Assembly: GCF_002006795.1 (NCBI RefSeq)
Contig: NZ_MVDN01000001.1
Coordinates: forward strand, 190,083-254,082
Source: Wohlfahrtiimonas populi
Lineage (GTDB): Bacteria; Pseudomonadota; Gammaproteobacteria; Cardiobacteriales; Wohlfahrtiimonadaceae
DNA: 64,000 nt
Direction: 5' to 3'
The translations under genes and the position numbers were made by a program. Position 1 is the first letter of the stretch, and every line of letters starts with the position of its first letter. Below the pieces are notes generated by a model. The model did no database searches. It was not told the DNA's origin and was given only the letters and a program-made list of their open reading frames with translations. Below, one piece after another: positions 1 through 64,000 of the stretch.

Positions 1-94
1 CTTTTCATTCACTTTTGAATTTTTAGTTTTATATATTCAACAATATCTGCTAGCATCCTTCAACTGATAATTTTCAACGAATTTCACTAAAATT

Positions 95-123
95 TTGAAA
101 CTTTGAAGTGATATACGTATAAT
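95..123 (+). promoter_or_regulatory. Candidate sigma70 promoter of aroQ-accB-accC
   Basis: A TTGAAA -35 (95-100) and a perfect TATAAT -10 (118-123) are separated by 17 bp and lie 33 bp before the aroQ start. This is near-consensus sigma70 spacing. The assignment is by inspection only. The rest of positions 1-155 shows nothing else. Confidence 0.6.
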
Positions 124-155
124 TACCCTATTTTATGTCACTACTATGAGGCAAC

Positions 156-614
156 ATGTCTATAACAGACTCTCCTAAGGTATTGTTAATCAATGGTCCC
201 AACCTTAATATGATTGGAACTAGGGAGCCGCATATCTATGGTTCAACCACACTCATACAACTAGAAGAACAGCTGACAGAAAAAGCAAAACAACTAGAGT
301 TCGCTCTTACCTGCTTTCAATCTAACATTGAAGGCGAAATCATCACGCAGATTCAACAAGCAAAAGCTAATAACGTTGATGTGATCATCATAAATCCAGG
401 CGCATATACACACACAAGTATTGGAATTCGTGATGCTTTTTTAAGCGTACAGATTCCTTTTATAGAAATCCATATTTCAAACGTGTATGCTCGTGAACAT
501 TTTAGACATCACTCATATTTATCAGATGTTGCTTCAGGAATTCTGGTGGGACATGGTCTTTTTGGCTACGAGCTTGCGCTCTATCGCGCCCAAAATATCA
601 TCTCATCAAGATAA
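156..614 (+). CDS. aroQ: Type II 3-dehydroquinate dehydratase
   Basis: Converts 3-dehydroquinate to 3-dehydroshikimate in the cytosolic shikimate pathway. The 152-residue length is typical of the small dodecameric type II enzyme. Visible family motifs are the N-terminal [20 protein letters not shown] stretch with the flexible lid Arg and Tyr, the central [10 protein letters not shown] segment, and [18 protein letters not shown] carrying the catalytic His region. A GAGG ribosome site (148-151) precedes the ATG. accB starts 32 bp downstream, the common gammaproteobacterial aroQ-accB-accC arrangement, so the three genes probably share the upstream promoter. Identification is by family motifs and I see nothing unusual. 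Confidence 0.97.
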
Positions 615-646
615 TTAATAACTTTGTCGTAGGAGAATACAAACTC

Positions 647-1117
647 ATGGATATTCGTAAAATTAAAAATTTGATTGACCTAGTTGATGAATCAACAATT
701 TCTGAAATCGAAATCATTGAAGGCGAAGGTTCAATCCGTATTAGCCGTAATACACAAGGCGCAGCAGTAGCACACGTTGCACCAGCTGTACCTGCATTCA
801 ACCCAATGCAACAAATCGTTGCAACAACGGCAGCACCCGCAGCTCCTCAAGTGGCAGCGCCTGCAACACCAGCATTACCAGAAGGTAAAGTGATTCGTTC
901 ACCAATGGTTGGTACTTTCTACACAGCAGCATCTCCAACATCTAAAGCATTCACAGGCGTTGGCGAAACAGTTAACATTGGTGACACTGTTTGTATCGTA
1001 GAAGCAATGAAAATGTTTAATCAGATCGAAGCGGAAATCTCAGGAAAAGTTGTATCGATCCTTGTTCAAAATGGTGAGCCAGTGGAATTCGATCAACCGC
1101 TCTTCATTCTTGAATAA
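647..1117 (+). CDS. accB: Acetyl-CoA carboxylase biotin carboxyl carrier protein
   Basis: Carries the biotin that moves carboxyl groups between biotin carboxylase (AccC) and the carboxyltransferase (AccA/AccD) in the first committed step of fatty-acid synthesis. The 156-residue protein has an N-terminal AccC-interacting helix, an Ala/Pro-rich linker (about residues 38-80) and a C-terminal biotinyl domain. The biotin-acceptor motif EAMKMF places the modified lysine at residue 122. An AGGAG site at 631-635 supports the ATG. accC follows after 15 bp. A matching accD is in this window at 6118; accA is not seen here. Confidence 0.97.
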
Positions 1118-1132
1118 GATAAGGACAATTCC

Positions 1133-2479
1133 ATGATTAAAAAAATACTAATCGCGAATCGTGGTGAAATTGCACTACGCATTTTGCGAGCTTGTAAAGA
1201 AATGAACATTGAAACTGTTGCGGTTTACTCCACAGCAGATAGAGACTTAAAACATGTGCTTTTAGCAGATGATTCTATTTGTATCGGACCACCACAATCT
1301 TTTTCAAGCTACTTGAACATGCCACAATTGATTGCAGCAGCAGAATTAACTGATGCAGATGCAATCCATCCTGGTTATGGTTTCTTGGCTGAAAATGCTG
1401 ACTTTGCTGAGCGTGTTGAAGAATCAGGATTCATCTTCATCGGCCCACGCGCTGAAACAATACGTCTAATGGGTGATAAAGTTTCTGCGAAAAAAGCAAT
1501 GATTGAAGCTGGTGTTCCTTGCGTTCCAGGTTCGCCAGGTGCATTAACTGAAGATGGCAATGCAAACTTAAAATTAGCAGCTGAAATCGGCTATCCTGTC
1601 ATCATCAAAGCTTCAGGCGGCGGCGGTGGTCGTGGTATGCGTGTTGTTCATGATGCTAAAGAATTATTGTCTTCTATTGAATTAACAAAAGCAGAAGCAA
1701 GTGCTGCATTTGGCAATCCAATGGTTTACATGGAAAAATTCTTAGAAAAACCTCGCCATGTAGAAATTCAAGTATTGTCTGATGAACATGGCAATGCTGT
1801 ATTCTTAGGTGAACGCGATTGTTCTATGCAACGCCGTCACCAAAAAGTATTAGAAGAAGCATTGGCTCCAGGCATCACAGAAGAAGAACGTGCTCGCATT
1901 GGTGAAGCTTGTGTTAATGCATGTAAGCGCATTGGTTATCGTGGTGCTGGTACATTTGAATTCTTGTATGAAAACGGCGAATTCTACTTCATCGAAATGA
2001 ATACACGTATTCAAGTTGAGCATCCTGTTTCTGAATTAGTGACAGGCATCGACTTAATCCGTGCACAAATTGATATCGCAAATGGTAAGCCATTAAAATT
2101 CACACAAGAAGATATCAAGTTCTCTGGCCATGCGATCGAATGCCGTATCAATGCCGAAGATCCAAAATCATTCTTACCTTCACCAGGAACAATCACAACA
2201 TTCGTCCCACCTGGTGGCCCTGGCATCCGTGTAGATACTCATATCTATGCTGGTTACAAAGTTCCACCTTACTATGACTCAATGATCGGTAAAATTATTG
2301 CTCATGGTCATACACGTGATATTGCAATCGCTCGTTTACGTAACGCATTGCAAGAAACTGTGATCGAAGGCATCAAAACAAATATCTCATTGCACTTGAA
2401 GATCTTAAACGATCCTAACTTCATCAAAGGTGGCACGGATATCCATTACTTGGAAAAAATGTTGAAAGAATCTGATTAA
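1133..2479 (+). CDS. accC: Acetyl-CoA carboxylase, biotin carboxylase subunit
   Basis: ATP-dependent carboxylation of the biotin on AccB. At 448 residues it has full family length. The N-terminal biotin carboxylase domain opens with [19 protein letters not shown]. The central ATP-grasp domain has the glycine-rich loop [14 protein letters not shown] (about residue 160), and [14 protein letters not shown] supplies the catalytic Glu and Arg. The C-terminal domain contains the INAEDP motif. It is the last gene of aroQ-accB-accC and is followed by a rho-independent terminator. I see no sign of decay. Confidence 0.97.
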
Positions 2480-2506
2480 TCATCAGTTAATTTCTAAGTC
2501 ATTATT

Positions 2507-2536
2507 AAAAGCTCTGAGCAATCAGAGCTTTTTTAT
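2507..2536 (+). terminator. Rho-independent terminator after accC
   Basis: AAAAGCTCTGA (2507-2517), a GCAA loop and TCAGAGCTTTT (2522-2532) form a perfect 11-bp hairpin running into a T tract. It closes the aroQ-accB-accC operon. Confidence 0.85.
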
Positions 2537-2563
2537 TACCTATATAATTTTATCAATTAATAA

Positions 2564-2597
2564 TAATAAAAAAGCCACAATCCTTCAATTGCGGCTT
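2564..2597 (-). terminator. Rho-independent terminator after the TonB-dependent receptor
   Basis: On the minus strand AAAGCCGCAAT and ATTGTGGCTTT pair across a short loop (with one G-T pair) and are followed by six T residues (plus-strand A tract from 2567). It lies directly downstream of the receptor stop codon. Confidence 0.75.
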
Positions 2598-2622
2598 TCA
2601 TTCAAATACCGCTTAAATCATA

Positions 2623-4932
2623 CTAAAATTGATATAAAACACTCAAGCGGATATCTCGTCCTGGTGCAGGTACTTTTTCGCTTAAATACGGCGAATAATT
2701 CTTATTAAAGAGGTTATCTACAGTTAAGTTAACCTTTGGGCCTTTATCACCATAAGGTTGATAAACCATGAAGATATTGTGTACTGAATAACCTGGTGTT
2801 AATGGATAGCTTAATGCACCTGCTTTAGGATCTAGTGTGACAGGTGATCTTGTTTGTTTACGTACCATTTTACTTTGCCAACCTAAACTAAAATTATATT
2901 GAGGAATATTAAAACCAATGGTTGCCGTCAATTCTCTTGGTGGAATATCTCGCAACCAAGTACCATTTTCTTGCCAAATATTACGTGGTGAGCCCTTACG
3001 CTTCCCCTTAATAATAGTTGCAGCTAATCCACCAAAAACATATTCACTGTCATATTTAAAATCTAACTCTAGTCCCTTAATCGTATAACCTGGGCCATTA
3101 TGATATGAACTCATCGGTTTACCACAAGCTTTATTACTTCCTGTTAGATGATGCTCTTCACAGTAAATTGCGCCAATTTTACGAATGACCTCATTTTTAA
3201 CCTTATTGTGGAAGCCTGTCACTTGGAATGTTAAACGATCATCTGAAGCAATCACATTTTGTAAATTCAACATACCGCCCAAACGTAATGCACGTAATTT
3301 CTCTTTCCCTAAATCACGGCTTGTGCCATTAGGCCCACTTGTGCCTGCTGTTTGCACTGTATATTGATCATGAATATTAGGTGATTGCCAGCTATGTGAA
3401 TAATCTGTAAACAATGCCCATGTATTAGTGGGTTGCCAATAAACAGATAATCTCGGTGAGAATCCTTCATATTTTACAGAGCGATAATCATGACCATCTC
3501 TAGGGTTTGTAGAAGCATAACCCGCAATATTGCCAAAGCTCTGGTTTTTTACATGATCATAACGTAACGATGGCGTCACTGTAAAATCGCCCCATTTAAT
3601 TTCATCTGCAATGTAAGCACTTGTGATCGTTTGACGACCTGCCGGCAAAAATGGTGGCGTAAAGTAACCATAATTGAATTCTTGCTTGCCATATTTACCG
3701 CTATCATAAAACATCGTTGCTGTTTGCTGCTTACGTAAATATTGCAAACCCACAGTGACATTATGCTGAATCTCACCTGTATTAAAAACACTGCTATTTC
3801 TTAAATGAATGTTGGTATTTTTATAGGTTGTCCAATTCTCTTTACCAAAAGTTGATAATAAAATTGATGGTGGTTTTTGCCCAGGCACAGGTGAAATTTT
3901 TTGATCATGCTGTTTAGTTTCAGAATATGCAACATCAGCTTTAAAATTAATGAAAGGATTCTCTGATGGCAAATATTCAAAATTCGCACTGTAATTTTTA
4001 TCATGTTGATCACGATAAAAAATTCGACGCTTCCAATCATAGCCATTATTAGGCTCAGTTGTAATCGTATTACCGCCCATTGCAGCAAAGGGCATCCAAC
4101 CTTTATATTGTGTATTAGAAGCCGATAACGTTAATTTTGCCTCTTCGCCTAAATAAATATTACTTTTAGCCAAATAGCTATACTGATCCATAGATGAACC
4201 ACGATATTTTTCATGATTGGCTAAGCGGACATCATTCGATTGGCTATTGGTGTAATAAATCAAACCATTAATGATCTGATTTTTAGATTGCCCATAAATT
4301 GCCGCAGTATAATTATCTTGGTCATTATTAGTGTGATGGCCATATTTGATAAAAGCACCTAAATTTTGATTCTCTCTTAAGAAATCTTTAGCATCTTTTG
4401 TCGTCAATTGAACATTACCACCAAAACCACCATTACCAACATCAGGACTGAAAGCCCCTTTGTTGACTGTCACTTGCTTGATCAAATCAGGATCAACGAA
4501 TAATGTCCCTTGACGATATTTACCAAAAGTTTTCAGTGCACCATCCACCATAATGGGTACAGATTGCGTATCACTCATCCCCCAAATATTCAAAACCTGC
4601 CCACCAGGCCTTGGGCTTCCGCCCATTGTCACACCAGGCATCTTATCCAAGACAGAAGCCATATTACTACCTTGAATAATATCCAACTGCGTTTGGTTTA
4701 ATGTGCTTTTCCCTACTTCGCTAGCACCTAATCCTTGATCAATTCCAATGATGCTTTGTGATGTGACTTGCACCACTACTTGCGATAAATTAATCGCTGA
4801 TTGCTCATCAATACTCTCTTCTTTTTTCTTCAGTGGATCATCTTCGGCATAAACCATTTGTCCTGTTAATAAACATGCCACAATAATTGCCAATGGCTTA
4901 ATCTGATACTGCTTTATCTCAACGCCTAACAT
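2623..4932 (-). CDS. TonB-dependent outer-membrane receptor (iron/haem or siderophore type)
   Basis: An outer-membrane gated beta-barrel for TonB-driven uptake, probably of an iron compound. The 769-residue protein has an N-terminal signal peptide ending near AEDDP, a possible TonB box (SQVVVQVTSQ, about residue 50), a plug domain (VLDKMPGV, IMVDGA, ITVNKG-like VTVNKGAFS) and a long barrel. It ends in the aromatic LSVLYQF typical of outer-membrane insertion signals. A DSHSW-type barrel segment (TDYSHSWQSPN) recalls the FRAP region of haem/haemoglobin receptors, but I cannot fix the substrate. A GAGGA site lies just before the ATG. A perfect 9-1-9 Fur palindrome 29 bp upstream predicts iron repression. 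No adjacent transport partners are present; the ABC metallophore importer at 31.3-34.1 kb could be a functional partner, which is inference. Confidence 0.9.
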   Translation of the reverse strand: MLGVEIKQYQIKPLAIIVACLLTGQMVYAEDDPLKKKEESIDEQSAINLSQVVVQVTSQSIIGIDQGLGASEVGKSTLNQTQLDIIQGSNMASVLDKMPGVTMGGSPRPGGQVLNIWGMSDTQSVPIMVDGALKTFGKYRQGTLFVDPDLIKQVTVNKGAFSPDVGNGGFGGNVQLTTKDAKDFLRENQNLGAFIKYGHHTNNDQDNYTAAIYGQSKNQIINGLIYYTNSQSNDVRLANHEKYRGSSMDQYSYLAKSNIYLGEEAKLTLSASNTQYKGWMPFAAMGGNTITTEPNNGYDWKRRIFYRDQHDKNYSANFEYLPSENPFINFKADVAYSETKQHDQKISPVPGQKPPSILLSTFGKENWTTYKNTNIHLRNSSVFNTGEIQHNVTVGLQYLRKQQTATMFYDSGKYGKQEFNYGYFTPPFLPAGRQTITSAYIADEIKWGDFTVTPSLRYDHVKNQSFGNIAGYASTNPRDGHDYRSVKYEGFSPRLSVYWQPTNTWALFTDYSHSWQSPNIHDQYTVQTAGTSGPNGTSRDLGKEKLRALRLGGMLNLQNVIASDDRLTFQVTGFHNKVKNEVIRKIGAIYCEEHHLTGSNKACGKPMSSYHNGPGYTIKGLELDFKYDSEYVFGGLAATIIKGKRKGSPRNIWQENGTWLRDIPPRELTATIGFNIPQYNFSLGWQSKMVRKQTRSPVTLDPKAGALSYPLTPGYSVHNIFMVYQPYGDKGPKVNLTVDNLFNKNYSPYLSEKVPAPGRDIRLSVLYQF

Positions 4933-4960
4933 GATTTCCTCATGAAAAAGCGCATATATT

Positions 4961-4979
4961 AATGATAATGATTATCATT
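4961..4979 (-). promoter_or_regulatory. Fur box upstream of the TonB-dependent receptor
   Basis: AATGATAAT G ATTATCATT is a perfect 9-1-9 palindrome and fits the classical 19-bp Fur operator very closely. It is 29-47 bp upstream of the receptor start, where a repressor would cover the promoter. Confidence 0.85.
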
Positions 4980-5045
4980 TGCAATCAATAATTATTTATA
5001 TATTTTATTTCTAATAATCACGATCTATTATTAATAATATTTTGA

Positions 5046-5074
5046 TAATAAAAAACCTCACATCAGTGAGGTTT
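5046..5074 (-). terminator. Rho-independent terminator after sufT
   Basis: AAACCTCAC (5053-5061), loop ATCA and GTGAGGTTT (5066-5074) form a perfect 9-bp stem. On the minus strand it runs into a T tract, 27 bp after the sufT stop. Confidence 0.85.
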
Positions 5075-5100
5075 CTAACAATGCTTTCAGCAATCTATAC

Positions 5101-5490
5101 TTAAAGCATGTTGAGTTCTAATTTAGCACGTAAAGACATACGCTCTGGCGTCCAGAAGGGTTCCCAAACTAAATCCACAACACATTCTGTAATTTCAGGT
5201 GAAGCCATCACTGCGTTTTGCACCCACTCAGGCATAGAACCTGCCACTGGGCAACCTGGCGCTGTCAATGTCATATCTACTTTGATTTTGAAATTGTCTT
5301 CTGTTGTATCCAAAAATTCGATTACATAAACCAAGCCCAATTCGTAAATATCCACTGGAATTTCAGGGTCATATACGCGCTTAATGTTCGCAATGATATC
5401 TTCAACTAACGCTTCACTTGCTTCTGTCTTTTCAACACCTTCAGCATAGTAAATAACCGCTTCATGCGGTGATCTTTCTACATCACTCAT
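5101..5490 (-). CDS. sufT: SufT-like MIP18/DUF59 iron-sulfur assembly protein
   Basis: A 129-residue MIP18-family (DUF59) protein. The family helps iron-sulfur cluster delivery or maturation, and SufT is its Suf-linked branch. The characteristic core is visible: YDPEIPVDIYELGLVY (about residue 40), the KVDMTLTAPGCPVAGSMP segment with the conserved Cys, and a C-terminal VWEPFWTPERMS motif. It lies 15 bp downstream of sufU on the same strand, so the two are probably co-transcribed, and it ends at a strong terminator. The remaining suf genes (sufB, C, D, S) are not in this window. The link to Suf rather than another pathway rests on the sufU neighbour. Confidence 0.88.
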   Translation of the reverse strand: MSDVERSPHEAVIYYAEGVEKTEASEALVEDIIANIKRVYDPEIPVDIYELGLVYVIEFLDTTEDNFKIKVDMTLTAPGCPVAGSMPEWVQNAVMASPEITECVVDLVWEPFWTPERMSLRAKLELNML

Positions 5491-5505
5491 TCATCATTCC
5501 TTAGG

Positions 5506-5961
5506 TTATTCTGTTTTAACGGGTTCGTTATTTTCAGTCAATGCTGCATGAAGCGCATGCCATGATAATGTTGCACATTTAACGCGCGCAGGATATTTCT
5601 TAACGCCAGTCAAAATTGCTAAACGACCTAAACCGCTGCTATCGACGTCATCATCAGATGTCACTGCATCATGGAAAAGATGATAAAGCGCTTCTGCTTC
5701 TTCAATCGTTTTGCCTTTCACAGCTTCTGTCATTAAAGAACTAGATGCTGTTGAAATCGCACAGCCTTCACCTTTAAATGCCACATCTTGAATCACGCCA
5801 TTGTCATCAACGGTCAAAAATACTTTAATTTGATCACCACACAATGGATTATGCCCACGGGCAGAATGCGTTGCAGGATCAATCACACGAAAATTACGAG
5901 GTTTTTTATTGTGATCAAGAATAACTTCTTGATACAACGCCTGTAAATCTGAATCCATCAT
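5506..5961 (-). CDS. sufU: SufU/NifU-type iron-sulfur scaffold or sulfur-transfer protein
   Basis: A 151-residue IscU/SufU superfamily protein that accepts sulfur from the SufS cysteine desulfurase. The three conserved cysteines are visible in NPLCGD, GEGCAIS and RVKCATL, with the Asp of the first motif. The insertion between the second and third Cys (about residues 85-125) is longer than in IscU, which is a SufU hallmark. SufU-type proteins are more usual in Gram-positives than in gammaproteobacteria, which mostly use SufE, so this is a useful taxonomic clue. It is transcribed with sufT and divergently from accD. The first or second Met (5961 or 5958) could start it. Confidence 0.88.
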   Translation of the reverse strand: MMDSDLQALYQEVILDHNKKPRNFRVIDPATHSARGHNPLCGDQIKVFLTVDDNGVIQDVAFKGEGCAISTASSSLMTEAVKGKTIEEAEALYHLFHDAVTSDDDVDSSGLGRLAILTGVKKYPARVKCATLSWHALHAALTENNEPVKTE

Positions 5962-6117
5962 TTGTCTTGCTCATCATATAGGACTAAAAGAGTTCACAAT
6001 TATACGCTCTTTTTAAATTGACCGCATTAAGAATGCCATTAAATTCTACTCTATTGAGTATTTATCCGGAATAATTTATCATTGCTAATCCACTTCAACT
6101 TAGTTAAAGGTGTATCA

Positions 6118-7020
6118 ATGAGTTCATGGTTCGACCGTCTTAACCCAATGCGTATCAAAAGTACTAGTCCTAATAAAAAAGTACCTGAAGGCATTTGGAA
6201 AAACTGTAAAAGCTGTGATGCTATTCTTTATCAGCAAGAATTAGAGCAAAACTTAAATGTTTGCCCAAAATGTGATCACCACATGAAAATTTCTGCAAGA
6301 AGTCGTCTATTAAACTTCTTGGATACAGGTTCAACTGAAGAAATTGCAGGCCATTTAGAGCCAATCGATTTCTTAGGTTTTAAAGATGTTGAGCCTTATA
6401 AAAATCGCATCAGTAAAGCACAAAAAGCAACAGGCGAAAAAGATTCGATGATCGCAATGTCAGGTATGTTAAAAAATATCCCTGTGGTTGCATGTGCATT
6501 TGAATTTGACTTCATGGGCGCATCCATGGGTTCTGTTGTGGGTGAGCGTTTCAAGCGTGCAGCAGATTTAGCATTTGCAGAACGTAGACCATTAATCGTG
6601 TTCGCAGCTAGTGGCGGCGCACGTATGCAAGAAGGTTTAACATCTTTAATGCAAATGGCGAAAACATCTGCAATCATCGGTAAAATGAATGATGAAAAAA
6701 TCCCGTTCATTTCTGTATTAACGCACCCTACTTATGGTGGTGTTTCTGCAAGTTTCGCGATGCTAGGTGATATCATCATCGCTGAACCCAAAGCTTTCAT
6801 CGGTTTTGCAGGCCCTCGTGTTATCGAACAAACTGTTCGTGAAAAATTACCTGAAGGCTTCCAACAAAGTGAATTCTTATTGGAAAAAGGTGCTATCGAT
6901 ATGATCATTGATCGCCGTGAAATGCGTAATGAAATTACATCAATCTTATCTAAGCTTTACCAATTGCCAGAACCTTTCTCAGAAACTTCTTTTCAACAAG
7001 CGGAAGAAACAGCAGAATAA
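6118..7020 (+). CDS. accD: Acetyl-CoA carboxylase carboxyltransferase beta subunit
   Basis: With AccA it moves the carboxyl group from biotin on AccB to acetyl-CoA, giving malonyl-CoA. The 300-residue protein has the N-terminal four-cysteine zinc domain (CKSCDAILY and CPKCDHHMK) followed by a crotonase-fold carboxyltransferase domain with [12 protein letters not shown] and [13 protein letters not shown] chose the ATG at 6118 because an AAAGG site lies 7 bp upstream and MSSWFDRL matches the family N terminus; an upstream in-frame ATG at 6082 would add 12 unrelated residues. folC starts one base after its stop, giving the conserved accD-folC-dedD-cvpA order. Confidence 0.96.
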
Positions 7021-7021
7021 A

Positions 7022-8296
7022 ATGCGTAAAGACCTAAATCAATGGTTAGCAGAACTTGAAAAAATCCATCCACTTGCGATGGATTTTAAGTTAGAGCGTA
7101 TCCAAAAAGTTTTCCAACAATTGAATGTTTTACCCATCGCACCATTTGTCATTACGGTTGCGGGCACTAATGGTAAAGGTTCTACCACCAATACGATTGC
7201 ATCCATTTGCCAATCTGCTAGTGTTTCCGTTGGATTATATACATCGCCACATATGCATCGTTTCAATGAGCGCATTCAAATCAATGGCATCGAAGCTAGT
7301 GATGAAGAGATCATTGAAGCATTTGAAGCAATTCAAATTGCACGCGGTGAAATTACACTCACTTATTTTGAATTCGCAACACTTGCAGCATTTTATCTAT
7401 TTCACAAACATAAAATAGATATTGCTGTATTGGAAGTTGGTTTAGGCGGCAGATTAGATGCTACAAATATTGTGGATGCTGATCTTTCTGTCATTACACC
7501 GATAGATTTAGATCATACCAATCTATTGGGCAATACAATTACTGAAATTGCATTTGAAAAAGCGGGCATCATTAAGCCCAACGCTTTAGCGATTTCCGCA
7601 GAAAATGCGCCCAATATTTCTATCATTGAACAAGCGCAAAAAAATCATGCATCGCTTTTGCATGCTGGCAAAGATTTTCAATATCACAAAGTGGATGAAT
7701 CATCTTGGCAGTATCACTATCAAGATCATACTTTTACTTTCCCAATGCCGAAATTACAAGGTGATCATCAATTACAAAATGCAGCCGCTGCAATCACAGC
7801 CCTATTCAATAGCCCAATGAAAGATCAATTGACTGAATCCATCATTGCTCATGGCTTATTGAATACACAGCTCAAAGGCCGATTTGAAAAAGTCATTCAC
7901 AATCACTGTGAATTTTACTTTGATGTTACCCATAATCCGCAAGGTGCTGCGATCCTACATAATCTTTTAAAACCTTATCGTGCAAAAGGCCAAAAAATCA
8001 TTGCAGTTTTAGGTATGCTCAAAGATAAAGATGCCGCCAACTTAGCTTCTGCGCTAAAAAATGATATCGATGGTTGGGTTTTAGCATCCTTAGAAGGCGA
8101 TCGTGGGCAAACCGCAGAACATCTGAAAGAACGCATTGAACCATTTTTAAATCATAATCATATTGTTTTAACAGAAAATTCTGTCGCAAGCGCATGCCAA
8201 AAGGCGCTCAGCCTAAAACAAAATGATGATATAATCTTAGTGTTTGGATCATTCCATACAGTAAGTGAAGGATTAGACTGGATTAATCAGAGATAA
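7022..8296 (+). CDS. folC: Folylpolyglutamate/dihydrofolate synthase
   Basis: Adds glutamate to dihydropteroate and to tetrahydrofolates in the cytosol. The 424-residue Mur-ligase-fold protein has the P-loop TVAGTNGKGSTT (about residue 50), GLYTSPHMHRFNERIQ, the LEVGLGGRLDATN motif and the C-terminal domain with DVTHNPQGA. The ATG at 7022 follows the accD stop by one base, so translation is probably coupled; longer in-frame extensions into accD do not resemble the family. The SPOR-domain gene begins 4 bp after its stop. Confidence 0.95.
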   Translation: MRKDLNQWLAELEKIHPLAMDFKLERIQKVFQQLNVLPIAPFVITVAGTNGKGSTTNTIASICQSASVSVGLYTSPHMHRFNERIQINGIEASDEEIIEAFEAIQIARGEITLTYFEFATLAAFYLFHKHKIDIAVLEVGLGGRLDATNIVDADLSVITPIDLDHTNLLGNTITEIAFEKAGIIKPNALAISAENAPNISIIEQAQKNHASLLHAGKDFQYHKVDESSWQYHYQDHTFTFPMPKLQGDHQLQNAAAAITALFNSPMKDQLTESIIAHGLLNTQLKGRFEKVIHNHCEFYFDVTHNPQGAAILHNLLKPYRAKGQKIIAVLGMLKDKDAANLASALKNDIDGWVLASLEGDRGQTAEHLKERIEPFLNHNHIVLTENSVASACQKALSLKQNDDIILVFGSFHTVSEGLDWINQR

Positions 8297-8300
8297 AACT

Positions 8301-9083
8301 ATGAATAAAAAATTACAACAACGCATCGTCGGCTCTATCGCTGTTTTGGCATTATTGATCTTAATTTTGCCACACCTATTCTCGTCCAACGAATATAAAG
8401 TCCCAACACCGCCTGCAAATCAACAAAACAATGCTCAGACATCTACGCCAACAACAATGCCGAGCAATAACTTTGATGATTTTCAATCACCAACAATTTC
8501 TGTCGACCCAATTCCAACGCTACCTAACAACGGTCAAACAGCTAACAATGCAGACCCAATTTCAGAAAGTACTTGGAATAATGTCACTCATCAGCAAAAT
8601 ACAAACACCGCACCAATGATGCCTGTTCAACTACAACGTGATCCTAATGTTTCTATTGCAGAACAATTATTAGCAGAAGCGAATCAACAAGCGCCTGCAA
8701 TCCCTGCTCAAAACAGACCCAATAACACTGCTAGCAAGCCAAACAATACAAACAACAATCAAGCAAAAGCACCTACTAACCAATTGCCAAAAATTGAATT
8801 GATTGGAACAACGCAATCAAAATCTAGCGCTAACAACCAAGCTCAAGCTACTGCACAACCTAAATTTACATGGTATGTTCAAGTGGGCTCTTATTCCAGT
8901 AAAGAAAATGCCAATAAAGCAATGATGGAATATAGAAAACGTGGTTACTCTTCTGAAGTTGCTTATTTATCAGGACAATATAAAGTACGTATCGGACCAT
9001 TGAAAACACAAGACAATGCGAAAAACGTGCAAGCAGATTTAAAACGCCAAGGGCAAAATAGCTACATCATTCAAATTCAATAA
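8301..9083 (+). CDS. dedD: DedD-like SPOR-domain cell-division protein
   Basis: A probable septal peptidoglycan-binding membrane protein. The 260 residues comprise a short cytoplasmic N terminus, one transmembrane helix (about residues 11-28, VGSIAVLALLILILPHLF), a long Asn/Gln/Pro/Thr-rich low-complexity periplasmic linker and a C-terminal SPOR domain beginning at WYVQVGSYSSKENA. SPOR domains bind denuded glycan strands at the division site. Position between folC and cvpA is that of dedD in many gammaproteobacteria, so I use that name although the linker itself is not conserved. Confidence 0.85.
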   Translation: MNKKLQQRIVGSIAVLALLILILPHLFSSNEYKVPTPPANQQNNAQTSTPTTMPSNNFDDFQSPTISVDPIPTLPNNGQTANNADPISESTWNNVTHQQNTNTAPMMPVQLQRDPNVSIAEQLLAEANQQAPAIPAQNRPNNTASKPNNTNNNQAKAPTNQLPKIELIGTTQSKSSANNQAQATAQPKFTWYVQVGSYSSKENANKAMMEYRKRGYSSEVAYLSGQYKVRIGPLKTQDNAKNVQADLKRQGQNSYIIQIQ

Positions 9084-9099
9084 TTCATAACGGGATATT

Positions 9100-9753
9100 A
9101 TGAGCAATTTAAACTACATCGACATTGCCATCATTGGCATTATTGGGTTATCAACCATCATCGCATTTTTCAGAGGGCTAATTACAGAAGCCCTCTCTTT
9201 GCTTGTATGGATTATTGCTTTTTGGGGGGCAGCCTACTTTTCGCAAGATGTAGCATCCATGTTACCTAGCCAATTGAATTCGCTCAGTGGCGGTAAAATT
9301 GATCTTGTAGCCACTGAAGGCTCAACAGAAGAATTGCTCGTTTCTATTTTAAGTTATGCCATCACATTCTTAGGCATTTTATTCTTAGCAGGTTTAGTGA
9401 ATCTTGCCATTTCATTGATGATTCGCTTCTTAAAAATCTCATTCATTGATCGCTTCTTAGGCATGTTCTTTGGCTTATTGCGTGGCTGGTTAGTAATAGC
9501 ATTTTTAGGTTTATTCGCAATGAATGCAGGCTTAAATAGTATTCCAATGTGGCAAAAAGCACAGTTAGCACCATTTGTAGAAACAAGTGCAAACATGATT
9601 TCTAAATTATTGCCAACGAAGTTTTTACAACAAATCAATATCAGTGAGCTTTCTAAATTATTGCAATCAGACTTGCAAACACCTCAAGCTCAGCCTCAAA
9701 GTGCACCGACTCAACAACCAGCTCAGGTTGCACCTCAACCAGTAGAACAATAG
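9100..9753 (+). CDS. cvpA: CvpA family inner-membrane protein
   Basis: A 217-residue CvpA homologue, first known as the colicin V production protein of E. coli. Four hydrophobic segments are visible (about residues 8-25, 27-46, 80-105 and 118-140), with the family RGLITEALSLLVWIIAFWGA and the later FLGMFFGLLRGWLVI region. The C-terminal 30 residues are a Gln/Pro-rich tail. It follows dedD by 16 bp. In E. coli the next gene is purF; here ubiG follows instead. Biochemical function is not well defined for the family. Confidence 0.88.
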   Translation: MSNLNYIDIAIIGIIGLSTIIAFFRGLITEALSLLVWIIAFWGAAYFSQDVASMLPSQLNSLSGGKIDLVATEGSTEELLVSILSYAITFLGILFLAGLVNLAISLMIRFLKISFIDRFLGMFFGLLRGWLVIAFLGLFAMNAGLNSIPMWQKAQLAPFVETSANMISKLLPTKFLQQINISELSKLLQSDLQTPQAQPQSAPTQQPAQVAPQPVEQ

Positions 9754-9775
9754 CTCATAGCTAGGAGAAGAAGTT

Positions 9776-10492
9776 ATGCAGAATGTCTCTCAAGATGAGA
9801 TCAACAAATTTGACCAGCAAGATTGGTGGTTACCAAATGGTAGCTTCCAAACTTTGCATGATATCAATCCCACTCGTTTTGAATTCATTACAGAATTTGC
9901 GCAATTAGATGGTATTAAAGCTTTAGATGTTGGTTGCGGTGGCGGAATCATCACGGAAGGATTGGCGCATCGTGGTGCGGATTCTACAGGTGTAGATTTA
10001 GCCATTGGTGCATTAGAAGTTGCACGTCAACATGCTAATGAAACAGGTTTAAACATTGATTATCAACTATCCACTGTGGAAGCATTGGCAGATTTACAAC
10101 CAGAAACTTATGATGTGATCACTTGCTTAGAAATGCTTGAGCATGTGCCAGATCCACAATCCATTGTAAGAGCTTGTGCAAAACTTTTAAAACCAGGTGG
10201 CAAGATCTTTTTATCGACGATCAACCGCACATTCAAAGCAAAGCAATTGGTAATTTTTGCAGCAGAAAATATCTTAAAAGTTGTACCTAAAGGTACACAT
10301 GATTATGATAAATTCATCACGCCATTTGAATTGTGTCATTACTGCGAAACAGCAGGCTTAACAGTGAAAGAAACGCGCGGCATGTCTTTTAATCCATTCA
10401 ATCGCGTGGCGTATTTAATTAAGGATCTCTCCATGAACTATCTTTTATATGCAGAGAAACCACTTACAGATCATTCAACAGAGGTAAAATAA
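9776..10492 (+). CDS. ubiG: Ubiquinone biosynthesis O-methyltransferase
   Basis: SAM-dependent methylation of two hydroxyl groups during ubiquinone synthesis. The 238-residue class I methyltransferase has motif I LDVGCGGGIITEGLAHRGA (about residue 48), an acidic GVDLA motif II, CLEMLEHVPDP and LLKPGGKIFLSTINRTFKA. An AGGAGAAGAAG ribosome site precedes the ATG. Its TAA overlaps the next gene start by one base (TAATG), implying coupling. Presence of UbiG indicates ubiquinone-based respiration. Confidence 0.94.
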   Translation: MQNVSQDEINKFDQQDWWLPNGSFQTLHDINPTRFEFITEFAQLDGIKALDVGCGGGIITEGLAHRGADSTGVDLAIGALEVARQHANETGLNIDYQLSTVEALADLQPETYDVITCLEMLEHVPDPQSIVRACAKLLKPGGKIFLSTINRTFKAKQLVIFAAENILKVVPKGTHDYDKFITPFELCHYCETAGLTVKETRGMSFNPFNRVAYLIKDLSMNYLLYAEKPLTDHSTEVK

Positions 10493-11217
10493 TGAGTCGC
10501 TTACAAGGCAAAATAATTTTAATCACTGGCGTTACAGGCATGGTTGGTAGAAACAGTGCTTTAGCATTAGCAAAAGAAGGAGCAACGATTGTTCTTTTAG
10601 GCCGTGAAAAAAAGAAAAAACTCATTGATGATTTGTATGATCAAATCGTTGCTGAAGGCGGTGCAGAGCCTGCGATCCTATATATGGATTTTGCAAAATG
10701 TACTAACGAAGATTTCTATGCATTGTATGAAACATTAGAAACAGAGTTCGGTAAGTTGGATGGCATTATTCATACTGCTGCAAACTTGGGTAACTTAACG
10801 CCATTGGCACATACTAATCCTGAAAAATGGTTACTCAGCATCAATACCACATTGAATACGCCATTTTACTTAACACAAGCATTATTACCTTTATTGAATA
10901 AAGCAGATAAATTTGGCTCTGTGATCTTCTTTGATCATGCTGAAGTTGCTGGCGGTGATGAAGCTTATTGGGGTAGTTATGCCGTTGCAAAAGCAGGCTT
11001 AAAAACGTTGATGAAACTATTTGCAACAGAATTCGAAGTACAAGGCAAATTGCAATTCAACAGCGTTGATCCTGTACGTTTAAATTCAGCAATGCGTTAC
11101 AGCGTTTCACCATCAGGTAGCCGTGATTCAAAAAACATCAATGATGTAACAAAAATTATCATAGATTTAAATGATAGTGAGCAACCATTCACAACTGGGC
11201 ATACTTTTACTCTGTAA
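10492..11217 (+). CDS. YciK-like short-chain dehydrogenase/reductase
   Basis: A 241-residue Rossmann-fold SDR resembling YciK, which lies downstream of ubiG in several gammaproteobacteria. The catalytic YxxxK is present (SYAVAKAG, about residue 162). Two features depart from the classical SDR pattern: the cofactor loop reads TGVTGMVG instead of TGxxxGxG, and the usual catalytic Ser region is FFDHAEVAGG, with no Ser at the expected position. It may bind a nucleotide without normal dehydrogenase activity. Substrate is unknown. It overlaps ubiG by one base. Confidence 0.8.
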   Translation: MSRLQGKIILITGVTGMVGRNSALALAKEGATIVLLGREKKKKLIDDLYDQIVAEGGAEPAILYMDFAKCTNEDFYALYETLETEFGKLDGIIHTAANLGNLTPLAHTNPEKWLLSINTTLNTPFYLTQALLPLLNKADKFGSVIFFDHAEVAGGDEAYWGSYAVAKAGLKTLMKLFATEFEVQGKLQFNSVDPVRLNSAMRYSVSPSGSRDSKNINDVTKIIIDLNDSEQPFTTGHTFTL

Positions 11218-11277
11218 ACTCAAATTTTCATTTATTTGACTCACAATCAAACTCACTTTCTAACTCAGGAGATCTAT

Positions 11278-12672
11278 ATGGCATTGCCAACGATTCAAAG
11301 TAGAAAAGGACTCAAGCAGATTTTAGCTGCAACAACACTCTCTGTATTGGCAACAACAGCAATGGCAGGCCAAGATATCACCACTAACAACACTCATGAA
11401 TTCACTTTAGATAATGGCTTAAAACTCATTATTCGTGAAGATCATCGTGCGCCTGTGGCTGTGACAATGGTTTGGTACAAAGTTGGCTCAGTGGATGAAC
11501 CACGTGGTAAAGGTGGTTTATCTCATATGTTAGAACATATGATGTTTAAAGGTACACCGACTTTAAAGCCTAATGAACATTCCACAATCATTGCAAACTT
11601 AGGCGGTAAAGATAACGCTTTCACCTCGTATGATTACACTGCTTACTTTGAAATTTTGCCAAGCTGGGAATTAGAAACGAGTTTGCGTTTAGAATCTGAT
11701 CGCATGGCAAATTTAGTATTAACAGAAGAAGATTTTGCACCTGAACGCCAAGTGGTTGCAGAAGAGCGCCGCCAACGCACAGATAGCAATCCACAATCAT
11801 TGTTCTATGAAGCATTCAATGCAACAGTATGGACAACGAATGCTTATCGCAATCCAATCATTGGTTGGATGCCAGAAATCCAAAGTTGGACATTGGCTGA
11901 TTTACAATCTTGGTACAATCAATTCTATCGCCCAAATAATGCAACAGTTGTAATTGTTGGCGATGTGGATGCTAAAAAAACCCATGAATTAGTGAATCAA
12001 TATTTCGGAAAAATTCCACGTGGTGAAGAGATCGTGCGTGAAATTAACTTTGAAGTGCCACAAAATGACACGAAATATATCGAAATGGCAACACCCGCGA
12101 ACTTGCCTGTATTATTCATGGCTTACAAAGTGCCAAGTATTAATAGTACAGACAACAAACAAGAAGCTTATGCTTTATTGTTAGCGGCTGAAATTTTAAG
12201 TGGTAGTAATACTGCGCGTTTACCTAAAAAAATGGTGCGTGAATCACAAAATTCATTGGATGCTTCTAGCTATTACAATGAAGGTGCGCGCTACGATACA
12301 ACATTTATGCTAAGCGCTGTACCTGCTGATGGTGTTGAATTAGAAACATTAGAAGCTGAGCTTAAAGCTGAAATCAAAAATCTTCAAACAACGTTGGTCA
12401 CAAAAGAAGAATTGAATAAGATTTTAACGGCATATCGTACAAGCCAAATCTTCGCGAAAGATTCTATCTATTCCCAAGCAATGTCTATTGGCTCTGCGGA
12501 AACAACTGGCGAAGGTTGGAGAAACCGTGAAAATCTTGTGTCATATCTTGAAAAAGTGACACCTGAAGATATTCAGCAAGTGGCGCAAAAATACTTGAAT
12601 GATGGCAACTTAACTGTCGGTCGCCTTCGTGCACATGCTGCGCCTGTAGAAGCTATCAATGAAGGAGAATAA
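11278..12672 (+). CDS. M16 zinc peptidase, catalytic member of a pair
   Basis: A secreted or periplasmic insulinase-family (M16B) peptidase of 464 residues. The zinc site HMLEH is at residues 83-87 with downstream Glu in the EEDFAPERQVVAEE stretch. A signal peptide is visible (LAATTLSVLATTAMA, cleavage near residue 30). I start at 11278, which has AGGAGA at 11267-11272, rather than the upstream in-frame start at 11236, which would bury the signal peptide. The next gene encodes an M16 protein lacking the zinc motif, so the two very probably form a heterodimer, as known for other M16B pairs. Confidence 0.92.
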   Translation: MALPTIQSRKGLKQILAATTLSVLATTAMAGQDITTNNTHEFTLDNGLKLIIREDHRAPVAVTMVWYKVGSVDEPRGKGGLSHMLEHMMFKGTPTLKPNEHSTIIANLGGKDNAFTSYDYTAYFEILPSWELETSLRLESDRMANLVLTEEDFAPERQVVAEERRQRTDSNPQSLFYEAFNATVWTTNAYRNPIIGWMPEIQSWTLADLQSWYNQFYRPNNATVVIVGDVDAKKTHELVNQYFGKIPRGEEIVREINFEVPQNDTKYIEMATPANLPVLFMAYKVPSINSTDNKQEAYALLLAAEILSGSNTARLPKKMVRESQNSLDASSYYNEGARYDTTFMLSAVPADGVELETLEAELKAEIKNLQTTLVTKEELNKILTAYRTSQIFAKDSIYSQAMSIGSAETTGEGWRNRENLVSYLEKVTPEDIQQVAQKYLNDGNLTVGRLRAHAAPVEAINEGE

Positions 12673-12674
12673 TC

Positions 12675-13988
12675 ATGTTAAAAAGAACCTTTGCAATCAT
12701 CATTGGTGTCAGTATCTCTTCTATGGTTATGGCAGCTGACATGAAATCTCGAATTCAAGAATGGAAAACAGATGAAGGTGCGCGTGTACTTTTCATTGAA
12801 GCACCAGAAATCCCGATGGTGGATTTAATCATTTCTATGGATGCAGGCAGCTTTCGTGAAGGTAAAAATTACGGTTTAGCAAGTATGACATCACAAATGA
12901 TGACACTTGGCACCAAAGATAAAGATGAAAATGAATTTTCTGAAGCTTTGGAAAATTTAGGCAGTGCAATCTCTATTTCATCTGGCGTAACAAATACAGC
13001 GATTAAAGTACGTTCATTAACAGATGATACTGTATTGAATAGTACATTATCATTGTGGCGTGAAATGGTTCAAGAACCACGCTTAGATGCTGAAATTTTC
13101 AATCGTGAACGCACTCAATCCATCGATGCACAAAAAGCACGTTTAGATAGCCCTGATGCGATTGCGAGCGAAACATTCAGCACACTGCTCTACCCTAATC
13201 AAATTCAAGGTGTGACAAGTGAAATGCTTCAAGCATCATTGAAAAAGATGAAGATTGAAGAGCTGAAACAGTTCCGTGATGATTATTATCATGCAACAGG
13301 TGCAAACATCATCATCGTAGGTGCTTTAGATCGTGATTCAGCAGAAAAAATCAGTACTGGCATTAGTGAAGTTTTAGGCAAAGGTAAAACATTACCTAAA
13401 ATTGAAGAGAAAGTGGAAAAAGTTAAGCCACAAACGGTGCGTAAATATTTCAATAGCCCACAAAGCCGCATTGTTATGGGTCATGTGAGTATTGATCGTT
13501 TCAGCCCTGATTATTGGCCATTATTGTTAGGTAATCATGTTTTAGGTGGCAGCGGTTTGACATCATTATTGATGATGGATATCCGTGAAAAACAAGGTTT
13601 AACGTACGGTATTTACAGCTACTTTGCACCTTCATTCCTACATGGCCCATTCACAATTGGTTTATCCACCAAAAATGAAAGCGTTGATCATGCCATCAAA
13701 GCAACGATTGAAGGTACTAAAGATTTCATCAAAAATGGTCCTAATGATACAGATTTAGATCGTGCAAAAAATAACTTAATTGGTAGCTCTATTTTAAGTT
13801 TAAGTAGCAATAGCGGTTTAGCTGGCGCATTACTCATAATAGCTCAATATGATCTACCTTTAGATTATTACGATACATATCCTGAAACCATTCGTGCAAT
13901 TACGAAAGAAGAGATTCAGAAAGCATTCCAAAAGCATGTTCATCCTGATGATTTTGTGACTGTGATTGTGGGCGGCGAAGCACCATAA
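12675..13988 (+). CDS. M16 peptidase-like protein, non-catalytic partner
   Basis: A 437-residue M16-fold protein with a signal peptide (MLKRTFAIIIGVSISSMVMA). Where the zinc motif should stand it reads YGLASMTSQMMTLGT, so His, Glu and His are all missing and it cannot hold the usual zinc. It keeps the substrate-binding region of the C-terminal half with an Arg/Tyr pattern (DIREKQGLTYGIYSYF). It starts 2 bp after the catalytic partner, and the two products probably assemble as an active/inactive pair. A terminator follows. Confidence 0.9.
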   Translation: MLKRTFAIIIGVSISSMVMAADMKSRIQEWKTDEGARVLFIEAPEIPMVDLIISMDAGSFREGKNYGLASMTSQMMTLGTKDKDENEFSEALENLGSAISISSGVTNTAIKVRSLTDDTVLNSTLSLWREMVQEPRLDAEIFNRERTQSIDAQKARLDSPDAIASETFSTLLYPNQIQGVTSEMLQASLKKMKIEELKQFRDDYYHATGANIIIVGALDRDSAEKISTGISEVLGKGKTLPKIEEKVEKVKPQTVRKYFNSPQSRIVMGHVSIDRFSPDYWPLLLGNHVLGGSGLTSLLMMDIREKQGLTYGIYSYFAPSFLHGPFTIGLSTKNESVDHAIKATIEGTKDFIKNGPNDTDLDRAKNNLIGSSILSLSSNSGLAGALLIIAQYDLPLDYYDTYPETIRAITKEEIQKAFQKHVHPDDFVTVIVGGEAP

Positions 13989-14009
13989 TTTTTTATAAAA
14001 TCAATAATA

Positions 14010-14034
14010 AAAGCTCCTATTAGGAGCTTTTGTT
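14010..14034 (+). terminator. Rho-independent terminator after the M16 pair
   Basis: AAAGCTCC, a TATT loop and GGAGCTTTTG form an 8-bp hairpin ending in a T-rich stretch, 25 bp after the M16 stop codon. It ends the transcript that includes accD through the M16 genes, or its last part. Confidence 0.75.
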
Positions 14035-14165
14035 TATTAAAGCATGAATAAAATAAGTATTGCTTCTCTTATCACATTAAATTTGATAACTTCCCTGCCA
14101 TATATTTCTTAATATTTCCCCATTAGGTGAAATATCAAATAACGGTTAAACATGAAGGAAAAAAT

Positions 14166-14894
14166 ATGCGTTTAAACAAATTTATCAGTGAATCTGGTAA
14201 AACATCTAGACGTGGCGCGGATAAATTAATTGAAGAAGGCCGTGTCAAAATCAATGGCAAGAAAGCCAAAATTGGCGACCAAGTGAATCCTGGAGACAAA
14301 GTGCTTGTGGATGGTGCTTTGATCGAAGAAATAGCAAGTCCACAAAGCTTTGTTTATATCGCATTGAATAAACCTGTTGGCATCACAAGTACCACTGAGA
14401 AAAATGTGAAAAGCAATATCGTTGATTTCATGAATTATCCAACGCGTATTTTCCATATTGGCCGTTTGGATAAAGATTCAGAAGGTTTAATCCTCATGAC
14501 GGATGATGGTGATATCGTCAATGAGATCTTGCGCTCTGAAAACAAACATGAGAAAGAGTATATCGTTTCTGTGGATCGCCCAATCAATGATGAGTTTGTG
14601 CAAAAAATGTCTGCGGGCGTGAAAATTTTAGGCACTAAAACATTGCCATGTAAAGTGACGCAATTATCTAGTAATGAATTCAATATCATCCTCATGCAAG
14701 GTTTGAATCGCCAGATTCGTAGAATGTGTGAAACCCTCGGTTATAATGTGACAAGCTTGAAAAGATTGCGCATCATGAATATTGAACTGGGCAAATTACC
14801 TGTGGGCGAATGGCGCTATTTAACAGGCAAAGAGCAAGATGAGTTGTTTGAAGATCTTGGTTACGGAGTACAAACTACAAAGTGGACACCATAA
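14166..14894 (+). CDS. rluF: 23S rRNA pseudouridine(2604) synthase
   Basis: Isomerises a uridine of 23S rRNA. The 242-residue protein has an N-terminal S4 RNA-binding domain ([20 protein letters not shown]) and a RsuA/RluB-type catalytic domain with the [13 protein letters not shown] motif containing the catalytic Asp, plus [10 protein letters not shown]. Over its length it matches E. coli RluF better than RluB or RsuA by my memory of that sequence, for instance ALNKPVGI and [17 protein letters not shown] prefer the ATG at 14166, preceded by GAAGGAAA, to an upstream GTG at 14127. The long basic C-terminal tail of the E. coli enzyme is absent. Confidence 0.9.
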
Positions 14895-14897
14895 AAT

Positions 14898-14925
14898 AAA
14901 AGTCCCGATTTGGGGCTTTTATTTT
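14898..14925. terminator. Bidirectional terminator between rluF and rhlE
   Basis: AAAAGTCCC and GGGGCTTTT form a stem with one G-T pair and are flanked by T-rich sequence on both strands. Convergent rluF and rhlE both end beside it. Confidence 0.75.
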
Positions 14926-14933
14926 GTGCACAA

Positions 14934-16082
14934 TTAATGCTCAGTTGGCTCAAAGCCTTTAATACTCATTCTTGGAATAGGCTTACCCAAAAGTTTTTCA
15001 ATATCCTTCAATAATTCCAATTCTTCAGCACCACATAAAGAGATTGCTTCACCTTTAGCATCCGCACGTCCTGTTCTACCAATACGATGCACATAATCTT
15101 CTGCTTGATCAGGCAGATCATAATTCACAACATAAGGTAACTCTGCGATATCTAACCCACGCGCCACAATATCCGTTGCCAATAGCACACGAATATTCCC
15201 TGCTTTAAATTCTGACAATGCGCGCGTTCTCGCACCTTGGCTTTTATTACCATGAATTGCCAAGGTCACAATGCCTTTTTTATTCAAATGCTCTGTTAAA
15301 CGATTTGTACCATGCTTTGTGCGGCAAAATACTAACACTTGTGACCAATTATTTTCTGTAATCAAATGCGCCAATAACTCACGTTTACGACTCTTATCCA
15401 CCATATGAATATGCTGTGTGATTTGATCTGGCGTTGGTTTATAGCTTTCAATTTCAATAATTTCAGGCTTAAACAACAAGCCTTCCGCGAGCTTTTTAAT
15501 CTCTTTAGAAAAAGTTGCTGAGAATAATAGATTTTGTCGTCTTTTTGGTAATTTCGCCAAAATACGCTTAATGTCGTGAATAAAGCCCATATCGAGCATG
15601 CGATCTGCTTCATCCAATACTAAATATTCTACATTAGATAAATCTACGGCATTCTTTTGCTCTAAATCCAATAATCGCCCTGGCGTTGCGATCAATACAT
15701 CCACACCACCACGAAGTTTCATCATTTGTGGATTGATGCTCACACCGCCAAATACTGTCAATGAACGCAATTTTAAATACTTGCTGTAAGCCTCAATATT
15801 CTCACCGATTTGCGCAGCCAATTCACGTGTTGGTGATAAAATCAAAGCTCGTACAAGTCGTTTTTTTGTCTCTTGTTTCAATGATTGTTGGTGTAATTTT
15901 TGCAAAATGGGCAATGTGAAACTGGCTGTTTTTCCTGTGCCCGTTTGCGCACAAGCCATCACATCTCGCCCTTTTAATACAACCGGAATCGCCTCTCTTT
16001 GAATCGGTGTGGGCTCTGCATAACCCACATCATTCAACGCTGTCAGTAATTCCTTGCATAAACCTAAATCATTAAAGGACAT
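14934..16082 (-). CDS. rhlE: DEAD-box RNA helicase, RhlE type
   Basis: ATP-dependent RNA remodelling in ribosome assembly or RNA turnover. The 382-residue protein has the Q motif ([10 protein letters not shown]), motif [28 protein letters not shown] ([10 protein letters not shown]), SAT (FSATFS) and C-terminal HRIGRTGRA. It ends soon after the helicase core, lacking the long basic tails of some paralogues. The first in-frame codon is TTG at 16085; I use the adjacent ATG at 16082, which fits the family start MSF. Upstream on the same strand is the AAA ATPase remnant. Confidence 0.92.
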
Positions 16083-16145
16083 CAAAATTAAAACTCCACT
16101 GCCTGTATAAAATAAAGTGCATATGGTACAGGAATTTAGAAAAAA

Positions 16146-18046
16146 TCACTCAGCATTTAATGGATATAATGAATCACTTTCTTTATTTCTCCCTATACTC
16201 TCTAATAAAGCATCATATTGATTAATATCTTCTTGTATTTTAGAAATAATTGCTTTAGCTGTTCTCTTCATTTCAGGTTCGTCAATAACAGACATTCCTC
16301 TCTCTAATACTCCAGAACAGTGAGAGAATTCATTTGTCACTCGGCTAACAAAAAAACGTTGCAAATCATTTCCCCAAAAACTTTGTATTCTGTCATCATC
16401 ATTCATGTTATTTGGTAATTTATAATATGAATATATTTCTATAAACTTGCGTGCATTATTTCCAAAATTATAAAAATATGTATGATTTTGATCAGTTACA
16501 GATTCTGCTATTGCACATTCATATATATGTTTAAATAAACAGTTAAATTCAGTAGCATATTCGCTCATATATTTAGGCATTTGAACAATTGTCGAATTAT
16601 CATCTATTCGTTGCAACAAATATTTGCTCACCTTCAATTTTTTTTCTACACCATTAATATTTAGATATTTGGTATCCAAACGCTTTAAATATTTCAAAAA
16701 TTCTAAATTATGAGTTGAAATAAATAACTGAGAAAACTTTTTATCCTTACATAAATGACTATTAATCATAGAATAAATAAAAAATATGTGATTACTATCT
16801 AAGCTACTAATAGGATTATCAATCCAAATGATAGGCTGTTTGCCTTGCTCAAGGTCTTCTTGAATTTTTACTAAAAAATAACAAAATGAAATTAAGCTAC
16901 ACTCTCCTTCACTTAAATTATGCGCTTTCTTTCCATTTCTCTGCACTTCAAAAACGATAGACTTTCCTTGAAAACCATCAATTTCTTTTGCCTCTAACTT
17001 CAGAAAAGGATGACCAAAATCATGATTCAAAATTCCATTAATACGAGTGCATGCTTCACTTTCTGACTGCAATTTATCTTCTTCTGATTTAATAGAATCC
17101 AATATTTCTTGTTCTTTTCTTTTTTTCTCCAACAAAATATCATCTAATGGCTTTATTTTTTGTTCTAATACCATTATTCCTTCGCGCGATGCTACATAAT
17201 TAATTTGTTGCACAAAAGAATACACATGATCTAAACGCAGTGCATTTTGAGCATTTTTTTATCTTTTTCTAAAGTTTCTGTTTGATTAATATGTTTTTGT
17301 CGAATTAATTCAATTTCTGCAAATATATTTTTTATATTTTCCGTGTAATCTATTGGGGCTTGAAATGAAATCTTATTAAATAAAGATTGTTTCTTATCTT
17401 CAAGTAACTTAATCAAACTATTAATAGAGCTTTCTTGTTCTTTAAATAGTTCAGTAAGGCTATCATACTTTTTTCGTAAATCATCATGCAAAACATCATA
17501 AAACTCATCTAACTTAATACTAATATTTAATTTTGATTTAGAAGATTCTAAAATAGCTATACCTTTCACAATCCTATCATTTAACTTCCTGAATTCTTCA
17601 TCAAAGTGCTGACGTAAAGCTTGCAATCTTTCTTGACTGATATCACTAGCACAAAATGCACATATAGTACGTTCCTCATGGTATTTCAGTCCGTCTTCAC
17701 CCCATTTATTCAAAGAACCATTATTGACCAGCTCATTGATTTTTTCTGACTGCCCGACTTCAGTTTGCAAGATCTCCTCTACCGATTTACTCATTCCTTC
17801 AAAATTGATATTAGGAGCACGTAGCTCATTTGGTACACTCTTGCTTTTTAGATCAATTAAAAGCTCATATTTATTTCTAGTATCGCCCTCTAAAGGTTGA
17901 TAAGTTGGCTTTAAAACCCTTGGAATATCTGTCTCTTTTAATTTTTTAACGGTATAGTTTTGGTCGCCATATTTTTCAGGAGAATTACGAATGGAATCTT
18001 TGTCACTTGTTGATCTATTTTGTAATATTACATTAAATGTGAACAA
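16146..18046 (-). pseudogene. Remnant of a PrrC/RloC-like AAA ATPase (AAA_13), 5'-truncated and frameshifted
   Basis: Two adjacent frames (18046-17231 and 17225-16146) encode successive parts of one AAA_13-type ATPase. The first has a CxxC zinc-knuckle-like motif (CAFCASD) and coiled coils. The second has the ABC signature LSEGE, Walker B (IIWIDNPISSLDS) and the H-loop STHNLEF. Adding one A to the seven-A run at 17254-17260 (coding strand) joins the frames as ...EKDKKNAQNALRLDHVYSFV. The N-terminal Walker A part is absent: upstream of 18046 the frame runs into the Tn7-like left end and a TAG. The C-terminal R-x3-E...NEFSH pattern recalls PrrC-family anticodon nucleases, but this is only suggestive. 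It is probably a dead defence gene. Confidence 0.75.
18033..18037. repeat. Left copy of the 5-bp target-site duplication
   Basis: TTAAA immediately precedes the TGT that begins the left end. The same five bases follow the ACA of the right end at 43742-43746. Five-base duplication is the Tn7-family rule. Confidence 0.88.
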
Positions 18047-18173
18047 ACAATATAGTTTGGAACTCTAGATCATGTAACTATATGATCTAGTATTTTTAGC
18101 AAACAAAAAAGTCTCATACTAAAACTCGTATCTTTTCTGTATACTTAAAAATCAGACAATAAAGTATCATACT
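18038..18173 (+). repeat. Transposon left end with three spaced TnsB-type sites
   Basis: Three related 18-bp sites read inward: L1 ACAATATAGTTTGGAACT (18047-18064), L2 ACAAAAAAGTCTCATACT (18103-18120) and L3 ACAATAAAGTATCATACT (18156-18173). Starts are 56 and 53 bp apart. L3 is identical to two right-end sites. Three separated sites at the left and four adjoining ones at the right is the layout known for Tn7. Confidence 0.9.
18065..18090. other. Perfect 9-bp inverted repeat in the left end
   Basis: CTAGATCAT (18065-18073) and ATGATCTAG (18082-18090) pair perfectly around an 8-base loop, followed on the plus strand by TATTTTT. It fills the gap between TnsB-type sites L1 and L2. It could stop transcription entering the element from the left or be a protein site. 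Confidence 0.5.
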
Positions 18174-18297
18174 GAAATAAAATTCACATATATTGACTAG
18201 ATATTTGATTTCCATGTACTACACAGACCTAGCATTAACAACTCAGATATATGTTTATTAATCTAATTCCATTAGTGTTATACACATAGATTATTCC

Positions 18298-19497
18298 TCA
18301 AAATTCCAACTCATTCTCTATAAGTTTAAATGCATATTTTGCACTTGTATATGCTGCATACCCTTGAAAAATATCATCTTTAGATGGGTCTGCAAAATCA
18401 CATACTGACTTAATGATTAAAGAAATAGGTGGAGAACTACCTGATAATTTGGTTGCGATCATTACACCATATGCTTCCATTTCTATACCTATAGTTTCTC
18501 TATTAGCTTTTTTGATAGCAGCTACTATATCAGGATTTTCTAGAACAACAGCACCAGAAGCTATTGGTCCCATATAAATATTAGGAGCTTCTGATGGTTT
18601 TAGATCACTTAAATACCCCTGATAGATTTCCTCCAGATAATTTTTATTTACTACTAATGAACGTAACTTCATTTTTAAAGACTCATCAAGCAACATCTGT
18701 TTTGGAGATGCTAAAAATTCAGGTTTACCATCCGTAATTGTTTGCTTTCCATTTCCCCAATCCCAACATGTATCAGCTATCAATATATCTCCTAATGCAA
18801 CTTTACCTTCAATACCTGCTGCTATACCCAGCATTAATACGTATTTTGGTGAAAATTTTAAGCAAGCTTTCATAGTAATTGCCGAAGCATTAGCCATTCC
18901 CATATCGTGGCAGCTTGTTGCTATTAATATCAAATTTTGACCATCTTTATTCACTATCGTAGTTTTATAATAAGTATTATAATCATCTAAGACGCTAAAT
19001 TTTATCCATTCACTTAAAGAAAGTACAGCTTGTAACTCTGTATGTTCTAGAGCAGTGATAATGACAATATCACTATAGATTTGTTCTGTCTTAGCATACT
19101 CTAACTGATTACTTATAGCTTCAGATATAACGTCGTATTCACCTGTATCCAAATACAGCACCCATCCATTTTTCTCAAATTCATATTTACAACTTTGATA
19201 CGAATCATCGTGTGATGTAATACCTATAATATTTTTTGGTTTGTTTATAAGAGTACTACAATGAATAGTTTTTAAAAGATTAACACCACCATCAATGCTG
19301 ACTTCTTCTTTGAGGTCTTCAGGTAATTGCAAGTCTATAATCAATAAGTCAAACTTAATTTTTTGCATCTTTTTCATAGCACATCTGGATGTAAGTGCAG
19401 TTTCATATTCAAAAGTTAGTTTCTCCTGAAGAGCCCCCACAATACCTAATATTTTTTTACTCTCATCATCTACAATAAGTATTTTAGGATGGCTCAT
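18298..19497 (-). CDS. dtcC: Detocs DtcC-like receiver plus nucleoside phosphorylase effector
   Basis: A 399-residue fusion of an N-terminal receiver domain (about residues 4-125; acidic pocket VDDE at 9-12, phospho-acceptor candidate D55 in IIDLQLP) and a C-terminal purine-nucleoside-phosphorylase/MTAN-like domain (about 140-399) with GIAAGIEG, GIEMEAYG (Glu near 339) and SVCDFAD (Asp near 367). In described Detocs systems the equivalent DtcC cleaves ATP when activated by phosphotransfer, causing abortive infection. Here that activity is inferred from domain order and neighbours. Its ATG overlaps dtcB by 14 bases. Key nucleosidase residues look intact. It is the last gene of the operon, ending about 125 bp inside the L3 site. 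Confidence 0.85.
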   Translation of the reverse strand: MSHPKILIVDDESKKILGIVGALQEKLTFEYETALTSRCAMKKMQKIKFDLLIIDLQLPEDLKEEVSIDGGVNLLKTIHCSTLINKPKNIIGITSHDDSYQSCKYEFEKNGWVLYLDTGEYDVISEAISNQLEYAKTEQIYSDIVIITALEHTELQAVLSLSEWIKFSVLDDYNTYYKTTIVNKDGQNLILIATSCHDMGMANASAITMKACLKFSPKYVLMLGIAAGIEGKVALGDILIADTCWDWGNGKQTITDGKPEFLASPKQMLLDESLKMKLRSLVVNKNYLEEIYQGYLSDLKPSEAPNIYMGPIASGAVVLENPDIVAAIKKANRETIGIEMEAYGVMIATKLSGSSPPISLIIKSVCDFADPSKDDIFQGYAAYTSAKYAFKLIENELEF

Positions 19498-19957
19498 TTT
19501 GCACTTTTAACCCTAAAATTTTTTGTTCTAAATCTAATTTCCAGTTATCATTCCCAGAATTATAATAAACATGCCCAAAGTAAAATTTACTGTATTCTTC
19601 ATAAAAATTTTGAGATAAATCCTCGAGAGTAACAGCCCCACCTTCAAATGATGAATATTGAGTAACAACAATAACAGGGACAGAGATTCCTCTTAATTTC
19701 ATTTGTTCTAAAAGCTCATGCCCAGCATAACTTTCAGGAGAACCATCAAAATATGAACTAGATGTATCAAAAGCAGGCATACTCATATCTAATAAGATTA
19801 AATCATATGTATCACATAAGAGTAATGCTCTTAAAGCCCCTCTTAATGAGCCAACAGTAGAAATATTAAGATGACTACTACAAGTGTAGTAATTATGCAG
19901 AAATAATTCTATATTCTCTTTTTTATCTGGCTGATCTTCAACAATTAATATATTCAT
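19484..19957 (-). CDS. dtcB: Detocs DtcB-like stand-alone receiver
   Basis: A 157-residue single-domain receiver. The acidic pair (VEDQ, residues 6-9) and the phospho-acceptor D57 in LILLDMSMP are present, as is the switch Thr region VIVVTQYSS. The conserved receiver Lys is not evident: the expected region reads FGHVYYNSGN. In Detocs the stand-alone receiver DtcB is thought to act as a phosphate buffer or decoy between kinase and effector; the role here is inferred. It overlaps dtcA by four bases (ATGA) and dtcC by fourteen, so all three are translationally coupled. Confidence 0.82.
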   Translation of the reverse strand: MNILIVEDQPDKKENIELFLHNYYTCSSHLNISTVGSLRGALRALLLCDTYDLILLDMSMPAFDTSSSYFDGSPESYAGHELLEQMKLRGISVPVIVVTQYSSFEGGAVTLEDLSQNFYEEYSKFYFGHVYYNSGNDNWKLDLEQKILGLKVQNEPS

Positions 19958-22900
19958 ATTGAAATCACCTTTAAAACCTCTTTAAGAATAATCTCATTAT
20001 GATAAGTTTCATTATCCTTGTACCCGAATGTATTAATATGCTCTATCTTAAATTCTTTCTCTATAATATTACAAATTTTAAATATTCCTGTCCCACCTTC
20101 TTTTTGAGATGCAGCAACCATCAATTCAGGATTATTATAGGCCACTCTATACTTATCTAGTTCTTGATTTTTAGCAATATAATCTACACTCAAGCTATTA
20201 TTTATAAAAGATAAAATTAAATCATCATTTTGAGAAGATATTTCAACTTTTATTAATAACTGATTTGTAGAAAGTTTGCTTTTACTAAGTGCATTTTCAA
20301 AAATAATATAAAATATATCCACAAAGCTAGATAAATAGCGTGATTTAAACTTATGATTTCCTGTTTGTTTTAAACTAATATTGACATTCGTTGCACGCTT
20401 AGCAATTTCAATAGCAGTGTTAATCTCAAATTCATCTACATGGTTTACAAGAGACCGTTTAAACCAAGAAGATATATTAGTTAATTGAGTATTCAGACTT
20501 TCTCTCGATTTTCTAACGGAACTTGAAAACAATGATGCTTCATCTTGATTTGTACAGATTAAAGCAACATTTTTATCCAACTGAGTAAATAGTTCATCAA
20601 ACTTATTTAATGACTTATTTTCTATAGCTTCTCTAACATTAGATAAATTAATATCTGTTTTATACCATAACCATTCTAATGTGATATCAATTAAATGATT
20701 GTAATCCCTATCTCCTACTAATGCTTGAATATACAAGGATTCATACTCTGATAAAGAATAATCAAATAATACCTTATTTTCGTCACTATCGACCTGAATA
20801 GAACTAATTGCTCTTTCCAAACATCTTATTTGAAGCCAACTGTCATTAATCTCATTAATTATTTTTTCATATTCAATTGTGAAATTATATAAATGCTTAG
20901 ATAACTCACTAGTATCAGTGATAGATTTAAGTTTAGAAACCCATAGTTTATTTTCTTTAATTTCTCCTGTATGAAGGTCACTAGTTGCCCACAATGATTC
21001 ATTTTGTACAGGTTTTCTTAGAGCTGTAGGAAGAACACCATGTCTAATACGCGTACTTAAATAACTATTCAGCCCTTTATCGCCAAATGTAAATTCATCC
21101 CTTAACGTTTTAATTAAATTATAAAAAATTTTATTTTTTTCATTAAGCACTATGCTATTTCCAAAAGTTAAAAGTGTAATTTTTTGGGATAATTCAAAAA
21201 CTTCCTGTGTCTCCTTATCTTTTACTAATGAATTAATAAACGTTAATATAAACTCATCATTAAAACCAGTATAATTCTGTTTTTTTAAATCTGTAAATCT
21301 AACAAATAAATCTTTAAAATTTTTGAAGACAGTATCTTTAAATAAAGTAATATCCACATATATTCTACTCTGATCAACTTGCGCTGCTGCCTTTCTAAAT
21401 ACTTCTTCTTTCGTAATATGTTTAATTTCTTCTACTAAAGAATCTCGAGATATACCCTTTTCTATCAATTCATTACAAATTTTAATTCGACATAGATCTA
21501 TTTCTTGTTTATCTTCAAATAACATTGATAGCTTCATGTTATTTATCGTACAAACATATTCTAAAAAATAATCAATTTTTTCATCTGAATAACCAAGATT
21601 ATTTTCTAATAACTCAATAGGACTTTTTAAATTGTTTTTAGTGATAAAATTATCAAAACTAGCTCTTAATGCAGGTCTATATCTATCATCACTGTATTTA
21701 CAATATAGTGATAAGCTGATAGGAATATTTATACTATTACTACTAGATACTAAATCTCTTGCATGATAGGCAACTTTGTCAATATCAAATATTAATATAT
21801 TATTTTTATCTTTAAGCACGTATTCTACAACAATAGTAATAGCTTGTTCTATATACCCTGCTTCAAAGTTCATATCAACTAACAACTTCAAAATATCATA
21901 AAAATCAAGTCCCTTAGAATCTTTAATAGATTCTTTTAATATTTGAATTGCTTGATCTTGGTTACCTTGACTAAAATAAATTATCGCTTCATGCTTCTTT
22001 AACCTGTGTTTATCAACAGTTACTAGTAAGCTATTATGATTCGTGTTCTTATATTCATATAAGTCTAAAAAAAAATTAGCTGTGGTTGATTTAATACAAT
22101 TTTGTTGCAAATACTTAACAAAATATTCTTTGTTTTTTCCATGTAAATAAAGTAATTTTTGAGGTGTATCATCTTTAGATTTTAAAGCTGCTATCTTAGA
22201 TAAACTCTTAAATTTATTCCTTCCAATAAATTTAGATTCGCGAGAAACGAATAATAAAAGCTCTTGAAACCAACTAATCCCATCAAAAGCATAACAATAA
22301 GTAAGCAAAGATGAAAAGGCAGATGAATAATCTTCTTTTTTTAATAATATTGATGTCATATATCTAAGTATTTTTCCTAAAATCCCCTCATCAAATACAA
22401 ATGGAAAGTTTGAAGGTAATCTTGATATGGATTTACTTAATATTTCAAATTCAATATACTTCAAAGGTTTATTAACATAAATTGAGCGAGCAATTTCTTC
22501 ATATTTACCCTGTGTATATAAATCAAGAACAGGTAATTCAAAATTAAAACTTGGCTTTTCTGGGTTTAAGCTATAAAAATTTAAGCAATTATTAACGATA
22601 GGGTGATAACAAATTTTATTTAATTTAATGATTACATTTTTAATATGGTATGGTAAATTAGCATCAAAAGCATGATTCTTAGTGGAGCTTTCTATATATG
22701 AAATTAGAGCTTTATATATATCTATAATAGAACTTTGTTTTTCATATTTCAAAACTCCATTATAATTAATCTCAAAATCCAGCAAATAATCTTTAGGAGT
22801 TATTTTATATAGTAAAAAACTTTTAAACTCATCATCAGGAAATCTCATAATTTGCTTTCGAAACGTATCAGCTAAGCTTGTATGAATATTATTTTCATCA

Positions 22901-23436
22901 TAACGATCAACAATATATTTTAATAATACTTTAAAAAAATCACTATAGCCTTTATTGTTATTTAAATCTGAAATCAATTTAAAATATTTTACCTCTTCCC
23001 CTGAAATTTTAAGAATAGATCCCCGAATACCAATAGACCAAGTTGATAAACCGCACTCTCTATCAATTTCATCTAGAATTTCTATCGATGCTTCATAATT
23101 CTCTATGAGAATTTGTTCCTCTAATTTTTCTTCTAATTTCCTAAACTTCTTTATTCTCTTCTCATGATGGGTAACTACCCCGACACACCATGCTAAATTT
23201 ACTCTCAAATCTGATAAAGGTAGATTAACATTATAGAAGAGTGAGAAATTAGAGTTTAAACTCAAATTTATTTGTTCAGAAAACTCAGGAAAAATAGAAA
23301 CTCGTCCAATTAAACGCTCTATCTCATCATAATTTAGACATTTATGATAACGTTGGACCCAAGATGATTTGTTCTTAACACTTAAAACATATCGACTTAA
23401 ATTATTAACTTTTTTCTTATTTTTAGCCCTACTCAT
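19954..23436 (-). CDS. dtcA: Detocs DtcA-like giant sensor histidine kinase
   Basis: An 1160-residue protein, almost wholly alpha-helical by composition (TPR-like), ending in an HATPase domain (about residues 1040-1160) with an N-box FENALSKSK and a glycine box GGTGIFKI. The DxGxG box is not obvious. No classical H-box His is seen near the HATPase; a conspicuous RIRHG at H799 is one candidate phosphorylation site. No transmembrane helix or signal peptide is evident, so sensing is probably cytosolic. Described DtcA proteins have a similar large N-terminal sensor. I start at the ATG at 23436, which overlaps the preceding gene stop (ATGAGTAG) and follows GGTGG; an in-frame ATG at 23457 is possible. 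The gene is very A+T-rich. Confidence 0.8.
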   Translation of the reverse strand: MSRAKNKKKVNNLSRYVLSVKNKSSWVQRYHKCLNYDEIERLIGRVSIFPEFSEQINLSLNSNFSLFYNVNLPLSDLRVNLAWCVGVVTHHEKRIKKFRKLEEKLEEQILIENYEASIEILDEIDRECGLSTWSIGIRGSILKISGEEVKYFKLISDLNNNKGYSDFFKVLLKYIVDRYDENNIHTSLADTFRKQIMRFPDDEFKSFLLYKITPKDYLLDFEINYNGVLKYEKQSSIIDIYKALISYIESSTKNHAFDANLPYHIKNVIIKLNKICYHPIVNNCLNFYSLNPEKPSFNFELPVLDLYTQGKYEEIARSIYVNKPLKYIEFEILSKSISRLPSNFPFVFDEGILGKILRYMTSILLKKEDYSSAFSSLLTYCYAFDGISWFQELLLFVSRESKFIGRNKFKSLSKIAALKSKDDTPQKLLYLHGKNKEYFVKYLQQNCIKSTTANFFLDLYEYKNTNHNSLLVTVDKHRLKKHEAIIYFSQGNQDQAIQILKESIKDSKGLDFYDILKLLVDMNFEAGYIEQAITIVVEYVLKDKNNILIFDIDKVAYHARDLVSSSNSINIPISLSLYCKYSDDRYRPALRASFDNFITKNNLKSPIELLENNLGYSDEKIDYFLEYVCTINNMKLSMLFEDKQEIDLCRIKICNELIEKGISRDSLVEEIKHITKEEVFRKAAAQVDQSRIYVDITLFKDTVFKNFKDLFVRFTDLKKQNYTGFNDEFILTFINSLVKDKETQEVFELSQKITLLTFGNSIVLNEKNKIFYNLIKTLRDEFTFGDKGLNSYLSTRIRHGVLPTALRKPVQNESLWATSDLHTGEIKENKLWVSKLKSITDTSELSKHLYNFTIEYEKIINEINDSWLQIRCLERAISSIQVDSDENKVLFDYSLSEYESLYIQALVGDRDYNHLIDITLEWLWYKTDINLSNVREAIENKSLNKFDELFTQLDKNVALICTNQDEASLFSSSVRKSRESLNTQLTNISSWFKRSLVNHVDEFEINTAIEIAKRATNVNISLKQTGNHKFKSRYLSSFVDIFYIIFENALSKSKLSTNQLLIKVEISSQNDDLILSFINNSLSVDYIAKNQELDKYRVAYNNPELMVAASQKEGGTGIFKICNIIEKEFKIEHINTFGYKDNETYHNEIILKEVLKVISI

Positions 23437-23893
23437 AATTTCCACCCATGGCTCCATCTAATTTTTCTATATTCTTCATTGAGGGAACTATCTCACTCCA
23501 TTTATTATGAGTATCTAAATAAATATCTGTTACCTGTCTAATTAAAATCTTATCTTTTTCTTCAGTTTTTACATTATAAAAACCAATATCGAATTGATAT
23601 AATTCTATTTCAACTTCAAATTTTCTTTGAGCTGTACGATAAATGTACCATAAATTCTGCGGTTTTCTAATTTGAAGCCAAGCAGTTAAGATCGCTGCAA
23701 TCAATGATAATACCGAGGGTATAATCTTTCCATATACAAGCCCTGAACCAAAAGCAATAAATATTGGGGCACTCATACCAAATAAAATAATAATTCTTAC
23801 TCCCCATAAAGCCTCCAATTTATTATGGTTGGCTTTTTTTTTCATGTCTAAAATTTTTGTCTTAACTAAATTTACAGCATTATTTTCTATCAT
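23429..23893 (-). CDS. Two-TM SLATT/DUF4231-like membrane protein
   Basis: A 154-residue protein with two hydrophobic segments (about residues 31-52 and 57-73) separated by a tight turn, then a soluble region with WYIYRTAQRKFEVEIELY. This W-x2-R/aq-x-E arrangement after two helices resembles DUF4231 and the SLATT family, which are predicted pore-forming effectors in nucleotide-triggered conflict systems. Assignment is by pattern, so a divergent match is possible. It is the first gene of the operon and overlaps dtcA by eight bases, implying fixed coupling. It could be a second effector, a membrane anchor for the kinase or a sensor. It is not part of the three-gene Detocs core as I know it. Confidence 0.6.
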   Translation of the reverse strand: MIENNAVNLVKTKILDMKKKANHNKLEALWGVRIIILFGMSAPIFIAFGSGLVYGKIIPSVLSLIAAILTAWLQIRKPQNLWYIYRTAQRKFEVEIELYQFDIGFYNVKTEEKDKILIRQVTDIYLDTHNKWSEIVPSMKNIEKLDGAMGGNYE

Positions 23894-24305
23894 AAATAAA
23901 ACCTTAGAATTACATTACAGCAAAATATAAAAATTATAATATAGACTATCTTAGTATAAAGAAGGATTATTAAATATAAGTTACAATCCTCCACACTCTA
24001 TAACTTTCTTAATTATAGAGTGTATTTCAATAAGGTAATTATTACCCACTATCGAAAGCTTTTTGACCTCTTTTAAAGAATGAACGGTATATCACAAAAA
24101 TTACAAAGCTAGTAATGAAGATAAGCCTAGTAGTGCTAAATATTTTGAGCTTGAGTACAATCAAATTAGGATTCAAAAGGATTAAGCCTAATCTCGTCAA
24201 TACGACTTGTAAGCTTATATTATAAGCGCAATGCTACATACTGAAAATATCTTAAGTTAAAATATTTATATTTGACAGCATGGAGCATCTTTTCCTTTAT
24301 ATCAT
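23894..24305. other. 412-bp non-coding gap with a perfect 10-bp hairpin
   Basis: No convincing gene. A perfect inverted repeat CACTCTATAA (23994-24003) and TTATAGAGTG (24013-24022) with a 9-base loop is the main structure; it may end transcription from the WYL gene, which is read towards it. A TATAAT-like -10 on the minus strand (23933-23938) may serve the two-TM/Detocs operon. A 36-codon open stretch from 24116 looks like chance or a relic. Confidence 0.5.
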
Positions 24306-25205
24306 TTATTGTGAAAATCCTGGTGCTATTTTCATGGATGAAATATTCCGTAATTCTTTTAGGTTATTTAAACGTAATGGATATTCATAAGGGTTTAATT
24401 CAGCATCTCTAGAACAATCGACTCTTAAATCGATTAAACTAAAACCAAGCAATGCTTCTGACACAACAATTTCTCTGATACCTAAATCTTGCATGCCCAA
24501 ATCCAACATTTGGCTTTCAGGGTGTAAAGCTTTAGGATGTGGAATTAATTGAACATTTCGATAACGGTTCCAGTCATCATCCATATCTTTACTTATTCCG
24601 TGCCCGGCTAAAGGCATAGCATTTTTATCAACAGCTAACACTCGACTAAATTTGAACGTTTTATAACACTTTTGTATAACGTCGCGACTCAACGGAAAGT
24701 TATCCGTATCAATCATCTCAGGTATTTCAAATGCTCTGAAATACCAAGAATTCCCGGCCTTAAATAAACTATGTGGTCGAATAGTCTTGGTAGTACGCCC
24801 TGAAGAAGTTGAAAAATACTCTATTTTCAGCCATTCATTATTCACAATTGCTCGTGTAATTTCAGAAACAATCATTGTATTTAAATTCGTAAAACTCTTT
24901 AAATACTCGCTGCCATATTGCTCCACAGCAAATTTATTAGATATTGTTCCATAAGCGATATATTGCAAAGCCCCTTCTACTGAATGCTCATAACATGCCT
25001 TAAAACTTTTCGAGATCACATACCCATTACGAGCCCCCATAAAAATCATTTGACCAGGGGACTCCTCTAGATAGCTAGCAATCAGCCGACTAGCTGTAGC
25101 CTCACCAATAGAAAACCGAGCCACCAACTCACTTCTAGTTAAAACTCCCTTAAATAATAATAAGAACTCTATAAACTGATATTTTCCCTGTAAAGCTACA
25201 TCCAT
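24306..25205 (-). CDS. BrxR/CapW-type WYL-domain transcription regulator
   Basis: A 299-residue regulator, the typical BrxR/CapW length. It has an N-terminal winged helix-turn-helix (FIEFLLLFKGVLTRSELV then IGEATASRLIASYLE), a central WYL domain (about 125-200, IRPHSLFKAGNSWYFRAFE) and a C-terminal WCX-like segment. BrxR/CapW proteins repress BREX, CBASS and other defence operons, often from a divergent position, and may respond to nucleic-acid ligands. It is divergent from the Wadjet-like operon, and near-identical palindromes lie close to both starts, so control of both transcripts is likely. What relieves repression is unknown. Confidence 0.85.
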   Translation of the reverse strand: MDVALQGKYQFIEFLLLFKGVLTRSELVARFSIGEATASRLIASYLEESPGQMIFMGARNGYVISKSFKACYEHSVEGALQYIAYGTISNKFAVEQYGSEYLKSFTNLNTMIVSEITRAIVNNEWLKIEYFSTSSGRTTKTIRPHSLFKAGNSWYFRAFEIPEMIDTDNFPLSRDVIQKCYKTFKFSRVLAVDKNAMPLAGHGISKDMDDDWNRYRNVQLIPHPKALHPESQMLDLGMQDLGIREIVVSEALLGFSLIDLRVDCSRDAELNPYEYPLRLNNLKELRNISSMKIAPGFSQ

Positions 25206-25221
25206 AACACACCAACTATAG

Positions 25222-25233
25222 TATCATTTGATA
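25222..25233. promoter_or_regulatory. Palindromic operator candidate, WYL-gene side
   Basis: TATCA TT TGATA, a perfect 5-2-5 palindrome 17 bp upstream of the regulator start. It is the same motif as at 25351-25364, 130 bp away centre to centre. Likely binding site for the BrxR-type product (inference). Confidence 0.65.
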
Positions 25234-25350
25234 TATAAATTATACTTAAAGAAAAAACTATTGCCATCTTAATTTAATAGTAAAAACTATAAAAACATAA
25301 TATACAAGATTGACAAGTGACTATATTATGATCATAATCCATTAACTTTA

Positions 25351-25364
25351 ATATCAAATGATAT
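25351..25364. promoter_or_regulatory. Palindromic operator candidate overlapping the jetD start
   Basis: ATATCA AA TGATAT, a perfect 6-2-6 palindrome whose last two bases are the first two of the jetD ATG at 25363. No ribosome-binding sequence is visible before that ATG, so translation may be leaderless, weak, or start at the next ATG (25369). Confidence 0.65.
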
Positions 25365-26166
25365 GAAAATGAAAACAATCCAAGAATTAGACAATATTAA
25401 GCAAGGAAAAGGGGTTAACTGGCCAACTCTTTATAAGAAGCTATCTCGCTTAAAAATTGATGATCAGTTAATTTACCAAGCAATTACCATCAAACAATAC
25501 AGTAAGAAAGTTTATGGTATTGATATTATTGATCATGATGCTTTTGAAAAAATTATCCAACTTGCGCAGCCTATCAATAAAAATAGTAGAGCAGCTGCAA
25601 GTATTGCTGGTAATACACATCAAATAAATGTTAACGGTGCTTTGCTCGTAGCTGTTACGGAGCAATCGGAAGCACCATATGTTCATGCTTTCACGCAAAG
25701 TTATCCATTGCCATATCCCAAAAAACAACATGCAGTCATCATAGAAAACCTCGAATGTTTCTTGCATTACAAAGATAGCTATCTATTTATGAGTCAATTA
25801 TGTGAAATATCACATGACATTGATGATATTGAATTTATCTATGCTGCAGGCAATAGCATCTCTAATCAGAATATCATTCCTTATTTAAAAGAATTTAAAG
25901 GGGATATTTTCTGCTTATTAGATATTGATATAGGTGGGTTACAAATTTACAAAAATCTGCTCAATAATGGACTATCAGTAGATAACACGCACTTTGTTAT
26001 CCCAAATGATATTGTACAAAGATTAAAAATATCTAGAAGAAAGGCCTTAAAGTCCGAACTCAATAAATTAAACAATTTTTTAAAAATTTCTAATCAAATT
26101 GATCAATTAATTGGGCTGATGCATTATTACCAAACAACTATAGAACAGGAGAGTTACCGTGCATAG
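25363..26166 (+). CDS. jetD: JetD-like Toprim-domain nuclease of a Wadjet-like system
   Basis: A 267-residue protein whose C-terminal half carries a Toprim-like pattern: HAVIIENLECF with E128, and CLLDIDIGGLQIY with D187 and D189, as in topoisomerase VI A-like JetD nucleases (DUF2220). In known Wadjet systems JetD cuts circular plasmids held by the JetABC SMC complex. It is shorter than the JetD proteins I recall (roughly 350-400 residues), and the N-terminal part is correspondingly reduced. It overlaps the SMC gene by eight bases and is first in the operon, whereas jetD is usually last. The family assignment rests on the motif and its SMC/MukEF-like neighbours. Confidence 0.75.
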   Translation: MKMKTIQELDNIKQGKGVNWPTLYKKLSRLKIDDQLIYQAITIKQYSKKVYGIDIIDHDAFEKIIQLAQPINKNSRAAASIAGNTHQINVNGALLVAVTEQSEAPYVHAFTQSYPLPYPKKQHAVIIENLECFLHYKDSYLFMSQLCEISHDIDDIEFIYAAGNSISNQNIIPYLKEFKGDIFCLLDIDIGGLQIYKNLLNNGLSVDNTHFVIPNDIVQRLKISRRKALKSELNKLNNFLKISNQIDQLIGLMHYYQTTIEQESYRA

Positions 26167-29116
26167 CGATTCATTATCCTTAAATTTGCAAAGCCAGTAT
26201 TCTATTAATGAGCTAATCTTCATTAATTCAGGTTCAAATTACTATGTTCGCCTCCCTATCAACAAATCTGCCGCACTATTTGCTGGGAATAATGAGGGTA
26301 AGACATCTTCTCTCTCCGCTCTTAAATTATTCCTCTTGCCCGAGGTAAATTTTAAGGGGAGCGCTAATAAATTTAATTTCTCATCAGGTGGCACACCTTT
26401 CTCTGATATTGCATCATTTCAATACTATTTTCCAAGCCCTGAATCATACATTATCTGTGAAGCAGAAAATCCAAGTCATCCTAATGGATTTTGTTGGGTA
26501 CTTTTCAAAAGTACTGATTACCACTACGATAGAATAGCTGTACCACACTCATATAATTATATTGAGCATTTATTCTGGAATTCCTCATCCATTAATAATG
26601 AAGAGATTGGTGCCTTGCATGAAGATATATCCATCAAAACAATCAAAGATAAACTTTTATCAAAACAGTATGGTGGAAAGTTAATTACAGACAAAAAAAT
26701 GATCAGTGAAGCCAGCTATTCGAGAACAACATCGCAAGACGATCACACAAGATTTTGCCTTCTCCCAATGGTTCAAAAATCATCTCCTGATAGCGTCAAA
26801 ACTGTACGATCTCTATTAGATATGGCTTTTGACCTAAGTAATGCTTCAACAAAATCACTTCCAATAGCCATTGGGTCTATTATCGATAGCAAGGGATTAA
26901 GTGTTGTTGAAAACGATGGTATTTTTCTTGATCTAGAAAGTAAATTAGACGAATGGCAAACATTACAAAAACAACAAAAATTTCTCTCTCAGGTAGAAGA
27001 ACAAACTCCTCAATGGCATCGATTTGAAGAAAACCTTAATACTTACATAGCAAAAAAATCAGATACAAAAGTGCTTTTTGGACAAGTTTCTCATTATGTA
27101 AATGAAGCATCTAGTTTATTCACTCAAGAATCCAAGTCTTTAAAAGAACAAACTGATCAACATGAGAAAACATTAAATATTGAAAATCAAAAACTGCATA
27201 AAATCCAAGAGACTATAACTGCCCTTTCTACTCGCATTGAAGATGCACAAGAAAATATTCAAAAAATTAATGATGCATTGAATGAAATAGAGACATTAAA
27301 GGCGCATTATGCAGAGAAAAATATCCATTTTATTGAGGAAATTATTAGTGATCTTAAACAACGAGAAATATCGATTAGTCAGAATGTATTAGCCTTACAA
27401 AATGATCAGGAAACAGAAAAAAGATTAACAGAGCTTACCAGGGAAATTAAACAGAAGCAGAGCCGATTAAATGCATTACAATCCTCATTGAAAAATATTC
27501 AAAATAAAAGTAGCTTTTTAGACCAGTTCTCAGAACATACAAGCTCTGTGCTCTTTAGCTTGAATGAAGATTTTACTAGCCTAACTACAACTACTTCAAC
27601 TGATGAAAAACAGATCATCACAGAATTTACTAATTTATTTAAGGATCAGAATGGGCAACTCTCTTTAAGTAATCATGCGTTCTCTAAAATCACATTTAAA
27701 AAATATTCCGATAAAGATGCTTCTTTAAATCTAACGAAAATAATTGAAGAGCTGCAAGCCCATATTACTAAGTTAGAAAACGATCGTTTATCTTTACATC
27801 AATACAGCAAAGCTTCCCCACAAGAGCGCCAACAGAACATATCAAAATTTGAAAAAGACAATGAAATCATCCAATCTCAATTGGATAATTTAATGGGAGA
27901 AACGAATTTACGCAAAAACCTTATAGATAACCAAAAGAAATTAGATTTAAATAATGATGATCTTGTACTACTAAAAGAATCACAAAATTCTTTACAAGAT
28001 CAAATTACTTATTTTAAAAATCAATTTCATCTTTCAAAATCAGCATATGATAAAAATGCAGAAAAATTAAAGTCTATACAAGATGTTAACAATACTCTAA
28101 ATACATTAGCTTTTTCTAATAGAGGTTTTCTTGATAATACTCCACCAACTAACACCATTATCACATTAAAGCCAATCAATGATTACGATCCGCAATATAT
28201 AAACTCATCAACCCAAAATATTAAAAACAATATTTCCTCTATCAATGAGTTAAATAATACCATCCTTCAATCTTTACGAACTTTTTCAGAATATAACTTT
28301 ATTGAAATGTCCCCTGAAGAAAAACATAATGTTAGCCTCGCAAATAGCTCGTTTAATACTTTTTATGAATCACTCAAAAAAACATTTGAAACATTAGATA
28401 TACAAAAAAATAGTTTTTATAATCGTCTACAGGCACATAATAATACTGTCGATACATCCATTAGCATTATCAATAAAATAAAAGGAATTATTGATGATTA
28501 TATTGATGGACTCAATCGACAATTATCGGGCTATCAAATATCCAATCTAGATAATGTCACAATTGACACCACATATCATCCTCAATATACAGCTGCTATT
28601 AAGGCTATGAGTAAAATTTCTCAAATACACAATAATACATATCCTCAAGAAATGTATGACCATCTCCAAGCATTTCAAGCTACATTTTATGTTAAATCCT
28701 CTAAAAAGATTGATATTGCTAAAATTATTGAAAAAATTAGCTATTCATTCTCTAGAAATGAAAAAAAAGAAGATATTCCACAATCCAATGGCACGAACTC
28801 TATGGTCAATGCAATTTTACTTGCGATCTTATTTAAAAGTATGATTCCTGAAGATTTAAAACTTCAACTACCTGTAGTATTTGATGAAGTTGGCAAACTA
28901 GATGAAGATAATTTAAATGAAATTTATAAAATTGTTACTGAACAAAACCTCATTCTATTTGTTGCAACACCCGACCCAACAGGTATTATCGCCAGTGTAT
29001 TAGACCTATACCATGACTTGTCATGTTTCCAAGCAATAGATGTTACAGTTTATGATAAAGCTAAGACAATCTACTTCCAAGGTATGGAAGAACGTTTAAT
29101 TAATTTAGAATTATAA
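26159..29116 (+). CDS. jetC: JetC/MksB-like SMC ATPase
   Basis: A 985-residue SMC-like protein. The N-terminal head has Walker A AGNNEGKTS (residues 42-50). Two long coiled-coil arms (about 290-430 and 500-660) follow, and the C-terminal head has a signature-like SNGTNSMVNAILLAILF and Walker B VVFDEVGKLD (FDE at 908-910). Such proteins are the loop-extruding motor of MukBEF, MksBEF and Wadjet. Co-occurrence with a Toprim nuclease points to Wadjet/MksBEFG function in plasmid exclusion. The initiation codon is GTG at 26159, inside the end of jetD, so translation is coupled. Type within the Wadjet classes cannot be settled by eye. Confidence 0.8.
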   Translation: MHSDSLSLNLQSQYSINELIFINSGSNYYVRLPINKSAALFAGNNEGKTSSLSALKLFLLPEVNFKGSANKFNFSSGGTPFSDIASFQYYFPSPESYIICEAENPSHPNGFCWVLFKSTDYHYDRIAVPHSYNYIEHLFWNSSSINNEEIGALHEDISIKTIKDKLLSKQYGGKLITDKKMISEASYSRTTSQDDHTRFCLLPMVQKSSPDSVKTVRSLLDMAFDLSNASTKSLPIAIGSIIDSKGLSVVENDGIFLDLESKLDEWQTLQKQQKFLSQVEEQTPQWHRFEENLNTYIAKKSDTKVLFGQVSHYVNEASSLFTQESKSLKEQTDQHEKTLNIENQKLHKIQETITALSTRIEDAQENIQKINDALNEIETLKAHYAEKNIHFIEEIISDLKQREISISQNVLALQNDQETEKRLTELTREIKQKQSRLNALQSSLKNIQNKSSFLDQFSEHTSSVLFSLNEDFTSLTTTTSTDEKQIITEFTNLFKDQNGQLSLSNHAFSKITFKKYSDKDASLNLTKIIEELQAHITKLENDRLSLHQYSKASPQERQQNISKFEKDNEIIQSQLDNLMGETNLRKNLIDNQKKLDLNNDDLVLLKESQNSLQDQITYFKNQFHLSKSAYDKNAEKLKSIQDVNNTLNTLAFSNRGFLDNTPPTNTIITLKPINDYDPQYINSSTQNIKNNISSINELNNTILQSLRTFSEYNFIEMSPEEKHNVSLANSSFNTFYESLKKTFETLDIQKNSFYNRLQAHNNTVDTSISIINKIKGIIDDYIDGLNRQLSGYQISNLDNVTIDTTYHPQYTAAIKAMSKISQIHNNTYPQEMYDHLQAFQATFYVKSSKKIDIAKIIEKISYSFSRNEKKEDIPQSNGTNSMVNAILLAILFKSMIPEDLKLQLPVVFDEVGKLDEDNLNEIYKIVTEQNLILFVATPDPTGIIASVLDLYHDLSCFQAIDVTVYDKAKTIYFQGMEERLINLEL

Positions 29117-29124
29117 TCATCATT

Positions 29125-30522
29125 ATGAAAACCAATGCGCAAAATACACTTGCTATCTTATTCCAACATATTGATATATTTTTCAATATTATTGACTACT
29201 ATAATTCAGAATCTAAAAATATTTCAGGATTTCATATATCTGTATATGAGCATGTTTTACAAAATTATATTCAACAGAGAATATCAGATACTAATGACCA
29301 AAAAAGGATTGCATCCGCATTATCTCTGCATAACTTAAACCAATGTAAATTATTAGCATACATTCATGATGCAAAAGGTATTTTTCGTATTCAAAACGAT
29401 CTTCTTTCTGTTATCAAAAACATAGATTCCACAAGACTAAGAGAGCTCGGGCAGCCAGATTTAGATGCTATTTATGCCCAAATTAGAACTCAATATGACT
29501 ATTTTACTCAACAGCAAGAAAATTATAGCCATCATAATCCAGGATTTATGGAACATATAGATGCTTTAATGGATATTCTGCAAGATGTCTTTTCCAAGAT
29601 AGAACATAATGTTAGAGCATTAGAAGGCAGTGCTAAACGCTTATCTGAAATTGTAGATAGTCACAACTTCGAAAAACACACACCAACAGAGCAAGTAGAA
29701 AAAGCTTTTGAGGAAATTACACGTATTTATCAACGCAATATATTGCCAACTCTAAATTTTCTTAATGAAAAAGCTATGGCCAAAGATTCATCAGCAATTT
29801 ATCTGATCAGAAAAATAAGAGAAAAACTCAACCAAACAACCTTCTATGAGGAAGCCAGCACCATATCAATTATAGAAATACGTTTATTATCATTTATCGA
29901 AGTCATTTCTGATATTCGTCGTAAACTTCATAGATATATTGAGATGAATCAAAAACAACGCGCGCTCTATAACGCTGTCGAACAACATTACAATGAATTA
30001 AACTCTTTAGTCATTAACCTACTAGATAGTAAATTAACAGGAAAAACCCTTTCTCATCAACATGAATTCTTTCATCCTGCAAAAATTTTCAATCAATTAA
30101 CCAGTTGGTCTCGTACCAATTTAACTAAACCATTAATTGAGCTACCTAATAATTTCAATACACAAGAAGCATATGAATATATTAGAAGTAAATTAGATAA
30201 TGTAGAGGCATTCAACAGTAAAAAGCATATTCCAACTAACAAAGTTAGAGATGTCAAAGAACATATTCTCAAACGTAAACGAGTAGAAAGAATTAAACGC
30301 TTAATGCGCTCATTTCATGCCGTAGATTGTGATGATCTTTATTTTGAAATCCATCACTATTTATCGGATAAGCTCGAGCAATATTCTCTCAAAGATATTT
30401 ATGATGCTAGGGCTTTTTTATCTGAGAAATATGCAGTTATTACCACATTACAACGTGGCACTATCACATATAACCAACAAGAACTTAGTTACCCTATTAA
30501 AAAGCTTGTGGAGAAAAAATAA
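29125..30522 (+). CDS. jetA: JetA/MksF-like kleisin subunit
   Basis: A 465-residue, mostly helical protein without recognisable enzymatic motifs. Its position 8 bp after the SMC gene, size and helical composition fit the kleisin (MukF/MksF/JetA) that bridges SMC heads and recruits the MukE-like subunit. The N terminus (LAILFQHIDIFFNIIDYYN) could form the winged-helix dimerisation region. The identification is mostly contextual. jetB starts two bases after its stop. An internal open frame at 30329-30541 overlaps the end and is rejected as a shadow. Confidence 0.65.
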   Translation: MKTNAQNTLAILFQHIDIFFNIIDYYNSESKNISGFHISVYEHVLQNYIQQRISDTNDQKRIASALSLHNLNQCKLLAYIHDAKGIFRIQNDLLSVIKNIDSTRLRELGQPDLDAIYAQIRTQYDYFTQQQENYSHHNPGFMEHIDALMDILQDVFSKIEHNVRALEGSAKRLSEIVDSHNFEKHTPTEQVEKAFEEITRIYQRNILPTLNFLNEKAMAKDSSAIYLIRKIREKLNQTTFYEEASTISIIEIRLLSFIEVISDIRRKLHRYIEMNQKQRALYNAVEQHYNELNSLVINLLDSKLTGKTLSHQHEFFHPAKIFNQLTSWSRTNLTKPLIELPNNFNTQEAYEYIRSKLDNVEAFNSKKHIPTNKVRDVKEHILKRKRVERIKRLMRSFHAVDCDDLYFEIHHYLSDKLEQYSLKDIYDARAFLSEKYAVITTLQRGTITYNQQELSYPIKKLVEKK

Positions 30523-30524
30523 AC

Positions 30525-31121
30525 ATGGAAATGCAATCTGACAATACTATGAATAATCACATCGTAAATATTGAACAACTAGATCCAATAGCTACTAAAG
30601 AAATTTATAAAGATTTCATTAGTGGAAAAGTTATCAATAAATACGATATGAGTAATAATGAATTCATTCTATCTGCTAAATTCTCTGAATTAATCAAACA
30701 CATCGATATTTATAAAAAGTTATATGACCTGCTCGGCTTTGAACTTATCGCTATTGGTGATGATTCCTATTATATTGCTCGACCAGAAAGAGACTCCTTA
30801 AATGAAATTGGCGCGAATATTCAAGTTATCCTAATCGTATTATGTCGCGGGCTAGCAACTCGTGGAATTTCACCAGAAATACTTAAAGATCCTAAAGGTG
30901 GAATCAATGCTCAAATTATCAATGACATTGGGTCAGAAGAAGAAACAGAAAGAATCTTAAAGGCTTGCGATATAGCTACTCCATTAGTTAAATCTATTGA
31001 AAGCATAATGGTTGACCGAGCTTTAATGCATAAAACCTCAGCTGATAGATATGTTTTATCTAATGCTGGTAGTTTTATGTATCGACTGTTGTTGGAAACA
31101 GATATGCAGCTTAGCCTTTAA
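30525..31121 (+). CDS. jetB: JetB/MksE-like small subunit (DUF4194-like)
   Basis: A 198-residue protein after the kleisin gene, in the size range of MukE/MksE/JetB (DUF4194). The predicted winged-helix content (FSELIKHIDIYKKLYDLLGFELIAIGDDSYYIARPE, quoted here only in outline by its two halves) resembles this family, with the Tyr-rich YYIARP strand typical of DUF4194-like proteins. It would bind the kleisin and DNA. It closes the four-gene operon; 157 bp follow before the metallophore importer. Confidence 0.65.
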   Translation: MEMQSDNTMNNHIVNIEQLDPIATKEIYKDFISGKVINKYDMSNNEFILSAKFSELIKHIDIYKKLYDLLGFELIAIGDDSYYIARPERDSLNEIGANIQVILIVLCRGLATRGISPEILKDPKGGINAQIINDIGSEEETERILKACDIATPLVKSIESIMVDRALMHKTSADRYVLSNAGSFMYRLLLETDMQLSL

Positions 31122-31167
31122 AAACTCTACATGTACAGCGAGTAAATATAGCACCTCATAATATAAA

Positions 31168-31186
31168 GATAATAATAAATATTAAA
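31168..31186 (+). promoter_or_regulatory. Candidate Fur box before the metallophore importer
   Basis: GATAATAATAAATATTAAA matches the 19-bp Fur consensus at 14 positions by my alignment. The region is A+T-rich, so chance similarity is possible, but location 93 bp upstream of an iron-type ABC importer favours it. Confidence 0.4.
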
Positions 31187-31278
31187 TACTAATGACAATC
31201 AATCGTATTTAATGTAGTATTTTTTGATAAATTTTTTCAATAGTGTCCTTTATTTAATTTAATCGATAGGTAAAAAAT

Positions 31279-32295
31279 ATGAAAAAAATATTCAAAAAAG
31301 CATTTCCTTTATTAGCAAGCATACCATTATTTACATCTCTCTCTTTTGCTGACAATAATCATTATCCTGTGAAGATTGAAAGTTGTGGCCATGTATTAAC
31401 ATTTGATAAAGCACCTGAAAAAGTTGTTGGTATTGGCCAAGGCACAGTTGAAATTTTATATTCTTTAGGACTCGCTGATAAAGTTGCAGGGACTGCATTA
31501 TGGGTTGAACCAGTGATGGAGGAATTTAAAGAAGTTAATGCTAAGATTGATGTATTGGCAGACAATGATGTAAGTTTTGAAAGCATTATTGCAAGAAAAC
31601 CAGATTTAATTACTAATCAATTTCAATGGCAAATTGGCCCAGTTGGTATTGTCGCTAGCGTTGAACAATTTGATGAATTAGGTATTCCTGTATATACATC
31701 ACCTGCAGACTGTGTTGCTAAAGATAATAGTGACGGTGGCGATGGTGTTCGTGCAAATGCATTTACTATGGATGTAATTTATCAAGAAATTTCAGAATTA
31801 GCTAAAATCTTTAATGTTGAAGATCGAGGTAATAAATTGATCAGTGATTTAAAAAATAGAGAAAATTTAGCTAAAGCAAAAGTTCAAGGTTTACCGAATA
31901 ATACTTCTGCTTTATTCTGGTTCTCAAGCGCTGATGCAGAATCTGACCCATATGTTGCAGGTTCAAAAGGTGCTCCAGGTTACATTATGTCAACGTTAGG
32001 ATTGAAAAATATTGTTGATACTGCTGAAGAGTGGCCGTCTGTGAGCTGGGAAACTATCGTAAGAGAAAGCCCAACAATGATTGTTGTTGGAGACATGAGT
32101 AGACGTCGTTTTGCTTTGGATGATGTGAAAGTAAAATTAGAATATTTAAATAATGACCCAGTACTAAAATTAATTCCAGCAGTAGAGAATCAGCGAATTG
32201 TGGTAATTGGTGCTCAATCAATGAATCCTACTTTAAGAACCATCGAAGGGCTAGAAAAAGTTGCTGATGCAATTTCTAAGATGAATTTACAATAA
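31279..32295 (+). CDS. Metallophore-type ABC transporter substrate-binding protein
   Basis: A 338-residue periplasmic protein of the Fe3+-siderophore/B12 class (Peripla_BP_2). A signal peptide is evident (PLLASIPLFTSLSFA, cleavage near residue 25). Class III features are visible: KAPEKVVGIGQGTVEILYSL, LGLADKVAGTA, ESIIARKPDLI and GYIMSTLGLKNIV. It starts a run of five same-strand genes: permease 5 bp downstream, ATPase, pseudoazurin and MATE exporter. Ligand cannot be told; a ferric metallophore is likeliest, with copper chelate or cobalamin as alternatives. Confidence 0.88.
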   Translation: MKKIFKKAFPLLASIPLFTSLSFADNNHYPVKIESCGHVLTFDKAPEKVVGIGQGTVEILYSLGLADKVAGTALWVEPVMEEFKEVNAKIDVLADNDVSFESIIARKPDLITNQFQWQIGPVGIVASVEQFDELGIPVYTSPADCVAKDNSDGGDGVRANAFTMDVIYQEISELAKIFNVEDRGNKLISDLKNRENLAKAKVQGLPNNTSALFWFSSADAESDPYVAGSKGAPGYIMSTLGLKNIVDTAEEWPSVSWETIVRESPTMIVVGDMSRRRFALDDVKVKLEYLNNDPVLKLIPAVENQRIVVIGAQSMNPTLRTIEGLEKVADAISKMNLQ

Positions 32296-32300
32296 AATTT

Positions 32301-33317
32301 ATGGCTTTATATATATCTAAACGCTTAGGATTGATAGTATTTGTAATACTTCTCCTAGGCGTTACTATTTTAATTGGTACATCAATTGGGGAAATATATA
32401 TCCCTTTTGATGTTGTATTGAAAACTATTGCTAATAAGCTATGGGATGCAGGCTATCCTTTGGATAGAATAGATGAAGGTATTGTTTGGAACTATCGTTT
32501 AAGTAGAACTGTCATTGCCGCATTGTGTGGTATGGCTCTCGCTCTTTCGGGGACTATATTACAAGCACTACTTAGAAATATGTTGGCAGACCCATATTTA
32601 TTAGGAATTTCTGCGGGTGCTTCTACGGGGGCTGTTGCTGTGGTTGTTTTGGGAATTGGGGCGGGTGCTCTTTCTGTTTCATTTGGTGCTTTTTTTGGTG
32701 CGATTACAGCGTTTATATTAGTTGCACTTTTAGCATTCAGAACAGGTAAGGGGAATGGCGGTGTTATTTTGGCAGGTATTGCAGGATCACAATTATTTAA
32801 CGCAATCACCTCATTTATTATTACCCATTCGGCAAGTGCAGAACAAACACGAGGCATTATGTTTTGGCTATTAGGCAGTTTATCTGGTGTTAGATGGCCT
32901 GATGTATCATTAGCTTTTCCAGTGACAGTATCAGGATTGTTAGTATGCTTATGGTATGCAAGATCATTAGATGCTTTTACCTTTGGCGCAGACTCAGCAG
33001 CTTCTTTAGGTATCCCTGTAAAACGCACTTATATTGTTTTAATTGTATGTGCAACATTAATGACAGCAACGATGGTTAGTATTGTGGGTGCTATTGGTTT
33101 TGTAGGGTTAGTAATTCCACATGCAACACGTGCAATTATAGGATTAAAACACCATAGGCTTTTGCCAACGGTCGCCATTGTTGGTGCAATCTTTTTAGTG
33201 GCTGCAGACATTGTTTCTCGTACAATTATTAAAGGTCAAGTATTGCCTATAGGTGTAATTACTGCATTGGTGGGAGCGCCTGTATTTGCATTAATATTAA
33301 GCCGGAGAGCTCGTTAA
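32301..33317 (+). CDS. FecCD-family ABC permease
   Basis: A 338-residue polytopic inner-membrane permease with about ten hydrophobic segments. FecCD/BtuC hallmarks are LPRTVIAALCGMALALSG-like LSRTVIAALCGMALALSG, LLRNMLADPYLLGISAGAS and GFVGLVIPHATR before the cytoplasmic coupling helix. It forms a homodimer or pairs with another permease; only one is present here, so a homodimer is expected. Genes for the binding protein and ATPase flank it within 5 bp on each side. Confidence 0.92.
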   Translation: MALYISKRLGLIVFVILLLGVTILIGTSIGEIYIPFDVVLKTIANKLWDAGYPLDRIDEGIVWNYRLSRTVIAALCGMALALSGTILQALLRNMLADPYLLGISAGASTGAVAVVVLGIGAGALSVSFGAFFGAITAFILVALLAFRTGKGNGGVILAGIAGSQLFNAITSFIITHSASAEQTRGIMFWLLGSLSGVRWPDVSLAFPVTVSGLLVCLWYARSLDAFTFGADSAASLGIPVKRTYIVLIVCATLMTATMVSIVGAIGFVGLVIPHATRAIIGLKHHRLLPTVAIVGAIFLVAADIVSRTIIKGQVLPIGVITALVGAPVFALILSRRAR

Positions 33318-33319
33318 TT

Positions 33320-34084
33320 ATGGCAATATCTGCAGAAAATTTATACTGGAAAAGTGGGAATAAACATATCATTAATGGTGTTTCTCTATCAGTAAAACCT
33401 AATGAGTTTGTTGGTATTGTCGGACCTAATGGCTCTGGGAAAAGCTCGCTAGTTTCTTTATTATCAGGCATTAAAAAGCCAACGAGTGGACATATTACTT
33501 TATTTGGACAGCCGTTAAATAAATTACCGCCTCGTTTAATTGCGCAACAATTGGCATTTGTTAAGCAACATATTGATACAGATGATCACATTACTGCAAA
33601 ACAATCTGTTGAGCTGGGGCGTACACCTTATTTAAGCCTATTATCCCCTTGGTCAAAACATGATGATGAGATAGTAGAAGAGGCATTATCAATTGTGGAT
33701 ATGATGGAAAAATCAAAACAATTGTGGCCAACCTTATCAGGAGGTGAAAGGCAGCGTCTTCACATAGCACGAGGGTTAGTACAAAAACCTAAAATGATTA
33801 TTTTAGATGAGCCTACTAATAATCTAGATGTCCATCATCAATTAAATTTACTTAATCTAGTTAAACAGCTAAAGCTAACGACCATTGCTGTGTTGCATGA
33901 TCTTAATCACGCTGCAATGTATTGTGATCGACTCATTGTTATACAAGGTGGAAAGATTGCGGCTGTCGGTACGCCTAAAGAAGTATTAACTAAAGAGTTT
34001 ATTAAGGAAATATTTAAAGTTGAGGTGGAATGCTATGAAGATTCCGAAGGTCAACCTTTTATTCGTTTTATCCAATCTTGTTAA
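33320..34084 (+). CDS. Metallophore ABC transporter ATP-binding protein
   Basis: A 254-residue FepC/BtuD-type ATPase. Walker A GPNGSGKSS (about residue 34), Q-loop region, signature LSGGERQRLHIARGL, Walker B MIILDEPTNNLD and the H-loop VLHDLNHAAMYCD are all intact. It follows the permease by two bases and overlaps the upstream leader of the cupredoxin gene. It powers uptake of the ligand captured by the product of 31279-32295. Confidence 0.94.
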   Translation: MAISAENLYWKSGNKHIINGVSLSVKPNEFVGIVGPNGSGKSSLVSLLSGIKKPTSGHITLFGQPLNKLPPRLIAQQLAFVKQHIDTDDHITAKQSVELGRTPYLSLLSPWSKHDDEIVEEALSIVDMMEKSKQLWPTLSGGERQRLHIARGLVQKPKMIILDEPTNNLDVHHQLNLLNLVKQLKLTTIAVLHDLNHAAMYCDRLIVIQGGKIAAVGTPKEVLTKEFIKEIFKVEVECYEDSEGQPFIRFIQSC

Positions 34085-34101
34085 AAATACGGAGAATTAA
34101 A

Positions 34102-34536
34102 ATGCGTCATGTATTAGTTATGGTTTTGAGTAGTGTGTTATTTTTAGGCAATGCACAAGCAGAAGTCCATGAAGTTAAAATGTTGAACAGAGGTGAAACT
34201 GGGTCAATGGTTTTTGAACCAGATTATTTAGCAATTCAACCAGGTGATTCTGTCAAATTTATAGCGACTCATAAGAGCCATAATGCAGCTTCTATTATTG
34301 AATTAATGCCAGAAAACACACCTGCATTTAAAGGGAAAATTAACGAAGAATTAGAAGTTAAATTTGATACGAGTGGTTTTTATGGCATCCAATGTACACC
34401 TCATTTTTCAATGGGCATGATTATGGTCATCAAAGTTGGTGATGATGAAGTATTGCCTAATGCTTTTAGAACGTATAAAGCACCAGGGAAGTCACATGAG
34501 CGTTTACAAAATATCATCACTAATCACAATCTATAA
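34102..34536 (+). CDS. Pseudoazurin-type cupredoxin
   Basis: A 144-residue secreted blue-copper protein. Signal peptide MRHVLVMVLSSVLFLGNAQA precedes a mature domain with the pseudoazurin ligand set: H60 (KSHNA), C98, H101 and M106 in QCTPHFSMGM, with exact Cys-x2-His-x4-Met spacing. GGAG at 34091-34094 supports the ATG at 34102. Pseudoazurins usually give electrons to nitrite or nitrous-oxide reductase, neither of which is in this window. Placement in a metallophore-uptake cluster is unusual and hints at a reductive or copper-linked role in metal uptake, which is inference. Confidence 0.85.
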   Translation: MRHVLVMVLSSVLFLGNAQAEVHEVKMLNRGETGSMVFEPDYLAIQPGDSVKFIATHKSHNAASIIELMPENTPAFKGKINEELEVKFDTSGFYGIQCTPHFSMGMIMVIKVGDDEVLPNAFRTYKAPGKSHERLQNIITNHNL

Positions 34537-34550
34537 CGACTAATTAGTTT

Positions 34551-35876
34551 ATGACTCATGCCTCAAATAACAAGCAACAAATAACTTTTCGAAATTATTT
34601 ATTGCTTGTTGTACCTTTAACGTTATCAACAATTACTGTTCCTATATTAGGCGCAATAGACACTGCATTGGTTGGGCATTTGCCTAACCCAAGTTTTATT
34701 GCTGGTGTTACAATTAGCACAATCATTTTTAACACGCTTTATTGGCTATTTGGTTTTTTAAGAATCAGTACTACTAGCTTTACAGCACAGGCTTTGGATA
34801 ATCTAAGCCATTTAAAAAGTGCATTTCTTCGGCCTTTATTCATTGCATTATTGTTAGGCACATTATTTATCATAGGAAAATCATTAATTTTTGATGTTTT
34901 TATTAAATTTTCCAATCCTAGCGCAGAAGTTTATTTTTATGCAAAAGAATACTTCGATATTCTAATTTTTGGTGCACCCTTTACTTTAATCAATTATGTA
35001 CTCATTGGATTTTTAATGGGGCGGTCATATGTAAAATTAGTGCTTTATCTACAAGTATTTATTAATATTGTTAATATTATATTATCTATATTATTTGTTT
35101 GGTATTTTAATATGGATGTTAAAGGTGTAGCCCTTTCAACCTTGCTGGCTCAAATTAGCACAATGATAATCGCTACCATTTTAGTCTATAGAATGGGGAT
35201 GTTTGATATCAGCATAGATGACCTAAAAGAATATTTTTCATGGGCATCACTGAAAGAAATTATACTGATTAATAGCGATTTAATGATAAGAACAGTTTGT
35301 TTATTAACAGTTATTAATTTATTTATTTCAAATAGCACCGCATTGGGTACAGAAATTCTCGCAGCAAATAGCATACTATTTCAAATTCAATACTTAATGG
35401 CATATATTTATGATGGTTTTGCCAATGCAGCCAGTATATTGAGTGGTCAAGCTAAAGGTAAAAAAGATATTCATTTATATAATCAAACGATTAAATATGC
35501 CATTGTTTCAGGGTGTGGTATTTCATTATTCTTAAGCTTAGTTTGGGTCACATTTGATCAAAATATACTTGGTTTATTTACAAATCAAGCGAATATTCTA
35601 GCACTAGCTATAGAATATAGTATATGGATGGCAATATTCCCTATCGTTGTTTCAATGGGCCTAATGATTTATGGCGTATTTTGTGGTATTAATTATACGT
35701 CTTCTATCCGCAACTCAATGATTATAGCTGTCATTATTTGGCTAATCTCATCTTTTCTCTTAATACCAAATTTTGGTAATGATGGTATATGGATCTCGTT
35801 CTTACTATTTTGTTTAGCACGATCATTACTTGTTTTTTGGCTAAATTTATCAAAAAAATTCTTTTTTAGAGATTAA
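34551..35876 (+). CDS. DinF-like MATE family efflux protein
   Basis: A 441-residue, twelve-helix cation-coupled exporter. Family features: LTLSTITVPILGAIDTALVGHL at the start (with the conserved Asp), LYWLFGFLRISTTSFTAQAL, and a second MATE repeat from about residue 230. It resembles the DinF branch. It starts 15 bp after the cupredoxin gene. MATE proteins export drugs and, in some operons, siderophores or methanobactin, so export of an apo-metallophore is possible although no biosynthetic genes are seen. It converges on tnsE with 27 bp between and no clear terminator. Confidence 0.87.
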   Translation: MTHASNNKQQITFRNYLLLVVPLTLSTITVPILGAIDTALVGHLPNPSFIAGVTISTIIFNTLYWLFGFLRISTTSFTAQALDNLSHLKSAFLRPLFIALLLGTLFIIGKSLIFDVFIKFSNPSAEVYFYAKEYFDILIFGAPFTLINYVLIGFLMGRSYVKLVLYLQVFINIVNIILSILFVWYFNMDVKGVALSTLLAQISTMIIATILVYRMGMFDISIDDLKEYFSWASLKEIILINSDLMIRTVCLLTVINLFISNSTALGTEILAANSILFQIQYLMAYIYDGFANAASILSGQAKGKKDIHLYNQTIKYAIVSGCGISLFLSLVWVTFDQNILGLFTNQANILALAIEYSIWMAIFPIVVSMGLMIYGVFCGINYTSSIRNSMIIAVIIWLISSFLLIPNFGNDGIWISFLLFCLARSLLVFWLNLSKKFFFRD

Positions 35877-35903
35877 TTTTTGTAGAGCCAAAGTAACAAC
35901 CAC

Positions 35904-37436
35904 CTAGCCCATTAGACTATTTAAAATACGATCTTGCCATGTCTTAATATACTCATTATGGTGAGTTAAGATACTTGGATGATTAACGAAACTAACTAGG
36001 TGTTTTTGCATTAATAATTTCCTAGGCCAATTTAATGAGCCTACTACAATTTTTTTTATAATTTCTTGAAAATTCTCATCCCAGTCCTTAGGATTGTTCT
36101 TTTTCACAATTAGTGTAGATATTGATTTAACGCCATCACTGATATCTACTTCTAAAATTGAATAGAAAACTCCATTCAATTGAAATTGTACTTCCATCAC
36201 ATACCTAGGCCGTCCATCGGACATTCTGTGAAGCTTAGATTTACCAACACTTGGTAATTGATGTAAATATTCTTGGTATTCAAAACCACATTGTTTGGCC
36301 AACTCAGCTATCATAGATTTAAATAATTCAAATCTACTTAATATGGCTTGTTGCTCTTCATTATTAATACCCAAATATTCGCCTTTGAACGCATTGCCAT
36401 TCGAGGTTGCTTCTCCTGTATTAACAGCAACTTCATCAAAAATCTTTTCTGTGTCAGATTCTATAATAACGCTTGCTGTATGTTTAGATTCATCTAAGAC
36501 CTTCTTCGTAATTAATTCACCATTAAATTGCAACAATGCCATAGGAACTTCAATATTAACAATATCTTCTGACTCTGTAGCTTCCCTATCATCATCTACA
36601 ATGATATCTTCTATACCAATACTCCGCCCGCCTTCTTTCACGACTCCTGATCCTTTTTGACGAGTTCTAAATCTATCACTCTTGAAATCCACCTCATGGC
36701 AAGTATCTATCGGTAATCCTGAAATACCGACTATTTCATTAACTAAATAAAAATTCTCTTCTTTCTTAAACCAACCTGCAGCCCGAATGACGACATTCTC
36801 CAGATCAGGTGGGTCAAAATGAAAGTTCCAACATGTTACATTATCAAGAGCCACCTTTTCCCTCACAAAATAATCAGCAATACTTTCATATGATTTTCGA
36901 ACAATTGGATTTGTTAATACCCATGCTAAATGTTTTCTAGTAGCTTCATCCTTAAGCGCTGATAATGGAAATGAGCAATGTGGCAATACAAAAATAATAC
37001 CCTTATCATCTTCAATGCCGACATCAAACTCTCTGGATAAAATACCCGAGTCAACACAATTTCGAGCCAAATAAGCATTACGAAAAAACAAGGCTCGTGC
37101 AAGTTCAATTTGAGGGATTAGAATTTCTTCACGCGTAGAAGAATCTACATAGCGAAATTTTGTCGTTTTATTATCTATGATTTTACAACTTGTTAACTCT
37201 TTTAAAGATATACAAAAAGTTTTTAGATATCCTTTTGGCCTCACATTAGAACTTTCATTATTCAAAACACTATTCACAACCAATGAAGGCAAATTAGATA
37301 CATCCAATAAAGTATCCTGAAGCTGACCATCATGCTCTAAACCTACAGAAATTTTCCATTTTTTTAAACCATTTTGCCTTTTAAACATCCCCAATGATTT
37401 AACTTTAGAATTACTTGGTATTCCTTTCATCGTCAT
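35904..37436 (-). CDS. tnsE: Tn7-type target-selection protein TnsE
   Basis: A 510-residue protein at the tnsE position, immediately after tnsD (one-base overlap). TnsE of Tn7 directs insertion into replicating DNA, including conjugal plasmids, by binding 3'-recessed ends and the sliding clamp. The sequence has a mixed N-terminal region and a C-terminal domain with RPRYVMEVQFQLNG and LLMQKHLVSFVNH stretches fitting TnsE in outline. Identity rests on order, size and partial similarity. Retention of an open tnsE implies the element can spread on plasmids as well as enter attTn7. Confidence 0.82.
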   Translation of the reverse strand: MTMKGIPSNSKVKSLGMFKRQNGLKKWKISVGLEHDGQLQDTLLDVSNLPSLVVNSVLNNESSNVRPKGYLKTFCISLKELTSCKIIDNKTTKFRYVDSSTREEILIPQIELARALFFRNAYLARNCVDSGILSREFDVGIEDDKGIIFVLPHCSFPLSALKDEATRKHLAWVLTNPIVRKSYESIADYFVREKVALDNVTCWNFHFDPPDLENVVIRAAGWFKKEENFYLVNEIVGISGLPIDTCHEVDFKSDRFRTRQKGSGVVKEGGRSIGIEDIIVDDDREATESEDIVNIEVPMALLQFNGELITKKVLDESKHTASVIIESDTEKIFDEVAVNTGEATSNGNAFKGEYLGINNEEQQAILSRFELFKSMIAELAKQCGFEYQEYLHQLPSVGKSKLHRMSDGRPRYVMEVQFQLNGVFYSILEVDISDGVKSISTLIVKKNNPKDWDENFQEIIKKIVVGSLNWPRKLLMQKHLVSFVNHPSILTHHNEYIKTWQDRILNSLMG

Positions 37437-38959
37437 TATTTATCACTCTGTTGCTGTAAAACCATATCTAAAAAATCTTTTGTTTCTTCTGTCATTCGTT
37501 CATCACTTAAACCTGATAAACGTAAAATTTGCCATCTCGGAAGTTTTTCATTATTGACTAGCAGACCTACTATCACTTTACTAATTCTCCTAATCTGATA
37601 ATCACTGATAGTTTCATGATAACGCTCTAAAAATAAATTCATTAAAGGCAGTACTGCTTTCTTTTTTGTGTAAGTATGATGCAATCCTAATTGATTTAAC
37701 CACCACTGCTTTGATCTGAGAGGGCCTTGCATATCTAGTACTACCTTTTTTTGTAGACCTAACAATCTTTTCGTATGTACTAGATCTCGTTTAGCCCAAT
37801 CAATGCCTCTATTACCTTGTACTTTGGGTACATGATATTTTTTATTAATTTCTAACAGCCAATCTTTATCATGCCTATATAGCCATGCATACAATGCCCC
37901 ATTTAGCAGCCTTGATGACTTCACTGAATATTGATCCAATAAACCCTGCCATTGCTGACGATTCTTTAACGTATGATTATCAATATAATCTGTAGACATA
38001 TTGTTAGATGCTTGTTTCTCCATTTCTAGTGGCATTGCACTGATAGCCTGAAATATATCGGAAAATAGCCAATTACTATCATTAAAAGCTTCTAACACAA
38101 CAATATGCTCTAAGTAACTAAAAGATTTTCTATGTTTTCTAAAAATAGCTTTAAGCCAGCTTGTATCTGACTCTAAATCACTCAAACCATAATTCAACAA
38201 AAATTTTGATGACCATTTTTGATGAACCCGCTCTATGATTTTCTCGTGATCAATATGGCAATTACCTCGCAAACAATCATTCCGAGCCGCTAGTAACTGA
38301 TAAAACTGTGTCCATTGTGCAAAAGAAGGTGAAATTTTTCCACCTAAATCTAAAAGCTCTCGAACCTTATGAGTAACAATAACTTCACATTGATACTTCA
38401 ATGGTCGTGATTCAGATGACTCTAATTGTATATCATTCACTGCAACGAACTCATGTCTATGATTAGAACGAAAACCAATTTCTGTATTTCTTAATGCGCC
38501 ATGAGATACACAGCAAGTACCACCTACTTGCCATTCTCTTTTCCAGTATGCTTCCTTATACAAATCCAATTGATCCTTAATGCATTGAGGGCAATAACGT
38601 ATTGAACTTACAATAGGGATTCGAGAGGCATTCATGCCTGTCGCTAAGTGCACCACTCCTTGAGATTCAGAAGACATTAATTGAATACACTTTTGTCGTC
38701 TATTTTCAGGCATGAATGGTGCGTATATGGGGAATAACGTATGTTGATATATCAGATCCAGTACTGATAATTGCTGCCCTAAATATAAATCAGAAATAAC
38801 ACTTAAATGACAAGGTAAATCAACCGTTGCAATAACTTTCCTATTATTAAATATTAGATCTAATAGCTGTTTTGGGCTTTCCAATGCTAAACGTACTTTA
38901 GCACGAGCAATGATGCTATAAACAAGTTCATCCTGGTAAGGTAAAGGAAAGCCTAGCAT
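37436..38959 (-). CDS. tnsD: attTn7 target-selection protein TnsD (TniQ family)
   Basis: Sequence-specific DNA-binding protein that recognises the end of glmS and recruits TnsC. The 507-residue length equals that of Tn7 TnsD. The start FPLPYQDELVYSIIARAK matches TnsD, followed by YAPFMPENRR, the zinc motif YCPQC...GTCCVSHGAL, CFRKH-like LKAIFRKHRKSFSYLEH, and DYQIRRISKV near the C terminus. I choose the ATG at 38959, since an upstream TTG (38977) would add six unrelated residues inside tnsC. Location of the element beside glmS is direct evidence that it works, or worked. Confidence 0.94.
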   Translation of the reverse strand: MLGFPLPYQDELVYSIIARAKVRLALESPKQLLDLIFNNRKVIATVDLPCHLSVISDLYLGQQLSVLDLIYQHTLFPIYAPFMPENRRQKCIQLMSSESQGVVHLATGMNASRIPIVSSIRYCPQCIKDQLDLYKEAYWKREWQVGGTCCVSHGALRNTEIGFRSNHRHEFVAVNDIQLESSESRPLKYQCEVIVTHKVRELLDLGGKISPSFAQWTQFYQLLAARNDCLRGNCHIDHEKIIERVHQKWSSKFLLNYGLSDLESDTSWLKAIFRKHRKSFSYLEHIVVLEAFNDSNWLFSDIFQAISAMPLEMEKQASNNMSTDYIDNHTLKNRQQWQGLLDQYSVKSSRLLNGALYAWLYRHDKDWLLEINKKYHVPKVQGNRGIDWAKRDLVHTKRLLGLQKKVVLDMQGPLRSKQWWLNQLGLHHTYTKKKAVLPLMNLFLERYHETISDYQIRRISKVIVGLLVNNEKLPRWQILRLSGLSDERMTEETKDFLDMVLQQQSDK

Positions 38960-38963
38960 GCTT

Positions 38964-40649
38964 CTAAGCCATTTCAATCAAATATGATTCAATATCAAAG
39001 ATCATATCGCTACTAGCTTTTAAGTGATGATAAAAATCATTTGTATGCTCTTTCTGAGAAAACATAAACCGTAAATCATTACTTAGTAAAGTATTCCACT
39101 CTTTTGGTTTAATCGTCGCTACCTTTGATATCTTATTCATGGATTTTTGTTTAGGCGTATCATTTGTTTTTTGTGCAATACTTAATTCTTGCATAATGAT
39201 CGGCATCAACGTTTGCATGTTATCAGTTGGATACTGCGCACAAATTCGTTTCACACATGGCACTAATAATTCGGAATCATACCCCAATTCCAATAACATA
39301 CAATGAAGCCTAGTTGCAGTTTCATGCCCATGATACTTACTAATATCATCTCTGTACCCCAAACTTTTATCAATCATAGATGTTAAATCTAATAACTTTT
39401 TATCAATACTTGGAATAGTTAAATCTGAATATCTTGCTATTCTATTTGGATCTCCTGACCGCAATGCCTCAATAATTGGATGAATAGTCTTTAATTCATC
39501 TTGATAAGTTTGTCTTAATAATTTAACAGTGATTCTTTCAACTTTAGAAGAAATTGCTTTAATTTGAGCCAATACAAATAGCTTAATGGCAATATCTAAA
39601 ATACCTTGGCTTAATTCATACCAACAATCTCTAATCTCTTGTGACAGCGTAACATCTGCCTTATTTAACCATTGATATTTCCATAAAGCATCCGTAAACA
39701 TATTCCACTCGGATCGAATAATAATATCAGTATTTATGATTTCATCTGGCTCATTCAACATAGGCTCCCATAGAATGGAACCTAATCCCGCACCTCTTCT
39801 TGCTGATCGCAAGTCATTCTCAAAAATAAATCTAGCTTTTGGTGTACCCACCATAATCACAGGTAAACCAACAACATTAACCAATGTGACAAAGAAACTT
39901 AACATTTTGTCAGCACCACCTGACTTATTAATACTTAAATGCTGAATTTCATCTATTAGTAGTAAACCTATTGCATGAAGATTAGCTATATGTCTCATCA
40001 AATGTAATAACGTTTCGATACCATGTCTTTTAGATGCATATTTTTCTTCATAATCGGTATCCAATGCAACATCTATCGCTCTAAAAAAATGTAAACAAAG
40101 GCTTTTTAAAGAACCGTCATGTGGGCAATCAATTTTCAAATAGACTATCTGTAAAAAATTATGTTCAGGATGATATAAAACCTGTGGATATCCAGACAAG
40201 ATACGATTCGTTGTTGTCGTTTTACCACTACCTGAGCATCCTATAAATGATAAGCTTTGTGCTGTGGATTTTGCTGTATCAAAGCGTAAAGCCGAGATGT
40301 CCTTAGTAATAGTTCTTTCATAACTATTTTGAATATGCTGATTTAGATCTCCAGTAGAAATATTACGACCGACATACCCTTCACGAATCAGAATAGAAAT
40401 TTTTGTTTCTAAATCAATATGCCTAGCAATGGGATGAAAAAAATTATTCAGTAATTGTGATATCAAATGAATTCTGGAAGACGCTGGCAACTGTCGATCA
40501 GAAATTTTAAACTCTACACGACCACGTAATAAGTTAATAACATCCTTTTTTTCTCTAATAGGCGGTAACGCCTCTATAAATGGATTACCTTGGTAATGAC
40601 CAATAGTTTCACCATATTTAGCAATAATTGCCTTAGTTGGTAATTTCAT
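38964..40649 (-). CDS. tnsC: Transposition regulator ATPase TnsC
   Basis: A 561-residue AAA+ ATPase linking target selectors TnsD/TnsE to the TnsAB transposase. Walker A GCSGSGKT is at residues 137-144 and Walker B LLLIDE at 229-234. Length is close to Tn7 TnsC (555). The C-terminal region is expected to bind TnsA and TnsB. It starts five bases after the tnsB stop, and the TTG candidate of tnsD overlaps its end. No interruption is seen. Confidence 0.94.
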   Translation of the reverse strand: MKLPTKAIIAKYGETIGHYQGNPFIEALPPIREKKDVINLLRGRVEFKISDRQLPASSRIHLISQLLNNFFHPIARHIDLETKISILIREGYVGRNISTGDLNQHIQNSYERTITKDISALRFDTAKSTAQSLSFIGCSGSGKTTTTNRILSGYPQVLYHPEHNFLQIVYLKIDCPHDGSLKSLCLHFFRAIDVALDTDYEEKYASKRHGIETLLHLMRHIANLHAIGLLLIDEIQHLSINKSGGADKMLSFFVTLVNVVGLPVIMVGTPKARFIFENDLRSARRGAGLGSILWEPMLNEPDEIINTDIIIRSEWNMFTDALWKYQWLNKADVTLSQEIRDCWYELSQGILDIAIKLFVLAQIKAISSKVERITVKLLRQTYQDELKTIHPIIEALRSGDPNRIARYSDLTIPSIDKKLLDLTSMIDKSLGYRDDISKYHGHETATRLHCMLLELGYDSELLVPCVKRICAQYPTDNMQTLMPIIMQELSIAQKTNDTPKQKSMNKISKVATIKPKEWNTLLSNDLRFMFSQKEHTNDFYHHLKASSDMIFDIESYLIEMA

Positions 40650-40654
40650 CTAGC

Positions 40655-42802
40655 CTACTCCTCACTATCATCATTATCGTCATACAATGAGAGCTCATCA
40701 TAATGAGGATATTTTAGTTTCAAATCATCCAATGTTTCATCATGTGATTGAGCCTTATCTGAAGGCATGGGAATAATATTGTGTTTAACAGGAGAAATAC
40801 TGGGCTTCTCTTTTTCATAAAACTGTTGAGCGAGATTATTACTATATTTTCGTCTCTCTTTTTTCTGAGAGTGCTCACGATTAGCCTTAATATTGCTGAC
40901 TTTCTCCTTTATCGTTCTGGTATCTTTTGTTTTTTCTAAAGATGCCTGTTTAATAATAGCTTCTATAGCATCTTCTAAGTCTGACTTCGCAATATTGCTC
41001 CTTAGATCTTGCTCTTTGGCTGTCTTACTTAATTCTTTTGTTTTCTGCCAAACCTCCCAAAAACTATGATCTTGGAATTCTCTAGAATGATCAGATAGTT
41101 TTGCTTCCCAAAACTTTAAACTATTACCCTCATAAAAGACATAGATCTTATTCGCATCACTAGGATCATAAGCTACTTCTAATGCTTTAGGTCTGTTAAC
41201 ACTTCCTTTTCGATGCAGCCAACTAGCAGTAAAAAATTCAGCACAGGTATAAATCAATCTAAATAACTTAATCCCTTTATCAGATAGAGTTGCTTTTTTT
41301 CGTGGTAATAGTGCGATATATAAAGATATATCTGGTGCTGACCTAAGTTTTCCTGTCCTATTTTGTATTCCCCAGTTCCATAAATCCAATGGAACTAGTG
41401 GCAAATTAACAGGCATATCAGGCTCTCTATCATATGTTGTCAAATGGTGCGTTCTGTTATATTGCAGCACAGAAAGCAAAATAATTTTCTGAAATTCTTG
41501 CAAATTTAAAGTTGCATCTAATCTTGAATCTTTTCCACCTTTTTTTCTCTCTTTAACACTCAGCACGATACCTTCGGCAAACGGCTTAAACTGTGCCTGA
41601 ATCAATTTAAAACGACTTTCAACAACAGGCTTTAAATCCCCTCTAAAGGGCGGAGTATTTTCAATACGTATGGCAAAGCTTTTTTCTAAATTTTCAATCT
41701 GATGCCCTAATAATTCACCTCTATCAGCTAAAATTGCATCAGGCAAACCAACACTTGGCCAATCCCCAGAATTAATAGATATACCAAATTGATTACAAAA
41801 TTCTATTTTATCTGTAAATGCCATGTATAAAGCACGCATACTTGTAACATATGAAGCATTTTCCAATCCAACATAAAAACCTGTGATCATTCGGCTAAAA
41901 ACATCTATAACAAAGTAAATGGTTGGCCGACCAATAATCATATATCGATCTGTATTAGATACCAAGTAAATATCAGCAATAGTCGCATCTATTTCGTAAC
42001 GTGCACCTGGCCCTAATACATTTGTATTAACCGTTGATCGTAATGCTTTAATATCTTTATTGTATTCTATAGATCTTGTACGAGCTTTAACTTGGGTTGC
42101 TTGATCATATTCTCTTTTATAAAAATACTGAAACTGCCTGAAACTTGGGATTTCAGTTTCTTCTACATTCGGATACAGTGATCGATATTGAGATTGAAAT
42201 TTCCTATAAGCATATCTTTGAGTGTGAGTTTTTTCTGTTAGCATAAATTTAATAATTGCCTTATGAAACATTTCTTCTATTTCATGAGTAATAATTGCAC
42301 CTTCACCTGTAGAAAACTCTCTTTTTCGCCCTAATTTATTATCTTTAGCAACTCTTTTTTGCCCTTTAGCACCAGAATTATAATATTTCGGTAGCAAAGC
42401 ATTAGGTGTTTGCCCTTCCTGCCAATAGCGTCTAAGTAATCTATATATAGTCTGTTTACTCGTACCAAATTTTTGCTGAATATCTTTAATCAATACAGCT
42501 CTAATCTTAGGAACATAAAAATGTGTATGCTGCACCAAGTCAGCAATCAAAGCATAATTTTCATCTCGTTTAATTTGATAGACAGATCCTTTCTCTGGCT
42601 CAATAAACTCAACATCAAAATAAGGATCTGCGATCAATGACAATTCAAAATCTTCGATCTGAGCCACAAATTCATCACGATTTAAAACTTTAGGAAATAC
42701 CGTATCATCGTGTAGTTGAATAACGACTAATTGATAAGGATAAATTTTAAGTATCCTATAACTAATATCACCTGAACTATAAACATCATTAACCCGCAAC
42801 AT
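40655..42802 (-). CDS. tnsB: DDE transposase TnsB
   Basis: Cuts the 3' ends and joins them to target DNA. The 715-residue protein shows N-terminal helix-turn-helix DNA binding (FGTSKQTIYRLLRRYWQEG), the retroviral-integrase-type core and a charged C-terminal tail that contacts TnsC. The catalytic triad reads D272 (YEIDAT), D360 (ILADRGE) and E395 (KPVVESRF), one residue offset from Tn7 TnsB (273/361/396). It overlaps tnsA by 14 bases. TnsB should bind the 18-bp repeats at both ends. Confidence 0.96.
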   Translation of the reverse strand: MLRVNDVYSSGDISYRILKIYPYQLVVIQLHDDTVFPKVLNRDEFVAQIEDFELSLIADPYFDVEFIEPEKGSVYQIKRDENYALIADLVQHTHFYVPKIRAVLIKDIQQKFGTSKQTIYRLLRRYWQEGQTPNALLPKYYNSGAKGQKRVAKDNKLGRKREFSTGEGAIITHEIEEMFHKAIIKFMLTEKTHTQRYAYRKFQSQYRSLYPNVEETEIPSFRQFQYFYKREYDQATQVKARTRSIEYNKDIKALRSTVNTNVLGPGARYEIDATIADIYLVSNTDRYMIIGRPTIYFVIDVFSRMITGFYVGLENASYVTSMRALYMAFTDKIEFCNQFGISINSGDWPSVGLPDAILADRGELLGHQIENLEKSFAIRIENTPPFRGDLKPVVESRFKLIQAQFKPFAEGIVLSVKERKKGGKDSRLDATLNLQEFQKIILLSVLQYNRTHHLTTYDREPDMPVNLPLVPLDLWNWGIQNRTGKLRSAPDISLYIALLPRKKATLSDKGIKLFRLIYTCAEFFTASWLHRKGSVNRPKALEVAYDPSDANKIYVFYEGNSLKFWEAKLSDHSREFQDHSFWEVWQKTKELSKTAKEQDLRSNIAKSDLEDAIEAIIKQASLEKTKDTRTIKEKVSNIKANREHSQKKERRKYSNNLAQQFYEKEKPSISPVKHNIIPMPSDKAQSHDETLDDLKLKYPHYDELSLYDDNDDSEE

Positions 42803-43589
42803 TGTAGATATCCTCCCATAAAGCTTCCGTACCTAAATGTATATCTTGCACATTGAGTTTCTTATATGATGTTCTCAGATCAAATTTAAAAAATCGCTGA
42901 GCAATCAAAGATCGTAATTCTCCCAAAGATGTTCCTAACTCTAGATCATATGCTGTATCTATTTTTTTTGTAAAATCCATCAACGATAAATCTTGGTATT
43001 TCACTAGTTGCGATGTGTAGAATTCAATCTTTTCTAATAATTTTAACTGCTCATCTTCTATTCGAGGATATAGCCACTGAATATTTTGAAAAACAACCTT
43101 TGATATATCTAATTCGGTAATAATCTTCCACGGAACATCTTTTTGCTGCCAATAACGACGTTCTATCTCTAATTTTTCTATCACACGAGTTTTATCTAGA
43201 TCAGAATGATACTTAGCCTGAATAGCAAATCGTTGTTGAGGATAATCGGAGGTTAAAATATAAAAGTCACTACTCATAACCTGATCAACACCTTGCATAG
43301 ATGGGTGCTTAATTTGAGCTTCATTGGCTATTATTTTTGTATCTTCTAAACGTAGAGGAAATTGCTCACGAATATCCGAGGTCCTTTCATTCCACTCAAA
43401 TAGTAGAAATATGGCTAATTCTAAGTCAGATAATAAATGATGAGTTCGTTTAGATTTATATCCATATACTCGATGCGAACGGCCACTTGAAGGAATATCT
43501 CTCACCGTTATCCACGGTTTATACAATGAACCTTCACCTGATCCTCTACCTTCTTCAATCCATTTCTCTTGTTGCTTTTCACTAGCCAT
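42789..43589 (-). CDS. tnsA: 5'-end-cleaving endonuclease TnsA
   Basis: A restriction-enzyme-like nuclease that cuts the 5' ends and so enables cut-and-paste movement. The 266-residue protein closely tracks Tn7 TnsA: EGRGSGEG, PSSGRSHRVY, HHLLSDLELAIF, DIREQFPL, GVDQVMSSDF and ERRYWQQK. The active-site residues align at E57, D108 and K126 (Tn7 63, 114, 132). I start at the ATG at 43589, since an upstream GTG (43598) adds only three residues. The promoter must lie within the right end, so TnsB binding there probably represses the operon, as in Tn7. Confidence 0.96.
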   Translation of the reverse strand: MASEKQQEKWIEEGRGSGEGSLYKPWITVRDIPSSGRSHRVYGYKSKRTHHLLSDLELAIFLLFEWNERTSDIREQFPLRLEDTKIIANEAQIKHPSMQGVDQVMSSDFYILTSDYPQQRFAIQAKYHSDLDKTRVIEKLEIERRYWQQKDVPWKIITELDISKVVFQNIQWLYPRIEDEQLKLLEKIEFYTSQLVKYQDLSLMDFTKKIDTAYDLELGTSLGELRSLIAQRFFKFDLRTSYKKLNVQDIHLGTEALWEDIYNVAG

Positions 43590-43654
43590 AAAAAACACCC
43601 ATTATTCTCATTTCTAACAGAATAACAGGTGCCTTTAAACTGAACAACAAATTT

Positions 43655-43741
43655 AGTTCCAAACTTTATTGTTCAGTATGATACTTTATTGTCTAGTTCC
43701 AAACTTTATTGTCCAGTATGATACTTTATTGTTCGCTTACA
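43655..43741 (-). repeat. Transposon right end with four tandem TnsB-type sites
   Basis: Reading inward from ACA at 43741 (TGT on the minus strand), sites occupy 43715-43732, 43695-43712, 43675-43692 and 43655-43672, exactly 20 bp apart. They share ACAATAAAGT and alternate between two endings, ATCATACT and TTGGAACT. The first site is nine bases from the end, as at the left end. Confidence 0.92.
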
Positions 43742-43766
43742 TTAAAAACTCAATATTCTTTAAGAA
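43742..43766 (-). other. attTn7 segment with right target duplication
   Basis: The 25 bp between the transposon and the glmS stop codon begins with TTAAA (43742-43746), the right copy of the target duplication. ATTCTT T AAGAAT overlapping the stop forms a short hairpin followed on the minus strand by TTTTTAA, a possible remnant of the glmS terminator. Confidence 0.85.
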
Positions 43767-45557
43767 TTATTCGACTGTAACCGATTTTGCAAGATTTCTC
43801 GGCTGATCCACATCTGTGCCTTTCACGCATGCAACATGATATGAGAATAACTGCAATGCGATTGATACTAAAATCGGCGCTGTCATTTCTGGCATATCAG
43901 GCAATTCAATTTCATGTCCAAAGCCAATTTTCTGCTGAACTCTACGCTCTTTGAAGATATATAAACGACCATTACGTGCGTTGATTTCTTCTAAGTTTGC
44001 AATCATTTTGTCCGTAATTGCATTCTCAGTCACAACTGCAATCACTGGCATATTCTTATCCACCAAAGCCAATGGACCATGCTTCAATTCACCCGCAGGA
44101 TAGCTTTCTGCATGAATGTAAGAGATCTCTTTTAACTTCAAAGCACCTTCCATCGCGATTGGATATAAAACACCACGCGCAACGAATAAAGCACTTGTAG
44201 ATTCCGCAAACTCTTCACTCATCTTCTGAATCGTTTCATCCATTGCAAGCATTGCTTCTGAATAAAATGGCAAAGATGTTAATGCATCGCTCATTGCAGA
44301 ATTGCTATGTTTAGATAAAGCATCCGCCAATGTTAACAATACAGTCAATTGTGTTGTGAATGCTTTTGTTGAAGCCACACCAATTTCACGACCAGCATGA
44401 GTTAAGATCGTCCAATTAGATTCACGCGTAATCGCGCTATCTGGGCTATTTGTGATTGCTAAGTAGCCTAAAAATGGCTTTTGCTTCGCCAATTTCAAAG
44501 CTTCGATCGTATCTAATGTTTCACCTGACTGTGAAATAGAGATGAACAATGTATTTTTGGGTGTCACACTTTCACGGTAACGATATTCACTTGCCACTTC
44601 TACATGGCACGCAATACCAATGGATTCAAACCAATATTTTGCAACTAAGCCTGCGTGATAACTTGTACCACATGCATTGATCTGTACTGCTTCAATTTTA
44701 CCCGCAACTTCAGCATCACAACCAATCAAAGTTGCTAGATCAGCTTTCAAACGACCTTGCAAGGTTTCACTCAATGCTTTTGGTTGTTCAAAAATCTCTT
44801 TTTGCATGTAATGCTTATATAAGCCTTTATCGGCAGCATCATCTGTCGCATAAAGATTTTTAGATGGACGTTTAGCAGTATTACCTGCTTTATCCAAGAT
44901 TTCAATCGTTTCACGTGTTAAGCGAATGCAGTCAAAATCCTCTAAATAAATGAACTGATTAGTAACTGGCAATAATGCAAATGGATCAGATGCAATGAAG
45001 TTTTCACCCAAACCAACACCAATAACTAATGGCGTGCCTTTACGAGCTGCCACTAATTCATCAGGTAATGTTGAATCAATCACAGCAATACTGAAAGCAC
45101 CTTCTAAATGCGTTAATGCTTTTTGCACTGTTGCAAATAAAGTATCAACATCATTGCGCATAGAATGAATTAAATGCGCGATCACTTCTGTATCTGTTTC
45201 AGATGCAAAAGTATAACGACCTGACAATTCATCTTTCAATTCTTGATAATTTTCAATAATGCCATTGTGAACAACAGCAATTGTACCACTTACATGTGGA
45301 TGTGCATTACGCTCATGTGGTACACCATGTGTTGCCCAACGTGTATGTGCGATACCAAGTGGGCCTTTTAAATCAGCAGCTATAACTTTAGTTTCTAAAG
45401 CAGCGACTTTCCCCTGGCTTCGTTCTCGAAATAGTTCGTGTTCATTGATGACAGCAATACCTGCTGAATCGTATCCTCTGTACTCTAAGCGTTTCAATCC
45501 TGATAATAAAATAGGGCTAACGTTACGCTCTGCAATTGCTCCAACTATTCCACACAT
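43767..45557 (-). CDS. glmS: Glutamine-fructose-6-phosphate aminotransferase
   Basis: Makes glucosamine-6-phosphate for peptidoglycan and lipopolysaccharide. The 596-residue protein has the N-terminal glutaminase domain with catalytic Cys2 (MCGIVG) and THTRWATHG-like HTRWATHGVP, and two SIS domains (CGTSYHAG, SQSGETLDT). It ends DQPRNLAKSVTVE, the highly conserved stretch whose codons are the TnsD-binding site in Tn7 systems. The gene is intact despite the transposon beside it. It is a little shorter than the E. coli enzyme (609). Confidence 0.97.
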   Translation of the reverse strand: MCGIVGAIAERNVSPILLSGLKRLEYRGYDSAGIAVINEHELFRERSQGKVAALETKVIAADLKGPLGIAHTRWATHGVPHERNAHPHVSGTIAVVHNGIIENYQELKDELSGRYTFASETDTEVIAHLIHSMRNDVDTLFATVQKALTHLEGAFSIAVIDSTLPDELVAARKGTPLVIGVGLGENFIASDPFALLPVTNQFIYLEDFDCIRLTRETIEILDKAGNTAKRPSKNLYATDDAADKGLYKHYMQKEIFEQPKALSETLQGRLKADLATLIGCDAEVAGKIEAVQINACGTSYHAGLVAKYWFESIGIACHVEVASEYRYRESVTPKNTLFISISQSGETLDTIEALKLAKQKPFLGYLAITNSPDSAITRESNWTILTHAGREIGVASTKAFTTQLTVLLTLADALSKHSNSAMSDALTSLPFYSEAMLAMDETIQKMSEEFAESTSALFVARGVLYPIAMEGALKLKEISYIHAESYPAGELKHGPLALVDKNMPVIAVVTENAITDKMIANLEEINARNGRLYIFKERRVQQKIGFGHEIELPDMPEMTAPILVSIALQLFSYHVACVKGTDVDQPRNLAKSVTVE

Positions 45558-45586
45558 CTACATTCCTTTTTACTTGCTATGAAATG

Positions 45587-45612
45587 AATATCACTCCCGC
45601 AGGAGTGATATT
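45587..45612 (-). terminator. Hairpin terminator candidate between der and glmS
   Basis: AATATCACTCC and GGAGTGATATT form a perfect 11-bp stem with a four-base loop (CGCA). It lies 13 bp past the der stop on the minus strand. The trailing T tract is poor, so it may act as a strong hairpin or attenuator before glmS. Confidence 0.6.
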
Positions 45613-45624
45613 TACATACTTTAA

Positions 45625-47094
45625 TTAACGACTCTTACGAATTTTTAAGTGCTTACCTTTAGCATTCGCTAAGATCAACTTATCTGCCTGAACTTTAGTT
45701 TTTGGCTTTTCAACTGCATAAGGGTTTTCACCTGAACGGAAATCCAAACGCACTGGCGTACCAACTAATTTCAATTGCTCACGATAAGTATTCATCAAAT
45801 AACGAATATAATCAGGTTTCACATGACTCACACGAGAACCATGAATCACGATACGCGGTGGATTTTTACCACCTTGGTGCGCATAACGTAATTTAGGCGC
45901 TAAACCTTGTGATACAGGCGGATGATGTCTATGAACCGCAGCTTCTAAGATATTAGACAACTCATTCGTTGTGAATTTACGCATTGCATTGTCATAAGCT
46001 TGAATTGCCATTTTCAACACTTTATCCACATTCGTGCCATGTAAGGCAGAAATGAAGATTGGTTGTGTGAAGTCAATGAAAGCAAACTTACGCGTGAATT
46101 CAGTTTTAATCCACTCTCTTTCGTGATCAGGCAAATGATCCCATTTATTCACAGCCAATACTAACGCACGACCTGAATCTAATACGTTACCCAATAAGCC
46201 TGCATCTTGGTCTGATAAGCCTTCGTGCGCATCAAATACGAATACAACAACGTTAGATTTCTGCATCGCTTCGATACTTTTAATCACGCTGAATTTTTCG
46301 ATCTTATCATCCACACGGCTACGACGACGAATACCTGCTGTATCAATCAAGATAAAGTCACGATCTTCTTTAGAGAATGGAATCTCTACAGAGTCACGTG
46401 TTGTACCCGCAACATCACTTGCCAATACACGTTCTTCACCAATGATACGGTTGATCAACGTTGATTTACCAGCATTAGGACGTCCCAATACTGCTAAACG
46501 AATTGGACCATCATCCACAACGATATCATCTTCTTCGTCTTCAGATTCTTCATCATAATCTTCAAACTCTTCTTCCTCGAATTCTAATTCAGGGAAACGA
46601 GCAAATGTCGAGATGACTAAATCTAAAATACCACGATTGTGAGCAGCAGACACAGCGATAGGATCGCCCATACCTAAAGCATAGAATGGCGCAATCGCCA
46701 TATCATCTTCTTTACCTTCTGCTTTATTCACAACAACGATCACGGGCTTATTTGTACGACGAACCATCTCTGCGATTTCTTCATCATAACCTGTTAAATC
46801 ATTGCGACCATCTACGATAAAGTAGATCAAATCAGCATCTTCAACAGCTTTCCAAACTTGTCCTGCGATTAGGTTATCCATGTGATTACTATCATCACCA
46901 GATAAACCACCTGTGTCCAAAATAATGTAAGGTGTTTGTTCTGCACCAACTTTACCCATGCCATAACGGCGATCGCGTGTCAGCCCTGGCTGATCGGCAA
47001 CCAAAGCATCACGAGTACGAGTTAATGCGTTATATAAGGTAGATTTCCCAACATTTGGGCGCCCTACCAAAGCGATAATCGGTAAATCTTTCAT
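45625..47094 (-). CDS. der: Ribosome-assembly GTPase Der (EngA)
   Basis: Tandem-domain GTPase needed for 50S subunit maturation. The 489-residue protein has two G domains with P-loops GRPNVGKST (about residue 10) and GRPNAGKST (about 207), G3 motifs DTGG and DTAG, and NKAE/NKWD specificity motifs. An acidic linker (EEEFEDYDEESEDEEDD) joins them, and a KH-like C-terminal domain with a basic end (KHLKIRKSR) follows. It is downstream of bamB by three bases, as in most gammaproteobacteria. Confidence 0.96.
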   Translation of the reverse strand: MKDLPIIALVGRPNVGKSTLYNALTRTRDALVADQPGLTRDRRYGMGKVGAEQTPYIILDTGGLSGDDSNHMDNLIAGQVWKAVEDADLIYFIVDGRNDLTGYDEEIAEMVRRTNKPVIVVVNKAEGKEDDMAIAPFYALGMGDPIAVSAAHNRGILDLVISTFARFPELEFEEEEFEDYDEESEDEEDDIVVDDGPIRLAVLGRPNAGKSTLINRIIGEERVLASDVAGTTRDSVEIPFSKEDRDFILIDTAGIRRRSRVDDKIEKFSVIKSIEAMQKSNVVVFVFDAHEGLSDQDAGLLGNVLDSGRALVLAVNKWDHLPDHEREWIKTEFTRKFAFIDFTQPIFISALHGTNVDKVLKMAIQAYDNAMRKFTTNELSNILEAAVHRHHPPVSQGLAPKLRYAHQGGKNPPRIVIHGSRVSHVKPDYIRYLMNTYREQLKLVGTPVRLDFRSGENPYAVEKPKTKVQADKLILANAKGKHLKIRKSR

Positions 47095-47097
47095 AAA

Positions 47098-48243
47098 TTA
47101 GATACTAATACGATAAACATTTCCAGAGTGATCCTGGAAAACCGCACTGCCAGCCAAAGTCAAAACATCAGGCATGAATCCTGATTTACCTACTTTAGTT
47201 GAACCAAGTAATTGTCCACTGTTCTTATCTAGAACATGAACATATCCTTCATTATCACCCACGACAATGCGTTCATTAATCAATACAGGACGCGTTAAAT
47301 GACGAGCGAATAATGCATTGCTCTCCCATTCAACTTTCCCATCACGTTTTGATAATGCACCAATATTGCCATTATCATAAGCAACATATAGTCGAGATGC
47401 ATCTACTGTTAGACCAGAATAAACGCCTGATTTGGTTTCCCAAAGTTTACGTGCATTCTGTAGAGATACTGCCGCTACACCTGTACGCGCAACAGGCACA
47501 TAAGCAACATTATTATCAATCACTGGTTCAGCATCAATATCTGCTAAACGAGCCATTTCTGTGCCACCACGAGGATTACTAACTTTTTGTCCCCAAATCA
47601 CAGCACCAGTTTCAGCATTTAAATAGCCGATTAGACCTAAATCTGTTGGCACTAATAAGTTTTGTCCCACAACAACTGGTGCGGCACCGCCACGCAAACT
47701 AACTTCTGGCACTTGAACCATATATGCCCAAGATTTTTCACCTGTTTGAGCATCAAATGTTTCAACTGCACCACCCATAGTACGGATAATGACACGAGAT
47801 CCTGCAATGACAGGCGTTGTTGTTGGTGCACCATAAAGCTTGGTACTCCAAACTTTTGAGCCATTCGCCGAAGACAATGCAACTAACTCACCAGTTTTTG
47901 TGCCCACAAATACTAAGTTGCCATTGGTTGCTGTACCAGTATAAAGTTCATCAACTTTTGTTGCCCAACCTTTCTTACCTGATGTTGCATCCACCGAAGA
48001 TACAGAGCCATTAGCATTGGCAACATAAAGTGTATTACCACTGTGTGCTACATTAAATCTCAAGCTTGTTTCATCAGAATTACCTAAGCCTGAAACTGAC
48101 CAAGAAGTTCTCACTAAATTTTTATTTGTGTTTTCTGAAATTGGTGTTGGCGTTGGTGCATTTGTTTTACCTACAAAGAAACCTGAACAACCAGTCACTG
48201 CTAAAGTTGCAACCAATACAGCTGAAATTTTTAATTTATTCAT
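47098..48243 (-). CDS. bamB: Outer-membrane assembly lipoprotein BamB
   Basis: Beta-propeller lipoprotein of the BAM complex that inserts outer-membrane proteins. The 381-residue protein begins with a lipoprotein signal (LAVTGC, lipidated Cys near residue 19) and has repeated PQQ-like blades, for example NGSVSSVDATSGKKGW and LVALSSANGSKVW. Position between yfgM and der is conserved. No anomalies are seen. Confidence 0.93.
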   Translation of the reverse strand: MNKLKISAVLVATLAVTGCSGFFVGKTNAPTPTPISENTNKNLVRTSWSVSGLGNSDETSLRFNVAHSGNTLYVANANGSVSSVDATSGKKGWATKVDELYTGTATNGNLVFVGTKTGELVALSSANGSKVWSTKLYGAPTTTPVIAGSRVIIRTMGGAVETFDAQTGEKSWAYMVQVPEVSLRGGAAPVVVGQNLLVPTDLGLIGYLNAETGAVIWGQKVSNPRGGTEMARLADIDAEPVIDNNVAYVPVARTGVAAVSLQNARKLWETKSGVYSGLTVDASRLYVAYDNGNIGALSKRDGKVEWESNALFARHLTRPVLINERIVVGDNEGYVHVLDKNSGQLLGSTKVGKSGFMPDVLTLAGSAVFQDHSGNVYRISI

Positions 48244-48280
48244 ACTCTATCCTTCAATTCGAATCTTGGAATGCTCAGCA

Positions 48281-48901
48281 TTAAGCGCCGGTTGATAACT
48301 GGTTAATTTTTCTTTGAATCACTGGTGACTGTAAGATATCGAAAGCTTCTGCATAAACAGTTTTTGCATTATCAATACGGCCTTCTTTAACATAGACATC
48401 ACCCTGTAATGATTTCACTAAACCTGTAAAGCTTTTAGTTGTGATTTGATTCAATTCAGCCATAGATGCTGTGTAATCACTATTTTCATACAAAGCTACA
48501 GCCAAACGATAACGGAATAAATCCTTCATCACTGGATCTTTTGTTGCAGCCAATTGTGATTGCAAATCTGCAATTGCACCTTTCAAATCATTATCATTTG
48601 CTTGAAATGCTGCTTTTTGTAGCATCGCTAAATCTTTAAAACCTTCAGCTTTAGCATCATTCATTACAGCAGCAATCGCTTTATCATCTAATTTACCTGA
48701 TTCTAAAGCTTGCTCAAATACATAATAGTTCGTTGCTTGTGTTGATAAACGGTCACTTTTATGGCTTTTATAATAATCCCATCCAATGATGCTACCAATC
48801 ACAACAATGATCGCAAAAAAGATCCAAGCACCATTTGCTTTTAACCAATCAACGAGTGCTTCTGCACGTTGATCATCTGTTTCAAACTGGTTTAAACTCA
48901 T
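48281..48901 (-). CDS. yfgM: YfgM family periplasmic TPR membrane protein
   Basis: A 206-residue single-pass inner-membrane protein of the YfgM family, an ancillary SecYEG-associated chaperone-network component. Short cytoplasmic N terminus, a TM helix (about residues 24-43, IFFAIIVVIGSIIGWDYY) and a periplasmic TPR-like domain are visible. It follows hisS by 11 bp and precedes bamB by 37 bp, the usual arrangement. Confidence 0.9.
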   Translation of the reverse strand: MSLNQFETDDQRAEALVDWLKANGAWIFFAIIVVIGSIIGWDYYKSHKSDRLSTQATNYYVFEQALESGKLDDKAIAAVMNDAKAEGFKDLAMLQKAAFQANDNDLKGAIADLQSQLAATKDPVMKDLFRYRLAVALYENSDYTASMAELNQITTKSFTGLVKSLQGDVYVKEGRIDNAKTVYAEAFDILQSPVIQRKINQLSTGA

Positions 48902-48912
48902 CTTATTACCTT

Positions 48913-50187
48913 TTATTTAATATTTTTTAACCAATCAACCAATTCAGATAATGCGATCTCTTGTTGCTCACCGATTTCTCTTAAATTTTTAATGATGGCA
49001 ATATTGTTAGCTAATTCATTTTCGCCCAAAATCATGGCAAATCTTGCACCACTTTGATCCGCTTTTTTCATTTGAGATTTCATGCCTGATTCGCCCAATA
49101 CTGTTGATACTAAGTAATCAGGATAAGCTGTACGAATTTGTTCCATCAGAGATAAACCAGCTTTTTTAGCATCGTTACCTAATAACACAGCAACTAAATC
49201 AGTTTGTTGAGTTTCTTCGATTTGTTGTACTTCTTCACACAGCAAATACAAACGCTCCATACCTAAACCAAAACCAATCGCTGGAGTTTTATGACCACCT
49301 AACTCTTCAACCATACGATCATAACGACCACCGCCACAAACTGTTGCCTGCGCGCCTAATTTGTCTGTTGTCCATTCAAATACTGTACGAGTATAGTAAT
49401 CCATACCACGAACAATACGATGATTGATGACATACTTAATGCCCAATGCATCTAAGTATTCACATAATTTCTTAAAGTGTTCTGCTGATTCTTCAGTCAA
49501 ATGATCCAACAATGTTGGTGCTTTATTCAATAAATCTTGCATAGCAGGATTTTTAGAATCCAAAATACGCAAAGGATTTGTTTTCAAACGTCGCAAGCTA
49601 TCTTCATCCAACAACTCAATATTATCTTCAAAATATTTTACAATCACGTCACGATAACGTTTACGACACTCTTCTGTACCCATTGAGTTGAGTTCTAAAG
49701 TTACGTACTCAGAAACACCTAATTTTTCCCACAAACGACTGATCATTGCTAAAATTTCTGCATCCACATCTGGTGATTCGATGCCAAACACTTCAATATC
49801 AGCTTGGTTAAATTGGCGATAACGACCGTGTTGTGGTTTGTCATAACGGAAAACTGAGCCAATTTGCCATACTTTTTGCACTTGATTGTAGAACAATCCA
49901 TGCTGAATCCCTGAGCGAACAATACCTGCTGTTAATTCAGGGCGCAATGCCAAACTTGTTTTTTCATCACTGTCAGAAAAAACATACATCTCTTTTTCAA
50001 CAATATCTGTCACTTCACCCAAAGAACGTGTAAATAATCTCGTTTCTTCTACGATCGGGGTGCGAATTTCACGATAACCATACTGTGCAAATAATTGACG
50101 GAATGTACCTTCAATATATTGCCATTTAGCAGTTTGGGTAGGTAAAGCATCGTGCATTCCTTTCACAGATTGAATCTTTTGACTCAT
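48913..50187 (-). CDS. hisS: Histidyl-tRNA synthetase
   Basis: Class II synthetase charging tRNA-His. The 424-residue protein shows KGMHDALP, motif 2 (GSVFRYDKPQHGRYRQFNQ), the histidine-specific GMDYYTRTVFEW and the motif 3 region GFGLGMERL, and ends in an anticodon-binding domain. It lies directly downstream of rodZ with a three-base gap; ispG, which commonly sits between them, is missing here. Confidence 0.97.
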   Translation of the reverse strand: MSQKIQSVKGMHDALPTQTAKWQYIEGTFRQLFAQYGYREIRTPIVEETRLFTRSLGEVTDIVEKEMYVFSDSDEKTSLALRPELTAGIVRSGIQHGLFYNQVQKVWQIGSVFRYDKPQHGRYRQFNQADIEVFGIESPDVDAEILAMISRLWEKLGVSEYVTLELNSMGTEECRKRYRDVIVKYFEDNIELLDEDSLRRLKTNPLRILDSKNPAMQDLLNKAPTLLDHLTEESAEHFKKLCEYLDALGIKYVINHRIVRGMDYYTRTVFEWTTDKLGAQATVCGGGRYDRMVEELGGHKTPAIGFGLGMERLYLLCEEVQQIEETQQTDLVAVLLGNDAKKAGLSLMEQIRTAYPDYLVSTVLGESGMKSQMKKADQSGARFAMILGENELANNIAIIKNLREIGEQQEIALSELVDWLKNIK

Positions 50188-50190
50188 GAC

Positions 50191-51189
50191 TTAATTCTCT
50201 TCCTTAGGCTCTAATTTAATTTTTGAAACAGTTGTTCTAGCAGTCGGGCGATAAACTTTTTCATCCACCACATCACCATTGAACATTAATTTATCAATAC
50301 TTTGCGCATTACCAATGTGCAATGAAAAAGGTGCTTCACCTTCCAAATGATATGTTGCATTAGCAGGCAAAACTTCGTTCATTAATACTTTTTTATTTTT
50401 ATCACGGATTTGCACCCAGCATTCCGCATTATTTAAGGTCAGTGATAATGAAGAAATACCCACAGGTAACTGAACTTTTTCTTGCATTGTCACATCAGCA
50501 GATTGATCAGAATTGACAGAAGCCAATGTTAAAGAACCATCGCGAATGATTTGTTCAACTTCAAACGCTGATAAGGCAGATTTTTCATCCATATTAGGCG
50601 CAACATTAGCAATCACTGAATTAACATTACTATCATTCATCATGATAGATGGCGTAGAAATTGATTGAGTAGTTGATGCTAACTGTATAGGCTGCTGTAT
50701 TTCTTCTTCAATCAATGCTTGCTCCTCATCTGAAAGTGCACTTGCAGTATCACGAATAATCTTCTCTGGTGTTGGCTTAATATTAAAAATATCAGTCACT
50801 TTATCGCCATAAATAAAGTAAATTGCAATGCCAGCACCCAATAATGCGACTAAAATCACAGAATACCATTTAAAAAATGAACGATGAACCATACGTTTAT
50901 CTTCGTTCAACTGAGCACGAATCAGGCTTTCCGTTTTTTCTTCTTTAAAAGGATCTTCTAATTGTATGAGTAACGCATCAATTTCCACACGATCAATTTT
51001 TAAATAATCTGCATATTTCTTCACATAGTTTCTAATATACAAAAGCGAACCTAGTCGCTCATAGCGACCATCTTCTAAATCTTGTAATACTTGAGCTCGT
51101 ATTGATAAAACTCTAGAGGCATCCTGCAATGAAGCTTGACGATTTTCTCTTGCATCTTTCAATTGTTGAGCTAATTCATCTTTAATCAT
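50191..51189 (-). CDS. rodZ: RodZ-like cytoskeletal membrane protein
   Basis: Links MreB filaments to the cell-wall elongation machinery. The 332-residue protein has an N-terminal Cro/C1-type helix-turn-helix (LKDARENRQASLQDASRVLS), a basic juxtamembrane segment, one TM helix (about residues 112-129, YSVILVALLGAGIAIYFI), a Ser/Thr/Asn-rich periplasmic linker and a C-terminal DUF4115 domain (about 245-320) with CWVQIRDKNKKVL. The architecture is full-length. It follows pilF by 21 bp. Confidence 0.92.
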   Translation of the reverse strand: MIKDELAQQLKDARENRQASLQDASRVLSIRAQVLQDLEDGRYERLGSLLYIRNYVKKYADYLKIDRVEIDALLIQLEDPFKEEKTESLIRAQLNEDKRMVHRSFFKWYSVILVALLGAGIAIYFIYGDKVTDIFNIKPTPEKIIRDTASALSDEEQALIEEEIQQPIQLASTTQSISTPSIMMNDSNVNSVIANVAPNMDEKSALSAFEVEQIIRDGSLTLASVNSDQSADVTMQEKVQLPVGISSLSLTLNNAECWVQIRDKNKKVLMNEVLPANATYHLEGEAPFSLHIGNAQSIDKLMFNGDVVDEKVYRPTARTTVSKIKLEPKEEN

Positions 51190-51210
51190 ATTGTCTCTTT
51201 GTTATTAGAA

Positions 51211-51942
51211 TTATTGGCCTTGATTCATAGCAATAACATTCTCATACTTGCTAATTTCAGCTTGATCGCGTGCCTTTTTTGCAGCTTCCAAACCTAGATA
51301 AACACTATTAGGCTCATAACCATATGCATCATGATAACGATCTAAAGCAGGAAAAACTTCATTCTGACGGTTCAACTCATTCAATGCAATTGCCTTAAAG
51401 TAATAGGTATCTGCATAATTTGGATTAGCTGCAATGGCACGATCTGCATACTCATTACCTTTTACAGGATTTTTATGGACTAAATAGCAAGCAGCTGCAG
51501 CGCTATACATACCAGCTTTCAATTCCGATGGCGCATTGTCTGCAATTCTAGCCATAGTCTCTGTTGCGGAAGCATCATATGGGCCACATTGGATCATCGC
51601 ATAATGTTTTACTGCCATTCGATCCATTGGGTTTATTGCAATCGCTTTAGAGTAGAATGCAATAGCGTCACTTTTTTTTCCTTGGCGTTCTTGAGACACA
51701 CCTAACATTACATAGAGCTCAGAAAAATCAGGGTATTTTTTCACTAAAGACATCAGTTTTTCATTTGCTACTTGGTATTCACCGCTACCAATATAACCAA
51801 CACCCATTTGATAAGTTAATTTATCTGTTTCTGGTAAACTTTCAATTGTCATACCTGATGACTTTATGGAAGTACTTGTACCTTGAGTTGTTGTACATGC
51901 TAACAACGTAGATGAAAGCAATAACACTGCTAAATACCGCAT
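51211..51942 (-). CDS. pilF: PilF/PilW-type TPR lipoprotein
   Basis: A 243-residue TPR lipoprotein, the type IV pilus pilotin family that helps the PilQ secretin assemble. The lipoprotein signal is MRYLAVLLLSSTLLAC, with lipidated Cys16. At least four TPR-like repeats follow, including YVMLGVSQERQGKKSDAIAF and YADTYYFKAIALNELNRQ. The rlmN-pilF-rodZ order is conserved. Whether this strain makes pili cannot be told from the window. Confidence 0.87.
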   Translation of the reverse strand: MRYLAVLLLSSTLLACTTTQGTSTSIKSSGMTIESLPETDKLTYQMGVGYIGSGEYQVANEKLMSLVKKYPDFSELYVMLGVSQERQGKKSDAIAFYSKAIAINPMDRMAVKHYAMIQCGPYDASATETMARIADNAPSELKAGMYSAAAACYLVHKNPVKGNEYADRAIAANPNYADTYYFKAIALNELNRQNEVFPALDRYHDAYGYEPNSVYLGLEAAKKARDQAEISKYENVIAMNQGQ

Positions 51943-51990
51943 AATCTACCTCTTCTATATCTTTAATTAATCCGATGCTTTGTGATTGTA

Positions 51991-53106
51991 TCAAGAATTT
52001 TCTGTTTTTGTGCGCTTAGTTCGATCTTTCACGCGCCCAGCTAACTGACCACATGCCGCATCGATATCTTCACCTCTTGTCTTACGAATCGTCGTGACAA
52101 CGCCTTGTCTTTGCAAGATTTCTTTGAAGCGATTGATACGATTCATGGATGAACATTCATAGCCTGAATTCGGAAATGGATTAAATGGAATCAAATTCAC
52201 TTTACCAGGAATGTCTTTAATTAGTTTCGCTAATGCAAAAGCATCTTCTTCTTTATCATTCACATCCTTTAACATAACATATTCCCAAGTAATTTTGCGA
52301 TATGCTGATGAATCAGTGATGTAGTTTTTACATGCTTCTAATAATTGCGCTAATGGATATTTCTTATTGATTGGCACAATCTCATCACGCAATGTATCGT
52401 AAGGTGCATGTAATGAAATTGCCAATGATACATCTGAAACTTCTTTCAAACGATAAAGTGCAGGCACAACACCTGATGTACTCAATGTTACACGGCGCTT
52501 AGATAAGCCAAAACCATAATCATTCAGCATCACATCAATGGCTTGCGTCACATTTGTAAAATTCAACAATGGCTCACCCATTCCCATGAGCACCACATTC
52601 GTCACACGACGATTTTGACTTTGCTGAGTGTCATTCTCATATTCGCCCAACAGCTTTTTAGCAAGCATCACCTGCCCTACGATTTCTGCTGTGCTTAAAT
52701 TTCGGTTAAAACCTTGGCGTGCAGTTGAGCAGAAAGTACATTCTAATGCACAACCCACTTGTGACGAAACACACAAGGTTCCACGATCATCTTCTGGAAT
52801 GAATACCATTTCGATCGCATTGCCTGACTCTAATTGAATCAGCCATTTATGAGTACCATCACTCGATGGCTGATCCAACAAAACTTTAGGTAAATCAAAA
52901 ACAAGTCGTGACTTTAATTTTTCACGTGTTTGTTTTGAAATATCAGTCATATCATCAATAGACTCAGCGCCTTTATGATAGACCCATTTCATAATCTGCA
53001 TGGCACGATAAGGCTTTTCGCCAATCTCTTCACAGAGTTCGAGCATTGCTTGATAAGTTAAACCATACAAATTCTTTTCCACTACATTACTCACGACTTG
53101 ATTCAC
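51991..53106 (-). CDS. rlmN: Dual-specificity RNA methyltransferase RlmN
   Basis: Radical-SAM enzyme methylating A2503 of 23S rRNA and A37 of some tRNAs. The 371-residue protein has the radical-SAM cluster motif CALECTFC (Cx3Cx2C), GMGEPLLNF and the C-terminal catalytic Cys region (DIDAACGQL). N-terminal GEKPYRAMQIMKWVYHKG is typical. It begins 13 bp after the ndk stop. Confidence 0.96.
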   Translation of the reverse strand: MNQVVSNVVEKNLYGLTYQAMLELCEEIGEKPYRAMQIMKWVYHKGAESIDDMTDISKQTREKLKSRLVFDLPKVLLDQPSSDGTHKWLIQLESGNAIEMVFIPEDDRGTLCVSSQVGCALECTFCSTARQGFNRNLSTAEIVGQVMLAKKLLGEYENDTQQSQNRRVTNVVLMGMGEPLLNFTNVTQAIDVMLNDYGFGLSKRRVTLSTSGVVPALYRLKEVSDVSLAISLHAPYDTLRDEIVPINKKYPLAQLLEACKNYITDSSAYRKITWEYVMLKDVNDKEEDAFALAKLIKDIPGKVNLIPFNPFPNSGYECSSMNRINRFKEILQRQGVVTTIRKTRGEDIDAACGQLAGRVKDRTKRTKTENS

Positions 53107-53119
53107 TTTTTACTTAAAA

Positions 53120-53560
53120 TTAACGGTTACAAACTTTTACTGGTGCAACTGCATTTGCGCCGAAGAAATATTCGATTTCTACAGCGGCTGTTTCTGCAGC
53201 ATCTGAACCATGAACAGCGTTTGCATCGATGCTATCTGCGAAATCAGCACGGATTGTACCTGGTGCTGCTTCTTTAGGGTTTGTTGCACCCATGATTTCA
53301 CGGTGCTTAGCGATTGCGTTTTCGCCTTCCAATACTTGCATCATTACTGGACCAGAAACCATGAACTGTACTAAATCATTAAAGAAAGGACGCTCTTTAT
53401 GTACAGCGTAGAAACCTTCAGCTTCTGCTTGAGTTAAATGAACCATTTTAGCAGCAACGATTTTGAAACCTGCTTTTTCAAAACGTGTATAGATTTCGCC
53501 GATTACATTTTTTGCAACTGCGTCTGGTTTGATGATAGAGAAAGTACGTTCAATAGCCAT
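53120..53560 (-). CDS. ndk: Nucleoside diphosphate kinase
   Basis: Balances nucleoside triphosphate pools by a phosphohistidine mechanism. The 146-residue protein has active-site H117 in NAVHGSD and the N-terminal [12 protein letters not shown] motif. A GGAG site precedes the ATG. It heads the ndk-rlmN-pilF-rodZ-hisS-yfgM-bamB-der series. The 241 bp between ndk and the divergent uvrD should hold both promoters; I could not assign them with confidence. Confidence 0.97.
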
Positions 53561-53801
53561 TAAATACTCCTTAAAGCTTCACGATAGCTAAACAAATAAA
53601 TTGATTTATGTTTTCATGATAAAAACCGTGGAATTCTAACATAAAAAAGCATTATCTCTTAATAATCCTGTAAATTTTTTATGACTATATTTTCTATAGA
53701 TTAAGTTTTTCCCTATTCACCACTGCAATTGGACGATTTTTTATTTTATATCAGGCTCATGATATGATGGTAGATCGTTTTATTATCCAACTGCTTTGAG
53801 A

Positions 53802-55985
53802 ATGTCTATGCTATCCACATTAAATGCAGCGCAATATGATGCTGTTACCGCTCCTTTAGGTCCTGTTCGTGTACTTGCTGGTGCGGGTTCTGGTAAAACT
53901 CGCGTATTGGTTGCGCGCATTGCATGGTTGTTGGAAACAGAACAAACAACACCACATGGCATTTTAGCTGTAACATTCACCAATAAAGCAGCATTGGAAA
54001 TGCGTACTCGCTTGGAATCTTCCCTCAAGCGCCCCTTACGTAATTTATGGCTAGGTACATTCCATTCATTATGCCATCGCCTATTACGTTTACATCACGT
54101 AGAAGCAAAATTGGATCAAAACTTCCAAATCATGGACAGTGATGATCAATTGCGTTTATGCAAAAGATTACTCCGTGAACGTGGTATTGATGAAAAAATT
54201 GTGAACCCAAAAGCATTGCAAGGATTCATTGGCAACAATAAAGATGAAGGCAGAAGAGCAAGCCACATTGAAAGACGCCCCAATCAAGCCCATAACACAA
54301 TGATTGAACTATATGCTCAATATCAAGCCATTTGTGACCAATCAAGCTTAGTAGATTTCTCTGAAATTCTTTTACGCACTCTAGAAATGCTTCGTGACAA
54401 TGATGCTCTTTTAAAACATTACCAGGAACGCTTCCAATTCGTTTTAGTGGACGAATTCCAAGATACCAATAGCATTCAATATGCTTGGCTAAGAATGCTA
54501 AGCGGCAAACATCAACAAATTTTTGTTGTGGGCGATGACGATCAATCGATTTATGGCTGGCGCGGTGCACGTGTTGAAAACATTCTAAATTTTGATCAAG
54601 ATTTTCCAAACAGTACAACTGTTCGTTTAGAACAAAATTACCGCTCCACTTCTACAATTTTGGATGCTGCCAATAGTGTGATTGAAAAAAACAATGAACG
54701 TTTACCGAAAAAACTTTGGACAGACAATAGCGATGATTCACAAATCACACAATACAGCGCAATGGATGCTTATGAAGAGGCACAATTCGTTGTAGGGAAA
54801 ATCAAAGAGGCTACTGACAATGGTGTTGCCCGCAAAAAACAAGCAATTTTATATCGCTCAAACGCACAATCTCGTATTTTTGAAGAAGTTCTATTACGTG
54901 CCAATATTCCTTATCGAATTTACGGTGGTTTACGATTCTTCGATCGTGCTGAAATTAAAGACATCACGAGCTATTTGCGTTTGATTGTCAACAATAATGA
55001 TGATATTTCTTTTGAGCGCGCCATCACAACACCTGCAAAAGGCGTTGGCGCTGCAACTATTGAGAAAATTCGTTTAGAAGCCATGCAAGCCGAAGTTTCA
55101 CTATGGGATGCAATGGATAATATCTTAGAAAGCCAAAGCTTAGCCAAACGCGCACAAAATGCTTTGATGGGCTTTAGATTATTAATTACTGAATTACATG
55201 ATACATTGGATGATGTGACTTTGGATCAATTCATCCAAGATGTGATCACAAAAGTGGAATTAGAAGCACATTACAAAAAAGAACCAATGGGGCGCGGTGA
55301 AGATCGCATTGAGAACCTAAACGAATTCATTTCAGCAAGCCGTCAATTTGTCGAAGACTACAACAATGAACCTGACTCCCCACCTTTAACTTCACATGGT
55401 TATTTATCAGAGTTTTTAGGGCAAATCACATTAGATTCAGCTGTCAATGCAGACACTGATAATGATGATAAAATCCAATTGATGACATTGCATAGCTCCA
55501 AAGGCTTGGAGTTTGATCATGTCTATTTAGTTGGCATGGATGATGGCTTATTCCCTAGTGAAAGCTCCATCAATGATCCAGCACGCTTAGAAGAAGAACG
55601 CAGATTGGCTTATGTTGGCATTACACGCGCCAAACAGTTACTGACATTGACCACAGCAGCTTCTCGCATGATTCATGGTAAAACAGTTTATCTTTCACCT
55701 TCTTGCTTCATCAGAGATATTCCATTGCACTTAATCAAAGCTCAAGGTCAGAAAGTTTCGATCTCTAAACCAATGACAGCTCGTGGTAATAGTTATGGCG
55801 CATCAACTCAAGATCAATCTATGAATGGTTTTGCATTGGGTCAATTGGTTTCTCATCCTGTATTCAATGAAGGTGTGATTACAAATTTTGAAGGTGTCGG
55901 TGATCATGCTCGTGTGACCGTTAATTTCAAACAAGCAGGCTCTAAAACATTAGTTTTAGCTTATGCAAAACTGACAATTATTTAA
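53802..55985 (+). CDS. uvrD: DNA helicase II
   Basis: Superfamily 1A 3'-5' helicase for mismatch and nucleotide-excision repair. The 727-residue protein has Walker A LAGAGSGKT (about residue 30), motif Ia VTFTNKAA, motif II VDEFQDTN, QSIYGWRGA, motif V TLHSSKGLEF and motif VI YVGITRAK. The C-terminal ITNFEGVGDHARV matches the UvrD/PcrA Tudor-like domain. An in-frame TTG at 53796 exists; ATG 53802 or 53808 is more likely. Confidence 0.95.
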   Translation: MSMLSTLNAAQYDAVTAPLGPVRVLAGAGSGKTRVLVARIAWLLETEQTTPHGILAVTFTNKAALEMRTRLESSLKRPLRNLWLGTFHSLCHRLLRLHHVEAKLDQNFQIMDSDDQLRLCKRLLRERGIDEKIVNPKALQGFIGNNKDEGRRASHIERRPNQAHNTMIELYAQYQAICDQSSLVDFSEILLRTLEMLRDNDALLKHYQERFQFVLVDEFQDTNSIQYAWLRMLSGKHQQIFVVGDDDQSIYGWRGARVENILNFDQDFPNSTTVRLEQNYRSTSTILDAANSVIEKNNERLPKKLWTDNSDDSQITQYSAMDAYEEAQFVVGKIKEATDNGVARKKQAILYRSNAQSRIFEEVLLRANIPYRIYGGLRFFDRAEIKDITSYLRLIVNNNDDISFERAITTPAKGVGAATIEKIRLEAMQAEVSLWDAMDNILESQSLAKRAQNALMGFRLLITELHDTLDDVTLDQFIQDVITKVELEAHYKKEPMGRGEDRIENLNEFISASRQFVEDYNNEPDSPPLTSHGYLSEFLGQITLDSAVNADTDNDDKIQLMTLHSSKGLEFDHVYLVGMDDGLFPSESSINDPARLEEERRLAYVGITRAKQLLTLTTAASRMIHGKTVYLSPSCFIRDIPLHLIKAQGQKVSISKPMTARGNSYGASTQDQSMNGFALGQLVSHPVFNEGVITNFEGVGDHARVTVNFKQAGSKTLVLAYAKLTII

Positions 55986-56032
55986 TTCTATACTCATCAT
56001 CTTTCAAAATTTGTTAAGTATTTACTTATAAA

Positions 56033-56055
56033 CTTTCTCGCCTATGGCGAGAAAG
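56033..56055. terminator. Strong hairpin after uvrD
   Basis: CTTTCTCGCC, loop TAT and GGCGAGAAAG form a perfect 10-bp stem 48 bp after uvrD. There is no T tract on the plus strand (TTTATAAG follows on the minus strand), so termination strength is uncertain. Confidence 0.55.
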
Positions 56056-56170
56056 CAGAAATTCGAAATTATTTAGACATAATATTATTAAACAATTGTA
56101 AAGATTAATTAAAAACCACTATAGTTATATTATAATTCAAGGATGATTCAAATTTAAAAAGGAATATGTT

Positions 56171-56605
56171 TTGAAAAAACGTTTCATCGTTGTGTTATTC
56201 AGTACACTATTTAGCTTATCAAATATCAGCTTTGCGCAATCGGATTATGGCTGTAAAAAGAAAGAGAATAATCTACAAATTCAACTCAGATATGCAGAGC
56301 AACATGGCAATGTTCAACGTGCCGAAAATCTCAAACGCGCTATTTTAAATGTCCGCGAATATTGTGGCAAAAAAAATTATATTGAAGATCAAGATCTCAA
56401 ATTAAATGATGAAGTTTATCGACAAAATCTCACTGAAAAGATCGCTAAACAACAATCCAAAATTGCGGAAGCGGAAGCTGAATTAGAAAAAGCAAAAATT
56501 TCAGGAAAGCCTAAGAAAATTCGTGAAAAAACTGAAAAAGTCCAAGAACGCCAACAAAAACTTGAAGATTATCAACAAGAACTCAAAAGCTTGTTAGATC
56601 AGTAA
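56171..56605 (+). CDS. DUF1090 (YqjC-like) periplasmic protein
   Basis: A 144-residue secreted protein of unknown function. Signal peptide (KKRFIVVLFSTLFSLSNISFA) is followed by the DUF1090 pattern GCKKKENNLQIQLRYAEQHG and NLKRAILNVREYC, with two conserved cysteines, and then a highly charged coiled coil (about residues 90-140). The start codon is TTG at 56171, supported by AAAAAGGAA upstream; a nearby ATG at 56166 stops at once. E. coli yqjC is stress-related, but no function is established. Confidence 0.8.
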   Translation: MKKRFIVVLFSTLFSLSNISFAQSDYGCKKKENNLQIQLRYAEQHGNVQRAENLKRAILNVREYCGKKNYIEDQDLKLNDEVYRQNLTEKIAKQQSKIAEAEAELEKAKISGKPKKIREKTEKVQERQQKLEDYQQELKSLLDQ

Positions 56606-56616
56606 ATATCTATTCT

Positions 56617-56654
56617 AAACAAGAAGGAAGATAAATCACTTTGGCTTCTTGTTT
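56617..56654 (+). terminator. Hairpin after the DUF1090 gene
   Basis: AAACAAGAAG and CTTCTTGTTT form a perfect 10-bp stem with an 18-base loop, 11 bp after the stop codon. The T tract is short (GTTT). Confidence 0.5.
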
Positions 56655-56713
56655 AAAACATTAAACTAGCCTATGCTCAATGTTAATCCAATTATTACTC
56701 ATTGACATTCGCC

Positions 56714-57904
56714 ATGATCGCACCACAGCCCATCGGTTATACAATAAAAGAAACTGCATTTTGGAAAATTGTAATTTTACTGGGTGCAACCTCAGTTTTT
56801 ATTTTTGCCAATCTCTATTCTTTTCAGCCGATCCTGCCTGTTTTAGCAAAAGAATTTAATGTTTCCAGCACTTACATCAGCCTAACTTTTTCTTTTTCAA
56901 TTATTGGGATGATCATTGGATTAAACATTTTTGGTTCATTAAGCGATCGGCTCGGTCGTAAAAACTTCATTCTTTTGTCTCTCTTTCTCTCTTCTTTATT
57001 ACTTGTACTCATTGCCAGTACAAATTCCCTACCTTTCATTTTAGTCTTACGATTTTTTCAAGGCATGGTTACTGGAGCATTGCCTGCATCAGCTCTCGCA
57101 TATTTAAACGAAGAAATTGATAAACAAGATCAAAAGTTTGCCATTGCATTTTATATTGCAGCCAATGCCGTTGGCGGATCCTTGGGTCGCGTAATGTCTG
57201 GTGTGATTACTCACTATTACTCTTGGCACACTGCACTTTATATCTTTGGTGCATTAGGATTAATCACAGCAACCATCATGCTCTTTCTACTGCCAAAATC
57301 TAATAATTTTTCACCGAATAAAGGCTCTATTCTCTCAACATTTTCAGGGATTGGTTTTCATCTAAAAAATCCTGTATTGAGACGATATTTTCTTATCGGA
57401 TTAATCATTCAATTGGCCTATACTGGCATTTGGACATATTTGCCATTTCACTTAAGCGGTGCACCATTTTTCCTATCCACTGGCGCGATCAGCTCATTTT
57501 TCCTTGCACTCATGTTAGGCATTCCAAGCGCCCCAATTGTTAGCTTATTAACCAATCGATTCAAATTAAGCTTTGTATTGATCAGTATGTTGATACTACT
57601 CGGATTAGGCACTTTATTAACCATTTTTAATAATCTGTTACTCATTACAATTGGGCTTGCCTTATTAAGCTTCGCAATGTTTGCTGCACATTCACTAGCT
57701 GCAGCGTTAATTAACCTGCATGCTGAAAGCTATAAAGGCACGGCATCAAGTTTATACTTTGTGGCTTATTACATTGGTGTAGCAATTGGTAGTACATTAT
57801 TTGCCCCCATTTGGCACGTTTTCGGCTGGTATGCCGTTGTTGGCATTGCTTCTGCATTACCCATTTCATACGCCATTGCTTTAAAACTCATGGATGATCA
57901 ATAA
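56714..57904 (+). CDS. MFS transporter (YnfM/sugar-efflux-like)
   Basis: A 396-residue major-facilitator protein with twelve predicted helices. Family motif A GSLSDRLGRKNF appears after TM2, and SFQPILPVLAKEF at TM1 resembles the YnfM group of putative exporters. Substrate is unknown. I start at ATG 56714; a TTG at 56702 would add four residues. It is a stand-alone gene 98 bp before the DUF808 gene. Confidence 0.85.
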   Translation: MIAPQPIGYTIKETAFWKIVILLGATSVFIFANLYSFQPILPVLAKEFNVSSTYISLTFSFSIIGMIIGLNIFGSLSDRLGRKNFILLSLFLSSLLLVLIASTNSLPFILVLRFFQGMVTGALPASALAYLNEEIDKQDQKFAIAFYIAANAVGGSLGRVMSGVITHYYSWHTALYIFGALGLITATIMLFLLPKSNNFSPNKGSILSTFSGIGFHLKNPVLRRYFLIGLIIQLAYTGIWTYLPFHLSGAPFFLSTGAISSFFLALMLGIPSAPIVSLLTNRFKLSFVLISMLILLGLGTLLTIFNNLLLITIGLALLSFAMFAAHSLAAALINLHAESYKGTASSLYFVAYYIGVAIGSTLFAPIWHVFGWYAVVGIASALPISYAIALKLMDDQ

Positions 57905-58002
57905 CAGATTTGGCTGAATTTATTGGTTCAATTGCAAAAATTAACTATAAATATTTAAGAATGCTCTTTATAATCGCCTAATTTTTATACTGTGGAAATT
58001 AT

Positions 58003-58920
58003 ATGAGCCCAAGTTTATTAGCATTATTAGATGACATTACTGCTGTGCTGGATGATGTTGCATCCATGACAAAACTCGCCACAAAGAAAACAGCTGGCGT
58101 ATTGACAGATGATCTCGCTGTAAATGCCCAACAAGTAGTTGGCGTGCAAGCAAGCCGAGAAATCCCTGTGGTTTGGTCTGTGGCTAAAGGTTCGTTCATC
58201 AATAAACTTTTGATCATTCCCGCAGCATTGTTAATCAATGCCTTTGCACCTTGGTTAATGGTTGTGTTATTGATCATTGGTGGCGCTTATTTATGCTTTG
58301 AGGGTGCTGAAAAGATTCATCACACTTTATTTCATAAAAATAGTGATAAACAGAAAGTTTTACTGAATGAAACAGGTGAAGTAATCACTGATGAAATGAT
58401 CCAAAAAATGGAAAAAGATAAAATCAAAGGCGCAATTCGTACAGACTTTATCTTATCAGCTGAAATTATTGTGATTACATTGCACACTGTGGCTAATTAC
58501 TCATTAACCATTCAAATTATGACATTGTTGAGCATCGCTATTTTAATCACTATGGGTGTTTATGGATTAGTTGCTGGTATCATCAAAATGGATGATTTAG
58601 GTTACTGGATGATGAAGAATGCAAAAGCAGCAAGCTTGAAAGCCAAAACAGGTTTAATGCTCATCAATGCAGCACCTTATTTGATGAAAATTTTAGGATT
58701 CATCGGTACAGTTGCAATGTTCTTAGTGGGCGGTGGCATCATCATTGGTGAAGTACCACAATTAATCGCATTACAAAATAACTGGATCACAATGCTCAAT
58801 GAATATTTCTTTAAGCATTTTGTGGGCATTATTTATAGCTTCATTTTAGGTTTCATTGTTGGCTATATCGTATTAGCTGGTCATGCAATCTACGTAAAAT
58901 TATTCAATAAAGCACACTGA
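58003..58920 (+). CDS. DUF808 (YedI-like) membrane protein
   Basis: A 305-residue inner-membrane protein with about seven hydrophobic segments. The N-terminal LLALLDDITAVLDDVASMTK and the VGVQASREIPVVWSVAKGS region are DUF808 hallmarks. Function unknown; E. coli yedI is the reference member. Nothing anomalous. Confidence 0.88.
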   Translation: MSPSLLALLDDITAVLDDVASMTKLATKKTAGVLTDDLAVNAQQVVGVQASREIPVVWSVAKGSFINKLLIIPAALLINAFAPWLMVVLLIIGGAYLCFEGAEKIHHTLFHKNSDKQKVLLNETGEVITDEMIQKMEKDKIKGAIRTDFILSAEIIVITLHTVANYSLTIQIMTLLSIAILITMGVYGLVAGIIKMDDLGYWMMKNAKAASLKAKTGLMLINAAPYLMKILGFIGTVAMFLVGGGIIIGEVPQLIALQNNWITMLNEYFFKHFVGIIYSFILGFIVGYIVLAGHAIYVKLFNKAH

Positions 58921-58943
58921 TTATTACCATAATACATTCAAAA

Positions 58944-58975
58944 CTTAATCATGCTCCTATTGGGGTATGATTAAG
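58944..58975. terminator. Bidirectional hairpin between yedI-like gene and endonuclease V remnant
   Basis: CTTAATCAT (58944-58952) and ATGATTAAG (58967-58975) plus inner pairs CTCC/GGGG give a roughly 14-bp stem with a TATT loop and one G-T pair. On the minus strand it is followed by TTTTG. It overlaps the distal stop codon of the endonuclease V reading frame. Confidence 0.65.
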
Positions 58976-59357
58976 TTATAAATTGTGTGAATCTAGGATT
59001 CTCGGGCATTCGCTCTTGAATCCTTTTTTGATTCAGCAAAATATCTGCTTCTGTTACAACATAATCCTGCCATAACTCAGTATATTCACTGACGCTCTCG
59101 GGTCATTTATAAACCACATTGAATCCACGATCTAAACACTCTTGATGCAATGCATCATATCGCTGTTTCAAAAACTTGAGCTTATTTCGAAAGAATGTGA
59201 CATGCCCAGCACCCAATAAATAAGCTTTCACTGAACTCAATGGTACTTGCCCTTCTCTTTTCACAATATCATTGGGGATTCGCGTTAATTCACGATGTTC
59301 AGCAAGCAAATGCTGATCACATAATTCTGTTACTGCAACAACATTAATCCTAGTCAT
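58971..59357 (-). pseudogene. T4 endonuclease V-like pyrimidine-dimer glycosylase with an in-frame TGA
   Basis: Homologue of T4 DenV, which excises UV cyclobutane dimers. The start MTRINVVAVTELCDQHLLAE matches DenV, with T2 (the catalytic N-terminal amine after Met removal), R22, E23 and R26 aligned; this makes ATG 59357 the required start rather than 59366. GAGHVTFFRNKLKFLKQR also matches. A TGA at 59103-59105 (codon 85) stops the frame, yet the same frame continues with ESVSEYTELWQDYVVTEADI and RIQERMPENP to TAA at 58971, giving 128 codons overall. The tail has the family-like WxDY and RIxER pattern, so either a recent nonsense mutation, a sequence error or UGA readthrough. Confidence 0.75.
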
Positions 59358-59500
59358 AATCGCCAACTGTCAAAGTTAAATATAATTCTGTCAAACATTG
59401 TCAACAACAAGTAAAAGTCAGAAAAGTTAATATTCGCTAAAAAAAGATAATGATATATTTCTCACACTTTCTCAAACACATATATCGCTTAGGAGCGAAC

Positions 59501-59881
59501 ATGAAAAAATTAGCCTTCATCACTTTAATGGCAGCAACATTATCATTAGCATCAGCGCAATACACAGGCCCACAAGGAGATGCTAATACAAATGGCAGGT
59601 ACAATGGTCCAACATTGAGCCAATCCATCACCACAGTACGTGAAGCAAAAACATTACGCGATGATGTTCACATTAAAATGCGTGGCAAAATTGTAAAACA
59701 TTCTCACAAAGATAAATACATTTTCAGCGATGGCACAGGTGAAGTAACTGTTGAAATCGACCGTGATGAATGGAATGGGCTGAATATCAATGCTGATGAC
59801 ATTGTTGAAATTGGTGGTGAAATTGATAAAGATTGGAACACGATTGAAATGGACGTGGATTATATCGCTAAAGTTCAATAA
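59501..59881 (+). CDS. YgiW-like periplasmic OB-fold protein, copy 1
   Basis: A 126-residue BOF-family protein. Signal peptide MKKLAFITLMAATLSLASA precedes an OB-fold with MRGKIVKHSHKDKYIFSDGT. AGGAG at 59491-59495 fixes the ATG at 59501; longer in-frame extensions lack family similarity. It is followed by a close paralogue, so the pair is a tandem duplication. E. coli YgiW and its relatives are linked to stress tolerance (peroxide, cadmium); molecular role is unclear. Confidence 0.88.
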   Translation: MKKLAFITLMAATLSLASAQYTGPQGDANTNGRYNGPTLSQSITTVREAKTLRDDVHIKMRGKIVKHSHKDKYIFSDGTGEVTVEIDRDEWNGLNINADDIVEIGGEIDKDWNTIEMDVDYIAKVQ

Positions 59882-60010
59882 TTGATCAAATTTTAGATGT
59901 CAAAGATTGTAAATGAGCCGTAAAACTTAGAAAAGCCATTATCCATTCTAAAACAAGAGTGTTATATTTAGTCTCACAAATTATTACTGAATTGAAACTA
60001 GGAGCCACAC

Positions 60011-60391
60011 ATGAAAAAGCTTGCGATTGCAACTTTTATGATTTTGAGTATCTCAACTGCCTCAGCACAATATTTAGGTCCGCAGGATGATCAAAACATT
60101 CCTGGTGGATATAAAGGTCCTTCTTTGAGCCAATCCATCACAACTGTGAAAGAAGCAATGACATTGCGTGATGATGCTTATGTAAAAATGCGCGGTAAAA
60201 TCGTTAAACATTCTCACAAAGATAAGTACATTTTCAGCGATGGTACAGGCGATATCACGATTGAAATTGATAAAGAAAAATGGCGTGGTTTGTCTGTAGA
60301 TGCTGATGACTTAGTTGAAATCGTTGGCGAAGTGGACAAAGATTGGAACTCTGTAGAAATTGATGTGGATTACATCACAAAAGTGCAATAA
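60011..60391 (+). CDS. YgiW-like periplasmic OB-fold protein, copy 2
   Basis: A 126-residue paralogue of the preceding protein, same length and largely identical in the central block (SQSITTV, MRGKIVKHSHKDKYIFSDGT, DKDWN). It has its own AGGAG site and signal peptide (MKKLAIATFMILSISTASA). The 129 bp between the copies may carry a second promoter. A strong terminator follows this copy but not the first. Confidence 0.88.
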   Translation: MKKLAIATFMILSISTASAQYLGPQDDQNIPGGYKGPSLSQSITTVKEAMTLRDDAYVKMRGKIVKHSHKDKYIFSDGTGDITIEIDKEKWRGLSVDADDLVEIVGEVDKDWNSVEIDVDYITKVQ

Positions 60392-60422
60392 CGCAATAAA
60401 CTCTCTCTCGATAACTTTTTAG

Positions 60423-60462
60423 TCCGTGCTCATCCCTCCCCGAAAGTGAGCACGGATTTTTT
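60423..60462 (+). terminator. Rho-independent terminator after the ygiW-like pair
   Basis: TCCGTGCTCA (60423-60432) pairs with TGAGCACGGA (60447-60456), followed by TTTTTT. A 10-bp stem with a 14-base loop makes a convincing terminator. Confidence 0.9.
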
Positions 60463-60466
60463 CTAT

Positions 60467-61810
60467 CTATTTTTCAGATTTTTGAACTGCTGTCACCGTG
60501 GAATGAACCATTCCACCTGATAATTTTGTGACAAGTTCATCGCCAATATTCAATTGCTCGACTGATTGAATCGCTTTTAAATCGCCCTTTTCATTCTTCT
60601 GCGTCACAGAATAACCACGCGCTAAAACTTTCAATGGACTTAAACTATCTAATAACAATGCTTTCTGTTGCAAGCCTTTCTCTAATTGCTGATATTGCCC
60701 TTGCATTGTTTTATTCAATAAAATTGTTGAGCGAGCCAATTGCTCTGTTAATTGAATCTGTTGACGTTGCAATAAACCAACCTGCAAACGTTTTTCTAAA
60801 CTCTCAAATTTTAAAACATAATTTTGACGAATACTCTGCATCAATAATTGTAATCTTTCAGATTTAGCATCTAAACTTACTTGCTTCTCTTTGATCTTTT
60901 GCATTGGATGAAGATACGATAATTTCATTATTCGTTCTTTCAGCGATTTCTCTTGCAATGCAATCATATTTTGCATCAACTGCGTGAATTGATATTCATA
61001 GCGATCCAATGTTTGCATAATCTCTTGCTGAGAAATACTTGATAACTTGGCAGCTGCTGTTGGCGTTGGTGCACGTAAATCAGCAACAAAATCAGACAAT
61101 GTTGTATCCACTTCATGTCCAACACCCGTAATCACAGGAATGGCTGATGCAAAAATTGCTCTTACAACTCGTTCATCATTGAAGCACCATAAATCTTCAA
61201 TGCTTCCACCACCACGAACCACTAAAAGTACATCACAACTGGCTTCATGATTAGCTCTTTCAATGGCTTTTACAATTTGTGGTGCAGCTTCATCACCTTG
61301 CACTAAAGTCGGATAAACCTCATAAGGAATGTCAGGGCGATGATCTTTCAATACTTTTAATACATCCTGAAGCGCCGCAGCATTGGGCGATGTCACAATT
61401 CCGATTTTCTTAGGATACTGAGGAATCAGTTTTTTATGCTCAGGATTAAATAGTCCTTCTTTTTGTAATTTTTCTCTCAATTGCTCAAAAGCTAAATACA
61501 AATTTCCGCGCCCCAATGGCGCTAAGCGATTCACAACAATTTGATAATCGCCCCTTGGAACATACAAAGACAGTTTTCCTTGAATTTCTACCTTTGCACC
61601 ATTTTCTATGAAATCATTAAAACTCATAGAATTGCTGCGCCAAGCAACACATTTAATCATGGAATTTGCATCTTTCAAATTAAAGTAAATATGCCCTGAT
61701 TGAGCGCGGATCACATTGGAAATTTCACCTTCCACTAAACAATGAAAGAATGAATCTTCCAATTGAAACTTGATTTGATGATTGAGCTCGCTAACAGTGA
61801 TATATTTCAT
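60467..61810 (-). CDS. xseA: Exodeoxyribonuclease VII large subunit
   Basis: Catalytic subunit of the single-strand exonuclease VII, which acts in DNA repair. The 447-residue protein has an N-terminal OB-fold (YITVSELNHQIK, GHIYFNLKD), the catalytic domain with VTSPNAAALQDVL, VVRGGGSIEDLW and GHEVDTTLSDFVAD, a long coiled-coil and a C-terminal LARGYSVT segment. I start at ATG 61810 (MKYITVSEL); an earlier in-frame ATG at 61852 would overlap mazG. xseB is not in the window. Confidence 0.95.
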   Translation of the reverse strand: MKYITVSELNHQIKFQLEDSFFHCLVEGEISNVIRAQSGHIYFNLKDANSMIKCVAWRSNSMSFNDFIENGAKVEIQGKLSLYVPRGDYQIVVNRLAPLGRGNLYLAFEQLREKLQKEGLFNPEHKKLIPQYPKKIGIVTSPNAAALQDVLKVLKDHRPDIPYEVYPTLVQGDEAAPQIVKAIERANHEASCDVLLVVRGGGSIEDLWCFNDERVVRAIFASAIPVITGVGHEVDTTLSDFVADLRAPTPTAAAKLSSISQQEIMQTLDRYEYQFTQLMQNMIALQEKSLKERIMKLSYLHPMQKIKEKQVSLDAKSERLQLLMQSIRQNYVLKFESLEKRLQVGLLQRQQIQLTEQLARSTILLNKTMQGQYQQLEKGLQQKALLLDSLSPLKVLARGYSVTQKNEKGDLKAIQSVEQLNIGDELVTKLSGGMVHSTVTAVQKSEK

Positions 61811-61824
61811 TTCTTGAAACACAA

Positions 61825-62586
61825 TTAATCTTCCTTCTTCGCCATTTCCCACAAATGATCCATTTCTTCCAATGTTGCATCCAACATGGGTTTATCGAGA
61901 TGCTTTTCAATATATTGAAAACGTTTTTTGAATTTCACATTGGTTTCTGTGATGGCAGTTTCAGGGTCAATCTCGCAATGCCTTGCTAAATTCACCACAG
62001 CAAACAATAAATCACCAATCTCTTTTTGTAATTTTTCCTTATGCTGATTGGCTAATTCCGTTTTAACTTCTTCTAATTCCTCTTCAATTTTATCTAAAAT
62101 TGGTTCAGGTTCACCCCAATCAAAACCGACTTTGGCAGCTTTTGCTTGTAAATTATTGGCAACCGTTAAACCTGACAAGGAAGCTTTAACACCATCCAAA
62201 TAGCTTGGTGCCTCACCTTTAGCTTTTTTCTCTTCTGCTTTGATTGCATGCCATGCTGCTTTTTGCTCTGCCTCATCGGCATAAACAACACCTTCAAATA
62301 CATGAGGATGACGGCGCAACATTTTATCATTCACGCTTTTCACGACATCATTGAAATCAAATCGCCCTTCTTCTCTCGCAATTTGTGAATGAAGCACAAT
62401 TTGCAACAATAAATCGCCCAATTCATCTCGCAATCCATCGCTATCTTTTTGAACGATTGCTTCAACAACTTCTGCGCTCTCTTCATTTAAAAAAGGAATC
62501 AAACTTTCATGCGTTTGTTTACGATCCCATGGGCAACCTTCTGGCGATCTCAAAGTAGCAACGGTTTTCAAAAATTCATTCATCAT
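61825..62586 (-). CDS. mazG: Nucleoside triphosphate pyrophosphohydrolase MazG
   Basis: Hydrolyses NTPs to NMPs; it limits ppGpp and removes aberrant nucleotides. The 253-residue protein has two MazG domains with LRSPEGCPWDRKQTHESL and EExxE patterns (EESAEVVEAI and EEELEEVKTE), and EIGDLLFAVVNLARH. I start at the ATG at 62586 (MMNEFLKT); the upstream in-frame ATG at 62619 lacks support. It lies 14 bp upstream of xseA. Confidence 0.92.
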   Translation of the reverse strand: MMNEFLKTVATLRSPEGCPWDRKQTHESLIPFLNEESAEVVEAIVQKDSDGLRDELGDLLLQIVLHSQIAREEGRFDFNDVVKSVNDKMLRRHPHVFEGVVYADEAEQKAAWHAIKAEEKKAKGEAPSYLDGVKASLSGLTVANNLQAKAAKVGFDWGEPEPILDKIEEELEEVKTELANQHKEKLQKEIGDLLFAVVNLARHCEIDPETAITETNVKFKKRFQYIEKHLDKPMLDATLEEMDHLWEMAKKED

Positions 62587-62716
62587 GGATAATCTTATGG
62601 TGCAATGGCAAAAAATCATTATACGATATCCTTATAAATATTGACCTCGAAATTCCTGATAAAGCTCGTATAATGAATCATTTTCGCAAAGATGGTTATT
62701 CCAAAACTCTAAAATA

Positions 62717-64000
62717 ATGACAGATATTCACAGCATATTTTCAGAAGGTGGCGAACTCTGCCAAGCCTTGCCTCACTATTCTCCTCGCGATGCGCAAATT
62801 GATATGGCCGAGGCTGTTCAACGTGCCATTGAAGATCATGAAACTGTCATCATTGAAGCAGGTACAGGAACGGGTAAAACATTTGCTTACTTAATTCCTG
62901 CATTGTTATCAGGAAAGAAAGTCATTGTTTCAACAGGGACAAAGCATCTTCAAGATCAGCTGTATGATAAAGACTTGCCGTTACTCAAGAAAATCTTCAA
63001 ATATAAACCTGTCACAACTGCTTTACTGAAAGGTCGAAGTAATTATCTTTGTTTATATCGCATCAAAACATTGCGCCAACGCGGTCGATTTGAAAATAAA
63101 AAACAAGTGGATGACTTCTACAAAATCGAGCGATACGCTGGTCAAGATGAAACGGGTGATATTACCAAGCTAGAAAACTTCCAAGATTCCACATTGGCCA
63201 GTCACGTCACATCCACCACAGAAAACTGCTTACACACAGAATGTCCTGATTATGAAGAATGTTTCATTTTCAAAGCGCGTAAAAAAGCGATGGATGCAGA
63301 TATTATTGTCATTAACCATCATTTATTCTGTGCGGATTTATCTTTAAAACAAGAAGGCTTTGGCGAATTATTGCCAGAAGCTGATAGCATAATCATTGAT
63401 GAAGCGCATCAATTAGCCGAAACCGCGGGTTTATTCTTCAGCGAACAGATTGGCACAAAAATGTTCTCTGATTGGCTAGAGGATTTCAATCGCCTTTTAG
63501 CCTTAGAAGCTAAAGATTTCTCAAGCCATGATTCTGTAGCATCCAGTATCATTGAAGGTATGATTGAACTGCGTAAATTATTACCTGAAGGCAATAAACG
63601 TTATGCATTATCTGAATTCTATCAAGATCCAAAAGTTGCCGATCAACTGGCGCACATTGCAGATCAATTATTAGAATTGGTTGTGTTAACGAAACCTTTA
63701 ATCATTCGTTCTAAAACATTGGCGCAAATCGTTGAGAGATTACAAGAACTACAAGAATCATGGACAAAAATCACAGTCACATCACAGGAAAATCCTGATG
63801 ATAATACAGTGGTTTGGCTAGAAACCTATGTTCACCATTTAATGATTTGTGCAACGCCTTTAGATATTTCTGAGATTTTCCAAAAAAATAGCAAAGGCTT
63901 AAAAGCAGGCTGGGTTTTCACATCTGCAACACTTGCTGTAAATGATAAATTTGCTTATTTCTGCGCACCATTGGGTTTATCTGATGAGAATACTTTGTGC
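62717..64000 (+). CDS. YoaA/DinG-type XPD-family helicase, 3' end outside the window
   Basis: The first 428 codons of an iron-sulfur superfamily 2 helicase. Walker A EAGTGTGKTFAYL is near residue 54, the four-cysteine cluster region is NYLCLYR followed by CLHTECPDYEEC, and the DEAH box is IIIDEAHQLAE. The frame runs open to position 64000 without a stop, so it is partial only because the window ends. The ATG at 62717 follows AAAATA, a weak ribosome site. YoaA aids repair of stalled forks together with the clamp-loader chi subunit in E. coli; DinG is the alternative name. Confidence 0.9.
   Translation, partial: MTDIHSIFSEGGELCQALPHYSPRDAQIDMAEAVQRAIEDHETVIIEAGTGTGKTFAYLIPALLSGKKVIVSTGTKHLQDQLYDKDLPLLKKIFKYKPVTTALLKGRSNYLCLYRIKTLRQRGRFENKKQVDDFYKIERYAGQDETGDITKLENFQDSTLASHVTSTTENCLHTECPDYEECFIFKARKKAMDADIIVINHHLFCADLSLKQEGFGELLPEADSIIIDEAHQLAETAGLFFSEQIGTKMFSDWLEDFNRLLALEAKDFSSHDSVASSIIEGMIELRKLLPEGNKRYALSEFYQDPKVADQLAHIADQLLELVVLTKPLIIRSKTLAQIVERLQELQESWTKITVTSQENPDDNTVVWLETYVHHLMICATPLDISEIFQKNSKGLKAGWVFTSATLAVNDKFAYFCAPLGLSDENTLC

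What the first reader, a model, noticed from the sequence alone, without database searches (positions are those of the whole stretch)
24306..31121. Wadjet-like SMC operon in unusual order under a BrxR/CapW-type regulator
A Toprim nuclease, SMC ATPase, kleisin-like and MukE-like gene run in the order D-C-A-B, with overlapping or nearly touching ends, and with a WYL regulator facing away. Familiar Wadjet operons put the nuclease last and are not, to my knowledge, typically paired with BrxR/CapW proteins. The short JetD (267 residues) and short JetC (985) add to the impression of a divergent branch.
Basis: partly seen in the sequence, partly recalled or inferred. Interest (0 to 1): 0.75.

Follow-up and report, generated by a model that had tools for sequence, protein, structure and literature searches.

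The report
Rearranged Wadjet-group operon under BrxR-family regulator
This is a probable anti-plasmid DNA-cutting machine of the Wadjet/MksBEF family whose four genes stand in an unusual order, conserved across gammaproteobacteria, next to a BrxR/CapW-type switch gene and carried here inside a Tn7-like jumping element; the defence-gene models tested do not recognise it.

Summary
Window 24306-31121 holds a BrxR/CapW-family WYL gene facing away from a tight four-gene operon: Toprim nuclease (267 aa), SMC (985), kleisin-like (465), MksE-like KITE (198), order D-C-A-B. The order is not a local accident: all 28 loci showing the operon whole or nearly whole, across many gammaproteobacterial genera, have it, and their SMC heads form one clade. 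The SMC matches MksB of MksBEF condensins end to end (hhalign E 2e-44), every KITE subunit hits Pfam MksE, and the nuclease model folds like MksG/topoisomerase VI-A with its catalytic acids conserved. Type I Wadjets in the same class run A-B-C-D, and PADLOC profiles that recognise them do not recognise this operon. A divergent BrxR-type gene is adjacent in 14 of 30 loci; here two conserved palindromes sit just behind the two divergent promoter-like sites. The locus is cargo of an intact 25.7-kb Tn7-like element at attTn7. Most likely it is a compact, repressed Wadjet-group nuclease-condensin that destroys small circular DNA; activity is inferred. Types II and III could not be sampled directly. 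New variant of a known kind; BrxR-Wadjet co-localisation in general was already reported.

The parts
24306..25205 (-). BrxR/CapW-family WYL transcription factor (wHTH-WYL-C-terminal extension), probable repressor
   Evidence: Pfam WYL 2.3e-7; full-length phmmer match to BrxR 7QFZ 3.5e-29, CapW 7TB5 1.4e-9, BrxR 7T8K 6.9e-8
25221..25234 (.). operator-like palindrome GTATCATTTGATAT between the WYL promoter-like site and the WYL start codon
   Evidence: conserved position in L008 and L004; binding not tested
25239..25267 (-). promoter-like site for the WYL gene (ATGGCA-17-TATAAT)
   Evidence: 10 of 12; consensus match only, site count in the region is at chance level
25310..25338 (+). promoter-like site for the D-C-A-B operon (TTGACA-17-CATAAT)
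   Evidence: 11 of 12, best in the region; TTGACA conserved in L008 and L004
25351..25364 (.). operator-like palindrome ATATCAAATGATAT between the operon promoter-like site and jetD
   Evidence: only exact copy in the 2.78-Mb genome; TATCAAATGAT identical in 3 of 3 close relatives
25363..26166 (+). JetD/MksG-like nuclease: N-terminal winged-helix-like domain + Toprim, compact (265-267 aa)
   Evidence: AF2 pLDDT 89; Foldseek 9o8p (TopoVI-A) 3.1e-5 and 8b7f (MksG) 1.7e-4, prob 1.00; E128, D189, E261, E263 invariant and D187 27/28
26159..29116 (+). SMC ATPase, MksB/JetC-like
   Evidence: Walker A NNEGKT, signature QSNGT, Walker B VVFDE; hhalign vs MksB E 2.4e-44 over 864 columns
29125..30522 (+). 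kleisin-like subunit (MksF/JetA-like)
   Evidence: N- and C-terminal winged-helix-like segments, low-confidence linker 320-376; hhalign vs MksF Prob 50.7, E 1.6e-4
30525..31121 (+). KITE subunit, MksE family (MksE/JetB)
   Evidence: PF21980 MksE 3.5e-13 here and in 24 of 24 family members
18038..43741 (.). intact Tn7-like element carrying the locus: left end 18038 with 3 TnsB-like sites, right end 43741 with 4 sites 20 bp apart, 5-bp duplication TTAAA on both sides
35904..43598 (-). tnsE, tnsD, tnsC, tnsB, tnsA of the carrier element
   Evidence: Pfam TnsE_C 2.7e-32, TnsD 1.3e-19 with TniQ 3.8e-18, Tn7_TnsC_Int 2.3e-14, Mu-transpos_C 1.1e-7, TnsA N and C domains
43767..45557 (-). glmS, whose 3' end is the attTn7 target; the right end lies about 25 bp beyond its stop codon
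   Evidence: SIS and GATase domains; C-terminus ...KSVTVE

Best explanation
A compact nuclease-bearing MksBEF-type condensin of the Wadjet group (order G-B-F-E in Mks terms, D-C-A-B in Jet terms). Proposed working: SMC (JetC), kleisin-like (JetA) and KITE (JetB) proteins form a dimeric ATP-driven loop extruder; when it has reeled in a whole small circular DNA it stalls and activates the JetD dimer, whose Toprim/winged-helix active site cuts the DNA. A BrxR/CapW-type repressor binds the two palindromes behind the divergent promoters, keeps the operon low, and is released by a ligand. In this genome the module is defence cargo of a Tn7-like element. Shown here: gene content, order, conservation, predicted fold and motifs, operator-like sites, the transposon. 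Inferred from the well-studied relatives: complex formation, extrusion, cleavage of circular DNA, repression.
For: 28 loci with the same order and one SMC clade; MksB profile match E 2e-44; MksE in all KITE members tested; TopoVI-A/MksG fold with the catalytic acids conserved, including two C-terminal glutamates like those proposed for JetD (PMC10123090); BrxR full-length match; operators conserved in relatives while the rest of the intergenic region drifts; defence neighbours: CBASS pair about 19 bp downstream in L019-L021, type I restriction HsdR in L023, TIR gene in L014, Detocs-like operon in the window; absent from all five congeners searched and present in few genomes of the family, hence accessory; ScpA present in the same genome, so a separate housekeeping condensin probably exists.
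Against: No activity data for any member. The kleisin assignment is only moderate. JetD is much shorter than the characterised nucleases. About half the family lacks the adjacent BrxR gene. No relative was found in the phage and viral collections searched, and two members sit on large plasmids (L002 599 kb, L003 320 kb), so the range of targets is unknown.
Confidence: 0.75

Rival explanations
1. An already defined Wadjet type (II or III) that happens to be divergent and would be recovered with better profiles.
For: Pfam DUF3584 hit just over cut-off (32.6 vs 31 bits); PADLOC JetC3 hit 3.9e-6; types are defined partly by operon organisation (PMC12647877).
Against: The JetC3 profile gives similar scores to coiled-coil proteins in 102 of 229 genomes, and the hit covers only coiled-coil residues 268-595; no JetA, JetB or JetD of type II or III is hit; the SMC (950-1000 aa) is far shorter than the JetC2/JetC3 models (1361/1472 positions); the best profile relative is MksB. 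But no type II/III locus was available for a direct tree or gene-order comparison.
Confidence: 0.15
2. A chromosome-organising MksBEF condensin whose nuclease homologue is regulatory or vestigial.
For: Closest SMC and KITE relatives are MksB/MksE; several Wadjet-group members lack the nuclease (PMC7617805).
Against: Toprim acids conserved over deep divergence; patchy distribution and transposon/plasmid location; ScpA present in the same genome; BrxR-type regulator and defence neighbours.
Confidence: 0.07
3. A Lamassu-type system (LmuB SMC with effector).
For: PADLOC LmuB hit 1.3e-6 to the SMC.
Against: The hit is coiled coil (259-785); the operon has MksE-type KITE and kleisin-like genes and a TopoVI-A-like nuclease, and no LmuA/LmuC hit.
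Confidence: 0.02

Closest known systems
MksBEF / MksBEFG condensins (PF21980 MksE; DUF7281-type nuclease beside some of them)
   Same: SMC aligns end to end, KITE in the same Pfam family, compact SMC size, kleisin profile in register, short TopoVI-A-like nuclease next to the operon in some
   Different: Mks operons run F-E-B(-G); here G-B-F-E; the SMC heads form a separate clade
Wadjet type I (JetABCD; E. coli GF4-3, P. aeruginosa PA14; C. glutamicum MksFEBG)
   Same: Four-component architecture, Toprim nuclease with the same active-site pattern, nearest solved nuclease homologue of JetD is MksG 8B7F
   Different: Order A-B-C-D; JetC about 1100-1220 aa, JetD about 380-430 aa; signature GKSGG vs QSNGT; PADLOC type I models do not convincingly detect the window's genes
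BrxR / CapW regulators (7QFZ, 7T8K, 7TB5)
   Same: Full-length homology; divergent upstream position as for CapW (PMC9122588); inverted repeats just behind the promoter as for BrxR (PMC9122601)
   Different: Operator sequence is its own; the controlled operon is neither BREX nor CBASS
Tn7 and defence cargo of Tn7-like elements
   Same: TnsABCDE, attTn7 next to glmS, 5-bp duplication; Wadjet JetD previously counted 34 times on Tn7-like elements (PMC8649781)
   Different: The cargo is this rearranged operon plus a Detocs-like one

Membership tests
Wadjet group (JetABCD/MksBEFG) | SMC ATPase with Walker A, signature and Walker B | tested here: met
   NNEGKT, QSNGT, VVFDE; conserved across the family
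Wadjet group (JetABCD/MksBEFG) | KITE subunit (MukE/MksE/JetB-like) | tested here: met
   PF21980 in 24/24
Wadjet group (JetABCD/MksBEFG) | kleisin (MukF/MksF/JetA-like) | tested here: inconclusive
   hhalign vs MksF Prob 50.7, E 1.6e-4, in register; winged-helix-like ends; no PDB fold hit
Wadjet group (JetABCD/MksBEFG) | JetD/MksG nuclease with winged-helix + Toprim domains and catalytic acids | tested here: met
   Foldseek MksG/TopoVI-A prob 1.00; E128, D189, E261, E263 invariant
Wadjet group (JetABCD/MksBEFG) | restricts circular plasmids | not testable with these tools
   needs a transformation assay
Wadjet type I | recognised by type I profiles | tested here: not met
   no JetA1/B1/C1 hit; JetD1 only 5.9e-4; type I members tested score about 1e-39 or better for their best model
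Wadjet type I | gene order A-B-C-D | tested here: not met
   D-C-A-B in all complete loci
Wadjet type II or III | type-specific profiles | tested here: not met
   JetC3 3.9e-6 and JetC2 0.056 over coiled coil only; no other subunit
Wadjet type II or III | type-specific gene order and position in an SMC tree | not tested
   no locus of type III found in 398 Pseudomonadota genomes; that search had no positive control
MksBEF(G) | MksB-like SMC over its whole length | tested here: met
   hhalign Prob 100, E 2.4e-44
MksBEF(G) | operon order F-E-B(-G) | tested here: not met
   order G-B-F-E
BrxR/CapW | wHTH-WYL-C-terminal extension over full length | tested here: met
   residues 8-299 vs 17-294 of 7QFZ, 3.5e-29
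BrxR/CapW | inverted-repeat operator at the controlled promoter | tested here: inconclusive
   two conserved palindromes in place; binding not tested
BrxR/CapW | ligand-releasable repression | not testable with these tools
   needs reporter and binding assays
Tn7-like transposon (carrier) | TnsABCDE, terminal TnsB sites, 5-bp duplication, attTn7 | tested here: met
Lamassu | LmuB with LmuA/LmuC effector set | tested here: not met
   only a coiled-coil LmuB hit; KITE and Toprim partners instead

The most novel reading that the evidence does not exclude
A distinct, so far unclassified branch of nuclease-bearing condensins (a fourth Wadjet type or an MksG-first Mks type) that is normally kept silent by a BrxR-family repressor and switched on by an invasion or damage signal, so that an anti-plasmid machine can itself ride on plasmids and Tn7-like elements without destroying its vehicle.
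Probability: 0.35. Interest if true: 0.7.

Novelty: new variant of a known kind. Interest (0 to 1): 0.5.

Why it matters
It extends the plasmid-restricting condensins to a conserved branch that the defence profiles tested overlook, so such systems are probably undercounted. It joins two active topics, Wadjet extrusion-cleavage and BrxR/CapW control, in one small locus, so regulation of a Wadjet-group system becomes directly testable. A compact SMC (about 985 aa) and a 267-aa nuclease would also be a convenient minimal machine for structural work. It suggests, still untested, how an anti-plasmid system might survive on plasmids and transposons.

Tried and rejected
Type III assignment from PADLOC JetC3/Pfam DUF3584: rejected as coiled-coil noise, since nearly half the class sample scores alike. 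Lamassu: rejected (coiled coil only). A second SMC operon suspected at 18298-23893 from gene sizes: rejected, it is Detocs-like plus SLATT. 'Housekeeping condensin of this organism': rejected, ScpA is present and congeners lack the operon. Sequence-level PDB searches with JetB, JetC and JetD profiles gave only chance or coiled-coil hits; the kleisin model gave no PDB match. Viral contigs and phages: no relatives. Type II/III comparison loci: not found.

Full report
OBSERVATION. The five reading frames exist at the stated coordinates with the stated lengths. jetD and the SMC gene overlap by 8 nt; the gaps between SMC, kleisin-like and KITE genes are 8 and 2 nt, so the four genes look like one operon. 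The WYL gene starts 157 nt away on the other strand. The jetD start may be the second in-frame ATG (25369), which matches the start in the close relative L004.

WHAT THE PROTEINS ARE. The regulator aligns over its full length with BrxR from E. fergusonii (7QFZ, 3.5e-29) and with CapW structures. The KITE protein and all 24 sampled relatives match Pfam MksE (PF21980). The nuclease has no significant family hit on its own (best Pfam E 0.054; PADLOC JetD1 5.9e-4), but 11 of 28 relatives hit JetD_C and 10 hit DUF7281, and its AlphaFold2 model (pLDDT 89) has as best PDB matches topoisomerase VI-A (3.1e-5) and MksG of C. glutamicum (1.7e-4), both at probability 1.00. E128, N129, D189, G192 and the EQE motif 261-263 are invariant in 28 sequences and D187 in 27; these resemble in motif pattern E236, D279 and E349/E351 of MksG (PMC10123090; the pairing is by motif, not by superposition). 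The SMC has an NNEGKT Walker A, a QSNGT signature and a VVFDE Walker B and aligns with MksB over 864 columns at E 2.4e-44. The kleisin-like protein is the weakest assignment: no Pfam hit, no PDB fold hit, but winged-helix-like segments at both ends with a low-confidence linker at 320-376, and a moderate, in-register profile match to MksF (Prob 50.7, E 1.6e-4) against none to type I JetA (Prob 2.7).

THE FAMILY. A scan of 84,980 species genomes with the SMC alignment, together with plasmid and whole-genome searches, gave about 32 loci. All those with a clear taxonomic label are gammaproteobacterial (Marinobacter, Halomonas, Pseudomonas, Alteromonadaceae, Colwellia, Shewanella, Methylophaga, Cycloclasticus, Acinetobacter, Enterovibrio, Photobacterium and others), apart from a weak, unexamined hit in Persicobacter. 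The scan used patterns derived from gammaproteobacterial members, so restriction to that class is not proven. In all 28 loci that show the operon whole or nearly whole the order is D-C-A-B; Photobacterium has two small extra genes between C and A, and L122 and L013 are slightly cut at one end. In a class sample the family was rare: two additional genomes (L122, L123) among 274. A WYL gene stands next to jetD and faces away in 14 of the 30 loci where that stretch is visible; in two Pseudomonas loci it lies about 2 kb upstream. Where present, WYL and SMC divergence are correlated (Spearman 0.48, permutation p 0.002), which fits shared descent but may partly reflect host relatedness.

COMPARISON WITH KNOWN TYPES. 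Among 274 gammaproteobacterial genomes 35 carried JetD_C genes; the inspected complete loci ran A-B-C-D, and the divergent ones tested were still typed as JetA1/B1/C1/D1 by PADLOC with strong scores. The window's genes get no comparable PADLOC hit; the JetC3 hit is at the coiled-coil background seen in 102 of 229 genomes. An unrooted SMC head tree (396 columns, LG+F+G4) separates D-C-A-B from the MksB, type I and MukB sets with ultrafast bootstrap 100; mean identity of the heads is 18% to MksB, 14% to type I and 15% to MukB. A compact A-B-C-D operon (413-185-936-277 aa) with a divergent BrxR-type gene (L111) groups with MksB, so BrxR pairing also occurs on the Mks side. Types II and III could not be sampled, which is the main gap in the novelty claim. 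A 2025 survey of the Wadjet group used criteria loose enough that it may have collected these operons unnamed (PMC7617805); its supplement could not be read.

REGULATION. The intergenic region has a promoter-like site on each strand (TTGACA-17-CATAAT at 25310-25338; ATGGCA-17-TATAAT at 25267-25239; promoter-like sites in the region as a whole are not more numerous than chance). Just behind each lies a palindrome of the form RTATCAWWTGATAT (25351-25364, 25221-25234). The exact palindrome is unique in the 2.78-Mb genome, and both sites are kept in the two nearest relatives, with one or two changes at the WYL side, although the rest of the region has drifted. BrxR binds inverted repeats just downstream of its promoter and CapW genes are divergent (PMC9122601, PMC9122588), so repression of both directions is the natural reading; it is inferred.

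CONTEXT. The operon is cargo of a complete Tn7-like element: tnsA-E, right end at 43741 with four TnsB-like sites 20 bp apart, left end at 18038 with three, TTAAA on both sides, about 25 bp beyond the glmS stop codon. The same element carries a Detocs-like operon with a SLATT gene, an iron/B12-type ABC importer and a MatE gene. Other family members lie beside CBASS genes (L019-L021, about 19 bp downstream), type I restriction (L023), a TIR gene (L014) and Tn7-type genes (L026). Wadjet genes on Tn7-like elements were counted before (PMC8649781).

MECHANISM AND NOVELTY. Gene content, order, conservation and predicted folds are shown. Loop extrusion, recognition of small circles and cleavage are carried over from type I Wadjet and MksBEFG and were not tested. 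The system is best filed as a new, regulator-linked, rearranged branch of the Wadjet/Mks group, not as a new kind of defence.

Noticed in passing
window 18038-43741: Intact Tn7-like transposon at attTn7 next to glmS, with TnsABCDE, both ends and a TTAAA duplication.
   Followed up: yes
window 18298-23893 (-): Detocs-like operon (PADLOC PDC-M60 A, B, C; response-regulator plus nucleoside-phosphorylase-type effector) with a SLATT (2TM effector) gene overlapping its first gene, possibly a second effector; the name Detocs is from memory.
   Followed up: partly
window 16146-18046 (-): PrrC-like AAA gene (PADLOC PDC-S06) in two frames and lacking its first ~176 profile positions, ending at the Tn7-like left end.
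   Followed up: no
L019 7319-9249, L020 14782-16721, L021 9707-11637: CBASS pair (SMODS synthase + S_4TM effector) follows the D-C-A-B operon by about 19 bp in the same direction, perhaps under the same BrxR-type regulator.
   Followed up: partly
L111 1174-7887: Compact A-B-C-D Mks-type operon (413-185-936-277 aa) with a divergent BrxR-type gene; its nuclease hits DUF7281.
   Followed up: partly
Pfam PF23947 (DUF7281); loci L148-L155: DUF7281 appears to be a compact JetD/MksG-like nuclease family, found just after MksB in two genomes (G180, G181) and in another, unexplained two-gene setting in others (L148, L150).
   Followed up: partly
own genome G000: ScpA is present but the SMC_hinge model finds nothing in this 99.5% complete genome; the housekeeping SMC may be divergent or lie in an assembly gap.
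   Followed up: no
L009 8037-9041: A Tus-type replication terminus protein gene lies directly upstream of jetD in Marinobacter salicampi.
   Followed up: no
L026 331-5089: TnsB/TnsC/TniQ homologues stand next to the D-C-A-B locus of a Shewanella, a second Tn7-type association.
   Followed up: partly
L002, L003: Two D-C-A-B operons sit on large circular plasmids (599 kb and 320 kb), so the system coexists with big plasmids.
   Followed up: no
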